Below are positions 1-64,000 of a DNA stretch of 64,000 nucleotides, piece by piece. The DNA is from Cymodocea nodosa. Lineage: Eukaryota; Streptophyta; Magnoliopsida; Alismatales; Cymodoceaceae. Each line of letters begins with the position of its first letter. The stretch's first letter is position 1. The translations under genes and the position numbers were made by a program. A model generated the notes under the pieces. The model made no database searches, was not told the DNA's origin, and was given only the letters and a program-made list of their open reading frames with translations. The stretch spans positions 12,643,001-12,707,000 of the forward strand of contig CM072336.1 in the NCBI GenBank assembly GCA_036874045.1, in the 5' to 3' direction.

Positions 1-2022
1 TAAGGCAAACAGAACAGCTAATAGTTCTTTTTCAGTAGTTGTGTAATTAACTTGAGTATCATTTAAGGTTTTGCTTGCATAATGAATCACTCTAGGAGAT
101 TTTTCTATCTTTTGTCCCAACACTGCTCCTACAGCAAAATCAAATGCATCGCACATTAATTCAAATGAATGGCTCCAATCAGGTGCTTAAATTATAGGAG
201 TTGAAATTAAGCTAGTTTTAAGTCTGAAAAATGCTTCCTTACAATTTTTATCAAAGTTAAATGAGACATCTTTTAATAGATTAGTTAAAGGTCTAGCTAT
301 TTTGCTAAAGTCTTTAATAATTCTTCTATAAAAACCAGCATGTCCTAGAAATGATCTAATATCTTTTACTGATTTAGGTTCTGGTAGATTAGAAATTACT
401 TCTATTTTAGCTTTATCTACTTCTAACCCTTTCTTAGAAACAACATACCCTAAGACTATTCCTTGTTTAACCATGAAGTGACATTTTTCCCAATTTAAAA
501 CTAGATTTTTTTCCGCACAACGTTTTAATATTTGGTCTAAATTGCTTAAACAAACTTCATATGAGTTGCCATATACAGTAAAATCATCCATAAATATTTC
601 TAAAAAATCTTCAGTCATTCTAGTAAATATGCCTTGCATACACCTTTGAAAGGTGGCTAGTGCATTGCATAATCCAAATGGCATTCTTTTAAAAGCATAA
701 GTTCCATTAGGATAGGTGAAAGTTGTTTTCTCTTGATCCTCTAATGTTACTAGAATTTGATTATAACCTGAATACTTGTCTAGGAAACAAAAATATTCTT
801 GCCCTGCTAATCTTTCCAGCATTTGATCTATAAAAGGTAAGGGAAAATGATCTTTCCTAGTCACAACATTCAGCTTTCTATAGTCTATAAATACTCTCCA
901 ACCTGATTGAATTCTAGTAGGTATCAAGTCTTGACTTTCATTCCTAGTAACTGTTAATCTTGATTTCTTAGGAACTACATGGATTGGGCTAACCCACGAG
1001 CTATCAGAAATTGGATAAATTATGTCATTATCTAACCATTTCACTATTTCCTTCCTAACTACTTCTTTAAGGTTTGGATTTAATCTCCTCTCAGGAATTC
1101 TAACAGGTTTAGCATTCTCTTCTAAATATATGTGGTGATAGCATAAAGTTGAACTTAACCCTTTTATATAAGTCATAGTCCATCCTATTGCTTCTTTATA
1201 ACGTTTTACTACATCTTTTAATTTAGCTATTTGATCCTCTTCTAAATCTGAAGCAATAATGATTAGACAGGTTCGTTTCTCTTCCAGAAATATATAGGTT
1301 AATTCAGGAGGTAAAGGTTTTAATTCTAAATGTTGCCCATCAAAAGCTAGAGCTCCTAATTGAACATCATCATTTTCTAAATTAATTTCTTCCAGATCTC
1401 CTTCTATATTTATGCTTTCACTTTCCTCTAAAGTTTCAGAATTGATTTGCCTATTTAATTCTTCTTGAATCACATCATCTAACATATCTCCTTCATCCTC
1501 TAAAAAGTCTATGGTATGTAAGGACATTTCTAACTCCTCAAACCTTTCTGGTTTGAAAATATTTAGTTGAGTATCCTCATTACCATATGCTAACTTCATT
1601 TCTCCAGTTTTACAATTTATAACAGCCCCTGAAGTTGCTAAAAATGGCTTTCCCAAAATTAAAGATGTATCACTATTTTTATGCTTAATTTGTTTGGAAT
1701 CCAAAATTACAATATCAATAGGATATATAAAGTTTTTGATTTTAATTAAGACATTCTCTATTTTTCCTCTAGGGTATCTTATACTTCTATTAGCTAATTG
1801 AATAACCGTACTAGTAGGAGTTAAGCCTTCTAATCCTAAGGATGCAAATATATCACTTGGCATAACATTTATACTTGCACCTAAGTCTATTAAGGTTCTT
1901 TCTAGAATGGTATTTCCTATGGTGCATGATATAACAGGGATTCCAGGATCAAATAACTTTTTAGGAATTTGTGGCAGAAATAGGGAACTACATTGCTCAG
2001 CTAAAAAGACCTTTCTAAGAAC
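1..2022 (-). pseudogene. pol: G1 pol: aspartic protease, reverse transcriptase and start of RNase H
   Basis: The polyprotein would cut itself and copy element RNA to DNA in virus-like particles. An unbroken stretch from about 2022 to 190 encodes the protease active-site region (IDLGASINVMPSD near 1890-1850), then RT with YRKLN, the DKYSGYNQ region (aligned copy has DGYSGYNQ), the Athila-typical FGLCNALATFQRCM and the catalytic FMDD box near 590. A TAA at 187-189 replaces a Gln codon seen in G2, after which RNase H continues in frame to the window edge. A one-base gain in an A-run near 2130 puts the upstream linker in another frame. This is the best preserved gypsy RT in the window, but it is not intact. 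Confidence 0.88.
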
Positions 2023-2152
2023 TTTTCACTCTCTTTTCTTAGTACACCAATCCTTTAGAAATTTAGCACAAGGTGGCATTTTCTGCAATAGATCTAACAA
2101 AGGAATGTTAACTTGTACTTTTTCAAAAATTTCTCTGATTTTTTTCTTGTTT

Positions 2153-3100
2153 TTAAGGTATTGTTTGTTGTAATCTTTTAGGATAGGATGCTAAAGATTG
2201 TGATTTAAAAGATTCTTTTTCTTTCATTTGATTTGTTTGATCATTTTTAGTCTCATTAGCAAACTTAGATTGTTCTTCATTGATTTCTAGATTTACAGCT
2301 ATTACATTTTCATTATCATTTTGATTTTTACTCTTATCCACCTTCATATTATTTTCATTTTGAGTTCTTGGTGATATATTAGTTCTAGATCTTAATGTTA
2401 CACATACATCTTCCAGATTTTCGTTACTCTCATGATGTTTTTGCATATCATTTTCGTGATTATGATCTTCAATTGTTTTTAGTTTTAAAGTGCATTCTTT
2501 AAATTCTCTTGCATTAGTATTTTCTTTTAGCTGTGTATTTTGCAAATTATGCAGATCTATAACATTATAATTTCCATTGTCCTGTTGCATAACTTGTATT
2601 TTCATTATATATTCGTCCAATGCTTTTAGTTTTCTTTCCAGATCATCTAATCTCATTGCATTCAATTTTTGATCAATTTTCATTATGGCTTTTTCAGTTT
2701 CGTAAATTATATCCATTTTAGGTTTTGAATATGCTTCCTTATAGTTTAATTGGTTAACTTCTTGTTGCTAACACATAAAGTATTCTAGTTTGTCCAGGTT
2801 TTGCTCTATACTACGCTCCAGTCTGTCATACCTATCCCAAACTTCCGTGTCTCTCAACATATTACACATTCTATACTGACCATCAGTTGGGTAAACTATA
2901 GGATTCTCATACTCGGCTCTATTATATTGAGGATAATTCATTTGTTGTTCATGAGATCTAGCCAGCTGCAAATGTCTTAGTTTCAAACAGTTAGAAATGT
3001 CGTATCCTTCAGAATTGCAGAATTCACGTATGCTAACTACAGGTTTCAGAAATCTTTGAGCATAAGCATATGCCATATTCTCAATTATAGAAGAAAACAC
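2153..3100 (-). pseudogene. G1 ORF1: zinc-knuckle (nucleocapsid) protein plus charged linker
   Basis: The ORF starts only 52 bases after the primer site (MFSSIIENMAYAYAQRF). A degraded CCHC knuckle follows: the first Cys is Arg and the His is Tyr (REFCNSEGYDISNC), whereas G3 keeps all four ligands. Next come a tyrosine-rich stretch and a Lys/Glu/Asn-rich, probably coiled-coil linker (2716-2153). A TAG at 2767 divides the two parts in the same frame, and the linker ends at a TAA that is a Glu codon in G2. No capsid domain lies between primer site and knuckle, unlike a normal gag. The role (RNA packaging or chaperone) is inferred from the knuckle. Confidence 0.75.
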
Positions 3101-3152
3101 ACAACACTCTAGCTATTAAAACAAAATAGCTCTAATAGTTGTTTATATTAAT

Positions 3153-3170
3153 TCCCTGGCAACGGCGCCA
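3153..3170 (-). other. G1 primer binding site (tRNA-Asp)
   Basis: On the minus strand the 18 bases TGGCGCCGTTGCCAGGGA complement the 3' end of plant tRNA-Asp(GTC) with one change. The site sits 7 bases inside the LTR end (3178). This primer is usual for the Athila lineage. Confidence 0.85.
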
Positions 3171-3177
3171 TAAAACT

Positions 3178-4326
3178 TGTTTGGATCTCCAACACGGCAC
3201 TAGAAAACTTGTTTGGATCTCCAACACAGCACCAGAAAAACTTGGATTTGTTAACTTTTGTTTTTTGCTTAGTTAATTTATCTTTATGCCCATTCCTTTG
3301 TTGAAGTAAACAAACAACCTTTCACACAAAATAGATATTAATTCCAATTTGTATTTTAACTGCAAGTGCATAGTGTCTATTGTATTAGTGTGCAAGTACA
3401 GGTCGATCCCATAGGGTATTGCTTAAGAATTGCGATCTGTTCCATTTTTAACAATCAAATTTATATATTCAATAAGCTCTCCGTTGAGTTATAATTATCT
3501 CAACAGACAAAGTTTGTTGAATTATGGCTAACTCAACGGACTAACCTTGTGGACTTAAGTTAACTCTACGAGCCTGCCTTTCCTATTTAATACTGCTATT
3601 TACAGAGGAATTCGGCCAACCATTGGGCGGTTCCACAGATTGTAAATAACATCAATTAAGCTCTTTAATGTTAGTAAACACTGGATTTATCATTAGGCAA
3701 TACTAACATTCAGATAATTCAAACAATAACCATTAAAATCTTTAAGTCTTTTGAACGAACCAATTTCAGTAAACTATAAAACTAAAACAAACATAAAACA
3801 ATCACAACATTGACAAAGATAACATTAATCATGATACAAAACAAACAATAAAACACTCAAATACAAAATATAAACACAGATAAGTTGTTTTTGGTATTTT
3901 TGTTTTGATATGAGCATGGAAATGGGCGAAAGGTGAAATCTAAAGTGATCTCAATCGATAGTAAATACTTCTGTCACTACATGCGATGCGATTACACCAT
4001 TGAAAATTAAACCACTTACAATTTTGTCTCCTCTCCCTATAGAATCGCGAGTCCAGAATTGCAAGATGATCTCCTCTTCAGCATACAGGCATCAACCCGA
4101 AGCCAAGGCTAGAAGCTTTACGATCTCCTCAGATATGAGTCGGCACTTGGTGAAAATGGGTTCCCTTCCCACGACGCGATCACTCCTTACAGTGGTTGTC
4201 AAGCACTGTGTTTGGCTAGGAATCGACCCGACATCAGGAAAGTATCCTCACAAACCTCCGATGGTTGGTGATTATGGTGGTGGTGATGATGGTTGGTGTG
4301 GTACTTCAGAGAATTACGACGCTAAT
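3178..4326 (-). repeat. G1 5' LTR, 3' half (R/U5 side)
   Basis: The stretch aligns in reverse with the second half of the G2 LTRs (about 5430-6584). It includes the GTTGAGTTA/TAACTCAAC cluster (3475-3575) and a leader splice-donor-like GTAAGT. It stops at 4326, where G2 begins; the rest of the LTR resumes at 32838. Bases 4322-4326 (CTAAT) are the left copy of the G2 target duplication. Confidence 0.88.
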
Positions 4327-4639
4327 TGTTTAGAATGAAAAAGTGCATATTATTAATGGTTAAATGATGGTTAATTGCATAATATTTAGCTTATCATATA
4401 AGAATTAAGCCATTATGTTATAATATCACTATTATATGCTTTAATTAGAATTACTGCTTAATTTTAGGGAATTAATGTCAATTTAGTACATTTCTGAACT
4501 GTCGGTAAGTTGCAGGCTGTGAAATTCTAAGTATCCGAATTTTCTGATATTTCAGACAGTTATGTTTGACATACCGAACATGTCGGACAGTTATGTTCAA
4601 ATTGCCAAACATTTATGTTTTGAAAGAATATTTTATTAT

Positions 4640-5110
4640 TTCCAAAAGTACACGTGTCAAAACCATAATGCATGACTTAAGTGAACTTTCGGTGAGTTAT
4701 CTATAACTATTAGAAATTGTAGTTGGGCATCGGACAATTATATGTGTAACTCTTCGAATTCTCTTTTTATTTATAAAATAGCTGTGGACACGTGTCATGT
4801 TCTGGTAAAGTGACTTAAGTGGATTTTCAGTGAATTATCTATAACTATTCGAAAATGTATCTGAGCATCGGATAGTTAGACCTGTAACTCTCCGAAATGT
4901 GTATTTTATTATTAAACTATTGTTGACACGTGTCGAGATTTGGTAGATTTACTTATGTTATATATTGGTGAGTTATTTGTAACTATTCGAAATGCATCTA
5001 AGCATCGGATAGTTAAGTTTGTAAGTATTCGAAATGTATCTGAGCATCGGAGAGTTAAGTTTGTAAGTATCTGAAATGCACCTAGGCATCAGATAGTTAA
5101 ATTTATGCAC
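4640..5110 (+). repeat. U3 tandem repeats, 138-bp period, each with a G-box
   Basis: CACGTG cores lie at 4651, 4789 and 4927, exactly 138 bases apart, with a changed copy (CACATG) near 5107. Each unit carries a GGTGAGTTAT stretch and the inverted pair TAACTATCCGAAA / ATCGGATAGTTA. The 3' LTR has CACGTG at 31043 and 31181 (again 138 apart), with a changed copy near 30905. Likely enhancer repeats for bZIP or bHLH factors; this is inferred from the motif only. Confidence 0.75.
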
Positions 5111-5330
5111 ATGTTTTATAGTTAAATCAACAAAGAAAGTTCGTTGAGTTATCTGTAACTCCACGGACTATTTATTTTCTAATATGCCACTATAGCGGTT
5201 GCAGAAACAGGACAGTTGAAAGAAAAACCACGATTGCATGTATTATGTAGGGAGAAGAAATCATCGCTGTTGATATGATTGAAGGAAATCCAACTAACCA
5301 TTCAAGCAAAAGCAGTTACTACTAAAGAAA

Positions 5331-5338
5331 TATAAAAG
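5331..5338 (+). promoter_or_regulatory. G2 5' LTR TATA box
   Basis: TATAAAAG lies downstream of the U3 repeats and upstream of the well-conserved leader. The same sequence is at 31586-31593 in the 3' LTR. It gives a start site near 5360 and a leader of about 1.2 kb within the LTR. Confidence 0.65.
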
Positions 5339-5738
5339 AAAAGAAGAAAAAGAAGAAAAGGGTGCGTGTGTGATCGATGGACGGCCAGTGTGTACAGAGG
5401 AGGAGCACCAAGCTTTCTACAGGTAGTATCGGCAATTCTCCAAAGTACCACACCAACCATCATTATCACCACCATATCCACCATAATCACCAACCATCGG
5501 AGGTCTGTGAGAATACTTTCTTGATGTCGGGTCGATTCCGAGCAAAACACGGTGCCTGACAACCACTGTGAGGAGTGATCATGTCGCGGGAAGGGAAGCC
5601 ATTTTCACCAAGCGTCGACTCATATTTCAGGAGATCGTAAAGCTTCTAGCCTTGACTTCGGGTTGATGCCTGCATGCTGAAGAGGAGATTATCTTGCAAT
5701 TCTGGACTCGCGATTCTATAGGGAGAGGAGACAGGATT

Positions 5739-5744
5739 GTAAGT
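5739..5744 (+). promoter_or_regulatory. Candidate leader splice donor (GTAAGT)
   Basis: GTAAGT is kept in all gypsy LTRs of the window: here, near 31992, near 40781 and, on the minus strand, near 4020 in G1. It lies in the presumed 5' leader and could be joined to acceptors in front of downstream ORFs. No transcript evidence is available. Confidence 0.4.
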
Positions 5745-6591
5745 GGTTTAATTTTCAGTGGTGTAATCGCGTCGTATGTAGTGACGGAAGTATTTACTGT
5801 CGATTGAGATTACTTTACATTTCACATTTCGCCCATTTCCATGTTCATATTAAACCAAAAATACCAAAAACAACTTATCTGCTATTGTATGTTGTATTTG
5901 AGTGTTGTATTGTTTGTGTTGTATCGTGATTAATGTTATCTTTGTCAGTGTTGTGATTGTTTTATGTTTGTTTTAGTTTTATAGTTTACTGAAATTGGTT
6001 CGTTCAAAAGACTTAAAGATTTTAATGGTTACTGTTTGAATTACCTGAATGTTAGTATTGCTTAATGATAAATCCAGTGTTTACTAACATTAAAGAGCTT
6101 AATTGATGTTATTTACAATCTGTGGAATCGCCCAATGACTGGCTGAATTCCTTTGTAAATATCAGTATTTAAAAAGAAAAGACAAGCTCGTGGAGTTAAC
6201 TTAAGTCCACGCAGTTAGTCCGTTGAGTTAGCTATAACTCAACGAACTTTATCCATTGAGTTAACTGTAATTCAACGGAGAGCTTATTGAATATATAAAT
6301 TTGATTGTTAGCAAACGGATAGTTCTAAACTCCTAAGCAATTCCCTATGGGATCGACCTGTACTTGCACACTGATACAGTAGACACTATGCACTTGCAGT
6401 TAAAGTACAAATTGGAATTAATATCTCAATTGTATTAAAGGTTGTTTGTTTACTTCTAAAAGAAAAAGAATAGGCATAAAGATAAATTAATTAAGTAAAA
6501 ACAGAAGTAACAAATCCAGTTTTTCTGGTACGTTATTGGAGATCTAATCAGATATTCTGGTGTCGTGCTGGGAAAACACAAACAAGTTTTA

Positions 6592-6609
6592 TGGCACCGT
6601 TGCTGGGGA
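6592..6609 (+). other. G2 primer binding site (tRNA-Asp)
   Basis: TGGCACCGTTGCTGGGGA complements the tRNA-Asp 3' end with two transitions relative to G1-like sites. It starts 7 bases after the LTR end, the same spacing as in G1. Confidence 0.85.
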
Positions 6610-6671
6610 ATTGAATTGAATTGATATAAGCAACTGTTAGAGCTGTTTTGCTTTAATAGCTAGAGTGTTGT

Positions 6672-7688
6672 GTGTTTTCTTCTGTAATTGAGAATTTGGC
6701 ATATGCTTATGCTCAAAGATTTCTGAAACCTGTAATTAGCATATGTGAATTTTGCAATTTTGAAGGACATGACATTTCTGACTATTTGAAACTGAGACGT
6801 TTACAAATGGTTTGATCCCATGAACAACAAATGAATTATTCTCAATATAATAGAGCCGAGTATGAGAATCCTATAGTTTACCCAACTGATGGTCAGTATA
6901 GAATGTGTAATATGTTGAGGGACACAGAAGTTTGGGATAGGTATGACAGACTAGAGCGTAGTATAGAGCAAAACCTGGACAAACTAGAATACTTTATGTG
7001 TCAGCAATAAGAAGTCAACCAATTAAACTATAAGGAAGCATATTCAGAACCTAAAATGAATATAATTTACAAAACTGAAAAAACCATAATGAAAATTGAT
7101 CAAAAATTGAATGTAATGAGATTAGATGATCTAGAAAGAAAATTAAGAGCATTAGACGAATATGAAATGAAAATACAAGTTATGCAACAGGACAATGAAA
7201 ATTATATTGTTATAAACCTGCATAATTTGCAAAATATACAGCAAACAGAAAATATTAATGCAAGAGAATTTAAAGAATGCACTTTAAAACTAAAAACAAT
7301 TGAAGATCATAATCATGAAAATGATATACAAAAAGATCATCAGAGTAACGAAAATCTGGAAGATGTTTATGTAACATTAAGATCTGGAACTGATATAGCA
7401 ACAAGAACTCAAAATGAAAATGATATGAAGGTGGATAAGAGTAAAAATCAAAATGATAATGAAAATGTAATAGCTGAAAATCTAGAAATCACTAAAGAAC
7501 AATCTGAATCTGCTAATGAAGCTAAAAATGATCAAACAAATCAACTGAAAGAAAAAGAATCTTTTAAATCACAATCTTTAGCACCCTATCCTAAAAGATT
7601 ACAACAAACAATACCTGAAAAACAAGAAAAAATCAGAGAAATTTTTGAAAAAGTACAAGTTAACATTCCTTTGTTAGATCTATTGTAG
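6672..7688 (+). pseudogene. G2 ORF1: zinc-knuckle protein plus charged linker
   Basis: This is the homologue of the G1 and G3 ORF1. The start codon equivalent to G1's ATG is GTG here (6672). The knuckle near 6744 reads CEFCNFEGHDISDY: C, C and H are kept but the last Cys is Tyr. In-frame stops occur at 6817 and 7008. The linker from 7056 is open for 210 codons and is rich in Lys, Glu and Asn, with a coiled-coil-like start (KTEKTIMKIDQKLNVM). It ends next to the protease region. Only about 60 bases separate the primer site from this ORF, so no capsid gene fits there. Confidence 0.75.
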
Positions 7689-10014
7689 AAAATGCCACTT
7701 TGTGCTAAATTTCTGAAGGATTGGTGTACTAGGAAAAGAGAGCAAAAAGTTCTTAGAAAGGTCTTTTTAGCTGAGCAAAGTAGTTCCTTATTTCTACCAT
7801 AAATTCCTAAAAAGTTATCTGATCCTGGAATCTTGTTGTATCATGCACCATAGGAAATACCATTCTAGAAAGAACATTAATTGACTTAGGTGTAGGTATA
7901 AATGTTATGCCAAGTGATATATTTGCATCCCTAGGATTAGAAGGCTTAACTCCTACTAGTATAGTTATTCAATTAGTTGATAGAAGTATAAGATACCTTA
8001 GAGGAAAAATAGAGGATGTTTTAATTAAAATCAAAATTTTATATATCCTATTGATATTGTAATTTTGGATTCCTAACAAATTAAGCATAAAAATAGTGAT
8101 ACATCTTTAATTTTGGGAAGGCCATTTTTAGCAACATCAGGGGCTATTATAAATTGTAAAACTGGAGAAATGAAGTTAGCATATGGTAATGAGGATACTC
8201 ACTTAAATATTTTCAAACCAGAAAGGTTTGAGGAGTTAGAAATGTCCTTACATACCATAGATTTTTTAGAGGATGAAGGAGATATGATAGAAGATGTGAT
8301 TCAAGAAGAATTAAATAGGCAAATCAATTTTGAAACTTTAGAGGAAAGTGAAAGCATAAATATAGAAAGAGATCAGGAAGAAATTAATTTAGAAAATGAT
8401 GATGTTCAATTAGGAGCTCTAGCTTCTAATGGGCAACATTTAGAATTAAAACCTTTACCTCCTGAATTAATCTATATATTTCTGGAAGAGAAACGAACCT
8501 GTCCAATCATTATTGCTTCAGATTTAAAAGAGGATCAAATAGCTAAATTAAAAGATGTAGTAAAAAGTTATAAAGAAGCAATAAGATGGACTATGACTGA
8601 TATAAAAGGGCTAAGTTCAACTTTATGCTGTCACCACATATATTTAGAAGAGAATGCTAAACCTGTTAGAATTCCTGAGAGGAGATTAAATCCAAATCTT
8701 AAAGAAGTAGTCAGGATGGAAATAGTGAAATAGTCAGATAATGACATAATTTATCCGATTTCTGATAGCTCGTGGGTTAGCCCAATCCATGTAGTTTCTA
8801 AAAAATCAGGATTAACAGTTATTAGGAATGAAAGTCAAAACTTGATACCTACTAGAATTTAATCAGGCTGGAGAGTATGTATAGACTATAGAAAGTTGAA
8901 TGCTGTGACTAGGAAAGATCATTTTCCCTTACCTTTTATAGATCAAATGCTGGAAAGATTAGCAGGGCAAGAATATTTTTATTTCCTAGACGGGTATTCA
9001 GGTTATAATCAAATTCTAGTAGCATTAGAGGATCAAGAGAAAACAACTTCCACTTGTCCTAATGGAACTTATGCTTTTAAGAGAATGCCATTCAGATTAT
9101 GCAATGCACCAGCTACCTTTCAAAGGTGTATGTAGGGCATATTTACTAGAATGACTGAAGATTTTTTAGAAATATTTATGGATGATTTTACAGTATATGG
9201 CAACTCATATGAAGTTTGTTTAAGCAATTTAGACCAAATATTAAAATGTTGTGTGGAAAAAAATCTGGTTTTAAATTGGGAAAAATGTCACTTCATGGTT
9301 AAACAAGGAATAGTTTTAGGGCATGTTATTTCTAAGAAAGGGTTGGAAGTAGATAAAGCTAAAATAGAAGTAATTTTTAATCTACTAGAACCTAAATCAG
9401 TAAAAGATATTAGATCATTTCTAGGACCTGCTGATTTTTATAGAAGATTTATTAAAAACTTTAGCAAAATAGCTAAACCTTTAACTAATCTATTAAAAGA
9501 TGTCCCATTTAACTTTGATAAAAATTGCATGGAAGCATTTTTCAGACTTAAGGCTAGCTTAATTTCAACTCCTGTAATTCAAGCACCTGATTGGAACCAT
9601 CGATTTGAATTAATGTACGATGCATCTGATTTTGCTGTAGGAGCAGTGTTGGGACATAAGATAGAAAAATCTCCTAGAGTGATTCATTACGCAAGCAAAA
9701 CCTTAAATGATGCTCAAGTTAATTATACAACTACTGAAAAAGAACTATTAGCTATTGTGTTTGCCTTAGAAAAGTTTAGATCATATTTAATTGGAGCTAA
9801 AGTGATAGTATATACGGATCATTCAGCTTTAAAACATCTAATAAAGAAAAAAGTGACTAAACCTAGATTGATCCGATGGATATTATTATTACAAGAATTT
9901 GATCTAGAAATTAAAGATAAAAAAGGTTGTGAGAATGTAGTAGTAGATCATTTATCAAGATTACAAATAGAAAAATCAAATATTGAAATTAAGGATAATT
10001 TTCCTGATGAATAA
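7689..10014 (+). pseudogene. pol: G2 pol: protease, reverse transcriptase, RNase H
   Basis: Protease (IDLGVGINVMPSD, about 7875-7920) is split by one-base losses near 7831 and 8040. The RT region (8700-9500) has a stop at the VKW Trp position, a TAA where G1 has a Gln codon near 8860, and TAG for the Gln of 'CMQGIF' at 9133. The catalytic FMDD at about 9175 is intact. RNase H (9590-9960) is open and has its key acidic residues ([28 protein letters not shown]). The frame is constant from 8113 through integrase, so this was one polyprotein. Athila-like RT motifs include FRLCNAPATFQRCM. Confidence 0.9.
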
Positions 10015-10017
10015 TTA

Positions 10018-11340
10018 ATGACCATCAACACAATGCCTTGGTATGCAGACATAGTTAATTACTTAGTAACTGGTTTAACACCTAAGGATTGGAATAGACA
10101 GGATAAAAAATTATTTTTCTCGAGAGTAAACTATTACTATTGGGAAGACCCATACTTATTTAAGAAATGTCCTGATTTGGTTTTAAGGAGGTGTGTTCCA
10201 GAAACTGAATATCTGTGTATATTGTCTTTCTATCATGATCGAGCTTGTGGAGGGTATTTTGGTTCAGGGAAAACTACTGTAAAAATTCTGCAATGTGGGT
10301 TTTATTGGCCAACACTATTCAAAGATGCTCATAAATATTGCTTAAGTTGTTTAGGATTTCAGCAAATAGGAAGAATATCAAAGAGGAATATGATGCCTCT
10401 TAATCCTATTGTTGAGGTTGAAATCTTTGATGTGTGGTGAATAGATTTTATGGGTCCATTTCCTATGTCTAATCAATTTAATTACATATTGTTGGGGGTG
10501 GATTATGTATCTAAATGGATAGAAGCTATTCCTACAAAAACTAATGACAACAAAGTGGTAATACAATTTATATGAACAAATATATTTGCCAGATTTGGAA
10601 TACCTAAAGCTATTATCAATGATAGAGGAACTCATTTCTGTAATAGAAGTTTTGAAGCCTTAATGAAGAAATATGGAGTAAACCACAAAATTGCAACATC
10701 ATATCATCCGCAAACAAGTGGACAAGTAGAAAGTGCTAACAAACAAATTAAGTTAATCTTAGAAAAAGTAGTAAATCCTACTAGAACAGATTGGGCTAAT
10801 AGATTGATAGATACACGTTGGGCTTATAGAACTGCTTATAAGACAAGCTTAGGTATGTCACCTTTTAGGCTATTATATGGAAAAAGGTATCATTTACTTG
10901 CTGAAATAGAACATAAAGCTTATTGGGCATTAAAAACTTTGAATACTAATTTAAATCAAGCTTCTAAAAATAGAAAAATGCAACTAATTGAATTAGAAGA
11001 ATTTAGAAATGAAGTTTATTCGAAAACTATAGGAGAAAAAGAGAAAATGAAATTCTAGCATGATAGGAAAATTATTCCAAAAAGCTTTGAAATAGGACAA
11101 TAAGTATATCTTTATATGGCTAGACTCCACAACCATCCAGGAAAATTAAGATCTAGATGGGCAGAATCTTACATAGTTCGAAATATTTATCCTTATGGAG
11201 CTATTGAAATTAAAAATCCTAAAAATTAGAATATATTTAAAGTAAATGGACAAAGACTTTGACCTATTTTGAAAACACCAAAAAGCTCCTTTGGAATTAT
11301 AGAAGAAGTCAGAGTAGAGGACTACTCGAGCTTTACTTAG
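10018..11340 (+). pseudogene. int: G2 integrase
   Basis: This is in the same frame as RNase H, after a stop at 10012-10014. The N-terminal zinc-binding part has FYHDRACGGYF and HKYCLSCLGFQ, with the last Cys replaced. The catalytic core has the first Asp in IDFMGPFPMSNQF, the second in INDRGTHF and the Glu in SGQVESANKQIK. The C-terminal part runs to about 11340 with stops at 11056 and 11101. A TGA at 10438 replaces Trp (DVW*IDFMGPF). The 'FMGPFP' and 'DYVSKWIEAI' strings are typical of Athila integrases. Confidence 0.88.
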
Positions 11341-11929
11341 TAAGAAATCAGTTTTTATGTTTATATATAAAAAAAAAACACACACACACACATTAATATA
11401 TATATATATATATATTTATAATATAAAAATCGTTGCGATTCAACCGACCGAATCCATCGGTATGACCGGAACATAAAAAATATGTATATTAATTTTCAGA
11501 AAAAAAGTTGGTTTTACCGAAACATAGAATCGGTTCAACCGAAAAAAAATTAGGTCTGACCAAAACATCGTATCGGTTAAACCGGTAAAAAAAAAAAAAT
11601 CGAAAAACTATTATCTATAGTACTTTTATTATTATATCTGTTTGTACGGGGAGTCCATTAAGTTACGCCTAACTCAACGAGCTTACTCCGTTGAGTCTTG
11701 AGTTAGTCAACGAGCTTATTTTGTTGAGTTAACTATATCTCAATGGAGTACTGTAGCTAAGACCGCAGATAAGAGAGTAATAGTTTGTTCGGGAAATGAC
11801 CCGATTACCCGCCTAAACTTAGGGTTTATTTATCTTAAACCTAGGGTTTTAGGGGCATTATCTGGCAAATCATTTAGAATCTAGAATAGTAGAAATCAGA
11901 GCGATTCCGTGCTGTTGTGTAACTCCACG
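11341..11929 (+). promoter_or_regulatory. Spacer between integrase and ORFx with motif clusters
   Basis: No ORF is seen. In order it holds a CA and TA simple repeat (11380-11415), repeated CGGTT/AACCG inverted motifs (11435-11575, e.g. ATCGGTTCAACCGA), a GTTGAGTTA/TAACTCAAC cluster (11655-11750), and an AT-rich stretch with AAACCTAGGGTTT just before the ORFx ATG. G3 keeps the same arrangement at 58859-59640. A role as internal promoter is inferred. Confidence 0.5.
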
Positions 11930-14073
11930 ATGAGGAAGATGACGTCTGAATTCTGGGAAGATGTAGTGGACACCGCACAGTTTCTGAAGGAATCCGAAGA
12001 ATGGCACACGCGGTAAAAGATCCGGAATACAACAAGAGAGAAAGAGCTACAAAAGGTAGAATCAAAACTCTTTAACTTGAGGAAAGTTTTAGTTGAGTTA
12101 GAAATACAAATACCACAGATAATGGAGACATGAATTAGAGTGGCAATTGAAATTGCAGTTAGCAAAGAAAGAAAAATCCGGCCAAACAATGAAGTAGCCC
12201 TAGAGCTAATTCAACGTAAAGCCAGATTGTGGTTTAAGAAACACATTGCTGGTCGAGGAAGCTGGGCAATATGGGAGCAACAACGAGCAAGAGAATAGGA
12301 AGAATCAATTACTGAAAGACCTGTTCCTAAGCAACAACAGTCAGGACCTCCGGTTCAGCCAATAGAGCCATTGCCACGATTAGCATTTGTTTGGCCGAGA
12401 ACTGAAGAAGAAGTGAAAGAATTTACTAGCTTGGTCAAAATAGTAAGAGACCAAGGTGACATTGAAGAAATAGCTACGACTAAGACACATATTTTATATG
12501 ATGCCAATAAGAGAAGAAGGGCCGAAGAAAAGATGAGGGCCCAATACAAAATAAAGGTTGAGCAGCATCAGGCAGTAGCTAAATCAAGTGTTGCAAGAGA
12601 AGCTGAGGCTGGTCCTTCGAGACCAGTAATTATAGAGAAAGTTAAACAGGAAGAGCCAGTACCTGTGGCTCGAAGGCCTGTAAAGCCTACTTTTGTAGAT
12701 TTAATTTTAGAAGAAGAAGAGGAAGAACAGGCACAATTAATCAGAAAAAAGAAAGGAAAAGAAAAAATGCTTGAAATTGAGGAAATTAAATCTGAAGTAC
12801 CAATTTTCATAGGGCCTGTGGAGCAAATTTTTATAAACCTGCTATCCGATCCTGAGGAGCAGGAGGAGCAAAGACAAGAAGAAAATTAGGCTGAAATTAG
12901 TTTGCGGCCTGTATAAGAAGAAACAGAAATTAGGGCAGAAACTGAATTGCCTGTAACTCCATCCCAATCTATTACAGAATCAGAAAGAACAGTAACAGAA
13001 TAGATTGGTAGTTAGGAGGAAGAAGAAAGAGTAGAAAATGAAGAGGCTGAAAGAAGCCATTTGGACAAAAATAACTTCACAAATTCCACTGAAGAGCAAG
13101 AAACTCTTCAGCAATTTATGGAAAGAATTCAAGACAGAGTGGAGAGTTCTGCTAGCTCACCACCACACATAGAAATAGAAATAAAAATTCAGGAATCTGT
13201 AGAGAATGTTCAAATGCAGCCTATAGAAGAGGAATATCAAGAACAAACCCCTCTAGAATAGCAAAGTCACATTCCTGACCCGACTGAAACAACAGTTCTG
13301 AATGAAGTACATTTTTGGAGTCAGGAAGCTTATATCAAATACCAAGAGGTTACGATATTATTTACAGTAGACCAGTAAATTGGGATGGAATGCAAGAAAT
13401 CAAAGATTTATTTGAATTCCAAGGTCTACTGTAGTTTATTTCTCAAGAAAGAGGGCATGCAGTTTATGAGAATTTAGTGCTTTGTTTTTATGCAAATTTA
13501 AGAGAAGGAGAAGGAGGATTAATTTCCAACGTGGAGGAAGCTGATGTACAGATAACACCAGAGCTTCTCCACAACATTTTTGGATTGAAGAATGAAGGAC
13601 TAAAAATTTTGGAAGACACAACTACCGTTGAATGGACTGAACAAGAAATCAAGGACAGTTTGGCTATCAATCCTAGTGTGCCTTTATTAAACAGATTGAA
13701 GCATTTAAATGGTAAAGCACACATGGTAGCTAACATTCTGATTAAAAATGTCTATCAACGATAGGGCCATGACATAGAATTAAGTCAATTTGTCAAATGG
13801 GTCACATATGCAGTTGTAAACAGGATTCAAATAAATTGGTCTACAGTTTTTATCTCCAAGCTAAAAGCAGTAAAGAAAAAATTGTTTTATGGAGATTTGA
13901 TTCCACTACTGATGGTGGATTGTATTGATTTCATGAAATGGACATCAAAAAGGATTAGATCAAGAACAATTTCAGTGAAAGAATATAGAAATTTTGTAGC
14001 TACAGAGATAACTGTACCTTTTGGAGGAATTACAGGAGCTGTAGAAAGAATTAATCAATTAAAACTTCAATAG
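11930..14073 (+). pseudogene. G2 ORFx: accessory ORF with plant-transposon-protein-like C-terminal domain
   Basis: The start MRKMTSEFWEDVVDTAQFL is shared with G3 (58858). The N-terminal third is basic and helical, and the middle is acidic and disordered (runs of Glu around 12710-12890). The C-terminal domain (13345-14073) begins RPVNWDGMQEIKDLFEFQGL and continues with FYANLREGEGG and ITPELLHNIFGLKNEG. It ends in a coiled-coil-like tail. Stops occur at 12016, 12889, 13001, 13259 and others, and there is a frameshift near 13340. It resembles the 'putative plant transposon protein' domain (family recalled from memory, not searched) and the ORFx of C1/C2. Function is unknown; it could be an env-position protein. 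Confidence 0.72.
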
Positions 14074-14944
14074 AAAAACTCCAGAAGGAAGTAGATGAAC
14101 TTAGGAATAGAGATTAAATTATATTGTTCGTCTACTTGTATAATTATATGAAAATGCATGATGTATTTATACTGTAAATTGATTCATATTAATGAATATA
14201 ATTTTTCAGATGCTATTTTCATACATGTTTTGGATGTGAAATGAATGGAATTTATTGAATATTATATAATTTGTGGAACTTTATGAATGAATATGTAACA
14301 TATTTAAAATTTGCTGAATGACAAGATAAATGCTTAAAAAATTTTACATGTTGCAAGGTAAAATGTAAATTCTGCAAACATAAAATGACCTGCAAGTTAA
14401 ATCTTTATATAATGTTCAGATTTAAACCAATTTTTATTAGAATGATGCATTAATGACATAGATTTAACTTTATTTCAGTTAGCAGAATGAAAAAAAAAAG
14501 TAGAGAGAAATTTACGAGAGTAAACTTAGAGGTTGCTAAGTGTTAACTCAATGAAGTAAGTTCGTTGAGTTAACCGTAACTCTATGAGGTCAGTAATATA
14601 ATATAAGGTCACTCCGTTGAGTTATTTGTAACTCAACGAAGTTAGTCTGTTGAGTTAGCAATAGTAACCGACTGTGTTCCGTTGAGTTATTTGTAACTCA
14701 ACGAGGTTAGTTCGTGGATTAAGCAGAACGATTATTCTTTTAACCACGAACGAAACTTCGTCGGCTTAGCGGTTACTAAAATTTGAAATTAATAGTGGTA
14801 CACGTACCCATAAAAACAGGAACCACGATGCACGTTGCAAGACGCGTTCTTGCAACAAGATTTATTCACTTTATGGATGTACATTATATATATAAATCAG
14901 AATGTTATTTATGAGTTACTAGCACTTTTAAAAGAAAGGAGAAT
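14074..14944 (+). promoter_or_regulatory. Spacer before gag with GTTGAGTTA cluster and TATA box
   Basis: No ORF is seen. Between 14535 and 14720 there are at least three GTTGAGTTA/TAACTCAAC inverted pairs. A strong TATA stretch (TATATATATAAAT, 14885-14897) lies 48 bases before the first ATG of gag. G3 has the matching motif cluster at 56060-56245. This looks like a promoter for a separate gag transcript (inference). Confidence 0.5.
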
Positions 14945-15570
14945 ATGTTGGAGGAATTGGAAGGCGAAGTAGCTGATTTGACTTCATCCGACAACAAATA
15001 TTTACTGAATGGAAAACTTAAGATTGGTATGTAATTAATCTTCTGCTATTTATTTATGAGCACATGGACTCGTTCTCTAAGCACTAAATGATTAATAAGA
15101 AGACCAACCTAGGAATTTTAATTGCAAAGGAGTACTAAAAAATTTTTTGAACTGAACTTTAACGAAATTCTTTGGGGTGTAGATAACCTTTCTTTAAAAG
15201 AGAATGTAGAAATGGCTGTTCCAATAGAAAAACCATTAGGAGAAATTCTGTATTTGGAATTAGTTGATGAACCTTCACGTATTCGATTGCCAAACTTTGA
15301 GGGAGATAGGTTTGAACTGAAATCTAATTATATTAGTCATTGCCACATTTTCATGAATTAGAAAGAGAGGATGCCTATTATTTCCTTAGAGAGTTTAATG
15401 AAGTTTGTCAAATGATGAAAATGCCAAACATGAGTATAGATGCTATTAAACTTGGATATATCCCTTTTTCTTTAAAAGACATAGCTAAGAGATGGTTATC
15501 TACTCTATCACCTGATTCAATTTCTACATGGACTGAATTTTGCTCTGTTTTTCTGGAAAAATATTATCCA
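14945..15570 (+). pseudogene. gag: G2 gag capsid gene, 5' part (interrupted by C1)
   Basis: A short ATG-initiated exon-like stretch (14945-15026) ends at GGTATGTAAT, which looks like a splice donor and is kept in G3. Downstream is the retrotransposon capsid domain: IRLPNFEGDRFELKSNYIS, then LEREDAYYFLREFNEVCQM and IPFSLKDIAKRWLSTLSPDS, typical of Athila Gag. A one-base loss near 15340 shifts the frame. The ORF is cut at 15570 by C1 and resumes at 26602; the reading frame agrees if C1 and one target copy are removed. The gene lies 3' of pol and ORFx, not in the usual place after the primer site. Confidence 0.85.
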
Positions 15571-15839
15571 TGTTGAGTATTTTTGTTTTGATGATGTGTG
15601 CTGAATGAAAATAATCATATTTGCTCAATTACTATTGCTTGTGAAAAGAAATTAAAATCATCAATTAATACAGAAAAAGCTTACTGATATAAATACTTGT
15701 CTGTATTGGATCTGAAGTTAATAACTAGTCATTTCGTTGCATTAATTTCTCATTTAGCTAAACGTTAAGTTAACGTGTGTTTTTATTGAAAAGCATGATA
15801 TGTTTTAATGTTATATCTTCTGTATCATGAACAGTGCAC

Positions 15840-16350
15840 GTTTAGACAACTCGTTAAGTTAGAGTTTTGTTTGTATAGAGGTCACGTGAGAACTCGTTAA
15901 GTTAGAGGCTTAAAGGTTAAAATAGGTCACGTGATAACTGGTTATGTTAGTGAGTAAAAGAAGAGACGAACTCGCTAAGTTAGTGTTATACACGTGGTGA
16001 AATTATAAGTTACGAATGTTGTATTGTATCACGTGAGGTGCACATGTTTAACTCGTTAAGTTAACATAACTAAACGCGTTGAGTTGCTATATTGAACACT
16101 AAGGCAACGCGTTAGGTTAGCGTTATAAACTTAAGTTGTTATTTTTGCACGTGGTAAAATTCTTATTATAAAAACATTTGTTTATTACTGGTTCGTTGAG
16201 TTATCATAACACAACAGAGATGGTTCATTGAGATAGCATAACACCACAGACATAGTTCGTTGAGTTAGCTACAGTACTTGTCACGTGAAATGGCACATGA
16301 GGAACTCGTTAAGTTAGAAACGTTAAGTTATATATATACTTGTGTTACTC
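15840..16350 (+). promoter_or_regulatory. C1 LTR array of G-boxes and AACTCGTTAAGTTAG motifs
   Basis: Six CACGTG cores lie at 15883, 15928, 15991, 16030, 16148 and 16282. They are interleaved with about ten copies of AACTCGTTAAGTTA or CGTTGAGTTA. The array lies 230 to 700 bases upstream of the TATA box and is kept in all four copia LTRs. It is probably an enhancer; factor classes (bZIP/bHLH for CACGTG, MYB for CNGTTR) are inferred from known cores. Confidence 0.6.
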
Positions 16351-16584
16351 GTTTAGTTAACATTAAAGTAACGACTTCTTATTACACTGATGAAAAACTT
16401 TTGGACGAGAAGGTTTATTTTGTAGGAAATTTTTCAGAGATCCAAGATTGATGAATAAAGAAAATTCGAAATATAAACGTGGGTTAGAACGTATGTGTTT
16501 CGATGAAGGAAAAAGAAAAGACATGGAGAAGTGGAAAACTAGTAGTGGTTAAACGTGAAGGATATGCATGAAATGAAGATACAG

Positions 16585-16593
16585 TATAAAAGG
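16585..16593 (+). promoter_or_regulatory. C1 5' LTR TATA box
   Basis: TATAAAAGG is conserved at 26033, 42251 and 52622 in the other copia LTRs. The start site is expected near 16615. Confidence 0.7.
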
Positions 16594-16617
16594 CATAGAA
16601 TTCTCGTTGATCAAACC

Positions 16618-16695
16618 ATCCTTGCACACAAAAGAAAAATCTTTTCAAGGATCAAACCATCCCTACACACTAAAAGAAAAATCTTTTTCAGGGAT
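16618..16695 (+). other. Two tandem hairpins at the expected 5' end of copia RNA
   Basis: First stem: ATCCTTG (16618) with CAAGGAT (16646). Second stem: ATCCCTA here, ATCCCTG in the other LTRs (16659), with CAGGGAT (16689). The loops are near copies of each other. The stems differ by a paired T:A to C:G change, which favours a kept structure. Confidence 0.45.
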
Positions 16696-17149
16696 CAAAA
16701 ACACCTTCTTGGGGAAAATCTCTCAAGTGGAAGAAAGTTCAGTGAAGCATAAAAAGGTAAGATTTTCGTCACTGAAGATTTGAAGTATCAAAAGAAAGCA
16801 AATTCGGTGAAGCATGAAAAGACAAGATATTCGTCACTGAAGAATTGCTGAAGAAGAAAAAGAAGAAGAAAGATCTCAAACAGGGAGAAAAGTTTTAAAT
16901 TCTGCAAATTAGTTTTCTCTGTTTGTAGTTATGAAATTGTTTAGATGATACATGATATCGAAATATAATTGCATCTACAATTTCTGAGGAGAATTGAATT
17001 GTATATTGTAATTGAAACCTCAAATAAAAATGATTTTATGAAAACAATGTCTCGACTTGTTTTTGAGTTTTAAAGTTTCAATTATATTTCAGAAAATATT
17101 AAAAATACACAATTCACCCCCCTCTTATGTAGCCATACGATCCTACAAG

Positions 17150-17161
17150 TAGTATCAGAGC
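17150..17161 (+). other. C1 primer binding site (initiator tRNA-Met)
   Basis: TAGTATCAGAGC differs by one transition from the common plant copia site TGGTATCAGAGC and starts 2 bases after the LTR end. Confidence 0.85.
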
Positions 17162-17347
17162 TTTGTTAATAATCTTTGATATAAAATCAATACCAACTTA
17201 TTTAATATCATTGCTTATTCTACCTTCCTTGTTTTTAAACAGAAATTAATATCTGAGCATACGTTTAACTTTCTTGATTTAAGGCTCAAGTTGTTTTAAA
17301 GTTTTTAGACTGTTTAAAATCAAATAGGTTGAAAAATCTAAGGTAAA

Positions 17348-18301
17348 ATGGATACTGGAAATGGTAATTTTTCTTTATATGAAGGCCAAAATCTTAATCG
17401 TCCTCCTTTATCTGATGGAATACATTTTGAATATTGGAAATATAGGATGACTATTTTTCTTCAAAGTATAGATCATAAATTGTGGTTCATGTTTTCTAAA
17501 CCATATACTCCGTTAACTACTCCTTATAATACTTGGACAATTACTGAAAAAGAAAATGAAACTCTGAATGCTAAGGGCTTAAATATTTTATTTTGTGCAT
17601 TGAGTTATGAACAGTTTAGTAAAGTGTCGGCATATAAATCTGCTTATGAGGTGTGGCATGCATTAGAAGTTTCACATGAAGGTACTTCTCAAGTTAAAGA
17701 GACAAAAATAAACATGTTGATTCATAAGTATGAACTCTTTAAGATGCATGAAGACGAAAATATTTCTGAGATGTTTTCCAGATTTCTTGATATCATAAAC
17801 TCTTTACAATGTTTAGGAAAGAATTTTGAACAGAAGAATTTGGTGAGGAAAATTCTCAGATCCCTAAGTTCTAAATGGTCTCAGAAAGTAACATCAATTG
17901 AGGTATCACGAGATTTAAATGTTTATACTATGAATGAAATTATAGGAAATTTAACAGCTTATGAAGTTCAATTAAATGAATCACTAAGTCACAACAAACT
18001 AAAAATGAAGAAAGAAATAGCCTTCGAAATTAATTCAGATTCTGATATATCTACTGATTCTGACGAGGATTTGATTTTGCTGACTAGGAAATTCAAGAAA
18101 GCATGGAAAGCTAGGAAACAGCAAAGGAACAAAAATGATAAACCCTCAACGTCAAAATCATTGAATGACAAGAATTCTTCATCCAGAAAGTATGTATGTT
18201 ACAACTGTAAGAAACCTGGACATCTTTCTCTAGATTGTCCTATGAGGAAAAATGAAAAGTAAAGTAGGACAAATCAGAAGAAGACGGCTCAGAAAACTTA
18301 G
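17348..18301 (+). pseudogene. gag: C1 gag: capsid and zinc knuckle
   Basis: It starts MDTGNGNFSLYEGQNLNRPP and runs through a copia Gag capsid domain (YWKYRMTIFLQSID near residues 30-45; MLIHKYELFKM; ISEMFSRFLDIINSL). A perfect CCHC knuckle (CYNCKKPGHLSLDC) lies near residues 283-296. A TAA at 18260 is a Gln codon in C2. The next in-frame stop, TAG at 18299, is present in both C1 and C2 and may be the family's real gag terminator. The product assembles the particle coat and binds RNA. Confidence 0.9.
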
Positions 18302-19853
18302 AAAAAGTTTTACAAGAAAAAGGCTTTGAAGGTCACTTGGGATGACACATCTGAAGAGTCTGAATCTGAGGAATCAGCATCAAAATCTTCACATTCAGAT
18401 GGAGAACAAGAGTTAGAAGATGTTGCTCATGTGTGCTTCATGGCAGATGAGTCTGAGGTAATATCTGATCCTGAAAGTCATTCAGATTTCAACTTTGATG
18501 AATTATTATGTTCTTATCATTCATTATTACAAAAACTTAAAGTATGTAAACTGGAAAATAAGAATATTAGAAAATCTTTATCCATTATGGAAGAAGAAAA
18601 TTGTTTCCTGTCTACTACTTTAGAAAAGTTTAAATGTGATAATGAAAATCATGCTAGAGATTTGCAAAAATTTAGATTTAATGAATGTATCTTGCATGAA
18701 CAAATACAGAATATAAATGCTGAAAAATTAAAGATAGAATCTGAAAATGAAATGTTGAGAAACAATATCAATGAACTTGAATTAGAGATAGAAAAATTAA
18801 AACTGAGAGAGCAAGATTTAAATTCTACCTTTGAGAAATGGAATTTAAGTCAAACTAAGTTAGATAAACTAACTAGTACCCCTACGGTGTCTTATAAATT
18901 TGGCTTAGGATTTGATTATCCTGAATATCCTGAATCTCAAGCTAATAAAGGATTTATTAGTTGCAGTTCAAGTAAATCTAAGACTAAAATTCCTTTTATT
19001 ATGAAACAAGGTAATAAATATGTAGAAGTAGGTACTTCAAGGGATGAATCATGCAGTAATAATATAAATCAATGTGATTTGTCAAATTGTACTTCTAACA
19101 TGACTATAAATGTTTCTAAAAATCTTGTTTCTTGTTCTGGAAATTCAGTTTCTAATGTTTCTAAAATTTCAGACAATTGTTGTAAACTGAAAATTCAGAA
19201 ACCTGAGCATGTAATTCAATACACTGGTATTAGACCAATTACTCATTCTGCATGTGATAAAACAAAAAATTCTTGTGCAGAAAAAGATTTTGTATGTATG
19301 GAAAGTGTTAATACAAGTACAAAATCTTGGTATGAACTTACTGAAATAAATAAGCATGACCAAAATAAATTAACATCTGATAAAAATATGTTTGGTCTTG
19401 TTATACTACATCTGAAAACAAAAAGAATGATTGCAAAAGCAATAATGCTATATGTGAGTATGAAGCTAATGATAAATCAATAGTACTTACAACTAATAAG
19501 AATATAAATGATAATGTTAAACTATTTTTAAACAAAAAGAAGAAATATGCGTTTAATGAACTTGGTCCTCAACAACATTGGGTACCAAGAAAAAGTTTTT
19601 CTTAATTTGTGTTGCATGAGGAAACAACATCAAAATGGATCTTGGACAGTGGAGCGTCAAGTCACATGACCGGACAAAAAAGTCTATTTCAAAATTTTAC
19701 AAATACCATGAAAGGAAGTGTAACATTTGGAAACAAAAGCAAAGATAAAATCATAGGTATGGGCAATGTTCAAATAACTCCTACTTGTGTTATTTCGAAT
19801 GTACTATTTGTAGAAAACCTAGGTTTTAATTTGCTGAGTGTCATAAATGGATA
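18302..19853 (+). pseudogene. C1 coiled-coil Gag extension and protease
   Basis: This is in frame with gag after the shared TAG. An acidic stretch (DDTSEESESEESASKS) leads into a long coiled coil (18500-18860, Leu/Glu/Lys/Asn heptads) and a 'FGLGFDYPEYPE' motif region. A frameshift near 19400 precedes QQHWVPRKSFS. The protease follows with WILDSGASSHMTG (active-site DSG near 19640) and ends at the deletion joint near 19850. C2 lacks most of this extension. Confidence 0.75.
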
Positions 19854-20665
19854 AAGGTATATTTTTAAATCAGGAAAAATATGTAGATGAAATGCTTAAG
19901 AAATTTAATTTTAATGATATAAGGATTTGAGGAACTCCTATGAGTACTACTTTAAAGTTAGATATTGATGACATAGGAAAATCTATAGATCAAAGAAAAT
20001 ACAGAAGTATGATTGGTTCTTTACTTTATTTGACTACTAGTAGACTTGATATTATGTTTGCTGTGTGTGTTTGTGCTAGATTTCAATCTAATCCTAAAGA
20101 ATCACACTTAGTTGCAGTTAAAAGAATATTTAGATATATACAAGGAACTAAAAATTTTAGACTGTATTATTCTAAGGATAGTTCAATAGATCTTATAGGA
20201 TATACTGATGCTGATTATGCAGGATCTAAATCTGATAGAAAGAGTACCAATGGCACATGTCAATTATTGGGAAATAATTTGGTGTCATGGTTTAGTAAAA
20301 AGTAAAATTATGTAGCACTTTCTACTACAGAAGCTGAATATGTTGTTGCTGCACTGTGTTGCACTCAGATTCTGTGGATAAGGCAAACTTTAGAAGATTT
20401 TGGATTATCTTATGATACAACTGAGATTTATTGTGACAGTAGTTCTGTAATAAATCTTTCCAAAAATCATGTATTACATTCAAGAGCAAAACATATAGAG
20501 GTTAGACATCATTTTCTAAGAGATAACGTAATTAAAGGAAAAATTAAATTAGAATTTGTGTCTAGTAAAAATCAATTAGCTGATATATTTACAAAACCTC
20601 TAGACGAAAATACATTATGCAACATTAGATTAAATTTAGGTATTTGTAGGCTATGTGATGTGTAA
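19854..20665 (+). pseudogene. pol: C1 RT tail and RNase H (integrase and RT core deleted)
   Basis: Sequence jumps from protease (LLSVI) to the end of RT (GIFLNQEKYVDEMLKKF). Compared with C2, about 2.05 kb with all of integrase and the RT catalytic core is missing; the joint shares AAA between both sides. RNase H is recognisable by GYTDADYAGSKSD, LSTTEAEYV, HIEVRHHFLRD and ADIFTKPLDE. TAA at 20303 replaces the Gln of 'SKKQN'. It ends at TAA 20663-20665. Confidence 0.88.
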
Positions 20666-20839
20666 AATGCTTAAACTCCACATCAAAAGATAAATATTAT
20701 TGATGATGTTGTTCACCTCATAGATATTATATACTTATTATAAATATCTAAAGTAATATCTAAACTGCTGCTTAAGATACTATGTATTTATTGTAAAATC
20801 ATAATAGTATCTTATTGATTTTAAGTAGTTTATCAATTT

Positions 20840-21740
20840 TAATGGTTTTTATGATTTTAAGTGGAAATGTAAATGAAAAACATTAAATACTTCTGACATT
20901 CTGAAATTTTGATTAAATGTTTTCTTTGAATCAAGGAAAATGCATATGATCATGCATAAATTTGACTTAATTGATTAAAATTGTAGAATAAGTTATATGT
21001 AACTCATCTTAAACTGTTAATCAAAAGTATAAGCTTATTGAAACTGATTCATATTCTCAATACAATCATAGAAGTAAAAATTGTATGAGATTTGTGTTTT
21101 ATTGCATCTGTATTAATGGAATACATATATACTGTGCTTAAAATGAAAAGTGCTTACAAAGTAAAAATCTTTGAGAGTTTATTGATCAGTTTGATCACGA
21201 GCCTTTTGTACTTGAGCAGATAGGTATGTAAGGATTGTTGTCCTGAAAAAGGATTCTTTAAATCTGGCAACCTAAGGTCTTGATTAGATCTGGGATTGTT
21301 GACTGAAAGCTCATTACACAGGTACATTAGAAAGCTCTTGTATGATTCAAGCTTTTCAAACTAACTTTTAAAGAAAATTATCAATATTTATTGTTTTGAA
21401 AAGAAAAAGTTGTTTCATTAATTACAGATATCTTTGAATCGCATATAGTTTATACCAATATGACTACTGATTTATTGAATCAACATTAGTACTTTTGAAA
21501 ACGTTTATTTGAGATACATTCTTTTATTCTCCTTGAATTAATCGAATTGAGTTTAAAGTTGTGTTTTGATTCATATATAGTAGGAATTGATTCTGGAAAT
21601 CACTTTTGATGATGTTAGGATAACGAAAGTCTCTGAAAAGAAAATGTAAAAGTATAGTTATACTTAACATCTATTGTCACTACAAGTATATTTTGTATTT
21701 TGATTGAATATATTTGAAGTATATTTGTAGGGGGAGGATT
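20840..21740 (+). repeat. Noncoding block shared with the gypsy element G2
   Basis: No ORF is seen. The block is closely similar to G2 29480-30415, for example TTTTGTACTTGAGCAGATAG followed by GTATGTAAGGATTGTTG in both. Similarity ends at a GTAGGGGGAGG purine tract (21729-21739). It is also present in C2 (about 47370-48290). Confidence 0.8.
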
Positions 21741-22249
21741 AACAATGTCGAAAATAGATTAATATAATTTAGAATACAAATCTTAGTTAATTTGAATTAA
21801 TGTCCTCTTAAAATCTTGATGAAATAATTTAAAAAGACAAATAAACTATTTTAGATTCAAAGGACAAAATGTTCAAATAGTTTACAATGTTCTCAAGATA
21901 ATGTTAAGTTTAGCATGTGTGTTGTTTTCGGAATGTTTCAGTTGGAAGCATCTGAAAATTGTTGTGTACTAACTAGATGTTATGTTAGATAAGGTAACGT
22001 GTAAAACTGCCTCTAAACAACGTTTTACTCGTTAGGTTGGTTAACTCAACGAGTTATACTTGAATATTTCGGGTATCTTGATTGAATAAACTTTATTCAA
22101 TATTTATTTAATTTCTAAACCCGACTTCTCTTCACGTTGAGTTATACGCCTAAAAACCCTATTTAAACACTTATTACATGGGGACTTAGGTTATTTGTAA
22201 ACTTTGTCAAGAAAATCTTTCCAGCATGTTGCTGTTACAACCTACGACG
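21740..22249 (+). promoter_or_regulatory. C1 promoter-like region of ORFx
   Basis: No ORF is seen. It contains two GTTGAGTTA-type sites (22035-22055 and 22135-22145) and CCTATTTAAAC (about 22158), a TATA-like box about 90 bases before the ATG at 22250. The same features occur in C2 (48590-48806). An internal promoter is inferred. Confidence 0.45.
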
Positions 22250-24517
22250 ATGGTCTCCAAGTTCTACAAAGGTCATGGCAGAGGAGAAGGCAAAAGCAGA
22301 AGAGATGCAAAAGGAAAAGAAATAGAGAATGATGAAGTTCCACGTACTTGGTTCAAGAAAATATTTCGAGTGGACAAAAGGTTAGAAGAACTTTATAGAG
22401 ATTACTTCTTTTCTCAGGATATATTAGATGACGTTAGACAAGAACTTCAACATACTGATGCAAGTATTACATACATGGGTATTCAAAGTAAATATGATAG
22501 AGAATACAGAATGAAATGTGCTGAGATTTCATTTTTGGAACAGTTTGCAAAATATTTGGAAAAAGGTGTAGGTTCATCAAATAGAACTCCTCAAACTCCT
22601 ATAAATGGTACAAGACTACATGCATTTGAGGAAGAGCATGAATCAGCTATCCCTACTCCTTTATATTCAAAACAAGTAGAATCAGATATTGCTGTAGACA
22701 AAACAAAAGTTGATAGTCTTCGAAAGGCCGTTGCAATAGAAAGTGCCTTAGAAGAATTAAAGCAGAAAAATTTTATGGTGCAATTTGAAAAGAAAACGGC
22801 AATACTTGAAAAGGAGAAACAGAAATGTTATAGAAGAAGGAAAGTCAGAAAAATTATGTCTAAGGAAACAAAGTCTATTGAAGAAGGAAAATCAGATGAA
22901 AATTTATTTCCAATGGACAATGTATGTCTAGACATTGTACCTTATTGTGCATCTGATAAACTCATCAGTTCTGAACACACTAAAACTGATGAAGATAATG
23001 AGACTTTATTTTCCCTTGCTAGAAAACTTGAGAAGAAATCCAAGTCAAATATGAGCTCAAGTTTTTCTATTAGTACAAGCCCTGATGATGCAGAAATTGA
23101 CAAATCAGAGCATCAAGCACCTAACATTGAACAAGTTATTGCAGATATAATTGACAATGTTGAGGTAGTAACTAGTTCAAAGGCTGAATTGTCTGGAGTA
23201 GCAGATATTGAAATTGTTAAGATTCTAGAAGAGCTAAAAGTTAACCAGCTTTCTACAGAATCTATAGAAGCAGAGTCTGAGAATTCACAGCATGAATCAA
23301 TGGGATTATCTATTGAACAAAATGAACAATTACAGACAGATACACCAGCTGTAGAATTTGTGGAAAAATTGTACTCTGAACATTCTATAGAGACTGAACA
23401 GATGAATGTTGAGCATATTGACAATGTTCCTAACACTGTTGAAGCTGAAGAATCAAGCTTACCTGAGCAGCTTCAAGATAATATTTTGGAAGAGGAACAA
23501 CATGACATTCATTTTGAAGAAGAGGTTCCTGAAGATGAATTAAACTCTGAATCACAGCTTCAGGTATCACCTTCTTTGTGTACAATATTAAAAATTCAAG
23601 GTAATGCAATTCATTTTAGATCTGAAGAAGCATTGCAGAAATACAATAATCTGATTACATGTCAGATTCTGCATGCTCGTCCAATAAAATTCAGAAATTT
23701 GATGGAAATAAGAGATCTGTTTGAGTTTCAAGGCCTCATTAAATTCTTGCCAGTAGGAACGAAATGGAAGCAATATACAGAGCTTATTGTAGCTTTTTAA
23801 AGCAATCTGGACAAGAATGGAAATTTTCTGAAAATTCAAATAAATGAATAGGAGTTTATATTGTCTCCTGAGTTAATTTTTGAAGTTTTAGGATTAAAGA
23901 ATGAAGGTGTTGTTGTTACCAATAAATTTGACATAATAAGACAACTGGAATGGAACATTCAGTCTTTATCAAAAATTCCAGATGTATATTCTAAAATGAG
24001 ATTAATGGGAAATCTAAATGTAGAGGCTAGATTTATTGCAAATATATTGCATGCAAATTTATTTCAGAGAGTTGGACACAATTTGGAAGTCAGCAGAAGC
24101 TGTTTATATGCAACTTATGGCCTACTAAATAGAATTCAATTAAATTGGTTTGATGTTTTTATGTCTCAACTATAGCATATGAGTTTAAAGTTATTTTATG
24201 GTGATGCTGTTTGTAGAATCCTTGCAAGCCAATTGACTTTATCTGACTGGCCCTCTGAAACTAAAGGCATGAGAGCATTTAGTGTCAAAGATTTGCAAAA
24301 ATTCCAGGCCATGCATAAACCTCAACGACAACAACAACAACAACCTGATACAGACCATATACAACAACAACAACAAAGTTATTCAGTTCAAGCAGAACAG
24401 CAAACCCAGCTACCTCCTGACTTAGATGTAGTGCTTAACGACATCAGAAATGATATTAGGCATCTAGGAGATAAAATATGTAATGCTATAAGTGATATAC
24501 TTAGGAGGGGTCGATAA
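22250..24517 (+). pseudogene. C1 ORFx: accessory ORF after pol, with domain shared with gypsy ORFx
   Basis: I chose ATG 22250 (MVSKFYKGHGRG); an upstream ATG at 22226 is absent from C2. The N-terminal part is basic (RGEGKSRRDAKGKE) with a helical segment. The middle is long and acidic (residues about 210-450). The C-terminal domain starts RPIKFRNLMEIRDLFEFQGL and continues SPELIFEVLGLKNEGV and HANLFQRVGHNLEV, then a Gln-rich tract (24325-24400) and a short coiled coil. Stops at 23798, 23847 and 24173 are sense codons in C2. It occupies the env-like position of SIRE elements, but no clear signal peptide or membrane segment is seen. Function is unknown. Confidence 0.78.
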
Positions 24518-25018
24518 CTGTTTTTGTTTGTTTCTGAATACAAAATGTAATGTTTGTATTACTTGTTTGATTTGATTGAACAATACATTTTTCTGTAAAT
24601 GTCTTCAATTATTATTCTTGTTTACAGAAAGAGTTGTTGTACTTATATCTCTTATATATATATATATATTTTTTGTAATTATCTTTTTGATTAATGACAA
24701 AAAGGGGGAGAAATATTATAAAAAGATGATTATGATCTTAATTGCATATATATATTATAAAAGGAGATGCTATTTAAATGGTTATTGTAATCTGACAGAT
24801 GATAATTAGAAAACTGATACTTATACAATTATTGACATCTGAGAGTTTTAGTTCTGAGAGGTAAAATTTTAACAAACAATAGAAATAAGCTTAAGTGAAC
24901 TTAAGTCAACAAACAAGTTTGTTGAATTAAAAGTTAACCCAACAAAGGTGCTTTGTTGAGTTAAACATATTTCATAATTGATTTAATATGGTTTTGTCAT
25001 CATCAAAAAGGGGGAGAT
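24518..25018 (+). other. C1 3' untranslated region with two polypurine tracts
   Basis: AAAAAGGGGGAGA occurs twice: 24699-24711 and 25005-25017. Only the second abuts the 3' LTR (one base away) and is the expected plus-strand primer; the first could be a second priming site. A GTTGAGTTA cluster lies at 24915-24965. C2 keeps the last tract (51562-51574) but its inner copy has lost bases. Confidence 0.7.
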
Positions 25019-26601
25019 TGTTGAGTATTTTTGTTTTGATGATGTGTGCTGAATGAAAATAATCATATTTGCTCAATTACTATTGCTTGTGAAAAGAAAT
25101 TAAAATCATCAATTAATACAGAAAAAGCTTACTGATATAAATACTTGTCTGTATTGGATCTGAAGTTAATAACTAGTCGTTTCGTTGCATTAATTTCTCA
25201 TTTAGCTAAACGTTAAGTTAACGCGTGTTTTTATTGAAAAGCATGATATGTTTTAATGTTATATCTTCTGTATCATGAACAGTGCACGTTTAGACAACTC
25301 GTTAAGTTAGAGTTTTGTTTGTATAGAGGTCACGTGAGAACTCGTTAAGTTAGAGGCTTAAAGGTTAAAATAGGTCACGTGATAACTCGTTAAGTTAGTG
25401 AGTAAAAGAAGAGATGAACTCGTTAAGTTAGTGTTATACACGTGGTGAAATTATAAGTTACGAATGTTGTATTGTATCACGTGAGGTGCACATGTTTAAC
25501 TCGTTAAGTTAACATAACTAAACGCGTTGAGTTGCTATATTGAACACTAAGGCAACGCGTTAGGTTAGCGTTATAAACTTAAGTTGTTATTTTTGCACGT
25601 GGTAAAATTCTTATTATAAAAACATTTGTTTATTACTAGTTCGTTGAGTTATCATAACACAACGGAGATGGCTTGTTGAGATAGCATAACACCATGGACA
25701 TAGTTCGTTGAGTTAGCTACAATACTTGTCACGTGAAATGGCACATGAGGAACTCGTTAAGTTAGAAACGTTAAGTTATATATATACTTGTGTTACTTGT
25801 GTAGTTAACATTAAAGTAATGACTTCTTATTACGCTGATGAAAAACTTTTGGACGAGAAAGTTTATTTTGCAGGAAATTTTTCAGAGATCCAAGACTGAT
25901 GATTAAAGAAAATTTGAAATATAAACGTGGGTTAGAATGTGTGTGTTTCGATGAAGGAAAAAGAAAAGACGTGGAGAAGTGGAAAACTAGTAGTGGTTAA
26001 ACGTGAAGGATATGTATGAAATGAAGATATAGTATAAAAGGCATAGAATTCTCGTTGATCAAACCATCCTTGCACACAAAAAGAAAAATCTTTTCAAGGA
26101 TCAAACCATCCCTGCACACCAAAAGAAAAATCTTTTTCAGGGATCAAAAACACCTCTTCTCGGGGAAAATCTCTCAAGTGGAAGAAAGTTCAGTGAAGCA
26201 TAAAAAGGTAAGATTTTCGTCACTGAAGATTTGAAGTTTCAGAAGAAAGCAAATTCGATGAAGCATGAAAAGACAAGATATTCGTCACTGAAGAATTGCT
26301 GAAGAAGAAAAAGAAGAAGAAGAAAGATCTCAAACAGGGAGAAAAGTTTTAAATTCCGCAAATTAGTTTTCTCTCTTTGTAGTTATGAAATTGTTTAGAT
26401 GATACATGGTATCAAAATATAATTGCATCTACAATTTCTGAGGAGAATTGAATTGTATATTGTAATTGAAACCTTGAATAAAAATGATTTTATGAAAACA
26501 ATGTCTCGACTTGTTTTTGAGTTTTAAAGTTTTAATTATATTTTAGAAAATATTAAAAATACACAATTCACCCCCCTCTTGTGTAGCCATACGATCCTAC
26601 A
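25019..26601 (+). repeat. C1 3' LTR
   Basis: The 1583-bp LTR starts TGTTGAG and ends CCTACA, with the TATA box at 26033. It differs from the 5' LTR by scattered substitutions, more than half of them visibly transitions in the stretches compared. Confidence 0.93.
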
Positions 26602-27434
26602 ATCAAACACATCAAATGATTAAAAAGAAGAAGGAAATATTAATGTGTAGCCAAAAATAGGGTTTATCCTTCTAGAAATATTTTGAAAGATTTAAAGATT
26701 TACTAACTCAATGCCCACATCATGCAATGAGTAAAGCACAATTAATAGGTATAATTTATGTAGACATAGATGTTTCAACGAAATCTTTATTAGAATCTAC
26801 TTGTCAAAATGGATTTTTAAAGTAATGTAGTGAAGAAGCATGGTTATATTTAGAAAACTTTGCAAAAAGAATTGCACATTGGGAAAACTCGACTGAAGCT
26901 ATTGCAGATAAAAAAATATTGCCAAGGGAAATGCATGAAATAGATTCAAGTACTATGCTTGAGGTGAAATTAACTGAATTAACGAAGAAAATAGAAGAGT
27001 TATCATTAAATCAAAAGCTAGCAGAAAAGAATGCAAACATAAATGATTTAGATATTATTTATGCTAGAAACGAGAGAGATAACTTGGGAAATTCTTATAA
27101 TCCTAATTAGAGAAATCACCTGAATTTATCTTAGAGAAACAATAATTTCCAGGGAGGAGAAAATGGAAATGAGAAGAATATAAGTTATGAAGTATTATTG
27201 GAACAAGGATCTAGAATAGAGAAATTAGAAAAGATAATCCAACAATTAAACAATCGTTTAGATTTTATATTTGGAAATGCTGCAATTCAAAATCAGAATA
27301 GAAATATACCACTTAGACAGAAGGAACCAATGGAAGTTAGACCTACTGGAGGATTGCCAATACAAGCTATACCTAATCCTATCAATAGAACAGTTAATGA
27401 AATTGATACCTCTTCTGGGAGGGTAGCTGAATGA
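26602..27434 (+). pseudogene. gag: G2 gag capsid gene, 3' part
   Basis: The gene resumes after C1. It includes FKDLLTQCPHHAMSKAQLIG, then the helical KLTELTKKIEELSLNQK, a YNPN stretch (SYNPNWRNHPNLSW in G3, as in Athila Gags) and a coiled coil SRIEKLEKIIQQLNNRLDF. It ends NEIDTSSGRVAE at TGA 27432. Several stops occur (near 26650, 26823 and 27108). There is no zinc knuckle in this ORF: the knuckle is encoded by ORF1 at the element's 5' end. Confidence 0.83.
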
Positions 27435-27624
27435 AGCAGCATATCTAAAGCAACTATCTATTTATATATATGTTTTTATTTATAGTTAATAGTATCGTAG
27501 AGTCAGTCCTTAACTCAACGAACTTATTCTGTTGAGTTATGCCTTAACTCTACGAGGGTGTGTAGTAGTTATGTTAATTTTTTGTCTCTGCTAAATTTTT
27601 GTTTGTGTTATACAGAATCAACAA
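27435..27624 (+). promoter_or_regulatory. Spacer before F-box gene: motif cluster and splice-acceptor-like end
   Basis: It holds GTTGAGTTA/TAACTCAAC motifs at 27505-27555 and a T-rich tract ending TTGTGTTATACAG (27612-27624 area), followed within 10 bases by the F-box ATG. G3 keeps both the motifs (54215-54275) and the tract ending GTTATACAG, suggesting a used 3' splice site. Confidence 0.5.
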
Positions 27625-28767
27625 ATGGAATTGATGCAATTACCGTTGGATGCACTAAGGGAAGTACTGAGTAATTTATCAGCTAAAGATCTGTGCAGGC
27701 TGTGTTGTGTATCAAAGGAAATTAAAGACTATATTGAAGAAAAATATTTTCAGGGACTACATGCTGCAAAAATGACTAAGATTAGAGATGGATTCATATG
27801 GAGGGCATTTAATCGTAGTTCAATTAATCATGAATATCTTGCTATGGAAGAAACTACTGGAATTCCACCCAATACATTAGAAGGAATAAATCATATTAGG
27901 GGGATAGATGAAGGATTAATCATATACAAGACGAGACCAATGTATGCAAGTTTATTATTACCTGATATTTTGATAAGAAATCTTATAATAGGAGAAGAAT
28001 GGAATATAGGAAGACCTAATAGATTTGAAGTACCAACTGTAAATTGTGGATTTGTTTTAATATTTTCTGACAAAAATTCTGCAATTCCTGAAAAATTATA
28101 TTATTGGAGACCAATAGGAAATTAGGGTGAATATTTACGCTTAAGTGTGTATAATTTTCTAAATAGATCTTGGAATGAAAATATTATGATATATCTAGGA
28201 CAAAAATCATTAATTAACCAAACACATGTCATACTTGATGGATATATATATCTTGTCATAGATATATCAATTGCATTTGGATCTGATTTATACATAGTGA
28301 GAATAGACAATTATGATGAATATATAGAAATTTTACCTATACTGAGTGATATAGCTAAACCACCATCTACAGAATTTAATAAAATTCAAATAGGAATGTG
28401 GTATAATGAAGAAGATGATCCTACTTTATGTTTGATAAGATGATGGGATGAATTGATGAAATTTCAAATATGGATTATGGAAGACATTAATGAATGGAAG
28501 TGGGAAGAGGAGTATATTGAAATAGATGTAGAAATAGAAACTTCTACATTACCCTGGAACCAAAAAGGATCCCTTTCTGCATTTCATATCATTAATGGTA
28601 ATACACTTGTATTTGGAATTTATAATTTATTACACGTTTACAAATTAAGAAGGAACAAGAACTGCATGAAAACAGAATTAATAGCAAGAAAAACTATGCC
28701 TAAAAAGTTTGCTTGGACTGATACATTTATTCCATTTGTTCCTACTTTTCAATCATGTTCTTAAGAT
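27625..28767 (+). pseudogene. G2 F-box protein gene carried by the retrotransposon
   Basis: One frame of about 380 codons runs from ATG 27625 to TAA 28762-28764, broken by TAG at 28123 (Trp in G3) and TGA at 28441. Residues 5-40 match an F-box (LPLDALREVLSNL, then KDLCRLCCVSKEI). F-box proteins recruit targets to SCF ubiquitin ligases through Skp1. The rest looks like a substrate-recognition region of F-box-associated type: IPPNTLEGINHIRGIDEGLI, YYWRPIGN and VILDGYIYLV. It lies between gag and the 3' LTR. G3 has a homologue in the same place. Probably a captured host gene; the target is unknown. Confidence 0.8.
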
Positions 28768-30546
28768 GTGATTTTGTGTGTTTAATGTTGTGTGTATTCT
28801 ATGTTTATTTTTAGAAAAAATATAGTTTTCATTTTATTTTATAAAAGAAAAAAAAAAAACAAAATATCAATCCAGTTTGTTGGTGTCTATTCTGGGAAAC
28901 CAACTAGCTTACTTGTGAGCCACCAAAGGCATAGGAGCCTGGGTTCCACACAAGACACTGAATTATCAATATCTGTTAAATGTTATTTTGTTATATATTT
29001 TTTGCTTTTATCTGTGAATGAAAAGTTTTCAGAATCAAAAATCGGAATATGCAGAAGGAGATACAAACAAATCAAGGTATGTAACTGATTACTTATCCTA
29101 AATTTTAAATCAACAAAACTGTATTCATGCCTGCTACAATTACTGTATTTACTGCCAAATCTTTTACATTGAGGACAATGCAAAATGTAGGTATGGGGGA
29201 GAGGTAATTAAAGTAATAGCCATGTAAGTTTGTTAATTAAAAAAAATTAAAATGGTACTGCAAAGTTTTGTGGAAATTGAAAATTTTTATAAACTTGTTG
29301 TAACTATCCGATAATTGAGATTGTAAAATTTATAATCTGTAACTTCTTGAATGTTATATTTAGAAGGCTATATATGATGCTATAGAATTTACTATTTATG
29401 CAAATCTAGATATAGTATCTTATGTTTTTTCTGAATTTTATGAGTTTAATAGTTTCACGATTTTAAAATGAAATTAGAATGCTTAATGAAAAATCAGTAA
29501 ATTATCTGAAGTCCTGAAGGAGTTGAGATGTGAATTCTAGATTAAATGAAACACATATGATTAAAGATACATTTAATTTGACCGATTGAACTTGTAGAAT
29601 GATTTATGTGTAGATCTTATTAAACTACAGAAAAAGTATGAGCTCACTGTTTTATGGATTCATATTTTCAGTAAATGATAGAAGCAGGACTATTTGAGAT
29701 TGGTGTTTTACTACATCTGTATTAATGAAATACGTACATATACAGTATGTGATTAATGCTTTGTTTTGTGTGTATTTTGATTGAAAAAAAAAAAGAAAAG
29801 CAAAAAAGAGAAAAATTTGAGAGTTTATTGACTTGTTTGATCACAAGCCTTTTGTACTTGAGCAGATAGGTATGTAAGGATTGTTGACCTGAAAAAAAAA
29901 AGGACTCTTGAAATCTGGCAACCTAAGATCCTGATCAGATCTGAGATTGTTGACTGAAAGCTCGTTACATGGGTACATTAGAAAGCTCTTATATGATTTA
30001 AGCTTGTCAAATTAACTTTTAAAGTATAAAAAAAAAGAAGAAGAAAAAAAAAAGAAAAAAAAACATATACTGTTTTGAAAAGATACAAGTGTTTTGTGAA
30101 ATATAGATATCTTATGAATCGTGTATATTTTTTGTTATCTAGAAATGTTGAAATATGAATCTGGAATTGACTTTTGAAGTTGTTTTAATGGAGATACAAT
30201 TCTTTATTCTACTTGTCTTAATCATATTGAATTGGATTGTACTTTGATTCGTATGTTGTTGAAATTTCTTCTAGAAATCTTATTGGAAAATTCAAGATGA
30301 CAGATGATGAAAAGAAGAACAAACGATAATATAATTAACACTTATGTGATGATGATATACTTCATATGCAATTTGCATATATTCTAAGTATATTTGCAGG
30401 TTGATTACTAAAACATACAAAAAATATATTTTTATGCTGAACATAAGAAAAAAGAAGAAGAAGAATTAATTCTAGCACTTTTAGAAAGGCCAATTAATTA
30501 GATCTTTGTTTGCTAAGGGACTAGCAAAATTTAGGTATGGGGGAAG
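28768..30546 (+). other. G2 3' noncoding region with two purine tracts
   Basis: No ORF is supported. A purine tract GGTATGGGGGAGAGG (29190-29204), preceded by ATTGAGGACAATGC as in many Athila elements, lies well inside. The final tract GGTATGGGGGAAG (30534-30546) abuts the 3' LTR and is the plus-strand primer site. Between them lies the block shared with the copia elements. Confidence 0.75.
29480..30415 (+). repeat. Noncoding block shared with copia C1 and C2
   Basis: The block aligns over about 900 bases with C1 20840-21740. The best part is 29815-30010, where long runs agree (TTGTACTTGAGCAGATAG, AATCTGGCAACCTAAG, GTACATTAGAAAGCTCTT). G2 has extra A/G runs (29790-29815, 30025-30060). Its ends are approximate. 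Confidence 0.8.
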
Positions 30547-32837
30547 TTTTTAGAATGAAAAAATACATATTATTAACGGTTAAATGATGGTTAATTGCAT
30601 AATATTTAGCTTATCATATAAGAATTAAGCCATTATGCTATAATTGCACTGTTATATGCTTTAATTAGAATTACTACTTAATTTTGGGGAATTAATGTCA
30701 ATTTAGTACATTTTTGAACTGTCGGTAAGTTGTAGGCTGTGCAATTCTTAAGTATTCGAATTTTCTGATATTTTGGATAGTTATGTTTAACATACCGAAC
30801 ATATTTCAAACAGTTATGTTTAACAGACCGAACATGTCGGATAGTTATGTTTAAATTGCTGAATAGTTATATTTTAAAAGAATATTTTATTATTTCCAGA
30901 AGTACATGTGTCAAAACCATAATGCATGACTTAAGTGAACTTTCGGTGAGTTATCTATAACTATCCGAAATTGCAGTTGGGCATCAGATAGTTATATGTG
31001 TAACTCTCCGAAATCTCTTTTTATTTATAAAATAGCTGTGGACACGTGTCATGTTCTGGTAAAGTGACTTAAGTGGATTTTCGGTGAGTTATCTATAACT
31101 ATCCGAAAATGCATCTGAGCATTGGATAGTTAGACCTGTAACTCTCCGAAATGTGTATTTTATTATTAAACTATTGTTGACACGTGTCGAGATCTAGTAG
31201 ATTTACTTAAGTTATATATCGGTGAGTTATTTGTAACTATCCGAAATGCATCTGAGCATCAGATAGTTAAGTTTGTAAGTATCCGAAATGCATCTAGCAT
31301 TAGATAGTTAAGTTTGTAAGCATCCGAAATGCACCTAGGCATCAGATAGTTAAATTTATGCACGTGTTTTATAGTTAAATCAACGAAGAAAGTCCATTGA
31401 GTTATCTATAACTCCATGGACTATTTATTTTCTAATATGCCACTGTAGCAGTTGCAGAAACAGGACAGTTGGAAGAAAAACCACGATTGCATGTATTATG
31501 CAGGGAGAAGAAATCATCGCCGTTGATATGAATGAAGGAAATCCAACTGACCATTCAAGCAGAAGCAGTTACTACTGAAGAAATATAAAAGAAAAGAAGA
31601 AAAAGAAGAAAAGGGTGCGTATGTGATCGATGGACGACCAGTGTGTACAGAGGAGGAGCACCGAGCTTTCTATAGGTAGTATCGGCAATTCTCGAAAGTA
31701 TCACACCAACCATCGTTACCACCACCATATCCATCATAATCACCAACCATCGAAGGTCTGTGAGAATACTTTTTTGATGTCGGGTCGATTCCGAGCAAAA
31801 CACGGTGCTTGACAACCACTGTGAGGAGTGATCGCGTCATGGGAAGGGAATCCATTTTCACCAAGCGTCGACTCATATTTCAGGAGATTGTAAAGCTTCT
31901 AGCCTTGACTTCAGGTTGATGCCTGTATGCTGAAGAGGAGATTATCTTGCAATTCTGGACTTGCGATTCTATAGGAAGAGGAGACATGATTGTAAGTGGT
32001 TTAATTTTCAGTGGTGTAATCACATCGTATGTAGTGACAAAAGTATTTACTGTCGATTGAGATTACTTTACATTTCACCTTTCGCCCATTTCCATGTTCA
32101 TATTAAACCAAAAATACCAAAAACAACTTATCTACTATTGTATGTTGTATTTGAGTGTTGTATTGTTTGTGTTGTATCATGATTAATGTTATCTTTGTCA
32201 GTGTTGTGATTGTTTTATGTTTGTTTTAGTTTTACAGTTTACTGAAATTGGTTCGTTCAAAAGACTTAAAGATTTTAATGGTTACTGTTTGAATTATCTG
32301 AATGTTAGTATTGCTTAATGATAAATCCAGTGTTTACTAACATTAAAGAGCTTAATTAATGTTATTTACAATCTGTGGAATCGCCCAATGGCTGGCTGAA
32401 TTCCTCTGTAAATAGCAGTATTTAAAAAGAAAAGATAGGCTCGTGGAGTTAACTTAAGTCCACGAGGTTAGTCCGTTGAGTTAGCTATAACTCAACGAAC
32501 TTTATCCATTGAGTTAACTGTAATTCAACGGAGATCTTATTGAATATATAAATTTGATTGTTAGCAAACGAACATTTCTAAACTCCTAAGCAATTCCCTA
32601 TGGGATCGACCTGTACTTACACATTGATACAATAGACACTATGCACTTGCTATTAAAGTACAAATTGGAATTAATATCTAAATTGTATTAAAGGTTGTTT
32701 GTTTACTTCTAAAAGAAAAAGAATAGGCATAAAGATAAATTAACTAAGTAAAAACAGAAGTAACAAATCCAATTTTTCTGGTACGTTATTGGAGATCTAA
32801 TCAGATATTCTGGTGTCATGCTGGGAAAACACAAACA
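30547..32837 (+). repeat. G2 3' LTR
   Basis: The 2291-bp LTR directly follows the polypurine tract. Its first bases are TTTTTAG in place of TGTTTAG, and it ends CACAAACA. It is followed by CTGAT, the right target copy. Confidence 0.92.
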
Positions 32838-33957
32838 CTGATCCTCCTCTGCACACACTAGTTGCCCATTGATCACACCCTTTACTTCTTTTTCTTCTTT
32901 TCTTTTATATTTCTTCAGTGGTAACTATTGCTGCTTGAATGGTCGGTTAGATTTCCTTCATTAATATCAACGACAATGATTTCTTCTCCCTGCACGATAC
33001 ATGCGATCGTGGTTTTTTCCTTCCAACTGTTCTGTTTCTGCAACTGCTACAGTGGCATATTAGAAAATAAATAGTCCGTGGAGTTACAAATAACTCAACG
33101 AACTTTTTTCGTTGATTTAACTATAAAACACGTGTATAAATTTAACTATCCGATGCTTAGGTGCATTTCGAATACTTACAAACTTAACTATCTTATGCCC
33201 AGATGCATTTCGGATAGTTATAGACTTAACTATCCGATGCTCAGATGCGTTTCGGATAGTTATAGACTTAACTATCCGATGCTCAAATGCATTTCGGATA
33301 GTTACAGATAACTCACCGATATATAACTTAAGTCAATCTTCTAGATTACGACACGTGTCATCTGTAATTTTATAATAAAGAAATATTTCAGAGAGTTACA
33401 AGTCTAACTATCCGATGCTTAGATGCATTTAAGATAGTTAGAGATAACTCACCAAAAATCAACTTAAGTCATTCTCTCAGAACATGACACGTGTCCACAG
33501 CTATTTTGTAATAAAAGGTGATTTCGGAGAGTTACACATATAACTATCTGATGCTCAACTGCAATTTCGGATAGTTAGAGATAACTTACCGAAAGTTCAC
33601 TTAAGTCATGCATTATGGTTTCGACACGTGTACTTTAGGAAATAATAAAATATTCTTTTAAAACATAACTGTTCAGTAATTTAAACATAACTGTCTAGTA
33701 CATATTCGGTACGTTAAACATAACTGTTCGAAATAACAGAAAATTCGGATACTTAAGAATTTCATAGCCTGTAATTTACCGACAGTTCAGAAATGTACTA
33801 AATTAATATTAATTCATTGAAATTAAGCAGATTCTTTCGTTAAAGCATAAAATAGTGTAATTATAACGTAATGGCTTAATTCTCATATGATAAGTTAAAT
33901 ATTATGCAATTAACCATCATTTAACTATTAATATTATGCAATTTTTCATTCTAAACA
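32838..33957 (-). repeat. G1 5' LTR, 5' half (U3 side)
   Basis: In reverse this begins TGTTTAGAATGAAAAA at 33957 and runs to 32838, where G2 interrupts it. It has more copies of the TATCCGATGCTCAGATGC-type short repeat (33140-33310) than the G2 LTRs. G-box cores lie near 33354, 33489 and 33626. Together with 3178-4326 it makes a full LTR of about 2.26 kb. Confidence 0.88.
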
Positions 33958-35329
33958 ATAACTCACTGGATTTTACCATGAATCATACATTTGCCAGATT
34001 TTCTTTTGAATCTAATGTTGATGAAGATTCATTATCTAATGTTGAATACTTTATTTCTTCAATTTGTGAAGCTGAAGAATCATCCTATATCACTTTAAGT
34101 ATCATTCTTTTTCTGAATTTCTTAAAATATTTAAAAGGTTTATTGAAAAGAACACACATAAGAACGAAAGGGACGGGAAAAGTCACGAGGGGCCTGGAAT
34201 CCAAACGACAGAAGGAAATATATTGGAAGATTTTGTAGGTTTCTGAGGAGGGAAAACAGCATACACCTGAATAATGCTAGAGACTTGCTGAAAACATAAG
34301 AAGAGGAGCCCCGTTTTAGCCAGGGATAAAGACAAAAGTGCCCCTTGATCCACTAAAGAGTTGGTGAGAGAAGGCGCAAGTTCTTAACGAGGGGTAAAAG
34401 AGGAAGGCGGATCGACATCCGAATGGGATGCTTGTGCACCTCATCATGGTTAGCATACATGCCAAAGACTTCTTGCTAACAGCTATCATCGCAATCAGGC
34501 GGAGGAGAAGAAGCGACGAGCGTGCGACCTTAAAATCTCTCACCTGCGACCTCTACAAGGCACGTCGCAATCACTCCGCCATCAACCTCGAAACACCACC
34601 AATCATCGTCTTATTGACTTGTTGGTCCTTGCTTCAAAAAACACCCATCATTGCACACGTTTCCGCTACCTAAAATCACTAAAAACTCACTATCTGAGTT
34701 CTTCGACCGCCACCACGTCTTCCATTGCCACTCACCCAAATTCTGGTCCAAACTTGCTCCGAGCTCGCTATCAGTTATTTGGTTTTTCCCATATTGATCA
34801 GAGTCGTCGTACTTAGCATTGTAAGCCTTCTTTTCCCTTCCTTACGTCTTCATTATCGTTTCTTTGACCCTGTTATTTTTTGTTGTTTATACACATTTAG
34901 TTAAATGTGCTATTTTAGCGTCATTCATAGTCTAATCGTGCCAAAATGTTGGGTCACTTGTGTAATGAACCGTCTATATTTTTGTACTATATTTCTAGTT
35001 CTATCCCTAATTCGATGGTAGATGACAGCAGTGGTACAAAGGTAAATGGAATACTAAAGACTACACAAGTGTTTTGAAAATTACAAGGATATATGGTAAA
35101 TTACACTTCTATGAATGCATGCCGAAGAGATGCGCTCTTACTAGTCGATCGATCTTATTTCTCGTGTTTTTTTTTATAATAACAGTATTTTTACCTTCTA
35201 TGATATTGAAACCTAGAAGAGACTACAAGTAACACACCGTTAATAATGACGCAGACTTGGTTTCTCACCTACATATTCTCCTACTGTTGATCGATCATCG
35301 ATAGAAACGGCGACTTCAAACCTGGAATC
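33958..35329 (+). other. Region between G1 LTR and host gene; no gene supported
   Basis: Base composition changes here from AT-rich to mixed (34300-34820 is clearly richer in G+C). Small open stretches exist (33936-34238, 34428-34673) but none shows a family motif or a second copy in the window. The 5' flank of the host gene has a T-rich stretch with TATAATAAC near 35173; a promoter is plausible but not proven. Confidence 0.4.
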
Positions 35330-37687
35330 ATGGAAAAAGAATGCAAAGTGCCTGATGATATCGGGATGCAGTGGTGCGCGTCTGTCGGTGTAGGAGGATT
35401 CACCAAATGGAACAACGAGAACTTCGGCAAGCCCGTCCTCGCCATTGGTGTCTACGTCACAATCTCCACAATCTACTTCGTTGCCACCATAGGCGCCGAT
35501 CTGTTCAGAAGCTACGTCCGGAACAGGTCCTGGTATCCCTCCAGGTACTTCGCCATCAACGCTTTGTCCACCACACTCCTCGGCATCGCCCTCAAGATCC
35601 CCACCGACCTCACCATGAAAATGCCTCGTCCGGTGGATCAGCTCAGCAAGCTTAGCGGGAGCGTCTTACTCTGCACAGTCATTGCTATGTCCATACCATC
35701 TCTTGGGACGATGGACAAATCTGAGGTGATCTCCAACGTCGTCGCACTCACCGTGCTTGGGGTGACGGTCGTTGTCGACATTGGGATCCAATTGGGAACT
35801 TGTGCTATATATAAATTTTTCTTCGAGCATGTAATTGTCATGGCGTTCTTGTTGGTCCTCCTAGCCCTCTTAGTCTCCACAGCTATAACCGTCCAGACGA
35901 TAAAGGAGTTGATGGAACAAGAATTCCAAAGAAGAAGTGAGGACTTACGAAACGACGACGAACACACGAGTTGCATGAATGTTGCCAAGATAAAGGAGCA
36001 CATCTCCAACTACTGGCTCTTGGCATATACCTCCAACCCGGAGTTCGTGATCGGACAAATGGCAACGTGCGTCACCTCCGCAATCTTGTCCGTAACTGCC
36101 GCCGGTATGACATCAGGAGCGACCTTGTTTGCCTTTATCAATTTGGATAAATTCTGCAAAGGCCAAGAAAGTGAGTACAGATACACGATCTGGGCGGTGT
36201 TCATCGCCCAATTGGTGATGATTGTCTTGGGCACCATAGGTCCTACTTCGAGGTGCATATGGTGGTCCAGGAACTTTAAGTACGTCTTCAAGAATGGCGT
36301 TACTGTTGAGGAGTACTGGGTCAAGAGCCTTAAGGACATGAAGGAGTCTCCCTTGCGTTTCCACTCCAAGAGTACGTGGAGGAGGAAGATCTTTCGCTTT
36401 CTCTGGAGACTCTCCTTCACTGCACTCATCAGACTACAAGCAGGAGTTGTCCAGCTGAGCAAGCTCATCCGATTGGTCGCATTCGTACCCGTAGGCCTGG
36501 TTGAGAAGTTGATGCCAAATTTTATTATATGGATTTTACTGCTGGCACTACCGGCCCTTGTCGTAGGGTTTAGGGATTATTATTACGGTAACCAACCAAC
36601 ATATCTTCTTAATCTGGGCATCTATATCGGGATCTTTTGCGTGATAACGTTATTGTGTTTGTGCTGCCTTAAAATGATCAAGCTACTGAGAAACTGGAGG
36701 CGTAGTTCATCTAATCGTGGAACATCAAAAGGGGAAATGTACGTGGTGCATCTAGAAGGAGAGAGCGATTTCGTTGATTTCATGAAGAAAAGCAGAGGAA
36801 ACGACACCAACGCGTGGATCGGGCAAGCCAAGAAGGCAGCCAAGTTGAAGGACTTGATCAAGCTATATAGTAGTCATTCGATTGGTTTCGGTCGAGTGAC
36901 TGACTTCGACTGGAGGCTTGCTTCCTCGCGGTCAATTGATGAAAGCATCGAGTATTGTTGGGCACTCCCAGTTGCAACCCTAGCATGTGTTGCCGTCGCA
37001 ATTCCCGACGTTGATCAGGTATTACTCGACGATCTACTAGAAGGGGTGCTTGAAGGTTTCAAATATGTAAGACAGGTGGACAAATATCTAGACGACCGAG
37101 GATTGCAGAACATGATCGTTGCCGCAGAGTTAGTGATAGAAGGGCTTCAACTCGACAAGAAGTGGTTCGACGTTGACCTTCTTAGCTTGAAGAACCAATG
37201 TGATGGGGGAAGGATCGTCGGTAAGCTTGCAAGCAAAGTGTCTGATTTTAGGAAGGACAAACAAACCATGGAGAAGGAACTTGACAAGCACAAAGATTTA
37301 CAGGAAAGGTCGCCTAAGGCCGTGGCAGCTGATTGCTTGTTTAGAATATGCACAACGGTATCATTGAAATACGAGCAATTCCAAACCAACCAATGCTTGT
37401 TCGAGTGGCTGAGGGCAACCATCGCAGATATCTTGGGCGCGTGTCTTACAAATGTACAACAGGTGATACACAAGAAATGCTCCAGCTCTGCAATCGAAGT
37501 TCGAGAAGAAAGTGTCCAAAACGCCGCACTGCTATTCGGGGAACTGGAAGAGCTACTACGACTTCTGTACGACGATACAACGAAGACTTCCAAGTATTCC
37601 CAAGTAAAGAAGTACATTGACCAATGGCAAAGCAGAGTTTCAATGGAAGAATTGCAGGCCGTTTCCATTGCCATATATGATAATTAG
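35330..37687 (+). CDS. Intact intronless host gene: multi-pass membrane protein of unknown function
   Basis: A single 785-codon ORF with no stops, much richer in G+C than all its neighbours. Hydrophobic segments near residues 36-56, 74-90, 109-125, 133-158, 161-187, 241-270, 286-304, 397-414 and 425-448 suggest about eight or nine membrane spans. The C-terminal 330 residues are soluble and mostly helical (for example 630-660 and 720-785), likely cytosolic. The pattern in the first third (conserved Trp-Tyr-Pro before 'RYFAINALS', 'KIPTDLTMKMP', 'SIPSLGTMDKSEV') recalls a plant-only family of large uncharacterised membrane proteins (recognised from memory, not searched). No catalytic motif is seen. 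ATG 35330 is the first in frame and fits the family-like N-terminus. Location of the membrane is unknown. Confidence 0.85.
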   Translation: MEKECKVPDDIGMQWCASVGVGGFTKWNNENFGKPVLAIGVYVTISTIYFVATIGADLFRSYVRNRSWYPSRYFAINALSTTLLGIALKIPTDLTMKMPRPVDQLSKLSGSVLLCTVIAMSIPSLGTMDKSEVISNVVALTVLGVTVVVDIGIQLGTCAIYKFFFEHVIVMAFLLVLLALLVSTAITVQTIKELMEQEFQRRSEDLRNDDEHTSCMNVAKIKEHISNYWLLAYTSNPEFVIGQMATCVTSAILSVTAAGMTSGATLFAFINLDKFCKGQESEYRYTIWAVFIAQLVMIVLGTIGPTSRCIWWSRNFKYVFKNGVTVEEYWVKSLKDMKESPLRFHSKSTWRRKIFRFLWRLSFTALIRLQAGVVQLSKLIRLVAFVPVGLVEKLMPNFIIWILLLALPALVVGFRDYYYGNQPTYLLNLGIYIGIFCVITLLCLCCLKMIKLLRNWRRSSSNRGTSKGEMYVVHLEGESDFVDFMKKSRGNDTNAWIGQAKKAAKLKDLIKLYSSHSIGFGRVTDFDWRLASSRSIDESIEYCWALPVATLACVAVAIPDVDQVLLDDLLEGVLEGFKYVRQVDKYLDDRGLQNMIVAAELVIEGLQLDKKWFDVDLLSLKNQCDGGRIVGKLASKVSDFRKDKQTMEKELDKHKDLQERSPKAVAADCLFRICTTVSLKYEQFQTNQCLFEWLRATIADILGACLTNVQQVIHKKCSSSAIEVREESVQNAALLFGELEELLRLLYDDTTKTSKYSQVKKYIDQWQSRVSMEELQAVSIAIYDN

Positions 37688-38789
37688 CTGGCTATCGATG
37701 CGAGCTGCCACATCTCCTTCCTGGTACGACCGTAAAATGATAAATTTTATCAATGTACCTAAGGATTTATTACGTCAAGGTCAATCATGATAATTTTATG
37801 TCTGTCATTTACGTCAATATTCTTATAATGATTTAAAACTACAATAATATGAAATTTAAACAAAATTGGTCTTTAGAAAATGAATAATGTCATGAAATAC
37901 ATACAACGAAAAATATTCATTTTCACTTTGAAAGATACCATACTGATTTATGATTTAATAAGGAAAATCAAAATAAATGTGAAGGTCATTAGGTTCTACA
38001 CATGTTTATATGGTGTTCCTTGAGAAATGCACATTTGTGTGTTTGATGCATCTACCTTTAAGGATGTTATGATGTGATGCATTTTCGTGCGTGCGGTACA
38101 TGAAATGTGATTTTTGCATGTTCCACTTAATTTTTGACAGGGTAAGCGAGATAATTATAAAATTGCTATATTTATATCCGAATAAGAGAAGTTAAACTAT
38201 ATCCGAATAAGAGAAGTCAAACTTGAGGTTCTTTTGAATGTAATTCATCATTTTTTTGTGATTTTGCACCATTTCCATGCACCGATACACTTAGACTTTA
38301 ATTTGTATATTTTCCCATCATAGCCTAGTTTACACACTTTAATTTGGTACCTACTCTGCTATTTTCCAGGTTATAAATTCGGAGATATGGATTTTTGAAG
38401 TTGACGCAAGCCTACTGGGTCCCATCCAGATTTGTGTCCGTTCATGACTTTTATCAATATTTATGCTTGTGAACCACTTCTTGGATTTCTGGTTCTATAT
38501 TTTTCCCTTAGAGCATACTCCTCATACTTTAATTTGGTACCTTGTTCGCCATGTTTCGGATTATGAATCAGATGATATGGATTTTTCAAGACAGCATATG
38601 TCTATTGTTTTATTCTAATTTCAATGGATATAAGCTATTGGGTTTTCATTTAGCTCAAATTTCATGTGTTGTATTTCAATTGATAGATTTGCAGAAATGA
38701 ATTTTTCAAGTTAGACAAAAAGTTTCAACCCATTCAGGCTACAGTCAAGTTGAAAATTTATTAATTTTTTTGGGATGGTCTGAAAACTT
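37688..38789 (+). other. Host gene 3' flank and degenerate 190-bp repeat
   Basis: No ORF is seen. AATAAA-like signals are present near 37972, none decisive. Between about 38290 and 38690 a unit of about 190 bp recurs: ACTTTAATTTGGTACC at 38336 and about 38526, each followed about 40 bases later by GATATGGATTTTT. A third, poorer copy may follow at 38660-38715. The origin of the repeat is unknown. Confidence 0.5.
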
Positions 38790-39289
38790 TTTTGATATTA
38801 AAAAATTACCTAAGTGTTAACTCAACATAAGTAATAGTAAATATAATGAGATCCATTGAGTTATTCGTTAACTCAATAAGGTTAGTTTGTTGAGTTAATA
38901 GAAATTATTCTGTGAAGTTAAGAATTTAGTTTTGAGCTAGTCCATTGAGTTATCTATTAACTTAACGAGGTTAATTCATTAAGTTAAGAATAATTTGCCA
39001 AAGTCACTTGTCTTATTAGCTTAATGAATTTTTTCTAAGTAAGCAAGCAATTTCTGAACAAGATTTAAACAAGTAATTTTCAATTTTATACAATTTTACT
39101 AACATTACATTGTTTTAACAAACATTCATATAGTTAGTATTTATTACAATTATGTTAGAAGTAGTTTCAATTAGAAGCATTTAATTCCAGTAAGCATTTA
39201 ATTTTAGTTAGAAAGTTTCAGTTAGTATTTATTACAGTTATGTTTTAGTTACATGTTCACCATAGGAGGTACTACAATAAGATGAAGGT
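38790..39289 (+). repeat. Relic of gypsy spacer with GTTGAGTTA motifs
   Basis: GTTAACTCAA, CATTGAGTTAT and GTTGAGTTAA recur from 38815 to 38990, resembling the G2 spacer before gag (14535-14720) including the opening 'AAGTGTTAACTCAA'. No ORF is seen. It is probably a decayed fragment of a G-type element. Confidence 0.5.
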
Positions 39290-39766
39290 CCAAGCTTCAA
39301 GGCATGGTTACCCTCTCCACCACCGAAGTGGTGTGGCAGTTGCCGAAGTAGTGAAGGAGAGAATCTAGTTAGAGAATTTACTAGCCGAACTTAGCCACTA
39401 GTAGGAACATAGCGTACTATACTATGATAGCTAATTCATCATTTACTTAATAGAAAACCCAAAGTTTCACACTAGTTCTAAGCATATTAAGATGAGATAC
39501 TTCTTCATCCAAGAGTAGATCGAGGATAGAAGTCTAAACCTCTAGAAGGTCAAGAGAGCTGAGAATGCAGCAGACACTCTCACAAAGGTGGTCTCATTCA
39601 AGAAGCTTAGGCTCTATCGAAGCCTAATGAGTCTTTTAGGTACATGAATCAAGGAGACAAGTGCTAGATGTAAAAACCCTACAATACGAAATTACAAGGA
39701 TTGAGGCATAGTAAGTAAGAAGACAGTCTCTAAGTGGGAGATTGTTGTAGCAAGTTTGAAGACAAT
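39290..39766 (+). pseudogene. C3: copia RNase H C-terminus, polypurine tract and LTR start, truncated
   Basis: Translation gives VTLSTTE (39302-39322), then SKHIKMRYFFIQE and, after stops, AENAADTLTKVVSFKKL (about 39560-39605), the usual end of a copia RNase H. AAGTGGGAG (39732-39740) followed by TGTTGTAGC (39743) looks like a polypurine tract and LTR start. The LTR is cut after 24 bases by the G4 LTR. This is a different copia family from C1/C2. Confidence 0.7.
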
Positions 39767-41237
39767 TGTTTAGAATGAAAAAGTGTATAATATTAACAGT
39801 TAAATGATGGTTAATTGCATAATATTTAGCTTATCATATAAGAATTAAGCCATTATATTATAATTGGATTGTTATATGCTTTAATGAAAGAATCTACATA
39901 ATTTTAGGGAATTAATGTTAATTAAGTATATTTCTGAACTGTCGGTGCATAATATTTCTGTTATTTCAGAGAGTTACATTTCATGTATCAGATAGTTATG
40001 TTTTAAATGCTTAAAGAATATTTTATTATTTCCTAGAGTACATGTGTTGTAACTTTAATGCATGACTTAAGTGGATTTTTAGTAAGTTATTTGTTAATTA
40101 TCTAAAATGTGTGTGAGTTTCAGATACTTATAGTTGTAACTATTCAAAACATCTAAACCTGTTAAGTTATTTCTTTATTGCACGTGTTTTATAGTTAAAT
40201 CAACGAAGTAAGTCCGTTGAGTTACACTAACTCTACAAACCATTTATTTTCTAACATGCCACTGTAGTAGTTGTAGAAATAGGAAATTCAAAGGAAAACC
40301 ACGATTGCACATATCACATAAGAATTCACTCATGGAATGAAGAGGAAATCACCATCGTTGATATGAATGAAGGAAATCCAACTGATCATTTAAGTAGAAG
40401 TAGTTACTACTGAAAGAAATATAAAAGAAGAGGAGAAAGACGAAGAAAAAGTGTAGGGAGAGAGGTGGAGAACTATGCTAACTATAGGAAGTGTCGGAAG
40501 TTCCCTAAAGCTCCACACCACCATCAAAATCACCAACCATCGGAGGTCTATGAGGATACTTTCAGGATGTTAGGTCGATTCTGAGCCAAACACGATGACT
40601 AACAACCATTGTGAGGAGTGATCGTGTCACAGGAAGGGAAGCCATTTTCACCGAACACTGACTCATATCTTAAGAGATCGTAAAACTTCTAGCCTTGGTT
40701 TCGGGTTGATACCAATATACTGAAGAGGAGATCAACTTACAAGTCTTGGTTCACAATTCTATAGGGAGAGGAGGCAAGACTGTAAGTGATTAAGTTTTTA
40801 GTGGTGTAATCATGTCGCATGTAGTGACAGAAGTTTTTACTGTCGATAGAGATTTTTACATTTCACCTTTCATTCATCTTCAAGAACATATCAAAACAAA
40901 AAAATACCAAAAACAACTAATTATCTATGTTTACATTTAGTATTAAAGTGTTGTATTGTTTGTTTTTTATTGTGATTAATGTTATCATTGTCATTATTGT
41001 GAATGTTTTATGTTTGTTTGATTCAGAAAATAGAAAATAGTTTTATTGTTTATTGAAATTGATTCGTCCCACATACTTAAAGATTTTAATGGTTACTATT
41101 TGAAATATCTGAATGTTAGTGTTGCTTAATGACAAATCTCAGATTAACTAACATTAAAAGCTTAATTGATGTTATTTACATTCTATGGAACCACCCAATG
41201 ATTGGCCGAATTCCTTTGTGAATAACAGTATTTAACT
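39767..41237 (+). repeat. G4: gypsy LTR of the G family, first part (interrupted by C2)
   Basis: It begins TGTTTAGAATGAAAAAG and follows the G2 LTR, but is about 370 bp shorter because most U3 138-bp repeats are missing. GTAAGT (about 40781) and the R/U5 region are present. It continues at 53191 after C2. No attached internal region is seen, so it is a solo or truncated LTR. Confidence 0.85.
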
Positions 41238-42804
41238 TGTTGAGTATTTTTGTTTTGATGATGTGTGCTGAATGAAAATAATCATATTTGTCAATTACTA
41301 TTGCTTGTGAAAAGAAATTAAAATCATCAATTAATATAGAAAAAGCTTACTGATATAAATACTTGTCTGTATTGGATCTGAAGTTAATAACTAGTCGTTT
41401 CGTTGCATTAATTTCTCATTTAGCTAAACGTTAAGTTAACGTGTGTTTTTATTGAAAAGCATGATATGTTTTAATGTTATATCTTCTGTATCATGAACAA
41501 TGCACGTTTAGACAACTCGTTAAGTTAGAGTTTTGTTTGTATAGAGGTCACGTGAGAACTCGTTAAGTTAGAGGCTTAAAGGTTAAAATAGGTCACGTGA
41601 TAACTCGTTAAGTTAGTGAGTAAAAGAAGAGACGAACTCGTTAAGTTAGTGTTATACACGTGGTGAAATTATAAGTTACGAATGTTGTATTGTATCACGT
41701 GAGGTGCACATGTTTAACTCGTTAAGTTAACATAACTAAACGCGTTGAGTTGCTATATTGAACACTAAGGCAACGCATTAGGTTAGCATTATAAACTTAA
41801 GTTGTTATTTTTGCACGTGGTAAAATTCTTATTATAAAAACATTTGTTTATTACTAGTTCGTTGAGTTATCATAACACAACGGAGATGGTTCATTGAGAT
41901 AGCATAACACCATAGACATAGTTCGTTGAGTTAACTACAGTACTTGTCACGTGAAATGACACATGAGGAACTCGTTAAGTTAGAAACGTTAAGTTATATA
42001 TATACTTGTGTTATTCGTTTAGTTAACATTAAAGTAACGACTTCTTATTACACTGATGAAAAACTTTTGGACGAGAAAGTTTATTTTGCAGGAAATTTTT
42101 CAGAGATCTAGGACTGATAATTAAAGAAAATTCGAAATATAAACGTGTGTTAGAACGTGTGTGTTTCGATGAAGGAAAAAGAAAAGACGTGGAGAAGTGG
42201 AAAATTGGTGGTGGTTAAACGTGAAGGATATGCATGAAATGAAGATACAATATAAAAGGCCTAGAATTCTCGTTAATCAATTTATCCTCGCACACAAAAT
42301 GAAAAATCTTTTCAAGGATCAAACCATCCCTGCACACCAAAAGAAAAATCTTTTTCAGGGATCAAAAACACCTCTTCTCGGGGAAAATCTCTCAAGTGGA
42401 AGAAAGTTCAGTGAAGCATAAAAAGGTAAGATTTTCGTCAGTGAAGATTTGAAGTATCAGAAGAAAGCAAATTCGGTGAAGCATGAAAAGACAAGATATT
42501 CGTCACTAAAGAATTGCTGAAGAAGAAAGATCTCAAACAGGGAGAAAAGTTTTAAATTCCGTAAATTAGTTTTCTCTGTTTGTAGTTATGAAATTGTTTA
42601 GATGATACATGGTATCAAAATATAATTGCATCTACAATTTCTGAGGAGAGTTGAATTGTATATTGTAATTGAAACCTTGAATAAAAATGATTTTATGAAA
42701 ACAATGTCTCGACTTGTTTTTGAGTTTTAAAGTTTCAAATATATTTCAGAAAATATTAAAGATACACAATTCACCCCCTTCTTGTGTAGCCATACGATCC
42801 TACA
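41238..42804 (+). repeat. C2 5' LTR
   Basis: The 1567-bp LTR starts TGTTGAG and ends CCTACA. G-box array and TATA box (42251-42259) are as in C1. The primer site TGGTATTAGAGC (initiator Met, one transition) follows at 42807-42818. Confidence 0.93.
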
Positions 42805-43004
42805 AGTGGTATTAGAGCTTTGTTAATAATCTTTGATATAAAATCGATACCAACTTATTTAATATCATTGCTTATTCTACCTTCCTTGTTTTTAAACAGA
42901 AATTAATATCTGAGCATACGTTTAACTCTATTGATTGAAGGCTCAAGTTGTTTTAAAGTTTTTAGATTATTTAAAATCAAATAGGTTGAAAAATCTAAGG
43001 TAAA

Positions 43005-43958
43005 ATGGCTACTGGAAATGGTAATTTTTCTTTATATGAAGGCCAAAATCTTAATCGTCCTCCTTTATTTGATGGAATACATTTTGAATATTGGAAATAT
43101 AGGATGACTATTTTTCTTCAAAGTATAGATCATAAGTTGTGGTTCATGATTTCTAAACCATATACTCCGTTAACTACTCCTTATAATACTTGGACAATTA
43201 CTGAAAAAGAAAATGGAACTCTGAATGCTAAGGGCTTAAATATTTTATTTTGTGCATTGAGTTATGAACAGTTCAGTAAAGTGTCGGCATATAAATCTGC
43301 TTATGAGGTGTGGCATGCATTAGAAGTTTCACATGAAGGTACTTCTCAAGTTAAAGAGACAAAAATAAACATGTTGATTCATAAGTATGAACTCTTTAAG
43401 ATGCATGAAGACGAAAATATTTCTGAGATGTTTTCCAGATTTCTTGATATCATAAACTCTTTAAAATGTTTAGGAAAGAATTTTGAACAGAAGGATTTGG
43501 TGAGGAAAATTCTCAGATCCCTAAGTTCTAAATGGTCTCAGAAAGTAACATCAATTGAGGAATCACGAGATTTAAATGTTTATTCTATGAATGAACTTAT
43601 AGGAAATTTAACAGCTTATGAGGTTCAATTAAATGAATCATTGAGTCACAACAAACTAAAAATGAAGAAAGAAATATCCTTCGAAATTAATTCAGATTCT
43701 GATATATCTACTGATTTTGACGAGGATTTGATTTTACTGACTAGGAAATTCAAGAAAGCATGGAAAGCTAGGAAACAGCAAAGGAACAAAAATGATAAAC
43801 CCTCAACGTCAAAATCATTGAATGACAAGAATTCTTCATCTAGAAAGTATGTATGTTACAACTGTAAGAAACCTGGACATCTTTCTCCAGATTGTCCTAC
43901 GAGGAAAAATGAAAAGCAAAGTAGGACAAATCAGAAGAAGACGGCTCAGAAAACTTAG
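43005..43958 (+). pseudogene. gag: C2 gag: capsid and zinc knuckle
   Basis: 317 open codons from MATGNGNFSLYEGQ to the TAG at 43956 that C1 shares. Capsid region is as in C1; the CCHC knuckle is intact (CYNCKKPGHLSPDC, residues about 283-296). It is the only full-length gag ORF of the copia family here and could in principle encode a complete capsid/nucleocapsid unit. It is marked as pseudogene because the element as a whole is defective and the status of the TAG is unknown. Confidence 0.85.
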
Positions 43959-46900
43959 AAAAAGTTTTACAAGAAAAAGACTTTGAAGGTCACTTGGGAT
44001 GACACGTCTGAAGAGTCTGAATCTGAGGAATCAGCATCAAAATCCTTACATTCAGAAGGAGAACAAGAGTTAGAAGACATTGCTCATGTGTGCTTCATGG
44101 TAGATGAGTCTGAGGAGGAAACAACATCAAAATGGATCTTGGACAGTGGAGCGTCAAGTCACATGACCGAACAAAAAAAGTCTATTACAAAATTTTACAA
44201 ATACCATGAAAGGAAGTGTAACATTTGGAAACAAAAGCAAAGATAAAATCATAGGTATGGGCAATGTTCAAATAACTCCTACTTGTGTTATTTCGAATGT
44301 ACTATATGTAGAAAACCTAGGATTTAATTTGCTGAGTGTCATAAAACTAACTGAAAATGGATATTATGTAGTGTTTGAAGATAATGTATACAAAATAATT
44401 GATAAAAATACAGATGAAATTAAGTTTATTGCTAAAAGAAAAGGTTCTGTATGTATTTTATCTTTACCTTCTGGTGCAGTTGATTTAAATTCATGTTTGC
44501 TAGCTGAAACTAGTGATGCATATCTATGACATAGAAGGATTGGGCATATAAATATGAGACTGTTACATAAACTATCTAGAAAACATTTAGTGAGAGGTTT
44601 ACCAAAGATTAAATACTCAAAGAACTTTATGTGTGATGCATGTGAGTTAGGTAAACTTCTCAAAAACTCTTTTAAATCCAAAACTGATATTTCAAGCAAG
44701 AGAGTCTTAGAACTTTTACATATGGATCTATTTGGACCAACAAGAATCATGAGTCTTGGTGGTAAACAGTATGTATTTGTTTTAGTAGATGACTTCTCTA
44801 GATACACTTAGGTATATTTTCTAGCATTTAAGACAGAAGTTTTTGAAAAATTTAAAATGTTTTGCAATTTTGTTCAAAATGAGCAAAGTGTCTTTATTCA
44901 AAAACTTAGGAGTGATCATGGAACTGAATTTGATAATGATTAAATGGATAACTATTGTAATGAGCATGGCATTGATCATAAATTTTCTTTTCCAAGAGCA
45001 CCGTGTCAAAATGGTGTTGTTGAGAGAAAGAATAGATCACTTCAAGAAATGGCTAGAACTATGTTGAATGAACATAAGTTACCTCAAAATCTTTGGGCTG
45101 AAGCAGTAAATACAACTTGTTATGTTATTAACAGAAGTCATTTAAGACCTCATGTTAATAAAACTACTTTTGAAATTATGTTTAATAGGGTTCCAAAAAT
45201 TTCCTATATGAAACCATTTGGCTGCAAGTGTTTTATTCTTAATACTAAGGATAAAAGGGATAAATTTCAAGCCAAATCGGATGAAGGAATTTTTGTAGGT
45301 TACTCTACTAGAAGTAAAGCCTATAGAGTATATAACAAAACTTCTAGGACTATTGAAGAAACCCTCCATGTAAGCTTCAATGAAAATTCTCATACAGAAT
45401 CTCAATCTAAAGCTGATAATGATGATATGATCAATTTTCCAAATGAGTTAGAGATCAATAGAGAGATTGATGATTTATCTGAGAAAATCAAAAATATGAA
45501 CTTAGATGATCAAACTAATGATGAAAGTGATGGACTTTCAGATGTTGATGAGAATATTGAGGAAAATCAGAGAAATTGGCGTTATTCTTCATTAGATCCC
45601 ATTACTCAAGTCATTGGTAATATTAATGAGGGAGTTAAAACTAGAGCTTCAGTAAATTTAAATAGTATGTGTATGTTTGTTTCTATGGTGGAACCAAGGA
45701 ATATACAAGAAGCATTATCTGATGAAAATTGGGTAGTGGTAATGCAAGAAGAACTAAATCAATTCATTAGAAATGATGTATGGGAATTAGTCTCTCCACT
45801 AGAAAATCAGTCCATAATAGGTACAAAGTGGATCTTTAGAAACAAAACTAACGAAACTGGTCAAATTATAAGGAATAAAGCTAGATTAGTTGCACAAGGG
45901 TATACACAGGAAGAAAGATTAGATTATGATGAAACATTTGCTCCTGTGGCTAGGTTAGAAAGTATTAGAATATTATTGGCCTATGCTTGTTATATGGATT
46001 TTAAATTATATCAAATGGATGTAAAGAGTGCATTTCTAAATGGTTTAATTAATGAAGAAGTCTATGTAAAACAACCACCTGGATTTGAAGATATTAAAAA
46101 TCCTGACTTTGTGTATAAATTGAAGAAAGCCTTATATGGTTTGAAGCAAGTACCTAGATCATGGTATGAAAGATTGTTTACTTTTTTAATAGAAAAATGC
46201 TATATCATGGGAAAAGTGGATCATACTCTATTTATTAAGAGAAATGGTAAAGATCAGATTGTTGTTCAAATATACGTGGATGATATAATCTTTGGAGCAA
46301 CCTCTGATAAGTTGATAGAAATATTCTCTGAAGAGATGACTAATCAGTTTGAAATGAGTATGATAGGAGAACTTTCATATTTTCTAGGACTTCAAATTAA
46401 GCAAATGGATAAAGGTATATTTTTAAATCAGGAAAAATATGTAGATGAAATACTTAAGAAATTTAATTTTAATGATACAAGGATTCGAGGAACTCCTATG
46501 AGTACTACTTTAAAGTTAGATATTGATGACATAGGAAAATCAATAGATCAAAGAAAATACAGAAGTATGATTGGTTCTTTACTTTATTTGACTACTAGTA
46601 GACCTGATATTATGTTTGCTGTGTGTGTTTGTGCTAGATTTCAATCTAATCCTAAAGAATCACACTTAATTGCAGTTAAAAGAATATTTAGATATATACA
46701 AGGAACTAAAACTTTCGGACTGTATTATTCTAAGGATAGTTCAATAGATCTTATAGGATATACTGATGCTAATTATGTAGGATCTAAATCTGATAAAAAG
46801 AGTACCAGTGGCACATGTCAATTATTGGGAAATAATTTGGTGTCATGGTTTAGTAAAAAGTAAAACTGTGTAGCACTTTCTACTACAGAAGCTGAATATG

Positions 46901-47223
46901 TTGCTGCTGCACTGTGTTGCACTCAGATTCTGTGGATAAGGCAAACTTTAGAAGATTTTGGATTATCTTATGATACAACTGATATTTATTGTGACAGTAG
47001 TTTTGCAATAAATCTTTCCAAAAATCCTATATTACATTCAATAGCAAAGCATATAGAGGTTAAACATCATTTTCTAAGAGATAACGTAATTAAAGGAAAA
47101 ATTAAATTAGAATTTGTGTCTAGTAAAAATCAATTAGCAGATATATTTACAAAACCTCTAGACGAAAGTACATTCTGCAACATTAGATTAAATTTAGGTA
47201 TTTGTAGGCTATGTGATGTGTAA
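43959..47223 (+). pseudogene. pol: C2 pol: protease, integrase, reverse transcriptase, RNase H
   Basis: The order is typical of copia. Protease: WILDSGASSHMT (44120-44160), then a one-base gain in an A-run shifts the frame. Integrase: zinc-binding His/His/Cys/Cys (HRRIGH...CDAC), core Asp in LHMDLFGP, second in RSDHGTEFDN, Glu in NGVVERKNRS. RT: RLVAQGYTQ, YQMDVKSAFLNG and catalytic YVDD (about 46275). RNase H: GYTDANYVG (normally DAD), LSTTEAEYV, ADIFTKPLDE. Stops at 44527 and 44809 (both Trp codons lost), 44941 and 46861. The frame is otherwise constant from 44206 to TAA 47221. The acidic disordered region before RT (45400-45600) is usual. Confidence 0.92.
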
Positions 47224-48806
47224 AATGCTTAAACTCCACATAAAAAGATAAATATTATTGATGATGTTGTTCACCTCATAGATATTATATACTTATTATA
47301 AATATCTAAAGTAATATCTAAATTGCTGCTTATACTATGTATTTATTGTAAAATCATAGTAGTATCTTATTGATTTAAGTAGTTTATCAATTTTAATGGT
47401 TTTTATGATTTTAAGTGGAAGTGTAAATGAAAAACATTAAATACTTCTGACATTCTGAAATTTTGATTAAATGTTTTCTTTGAATCAAGGAAAATGCATA
47501 TGATCATGCATAAATTTGACTTAATTGATTAAACTTGTAGAATAAGTTATATGTAACTCATCTTAAACTATTAATCAAAAGTATAAGCTTATTGAAACTG
47601 ATTCATATTCTTAGTACAATCATAGAAGTAAAAATTGTATGAGATTTGTCTTTTATTGCATATGTATTAATGGAATACATATATATTGTGCTTAAAATGA
47701 AAAGTGCTTACAAAGTGAAAATCTTTGAGAGTTTATTGATCAGTTTGATCACGAGCCTTTTGTACTTGAGCAGATAGGTATGTAAGGATTGTTGTCCTAA
47801 AAAAGGATTCTTTAAATCTGGCAACCTAAGGTCCTGATCAGATCTGGGATTGTTGACTGAAAGCTCATTACACGGGTACATTAGAAAGCTCTTGTATGAT
47901 TCAAGCTTTTCAAACTAACTTTTAAAGAAAATTATCAATATTTACTGTTTTGAAAAGAAAAAGTTGTTTCATTAATTACAGATATCTTTGAATCGCATAT
48001 AGTTTATACCAATATGACTACTGATTTATTGAATCAACATTAGTACTTTTGAAAACGTTTATTTGGGATATATTCTTTTATTCTCCTTGAATTAATCGAA
48101 TTGAGTTCAAAGTTGTGTTTTGATTCATATACAGTAGGAATTGATTCTGGAAATCATTTTTGATGATGTCAGGATAACGGAAGTCTCTGAAAATAAAATG
48201 TAAAAGTATAGTTATACTTAACATCTATTGTCACTACAAGTATATTTTGTATTTTGATTGAATATATTTGAAGTATATTTGTAGGGGGAGCATTAACAAT
48301 GTCAAAAACAGATTAATATAATTTAAAATACAAATCTTAGTTAATTTGAATTAATGTCCTCTTAAAATCTTGATGAAATAATTTAAAAAGACAAATAAAC
48401 TATTCTAGATTCAAAAGACAAACTGTTCAAATAGTTTACAATGTTCTCAAGATAATGTTAAGTTTAGCATGTGTGTTGTTTTCGAAAGGTTTTAGTTGGA
48501 ATCATCCGAAACTTGTTTAAGTGTACTAACTAGACGTTATATTAGATAAGGTAACGTGTAAAACTGCCTCTAGACAGCGTTTTACTCGTTAGGTTAGTTA
48601 ACTCAACGAGTTATACTTGAATATTTCGGGTACCTTGATTGAATAAACTTTATTCAATATTTATTTAATTTCTAAACCCGACTTATCTTCACGTTGAGTT
48701 ATACGCCTAAAAACCCTATTTAAACACTTATAACACGGGGACTTAGGTTATTTGTAAACTTTGTCAAGAAAATCTTTCCTGCTTGTTGCTGTTACAACCT
48801 ACGACG
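47224..48806 (+). repeat. C2 noncoding block shared with G2, and ORFx promoter-like region
   Basis: No ORF is seen. 47370-48290 matches C1 20840-21740 and G2 29480-30415. It ends near a GTAGGGGGAG tract (48283). Then come CGTTAGGTTAGTTAACTCAACG (48590-48611 area), CACGTTGAGTTA (about 48690) and CCCTATTTAAAC (about 48714), about 90 bases before the ORFx ATG. Confidence 0.75.
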
Positions 48807-51075
48807 ATGGTCTCCAAGTTCTACAAAGGTCGTGGTAGAGGAAAAGGCAAAAGCAGAAGAGATGCAAAAGGAAAAGAAATAGAGAATGATGAAGTTCCAC
48901 GTACTTGGTTTAAGAAAATATTTTGAGTGGACAAAAGGTTAGAAGAACTTTATAGAGATTACTTCTTTTCTCAGGATATATTAGATGAAGTTAGACAAGA
49001 ACTTCAACATACTGATGCAAGTATTACATATATGGGTATTCGAAGTAAATATGATAGAGAATACAGAATGAAATGTGCTGAGATTGCATTTTTGGAACAG
49101 TATGCAAAATATTTGGAAAAAGGTGTAGGTTCATCAAATAGAACTCCTCAAACTCCTATTAATGGTACAAGACTACATGCATTTGAGGAAGATCATGAAT
49201 CAGCTATCCCTACTCCTTTATATTCAAAACAAGTAGAATCAGATATTGCTGTAGACAAAACAAAAGTTAATAGTCTTCGAAAGGCCGTTGCAATAGAAAG
49301 TGCCTTAGAAGAATTAAAGTAGAAAACTTTTATGGTGCAATTTGAAAAGAAAACGGCAATACTTGAAAAGGAGAAACAGAAATGTTATAGAAGAAGGAAA
49401 GTCAGAAAAATTATGTCTAAGGAAACAAAGTCTATTGAAAAGGGAAAATCAGATGAAAATTTATTTTTAAAGGACAATGTATGTCTAGACATTGTACCTT
49501 ATTGTGCATCTGATAAACTCATCAGTTCCGAACACACTGAAACTGATGAAGATAATGAGACTTTATTTTCCCTTGCTAGAAAGCTTGAGAAGAAATCCAA
49601 GTCAAATATAAGCTCAAGTTTTTCTATTAATACAAGTCCTGATGATGCAGAAATTGACAAATTAGAGCATCAGGCACCTAACATTGAACAAGTTATTGTA
49701 GATATAATTGACAATGTTGAGGTAGTAACTAGTTCAAAGGCTGAATTGTCTGGAGTAGCAGATATTGAAAATGTTAAGACTCTAGAAGAGCTAAAAGTTA
49801 ACTAGCCTTCTACGGAATCTATAGAAGCAGAGTCTGAGAATTCACAGCATGAATCAATGGAAATATTTGTTGAACAAAATGAACAATTACAGACAGATAC
49901 ACCGGTTGTAGAATTTGTAGAAAAATTGTACTCTGAACATTCTATAGAGACTGAACAGAAGAATGTTGAGCATATTGACAATGTTCCTAACACTGTTGAA
50001 GCTGAAGAATCAAGCTTACCTGAGCAGCTTCAAGATAATATTTTGGAAGAGGAACAACATGACATTCATTTTGAAGAAGAGGTTCCTGAAGATGAATTAA
50101 ACTCTGAATCACGGCTTCAGGTATCACCTTCTTTGTGTACAATGTTAAACATTCAAGGTAATACAATTCATTTTAGATCTGAAGAAGCATTGCAGAAATA
50201 CAATAATCTGATTACATGTTAGATTCTGCATGCTCGTCCAATAAAATTCAGAAATTTGATGGACATAAGAGATCTGTTTGAGTTTCAAGGCCTCATTAAA
50301 TTCTTGCCAGTAGGAACGAAATGGAAGCAATACACAGAGCTTATTGTAGCTTTTTATAGCAATCTGGTGAAGAATGGAAATTTTCTGAAAACTCAAATAA
50401 ATGAACAGGAGTTTATATTGTCTCCTGAATTAATTTTTGAAGTTTTAGGATTAAAGAATTTCAGGTGTTGTTACCAACAGATTTGACATGATAAGACAAT
50501 TGGAATGGAACATTCAGTCTTTATCAAAAATTCCAGATGTATATTCTGATATGAGATTAATGGAAAATCTGAATGCAGAGGCAAGGTTTATTGCAATTAT
50601 ATTGCATGCAAATTTATTTCAGAGAGTTGGACACAATATGGAAGTCAGCAAAAGTTGTTTATATGCAACTTATAGCTTGCTGAATAGAATTCAAATCAAT
50701 TGGTTTGATGTTTTCACTTCTCAACTACAGCATATGAGTTCAAAGTTATTTTATGGTGATGCTGTATGTAGACTCATTGCAAGCTAATTGAATTTATCTG
50801 ACTGGCCCTCTGAAACTAAAGGCATGAGAGCATTTAGTGTCAAAGATTTGCAAAAATTCCAGGCCATGCATAAACCTCAATGACAACAACAACAACAACC
50901 TGATATAGACCATATACAACAACAACAACAACAAAGTTATTCAGTTCAAGTAGAACAGCAAACCCAACTACCTCCTGACTTAGATGCAGTGCTTAACGAC
51001 ATCCGAAATGATATTAGGCATCTAGGAGATAAAATATGTAATGCTATAAGTGATATACTTAGGAGGGGTCGCTAA
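48807..51075 (+). pseudogene. C2 ORFx: accessory ORF after pol
   Basis: It starts MVSKFYKGRGRGKGKSRRD; a TGA at 48924 replaces Arg of C1. Further stops occur at 49319 (Gln), 49802 and 50219 (Gln), plus a two-base loss near 50465, a stop at 50785 and one at 50881. The C-terminal domain (IRDLFEFQGL..., HANLFQRVGHNMEV) and the Gln-rich tail are as in C1. The stops differ from those of C1, so the ORF was open in a common ancestor. There is no recognised enzyme motif. Confidence 0.78.
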
Positions 51076-51575
51076 CTGTTTTTATTTGTTTCTGAATACA
51101 AAATTTAATGTTTGTATTACTTGTTTGATTCATTGAACAATACATTTTTTTGTAAATGTCTTCAATTATTATTCTTGTTAACAGAAAGAGTTGTTGTAAT
51201 TATATCTCTTATATATGTATATATATTCTTTGTAATTATCTTTTTGATTAATGACAAAAAGGGAGAGAAATATTATAAAAAGATGATTATGATCTTAATT
51301 GCATATATATATTATAAAAGGAGATGCTATTTAAATGGTTATTGTAACTTGACAGATGATAATTAGAAAACTGATACTTATATAATTATTGACATTTGAG
51401 AGTTTTAGTTCTGAGAGGTAAAATTTACACAAACAATAGAAATAAGCTTAAGTGAACTTAAGTCAACAAACAAGTTTGTTGAATTAAAAGTTAACCCAAC
51501 GAAGGTGCTTTGTTGAGTTATACATATTTCATAATTGATTTAATATGATTTTGTCATCATCAAAAAGGGGGAGAT
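51076..51575 (+). other. C2 3' untranslated region and polypurine tract
   Basis: The inner tract near 51256 is AAAAAGGGAGAG (shorter than in C1). The functional tract AAAAAGGGGGAGA is at 51562-51574, one base before the LTR. A GTTGAGTTA cluster lies at 51475-51520. Confidence 0.7.
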
Positions 51576-53190
51576 TGTTGAGTATTTTTGTTTTGATGAT
51601 GTGTGCTGAATGAAAATAATCATATTTGCTCAATTACTATTATTTGTGAAAAGAAATTAAAATCATCAATTAATACAGAAAAAGCTTACTGATATAAATA
51701 CTTGTCTGTATTGGATCTGAAGTTAATAACTAGTCGTTTCGTTGCATTAATTTCTCATTTAGCTAAACGTTAATTTAACGTGTGTTTTTATTGAAAAGCA
51801 TGATATGTTTTAATGTTATATCTTCTGTATCATGAATAGTGCACATTTAGACAACTCGTTAAGTTATAGTTTTGTTTGTATAGAGGTCACGTGAGAACTC
51901 GTTAAGTTAGAGGCTTAAAGGTTAAAATAGGTCACGTGATAACTTGTTAAGTTAGTGAGTAAAAGAAGAGACGAATTCGTTAAGTTAGTGTTATACACGT
52001 GGTGAAATTATAAGTTACGAATGTTGTATTGTATCACGTGAGGTGCACATGTTTAACTCGTTAAGTTAACATAACTAAATGCGTTGAGTTGCTATATTGA
52101 ACACTAAGGCAACGCGTTAGGTTAGCGTTATAAACTTAAGTTGTTATTTTTGCACGTGGTAAAATTCTTATTATAAAAACATTTGTTTATTACTGGTTCA
52201 TTGAGTTATCATAATACAACGGAGATGGTTCGTTGAGTTATCATAACACAACGGAGATGGTTCGTTGAGATAGCATAACACCACAGACATAGTTCGTTGA
52301 GTTAGCTACAGTACTTGTCACGTGAAATGGCACATGAGGAACTCGTTAAGTTAGAAACGTTAAGTTATATATATACTTGTGTTACTCGTTTAGTTAACAT
52401 TAAAGTAACGACTTCTTATTACACTGATGAAAAACTTTTGGATGAGAAAGTTTATTTTGCAGGAAATTTTTCAGAGATCCAGGACTGATGATTAAAGAAA
52501 ATTCGAAATATAAACATGGGTTAGAACGTGTGTGTTTCGATGAAGGAAAAAGAAAAGATGTGGAGAAGTGGAAAACTGGTGGTGGTTAAACGTGAAGGAT
52601 ATGCATGAAATGAAGATACAGTATAAAAGGCATAGAATTCTCGTTGATCAATTTATCCTTGCACACAAAACGAAAAATCTTTTCAAGGATCAAACCATCC
52701 CTGCACACCAAAAGAAAAATCTTTTTCAGGGATCAAAAACACCTCTACTCGGGGAAAATCTCTCAAGTGGAAGAAAGTTCAGTGAAGCATAAAAAGGTAA
52801 GATTTTCGTCACTGAAGATTTGAAGTATCAGAAGAAAGCAAATTCGGTGAAGCATGAAAAGACAAGATATTCGTCACTAAAGAATTGCTGAAGAAGAAAA
52901 AGAAGAAGAAGAAAGATCTCAAACAGGGAGAAAAGTTTTAAATTTCGTAAATTAGTTTTCTCTGTTTGTAGTTATGAAATTGTTTAGATGATACATGGTA
53001 TCGAAATATAATTGCATCTACAATTTCTGAGGAGAGTTGAATTGTATATTGTAATTGAAACCTTGAATAAAAATGATTTTATGAAAACAATGTCTCGACT
53101 TGTTTTTGAGTTTTAAAGTTTTAAATATATTTCAGAAAATATTAAAGATACACAATTCACCCCCCTCTTGTGTAGCCATACGATCCTACA
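51576..53190 (+). repeat. C2 3' LTR
   Basis: The 1615-bp LTR is longer than its 5' partner partly through a 32-bp tandem duplication (52195-52226 and 52227-52258) containing CGTTGAGTTATCATAACACA. The two copies differ at two bases. The TATA box lies at 52622. Confidence 0.93.
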
Positions 53191-53340
53191 TAACCGAAAA
53201 AGTAGGCTTGTGGAGTTAACTTAAGTCCACGAGGTTAGTCTGTTGAGTTAACTGTAACTCCACGAACTAAGTCCGTTGAGCTAACTGTAACTCAATGGAG
53301 TGTTTAACTAAACACATATAAACTCCATCAAGTATGACAT
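53191..53340 (+). repeat. G4 LTR, second part, and junction filler
   Basis: 53191-53300 continues the LTR broken at 41237 (GGAGTTAACTTAAGTCCACG is shared with 6190-6215). LTR similarity stops near 53300. 53324-53340 (TCCATCAAGTATGACAT) repeats 53529-53545 of the neighbouring F-box gene, as in filler DNA at a repair joint. Confidence 0.7.
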
Positions 53341-54134
53341 AAAGTAGGATCATCATATTCATTATACCACACTCCTAATTGAATTTTATCATGTTCTACA
53401 GATGGTGGTTCAACTATATCATTAGGTATAGGCAATATTTCTATAAAGTCATCATCATAACTATCTATGCTTACTATGTATAAATCAGATCTAAATGCAA
53501 CTGATATATTCGTGACTAGATATATATATCCATCAAGTATGACATGTATGTTATTAATTATTACTTTTTGTCCTAGATATATCACAGTATTTTTAGTCCA
53601 ATATCTATTTAGAAAATTATACACACTTAAGCATAGATTCTCATCCCAATTTCCAATTGGTCTCCAATAATACAATTTTTCAGGAATGGTCAAATTTTTA
53701 TTAGAAAATGTTAAAGTTGAGCCAGAATTTTCAGTTGGTATTTTAAATCTATTAAGCCTTCCTATATTCCATTCTTCTCTAGTGATAGGATTTCTAATCA
53801 AAATATCGGGTAACAGAATTGCATACCTTGGTTTGGTTCTGTAAATAATCAATCCTTCAACTATCCCCATAATATGATCTATTCCTTCTAATGTATTTGG
53901 TGGAATTCTAGCATTTTCTTTCATATTTAGGTATTCATAGTTGATTGAACTACGTTCAAATGACTTCCATAAAAATCAATCTCTAATATTAGTCATCTTT
54001 GCAGCTTGTAGTCCATGAAAATATTTTTCTCTATCACATTCTTTAATTTCTTTTGACACACAACACAATTTGCATAGATCTTTAGTTGATAAGTTCCTCA
54101 GTACTTCCCTCAATGTATCTAGTGGTAATTTCAT
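53328..54134 (-). pseudogene. G3 F-box protein gene, 3'-truncated
   Basis: This is the homologue of G2 27625-28767. ATG 54134 is the second Met of the G2 protein; the first is ATA here. The F-box is well kept (LPLDTLREVLRNL, then KDLCKLCCVSKEI). A TGA near 53970 replaces Gly, then 198 codons are open to 53328, including IPPNTLEGIDHIMGI, LYYWRPIGNW and HVILDGYIYLV. The Trp lost to a stop in G2 is present. Homology ends near 53341, after YDDPTLC, so about 100 C-terminal codons are missing. I judge roughly two thirds of residues identical to G2. Confidence 0.8.
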
Positions 54135-54364
54135 CAATTCTATCTGTTGTGATTCTGTATAACATAAACAAATTTCAGTAGAGATAAAATTAACATAGCT
54201 ACTTACCTACCCTCATGGAGTTAGGTCATAACTCAATGGACTAAGTTTGTTGAGTTAAGTAATAACTCTACGATACTACTAACTATAATTAAACTTTCAA
54301 ATTTTTTTTCTTTTTATATTTTTCTACTTACTATATTATACATAGTTACTTCAGTTATACTGCT
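54135..54364 (-). promoter_or_regulatory. G3 spacer between gag and F-box gene
   Basis: It has the acceptor-like GTTATACAG (about 54153-54161) just before the F-box start and GTTGAGTTA/TAACTC motifs (54215-54275), matching G2 27435-27624. Confidence 0.5.
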
Positions 54365-55714
54365 TCATTCAATTTTCCTCCCAAAGGAGGTATCAATTTC
54401 ATTAATAGTTCTATTGACAAGGTTAGACACTTCTTGCATTGGCAATCCTCTAGTAGGTCTAACTTCTATTGATTCCTTCTGTTTAAGGGATATATTTCTA
54501 TTCATATTTTGATTTTGAATGGCAACATTTCCAAATACATAGTTTAGATGATTGTTTAATTGTTGAATTATTTTTTTAAACTTCTCTATTCTAAATCCTT
54601 GTTCAATTAATGCTTCATAACTTATATTTTTGTCATTTATATTTTCTCCTCCTTAGAAATTGTTATTTCTCCAAGATAGGTTCGGGTGATTTCTCCAATT
54701 AGGGTTATAAGAATTTCCAAAGTTATCTTTTTGGTTTCTAGCATAAATAATATCTAAGTCATTAATGTTTGCATTCTTTTCTACTAGTTTTTGATTTAAT
54801 GATAACTCTTCTATTTTCTTTGTTAACTCAATTAATTTAACTTCAAGCATAGTGCTCAAATCTATTTCATGCATTCCCCTTAGCAATACTCTTTTATCTA
54901 TAATAGCTTTAGCTGAGTTTTCCCACTATGTAGTTCTTTTTGTAAAGTTTTCTAAGTATGCCCATGCTTTTTCACTATACAGTTTTAAAAATCCATTCTA
55001 ACAAGTAGATTTTAATAAAAATTTAGTTGAAACATCTATGCCTTCATAAATTATACCTATTAATTATGCTTTACTCATTACATGATGTGAACATTGAGTC
55101 AGTAAATCTTTAAATTGTTCAAAATATTTCTAAAATGATTCTCTCTATTTTTGGCTACACATTAATATTTCCTTTTTCTTTTTAATCGTTTGATGTGTTG
55201 GATAATATTTTTCTAGAAAAATAGAGCAAAATTCAATTCAAGTAGAAATTGAATCAGGCAATAGAGTATATAACCATCTCTTAGCTGTGTCTTTTAAAGT
55301 AAAAGGAATATATCTAAGTTTAATAGCATCAATACTCATATTCGTCATTTTCATCATTTGACAAACTTCATTAAATTCTCTAAGGAAATAATAGGCATCT
55401 TCTCTTTCTAATCCATGAAAGTATAGCAATTGACTAATATAATTAGATTTTAGTTTAAATCTATCTCCCTCAAAATTTGGCAATCGAATACATGAAGGTT
55501 CATCAACTAGTTTAGGATACAAAATTTCCCCTAATGGTTTTTCTACTAGAGCAGCTATATCTTCGTTCTCTTTTAAAAAAAGGTTAGCTACACCCCTAAG
55601 GATTTTGTTAAAGTCCTCTTCCGAAATTTTTTTAGCATGTTTCTGTGTTAAATAATATTGTCTAGGTGTTCGTACTAATCGTTTAGTGCTAGGAGAATGG
55701 GTCCATGTGCACAC
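54365..55714 (-). pseudogene. gag: G3 gag capsid gene
   Basis: This is the uninterrupted counterpart of G2 14945-27434. The 55714-55238 part has IRLPNFEGDRFKLKSNYIS, LEREDAYYFLREFNEVCQM and IPFTLKDTAKRWLYTLLPDS (capsid). After stops, 54886-54653 has KLIELTKKIEELSLNQK and SYNPNWRNHPNLSWRNN. The end (54365) matches G2 (NEIDTSFGRKIE). Upstream, GGTATGTAATTAATC (near 55755) is kept as in G2 and may be an intron start. It shows the target site of C1 as ATCCA in unoccupied form. Confidence 0.85.
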
Positions 55715-56640
55715 AAACTCTTACCATAAAGTAAAATTGCAGAAGATTAATTACATACCAGTTTGAAGCTTTGTTCTTAACAAATAGTTGTTGACGGATG
55801 AAGTTGAATCAGCTGCTTCTCCTTTTAGTTCCCCAATGAATTTTCTTATCTTTCTTCAAGTGCTGGTAACTAGTAAATAACATTTTGTTTTATATTTATA
55901 ATGCACGTCCATAAGGCAAATGAATCTCATTGGAAGAACATGCCTTGTAACGTGTAGTATGATTCCTATTTTTATGGACACGTGTTCCACTTTTAATTTC
56001 AAATTTTAGTAACCACTAAACTCACGAAGTTTCATTCGTGGCTAAAAGAATAACTATTCAGCTTAATCCATGAACTAACCTCGTTGAGTTATAGATAACT
56101 CATGGACTATCTATAACTTCTATCTACTAACTCCATGGACTTACTTCGTTGAGTTACAGATAACTCAATAGAGTTAACTTATATTTGTTATTTACTTCGT
56201 AGAGTTAGGGTTAACTCCATGAACTTACTTCATTGAGTTAACATTTAGCAAATTTCCTAAAAACTTACTTTTCATCTTAACTTCAATATTTCTTGTTTTG
56301 CATGTCATCAACTCAAATAAAGTTAAATATAAAAGTTAGAATATGAAATTAGTGCTTTATATTTAACTTTCAATTCAGTACCAGCTATGTAGAAATTAAA
56401 TTTTACTTTTAAGTATACAGATATGTTCAGATATTATCCAATCATCGTGCATTTAACCATGTCATTCATAAAATTTTGAAAAAACTTCATACAGTTTTAA
56501 CACACATTATATAATATTTTTGTTCAATACAATTTTGAATTAAATACTGTATTCACTATCATACAAATTCAACAATATTTTGCTTCAAACATTCATATAT
56601 ATATATATATTGAAATGTTTTATATTACAACAAACAAATG
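55715..56640 (-). promoter_or_regulatory. G3 spacer between ORFx and gag
   Basis: No ORF is seen. GTTGAGTTA/TAACTC clusters lie at 56085-56245, AT-rich stretches around 56590-56620, and a conserved GGTATGTAAT donor-like site near 55755. It is equivalent to G2 14074-14944 and the start of gag. Confidence 0.5.
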
Positions 56641-58858
56641 TTACAGTATAAGTAGATGGTTGATACATTTAATTTCTTTTCTTAATTTATCTACTTTCTT
56701 CTGGAGTTTTTCTAATTGTTGCTCTAACTGATTTATATGCTCTACAACCCCTCTAATTTCTCTAGAAGATCCTATAACAAATGTTCCAACAACAGCAATC
56801 AAATAATTCTTGTATCTTTCACCGAGATGGCCCTGGATTTCATCTTTTTGGATGCCCATTTGGTGAAGTTAATACTGTCTACCATTAGTAGTGGAATCAG
56901 ATCTCCATAGAATAATTTTTTTGTGTTGCCCTTAACTTGGAGATAAAAACAGACCTGTTTACTTGAATTTTGTTCACAACTGCATATGTGGCCCATTTAA
57001 CAAACTGACTTAATTCTATATCATGACCTTGTCGTTGGTAGACATTTTTAATCAAAATGTTAGCTACCATGTGTGCTTTACCATTTAAGTACTTCAATCT
57101 GTTTAATAATGGCACACTAGGATTGATAGCTAAACAATCTTTTATTTCCTGTTCTGTCCACTTGACTATAGTTGTACTCTCAAGAATTTCTTTTCCTTCA
57201 TTTCTGAGTCCAAAAATATTGTGGAGAAGCTTTGGTGTTATCAGTACATCAGCTTACTCCACGTTGGAAATTAATCCTCTTTCCTCATCTCTTAAATTTG
57301 CATAAAAATAGGGTACTAGATTTTCATACATTGCATACCCTTTCTACTGAGAAATAAATTACAGTAGACCTTGGAACTCAAATAATTCTTTAATGTCCTC
57401 CATGGCATTGTAGTTTACTGGTCTACTATATATAATATCAAACCCCTTTATCTCTTCATATTTATTCATTGCTTCCTGACTCCAAAAACATACGTCATTC
57501 AAAACTTGTTGTTGGGAAGGGTTAGGAATCTGAAATTGTTCTTCTACTAGGGTTTGTTTTTCTGCTGCTTCCTCAAGGTGCTAAACTAGTGTTTGTTGAA
57601 AATGATCTGGAGATTCCTACAATTCAATTCCTACTTCTGTCTATGGTGGAGAGCCAACAGAACTCTCCACTTTTTTTCCTTGTACTTTCTCAATAAATTA
57701 TTGAAGAGTCTCTCCCTCTTTAGTGGAATCTGTTGAGTCATTTCCTCTTTGTTCAGTATGTTCTTGTTCAGCTTTTTCTGTTTTCTCTTCCTCCTCACAA
57801 CCAATCTCTAATGTCACTATTTTTTCTGAATCATTAATAGATTGGGAATCAGCTTCTACCCTAATTATTTCTTCTATTTGTGCAAGTTGCAGGCTAATTT
57901 CAGCTTGTTTTTCTTCTCTTCTTTACTTTTGCTGCTGCTTCTACTGCTCCTCCTTAGATTCGGATAAAAGATTAACAAAAATGGGCTCTTTAGGCCCTAC
58001 TGATAATATAGGCTTAGATTTAACTATTTCCTCAGCCTTAGACACCTTTTCTTTTTCTTTTATTCTTCTTATTAGTTATGTCTGTTCTTCCTCTTCTTCC
58101 TCTAAGACTAAGTTAACAAAATTGGGCTCTCCAAGCCCTTGAGCCACATGTACTAACTCTTCTTACTTAACATTTACTGGTTTGGAAGGACCAACTTCAA
58201 TTTCTCTCGTAACTAGTGATCTAGCTACTTCAGAATGCTGTTCTAATTTAATTTTATATTGGGCCTTCAACTTATCTTTGGTCCTCTTCTTACATAGTGT
58301 ATCATAAAGTAAATGAGTCTTTGCCATAGCCATATCTTCAAAATTTCCTTGGTTCTTGGCAACTTTCACAAGCTCTGCAAATTCTCTCCATTCCTTTGGC
58401 ATTGATGACCCCAAAAATGCTTCTCTTCCTAGCGACCTAGGCGGTGGAATTGATGGTCCTGGCTGTTGTTCCTTTGTAGCAGGTTTTTCAACAGCAGACT
58501 CTTTAGCCACTTTCTTTTGTTGCTCCCTAATGTCCCATCAGGCATGTCTAGCAATATATCTTACAAACCACAATCGTGACTTGCACTAGATCAACTCTAA
58601 GGCAACCTCATTATTTGGTCTTATTCTACTTTCTTTATTCGCAGCCATCTCTATTGCTACTTTGATTCTAGTTTCTATTATCTGAGGTATCCTAATATTT
58701 AAATCAACCAAAACTCTTGTCTAGTAGAAAATATCAGATTCTACCTTTTCTAATTCTTTTTCTCGTGTTGTGTTCCTAATCTTTTGTTGTGTATGCCATT
58801 CCTCTGATTCCCTAAGAAATCTTGTAGTGTCAACTGCTTCCCAAAATTCTAGCATCAT
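56641..58858 (-). pseudogene. G3 ORFx
   Basis: It starts MMLEFWEAVDTTRFL (58858), related to G2 11930. A stretch 58510-58163 is open (SMPKEWREFAELVKVAKNQG; KDKLKAQYKIKLEQHSEVA, cf. G2 EKMRAQYKIKVEQH). The middle is acidic with Glu runs. The C-terminal domain (57480-56641) has RPVNYNAMEDIKELFEFQGL, PLLNRLKYLNGKAHMVANIL and a final coiled coil (INQLEQQLEKLQKKVDKLRK). It has several stops and frameshifts. Function is unknown; see G2 ORFx. Confidence 0.72.
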
Positions 58859-59640
58859 CTTGTATCTTCGTGGTGTTACGGAACAAAATGGAACGATTTT
58901 GATCTCTATTGTTCTAAGTTCTAAATGATTTCTGCAGATAATGCCCTCAAATCCTAAGTTTTAGTATAAATAAACCCTAAGTTTTTGGTGGGTAATCGGG
59001 TCATTTTCTTGCGTAAACTATCACTACTTACATATACTACTTTGTGGAGTTACGGTTAACTCCACGGACTAAGTCCATGGACTTACCTTAAGTACTTTGT
59101 TGGGTTATGCTTAACTCAATGGAGAAAGTTCGTTGGGTTATGCTTAACTTAACGAAGTAAGTTCATTAAGTTAAGCATAACTAAACAGACTTCCCATACA
59201 GTTATACTAATAATACATTGGAAATACAATACAAAAACTTTGGTCTATACCGAAAAAAAAAAAATTTTTGGTCTGACCGATTCTTGATTTTACTTTTCTT
59301 ACTTTTGGTCAGGTTGTTATATTTTCTCAGTTGAACTGAAATTAAATACATTATTATTATTATTATTTATTTTCTTTTAGTTAGTTTTTTTTTTAATTTA
59401 GTTTTATATTTGGCTGAACCGATACCATGTTTTGGTCAAACTGACACTTTTACTTAATATAATATATATATTTTCCTCTTTTTTTAGTTGTAGTTAGACC
59501 GATGAATCATTTTGTTATGACCGTAACAAAGTTTTTTCTTTTAATATATGTTTCGGTAAGATTGATAATTTCTTTTAGTTGAACCGTTACTATATTTAAA
59601 ATAAGTTTTTTTTCTTTCAAGTAAACATATGTATATTTAC
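58859..59640 (-). promoter_or_regulatory. G3 spacer between integrase and ORFx
   Basis: No ORF is seen. GTTGAGTTA-type motifs lie at 59045-59195, and CGGTT/AACCG-type and T-rich stretches at 59245-59600, in the same order as G2 11341-11929. Confidence 0.5.
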
Positions 59641-60957
59641 TTAATAAAGCTCGAATAGTCCTCTACTCTTCTTCTATAATTCTAGAAGAACTTTTTGGAA
59701 TTTTTAGAATAGGTCTAAGTCTTTGTCCATTTACTTTAAATATATTCTGATTTTTAGGATTTTCAATTTCAATAGCTCCACAGGAATAAATATTTCGAAA
59801 TGTGTAAGGTCTTGCCCATCTAGATCTCAATTTTCCTAGATGGTTATGAAGTCTATTCATATATAGATATACTTCTTGTCCTATTTCAAAAGTTTTTGGA
59901 ATAATTTTCTTGTCATGCCAAAGCTTCATTTTATCTTTTTCTTTATAGTTTTCAAATAAGCTTCATTCATAAATTCTTCTAATTCAATCAATTGCATTTT
60001 TCTATTTTCAGCAACTTGATTTAAATTAGTATTCAGAGTTTTTAATGCCCAATAAGCTTTATGTTCAATTCCAATTAGTAAATGGTAACTTTTTCCATAT
60101 ACTATCGTAAAAGGTGACATACCTAAGCTTGTCTTCTAAGCAATTCTATAAACCCAAAGTGCATCTATTAATTTATTAGCTTAATCTGTTCTTGTAGGAT
60201 TTACTACTTTTTCTAAGATTAACTTAATTTGTTTGTTTGCACTTTCTACTTATCCACTTGTTTGCAGATGATATGCTATTTCTATTTTGTGATTTACTCC
60301 ATATTTCTTCATTAAGGCTTCAAAACTTCTATTATAGAAATGAGTTCCTCTATCACTAACAATAGCTTTAGGTATTCCAAATCTAGCAATTACATTGGTT
60401 CTAATAAAATGTATTACCACTTTGTTGTCATTAGTTTTTGTAGGAATAACTTCTATTCATTTAGATACATAATCCACCCCCAACAATATATAATTAAATT
60501 GATTAGACATAGGAAATGGACTCATAAAATCTATTCCCCACACATCAAAGATTTCAACTTCAACAATAGGATTCAGAGGCATCATATTTCTCTTTGATAT
60601 TCTTCCTATTTGTTGACATCTTAAACAACTTAAATAGTATTTATGAGCATCTTTGAATAGTGTTGGCTAATAGAATCCACATTATAGAATTTTGGTAGTA
60701 ATTTTCCCTGAATCAAAATGTCCTCCACATGCTTGGTCATGATAGAAAGACAATATGCTCTGATATTTAGTTTCTAGAACACACCTCCTTAAAATTGGAT
60801 CAAGATATTTCTTAAATAAGTATGGGTCTTTCCAATAGTAATATTTTACTCTTGAAAAGAACAATTTCTTATCCGGTCTATTCCAATCCTTAGGTGATAA
60901 ACTAGTAACTAAGTAATTAATTATGTCTACATACCAAGGCATTGTGTTTATGGTCAT
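59641..60957 (-). pseudogene. int: G3 integrase
   Basis: The start MTINTMPWYVDIINYLVTSL is shared with G2 10018. It has the zinc-binding His/Cys region (FYHDQACGGHFDSGK), core Asp in DFMSPFPMSNQFNYILLGVD, and the C-terminal part 59929-59663 (VYLYMNRLHNHLGKLRSRWA; FKVNGQRLRPIL) which is open here though broken in G2. Several stops occur between 60120 and 60660. Confidence 0.85.
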
Positions 60958-62800
60958 TAATTGTTCATTAGGAAAATTATCCTTAATTTCAATGTTTGAT
61001 TTTTCTATTTGTAATCTTGATAAATGGTCTCCTACTAATTCTCACAACCTTTTTTATCTTTAATTTCTAGATCAAATTCTTGTAATAATAATATCCAATG
61101 GATCAATCTAGGTTTAGTCTTTTTCTTTACTATTAGGTGTTTTAAAGCTGAATGATCTGTGTATACTATCACTTTAGCTCCAATCAAATATGATCTAAAC
61201 TTTCTAAGGCAAACACAATAGCTAACAGTTCTTTTTGAGTAGTAAAAATGATCTAATATCTTTTACTGATTTAGATTCTGGTAGATGAGAAATTACTTCT
61301 ATCTTAGCTTTGTCTATTTCTAACCCTTTCTTTGAAACAACATGTCCCAAGACTATTCCTTGTTTAACTATGAAGTGACATTTTTCCCAATTTAGAACTA
61401 GATTTTTTTCCACACAGCATTTTAATACTTGGTCTAAATGATTTAAACACACTTCATATGAAGTTCCATACATAGTAAAATCATCCATAAATATTTCTAA
61501 AAATTCTTCAATCATTCTAGTGAATATGCCCTGCATACACCTTTAAAAGCTAGCTAGTGCATTGCATAATCCGAATGACATCCTCTTAAAAGCATAAGTT
61601 TCATTAGGACATGTGAAAGTTGTTTTCTCTTGATCCTCTAATGCTACTAGAACTTGTTATATCTTGAATACTCGTTTAGGAAATAAAAATTTTCTTTCCC
61701 TACTAATTTCTCTAGAATTCGGTCTATAAAAGGTAAGGGAAAATGATCTTTCCTAGTTACAACATTCAGCTTTCTATAGTCTATACATACTCTCCAGCCT
61801 AATTGAATTCTAATAGGTATCAAGTCCTGACTTTCATTCCTAATAACTGTTAATCCTTATTTCTTGGGAACTACATAGATTGGACTAACTCATGAGCTAT
61901 CAGAAATTAGATAAATTATGTCATTATCTAACCATTTCACTATTTCCTTCCTGATTACTTCTTTAAGGTTTGGATTTAATCTCCTCTCAGGAATTCTAAC
62001 TGGTTTAGCATTCTCTTCTAAATATATGTGGTGACAACATAAAGTTGCACTTAACCCTTTTATATCAGTCATAGTCCATCCTATTGCTTCTTTATAAGTT
62101 TTTACTACATTTTTTAATTTAGAAATTTGATCCTCTTTTAAATCTAAAGCAATAATGATTGGACATATTCATTTTTCTTCTAGAAATATATAGGTTAATT
62201 CAGGAGCTAAAGGTTTTAAATCTAAATGTTGACCATCAGAAACTAGGGCTCCTAATTGAACATTTTCATCTTCTATATTATCCTTTGCTTGATCTCCCTC
62301 TACATCTATGCTTTTACTTACTTCTAAAGTTTTAGAATCTAATTGCCTATTTAATTCTTCTTGAATCACATCATCTAGCATATCTCCTTCATCCTTTAGA
62401 AAGTCTATAGTATGTAAGGGCATTTCTAACTCCTCAAACTTTTCTAGTTTGAAAATGATTAATTGAATATCCTTATTGCCATATGCTAACTTCATCACTC
62501 TAGTTTTATAATTTATAACAGCCCTTGATGTTACTAAGAATGGTCTTCCCAAAATTAAAGATGTATCATGATTCTGATGCTTAATTTGTTGGGAATCCAA
62601 TATCACAATATCAATAGAATATATGAAGTTTTTGATTTTAATTAGGACATCTTCTATTTTTCCTCTAGGGTATCTTATACTCTGTCAACTAATTGAATGA
62701 TAGTCCTAGTAGGGATTAAGCCTTCTAATCCTAAGAATGCAAATATACCACTAAGTATAACATTTATACCTGCACCTAGGTCTATTAAGGTTTTTTCCAG
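60958..62800 (-). pseudogene. pol: G3 protease, reverse transcriptase and RNase H fragment
   Basis: Protease has IDLGAGINV (about 62780). RT has SLILGRPFLVTSRAVINYKT upstream, IPERRLNPNLKEVIRKEIVK, and a catalytic FMDD in [11 protein letters not shown] (near 61485). Near 61244 sequence jumps from 'KDIRSF' to the RNase H 'KELLAIV' region: about 300 bp present in G2 (9420-9725) are missing. The remaining RNase H has [10 protein letters not shown]. Stops are frequent. Confidence 0.87.
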
Positions 62801-62988
62801 AATGGTATTTCCTATGGTGCATGATATAATAGCGATTCCTAGATCAAATAACTTTTTAGGAATTTGTGGTAGAAATAGAGAACTACTTTACTCAGCTAAA
62901 AAGACTTTCTTTAAAACTTTTCACTCTCTTTTCTTAGTACACCAATCCTTAAGAAATTTAGCACAAGGTGGCATTTTCTGTAATAAAT

Positions 62989-63996
62989 CTAACAAAGGAA
63001 TGTTAACTTGTACTTTTTTAAAAATTTCTCTAATTTTTTCTTTTTTTCAAAAAATGTTTTTTGTAATCTTTCAAGATAGGGTGCTAATGATTGTGATTTA
63101 TAAGATTCTTTTCCTTTCATTTCATTTGTTTGATCATTTTTAATATCTTTTTCAGATCTAGATTTTTCTTCATTGTCCTCTAAATTTTTAGATAATATGT
63201 TTTCATTATCATCTTTAATTTTGTTCTTATCCACCTTCACATTACTTTTTTTTTGAATTCTTGGTAGTATATCAGTTCCAGATCTTAATGTTATACATAC
63301 ATCTTCCAAATTTTCATTACTTCCATAATGTTCTTGTATTTCATTTTCATGATTTTGATCTTCTCTTGTTTTTAGTTTTAACTTACATTCTTTAAATTCT
63401 ATTTCTTTGGTATTTTCTTTTGTCTGTATGTTTTGCAATAAATCTGTAACATTAAAGTTTTCATTTATATTTTCCTATTGCATAACTTGTAATTTCATTG
63501 TTAATTCATCAAGTGCTTTTAGCTTTCTTTCAAGATCATCTAGTGTCATTGCATTCAATTTTTGATCAATTTTCATTATGGTTTTTTCCATTTCATATGT
63601 GATATCAATTTTAGGTTCTGAATATTCTTCCCTATAATTTAATTGGTTGACTTCTTGTTGCTGACACATGTATTGTTCCAGTTTGTCCATGTTTTGCTCT
63701 AAACTATGCTCAAGTCTGTCATACCTATCCTAAACTTCCTTATCTCTCAACATATTACTTGTTCTAAACTGACCATTAGTTAGGTAAACTATAAGATTCT
63801 CATACTCAACTCTATTATATTGAATATAATTCATTTGTTGTTCATGTGATCTAACCATCTGCAATTGTCTTAGTTTCAAACAATCAGAGATGTCATGACC
63901 TTCCAAATTGCAGAATCTACATATGCTAACTACAAGTTTCAAAAATCTTTGAGCATAAGTATATACCATATTCTCAATTATATAATAAAAACACAC
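62989..63996 (-). pseudogene. G3 ORF1: intact zinc knuckle plus charged linker
   Basis: 63996-63730 holds a perfect CCHC knuckle, CRFCNLEGHDISDC (residues 26-39), the form from which the damaged G1 and G2 copies derive. A stop at 63728 (Trp in G1), one at 63473 and a frame break divide it from the linker 63438-62989 (Lys/Glu/Asn-rich). As in G1 and G2 no capsid domain precedes the knuckle, within the window. Confidence 0.8.
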
Positions 63997-64000
63997 AACA

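What the first reader, a model, noticed from the sequence alone, without database searches (positions are those of the whole stretch)
27625..28767. F-box gene carried inside an Athila-like retrotransposon, in two copies
The ORF between gag and the 3' LTR of G2 has a clear N-terminal F-box and a long C-terminal region; G3 (53328-54134) has a diverged homologue in the same position with the same upstream acceptor-like sequence. Its two in-frame stops in G2 are single events (one is Trp in G3), so the ORF was open in the ancestor. Plant viruses are known to use F-box proteins to degrade silencing factors; a retrotransposon doing this would be new to me. That role is a hypothesis only.
Basis: partly seen in the sequence, partly recalled or inferred. 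Interest (0 to 1): 0.88.

Follow-up and report, generated by a model that had tools for sequence, protein, structure and literature searches.

The report
F-box gene inside plant retrotransposon
A large plant jumping element carries its own copy of a gene of the kind cells use to mark proteins for destruction, and two old, now broken copies suggest that the element kept this gene working while it was active.

Summary
The ORF at 27625-28764 (+) has an N-terminal F-box (Pfam PF00646, E=3.5e-10); the second copy, on the minus strand, has one too (9.6e-9). G2 is a bounded Athila-like element (LTRs about 4327-6584 and 30547-32837, tRNA-Asp-type PBS, one-mismatch TSD) interrupted by a Copia element at 15571-26602, so the gene moved inside a transposing unit. 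G2-G3 comparison supports past purifying selection: omega 0.47 against a neutral median of 0.92 (0 of 500 simulations as low), two stops in the pair against 6.8 expected (P 0.02), only 3-bp internal gaps; noncoding controls reached P<=0.005 in 0 of 86 frame-windows. The C-terminal part is unidentified. Gene order is odd: zinc-knuckle part, PR, RT, RH, IN, env-like, gag capsid, F-box, LTR. Best reading: an accessory gene, made from a spliced subgenomic RNA, that recruits the host SCF ubiquitin ligase; degradation of a silencing factor is plausible but untested. Copy number, host species and source gene could not be examined (protein database off, genome search unanswered). One paper mentions an F-box-family gene flanked by LTRs in Thlaspi, so carriage as such has a precedent.

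The parts
27625..28764 (+). F-box gene of G2, 379 codons plus stop, broken by in-frame stops at 28123 and 28441; F-box at residues 4-40
   Evidence: PF00646 E=3.5e-10; read-through 5e-10; selection test
53337..54143 (-). F-box gene of G3, truncated at its 3' end, one in-frame stop
   Evidence: PF00646 E=9.6e-9 on 53979-54206; 72% protein identity to G2
27608..27618 (+). acceptor-like TTATACAG|AAT before the F-box ATG, identical in G3 at 54162-54152 (-)
   Evidence: by itself not rarer than chance in the window
14884..15032 (+). possible internal promoter and first exon upstream of gag: TATA-like stretch near 14884, donor-like TG|GTATGT at 15026/15027
   Evidence: alignment of G2 and G3; function inferred
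4327..6584 (+). 5' LTR of G2
   Evidence: 93.1% to the 3' LTR in the self-comparison; K80 0.057
30547..32837 (+). 3' LTR of G2, preceded by a purine-rich stretch
6592..6604 (+). primer binding site of the tRNA-Asp type, 2 mismatches; exact in G1 at 3158-3170 (-)
   Evidence: 0.03 matches expected by chance
6660..11229 (+). zinc-knuckle part of gag (seen by eye; no Pfam match), protease, RT, RNase H, integrase of G2, several stops and frame breaks
   Evidence: RT_RNaseH 1.8e-35, RVT_1 1.2e-7, Integrase_H2C2 3.1e-8; rve 1e-5, below its cut-off; protease and RT best seen in G1, RVT_1 1e-28, Asp_protease_2 3.6e-5
11750..14073 (+). env-position ORF region of G2 (start approximate)
   Evidence: Transposase_32 E=8.6e-4 on 13435-13761, 19.7 bits against a cut-off of 45; omega 0.13-0.41 over three stretches
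15122..15570 (+). gag capsid part of G2, up to the Copia insertion
   Evidence: PF03732 Retrotrans_gag E=5.4e-7 on 15337-15573
26603..27434 (+). gag capsid part of G2 after the Copia insertion
   Evidence: omega 0.41, P 0.003 in the right frame
15571..26602 (+). Copia element C1 nested in G2 (not part of the finding)
   Evidence: LTRs 15571-17148 and 25019-26602; 5-base overlap in the match to G3

Best explanation
An Athila-like retrotransposon family gained an F-box gene once, before G2 and G3 separated, and kept it as an accessory gene. SHOWN by sequence: an F-box in both copies, the same place in the element, carriage inside an LTR- and near-TSD-bounded insertion, and a substitution, stop and gap pattern that neutral change does not readily give. 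INFERRED: the gene is made from a subgenomic spliced RNA (shared acceptor just before the ATG; possible TATA box and donor upstream of gag). The F-box binds host SKP1 and the roughly 340-residue C-terminal part, perhaps a diverged plant F-box-associated fold, brings a substrate to the SCF ubiquitin ligase. The likeliest benefit is removal of a host factor that limits the element (a silencing or antiviral component), by analogy with polerovirus P0. The confidence given is for the accessory SCF-adaptor reading; the specific silencing-factor target gets about 0.25.
For: F-box profile hits in both copies. Same position and shared gag-F-box intergene. Omega 0.47 against a neutral median 0.92, 0 of 500 as low; P<=0.005 in 0 of 86 noncoding frame-windows. 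Two stops in the pair, at different codons, against 6.8 expected, P 0.02; one in G3 alone, P 0.005. Two internal gaps, both 3 bp. The gag, pol and env stretches of the same pair give omegas of 0.13-0.66, so the F-box behaves like the element's other genes. Plant-virus precedent: P0 with an F-box-like motif that binds SKP1 and targets AGO1 (PMC6593998, abstract start in the listing).
Against: Only two copies, both broken, were available. Bare omega at or below 0.47 also occurs in 20 of 86 noncoding frame-windows, and P<=0.05 in 10 of 86, so the test is liberal at 5%. The F-box part alone gives P 0.033. No match of the C-terminal part to a substrate domain beyond FBA_3 E=0.62, which does not recur in longer pieces. 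No structure, no transcript, no SKP1 test. G2 has an ATG in the supposed first exon that G3 lacks.
Confidence: 0.55

Rival explanations
1. Passenger: the element transduced a host F-box gene that is mere cargo, of no benefit to the element; the apparent constraint is chance or a residue of few changes.
For: Gene capture by plant LTR elements is common and mostly cargo (PMC7264820, part 1 read); an F-box-family gene flanked by LTRs is mentioned in Thlaspi arvense (PMC8764390, passages). Only two copies are seen here.
Against: Omega, stops and gaps against neutral expectation; the same order and intergene in two insertions that have diverged by dS about 0.3.
Confidence: 0.25
2. The F-box protein acts on the element's own proteins (for instance Gag or integrase turnover) through SCF, setting copy number or particle balance, not on a host defence factor.
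For: It lies directly behind the gag capsid part, with which it may share a promoter.
Against: No direct evidence; substrate unknown.
Confidence: 0.1
3. The F-box motif is vestigial and the protein works without SCF through its C-terminal part.
For: The C-terminal part matches no known substrate domain and still shows omega 0.54, P 0.010.
Against: The F-box end is at least as constrained as the rest: omega 0.25 over codons 1-45, P 0.033.
Confidence: 0.1

Closest known systems
Athila lineage of Ty3/Gypsy (Athila, Calypso, Diaspora)
   Same: tRNA-Asp-type primer binding site a few bases behind the LTR, Gypsy-type RT, RNase H and integrase, gag, an ORF in the env position (PMC1142308 passages; PMC11728184 passages)
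   Different: Gag capsid part lies behind pol and the env-position ORF, and an F-box gene follows it
Orchid Ty3/Gypsy elements with an m6A demethylase ORF (PMC9289625, section 12 and passages)
   Same: LTR element that kept an extra ORF with a cellular regulatory domain over rounds of replication
   Different: Domain is a dioxygenase; function shown in vitro there; here an F-box, no assay
Pol-less and recombinant Athila elements of Arabidopsis (PMC2410132, passages)
   Same: Gag with or without env lacking pol, ORFs under purifying selection, recombination among Athila families
   Different: Here pol-env and gag-F-box blocks lie in one element; the word F-box does not occur in that paper's main text
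Polerovirus P0 and crinivirus p22, F-box-like silencing suppressors (PMC6593998, PMC6784205; abstract starts in the listing)
   Same: Element-coded F-box that could recruit SKP1
   Different: RNA viruses; no sequence relation was found or tested directly; suppression not shown here
F-box-family gene flanked by LTRs in Thlaspi arvense (PMC8764390, passages)
   Same: F-box gene within LTRs
   Different: Treated there as a host gene duplicated by retrotransposition; nothing said in the passages of it as a gene of an element family

Membership tests
Athila lineage (Ty3/Gypsy) | tRNA-Asp primer binding site behind the 5' LTR | tested here: met
   Exact in G1, 2 mismatches in G2; 0.03 expected by chance. 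The pattern was recalled; tRNA-Asp for Calypso and Diaspora is
Athila lineage (Ty3/Gypsy) | Gypsy order RT - RNase H - integrase with Gypsy-type profiles | tested here: met
   RVT_1, RT_RNaseH, Integrase_H2C2, rve in that order; rve below its cut-off
Athila lineage (Ty3/Gypsy) | gag before pol | tested here: not met
   Capsid part lies behind pol in G2 and G3; only a zinc-knuckle-like part precedes protease. So 'Athila-like', with a rearranged order
Athila lineage (Ty3/Gypsy) | Athila-type env-position ORF (Transposase_32 or Athila ORF-1) | tested here: inconclusive
   Transposase_32 E=8.6e-4, under the curated cut-off
Athila lineage (Ty3/Gypsy) | RT phylogeny within the Athila clade | not tested
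   No reference RT sequences were fetched
F-box proteins | F-box domain above the curated cut-off | tested here: met
   39.8 bits in G2 and 35.3 in G3 against 20.5
F-box proteins | C-terminal substrate-binding domain | tested here: inconclusive
   FBA_3 E=0.62 once; none in longer pieces
F-box proteins | Binds SKP1 in an SCF complex | not testable with these tools
   Needs an assay
Viral F-box silencing suppressors (P0 type) | Sequence relation to P0 | tested here: inconclusive
   The Pfam scans list only F-box families for the whole ORF; no P0 sequence was compared directly
Viral F-box silencing suppressors (P0 type) | Suppresses RNA silencing | not testable with these tools
   Needs an assay

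The most novel reading that the evidence does not exclude
A family of plant LTR retrotransposons evolved a virus-like counter-defence gene: an F-box adaptor that turns the host SCF ubiquitin ligase against a silencing factor, expressed together with the gag capsid from an internal promoter as a separate module behind pol.
Probability: 0.22. Interest if true: 0.88.

Novelty: new variant of a known kind. Interest (0 to 1): 0.64.

Why it matters
Plant retrotransposons face RNA silencing as viruses do, yet few retrotransposon-coded counter-defence genes are known (recalled). An F-box gene that appears to have been kept under selection in an LTR element is a concrete candidate with a testable partner, SKP1. 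It would add to the short list of cellular regulatory domains kept by LTR elements, and the rearranged order (capsid behind pol) bears on how such elements balance Gag and Pol.

Tried and rejected
Chance ORF: rejected by two profile hits and the selection test. Local duplication as the source of both copies: disfavoured for G2, which has its own LTR pair and near-TSD and sits in another copy's LTR; not settled for G3, whose 3' end is lost. A host gene merely next to an element: rejected, it lies inside the LTRs. Fold identification: both AlphaFold2 models were too poor (mean pLDDT 35.1 and 30.6), so no fold search was run. PDB sequence search: 2 weak irrelevant hits, E 0.47 and 0.95. Relatives of the first piece (166 aa) in IMG/VR and in prokaryote genomes: 7 and 44 pattern matches, none confirmed by tblastn, as expected of a plant gene. 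The first omega for 26603-27434 was in the wrong frame and is superseded. The RNase H stretch was mostly out of phase in the alignment and is not leaned on.

Literature: 9 searches ran. The word F-box does not occur in the main text of PMC9289625, PMC11963269, PMC6317226, PMC11728184, PMC2410132 or PMC7264820 (find); of these I read section 12 of PMC9289625, part 1 of 3 of PMC7264820, and passages of the rest. Against full novelty: PMC8764390 names one F-box-family gene flanked by LTRs in Thlaspi arvense (passages). PMC3852528 lists 10 F-box sequences in a sunflower repeat database, without placing them in elements (passages). The supplementary chart of all extra domains in PMC9289625 was not seen, so an F-box hit there is possible.

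Full report
WHAT WAS CHECKED. The ORF at 27625-28764 (+) is there as described, with two in-frame stops at 28123 and 28441. Its open first piece (166 aa) matches Pfam F-box PF00646 with E=3.5e-10 and F-box-like PF12937 with E=5.5e-6. The second copy lies on the minus strand, 54143 down to 53337; its open piece 53979-54206 matches PF00646 with E=9.6e-9. The read-through proteins are 72% identical over the shared part. tblastn of the three pieces against the window finds no third copy (other hits E 0.33 or worse).

THE CARRIER. Self-comparison resolves nested elements. G2 has LTRs at about 4327-6584 and 30547-32837 (K80 0.057), a tRNA-Asp-type PBS at 6592 with 2 mismatches, and flanks CTAAT (4322-4326) and CTGAT (32838-32842), a one-mismatch TSD. 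It lies within the LTR of another, minus-strand copy, G1, whose LTR pieces flank it on both sides. A Copia element, C1 (15571-26602), is inserted in G2's gag part, with a 5-base overlap in the match to G3, as expected of a TSD. Without C1, G2 is about 17.5 kb. G3 runs on the minus strand from the window's end to about 53337, where it is cut next to a + strand LTR fragment.

GENE ORDER. In G2 the order is: zinc-knuckle-like part of gag (by eye; no Pfam match), protease, RT, RNase H, integrase, env-position ORF, gag capsid part, F-box. G3 matches G2 block by block in the same order; its first gag piece (55241-55720) and the piece 54656-54925 gave no Pfam gag match of their own, so gag in G3 rests on the match to G2 (69-70% by tblastn, E 2e-41). 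In G2 only about 55 bp separate the PBS match from the first open stretch at 6660, so the capsid part is missing at the usual place; the 5' end of G1 looks the same. G3's 5' end is outside the window. Athila elements of Arabidopsis include pol-less LTR-gag and LTR-gag-env forms and recombinants among families (PMC2410132, passages). I infer that a gag-F-box element recombined with a pol-env element.

SELECTION. For the shared F-box stretch (266 codons) dN is 0.151, dS 0.321 and omega 0.47. Neutral change simulated with the same substitution spectrum gives a median of 0.92 (0.63-1.47), and 0 of 500 runs are as low. The two internal gaps are 3 bp each. The null puts all 132 differences on one lineage and expects 6.8 new stops: the one stop in G3 has P 0.005, and the fairer count of both copies' stops (2, at different codons) has P 0.02. 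A control on noncoding alignments (LTRs and the gag-upstream stretch; 86 frame-windows, not independent) gives P<=0.005 in 0 of 86 and P<=0.05 in 10 of 86, so the test is liberal at 5%; omega at or below 0.47 occurs in 20 of 86, so the bare ratio is not enough. Codons 1-45 give omega 0.25 (P 0.033), the rest 0.54 (P 0.010). Stretches of gag, pol and env of the same pair give 0.13-0.66; not all are significant (RT 0.66, P 0.32; zinc-knuckle part 0.60, P 0.08). Part of the divergence arose after insertion, when no constraint is expected. With half the G2 LTR distance (0.028) for G2, and one to two times that for G3 (assumed), omega before insertion would be about 0.28-0.36 (hand calculation). 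Both copies share the gag-F-box intergene, so one capture preceded this divergence.

EXPRESSION. An acceptor-like TTATACAG|AAT ends 9 nt before the ATG in G2 and is the same in G3. Upstream of gag both copies share a TATA-like stretch (about 14884 in G2) and a donor-like TG|GTATGT inside a 22-base exact run. Splicing from 15026 to 27616 would give an F-box mRNA that skips gag. This is inference; no transcript was seen. G2 has an ATG in the supposed first exon that G3 lacks.

PROTEIN. The two AlphaFold2 models are poor (mean pLDDT 35.1 and 30.6); both place helices over the F-box (H8-16, H20-26, H31-41 in the first), with pLDDT under 60 even there. It has one weak FBA_3 match, E=0.62, which does not recur in longer pieces. 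The substrate domain is unknown.

FUNCTION AND NOVELTY. The F-box and the selection on it point to an SCF adaptor that benefits the element. Polerovirus P0 is the working analogy, not a shown relative. Additional ORFs in plant LTR elements are a known kind (PMC7264820; PMC9289625), including an RNA demethylase active in vitro, and an F-box-family gene flanked by LTRs is mentioned in Thlaspi (PMC8764390). What I did not find in 9 searches is an F-box gene described as a kept gene of an LTR element family. Hence: new variant of a known kind. I lowered interest slightly, from 0.66 to 0.64, after seeing the Thlaspi passage.

LIMITS. 

Noticed in passing
14440-15570, 26603-27434; 54332-56350 (-): The gag capsid part lies behind pol and the env-position ORF in G2 and G3, with its own TATA-like stretch and donor-like site upstream; at the usual place only a zinc-knuckle-like part is left.
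   Followed up: partly
23861-24514 (Copia C1) and 13435-14070 (G2): The env-position ORFs of the Copia and of the Athila-like element are homologous: 38% over 151 aa, E=4e-31, which suggests exchange of this module between superfamilies.
   Followed up: partly
29412-30400; 20804-21601; 47497-48285: Noncoding DNA between the F-box and the 3' LTR of G2 is about 70% identical over some 870 bp to interior DNA of the two Copia elements.
   Followed up: no
whole window; e.g. 11670-11731, 14544-14705, 22042-22144, 27511-27556: A short motif, TAACTCAACGAA with up to 2 mismatches, occurs 141 times against 9.4 expected, in the LTRs of both superfamilies and upstream of the env-position ORFs, gag and the F-box; perhaps an enhancer or a recombination site.
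   Followed up: partly
35330-37687 (+): An open 785-codon ORF that looks like a membrane protein by eye; no Pfam family up to E=1.
   Followed up: partly
53198-53337: A + strand Athila-type LTR, split by Copia C2, ends about 300 bp short and abuts the inverted, truncated F-box of G3: an inversion or deletion junction.
   Followed up: no
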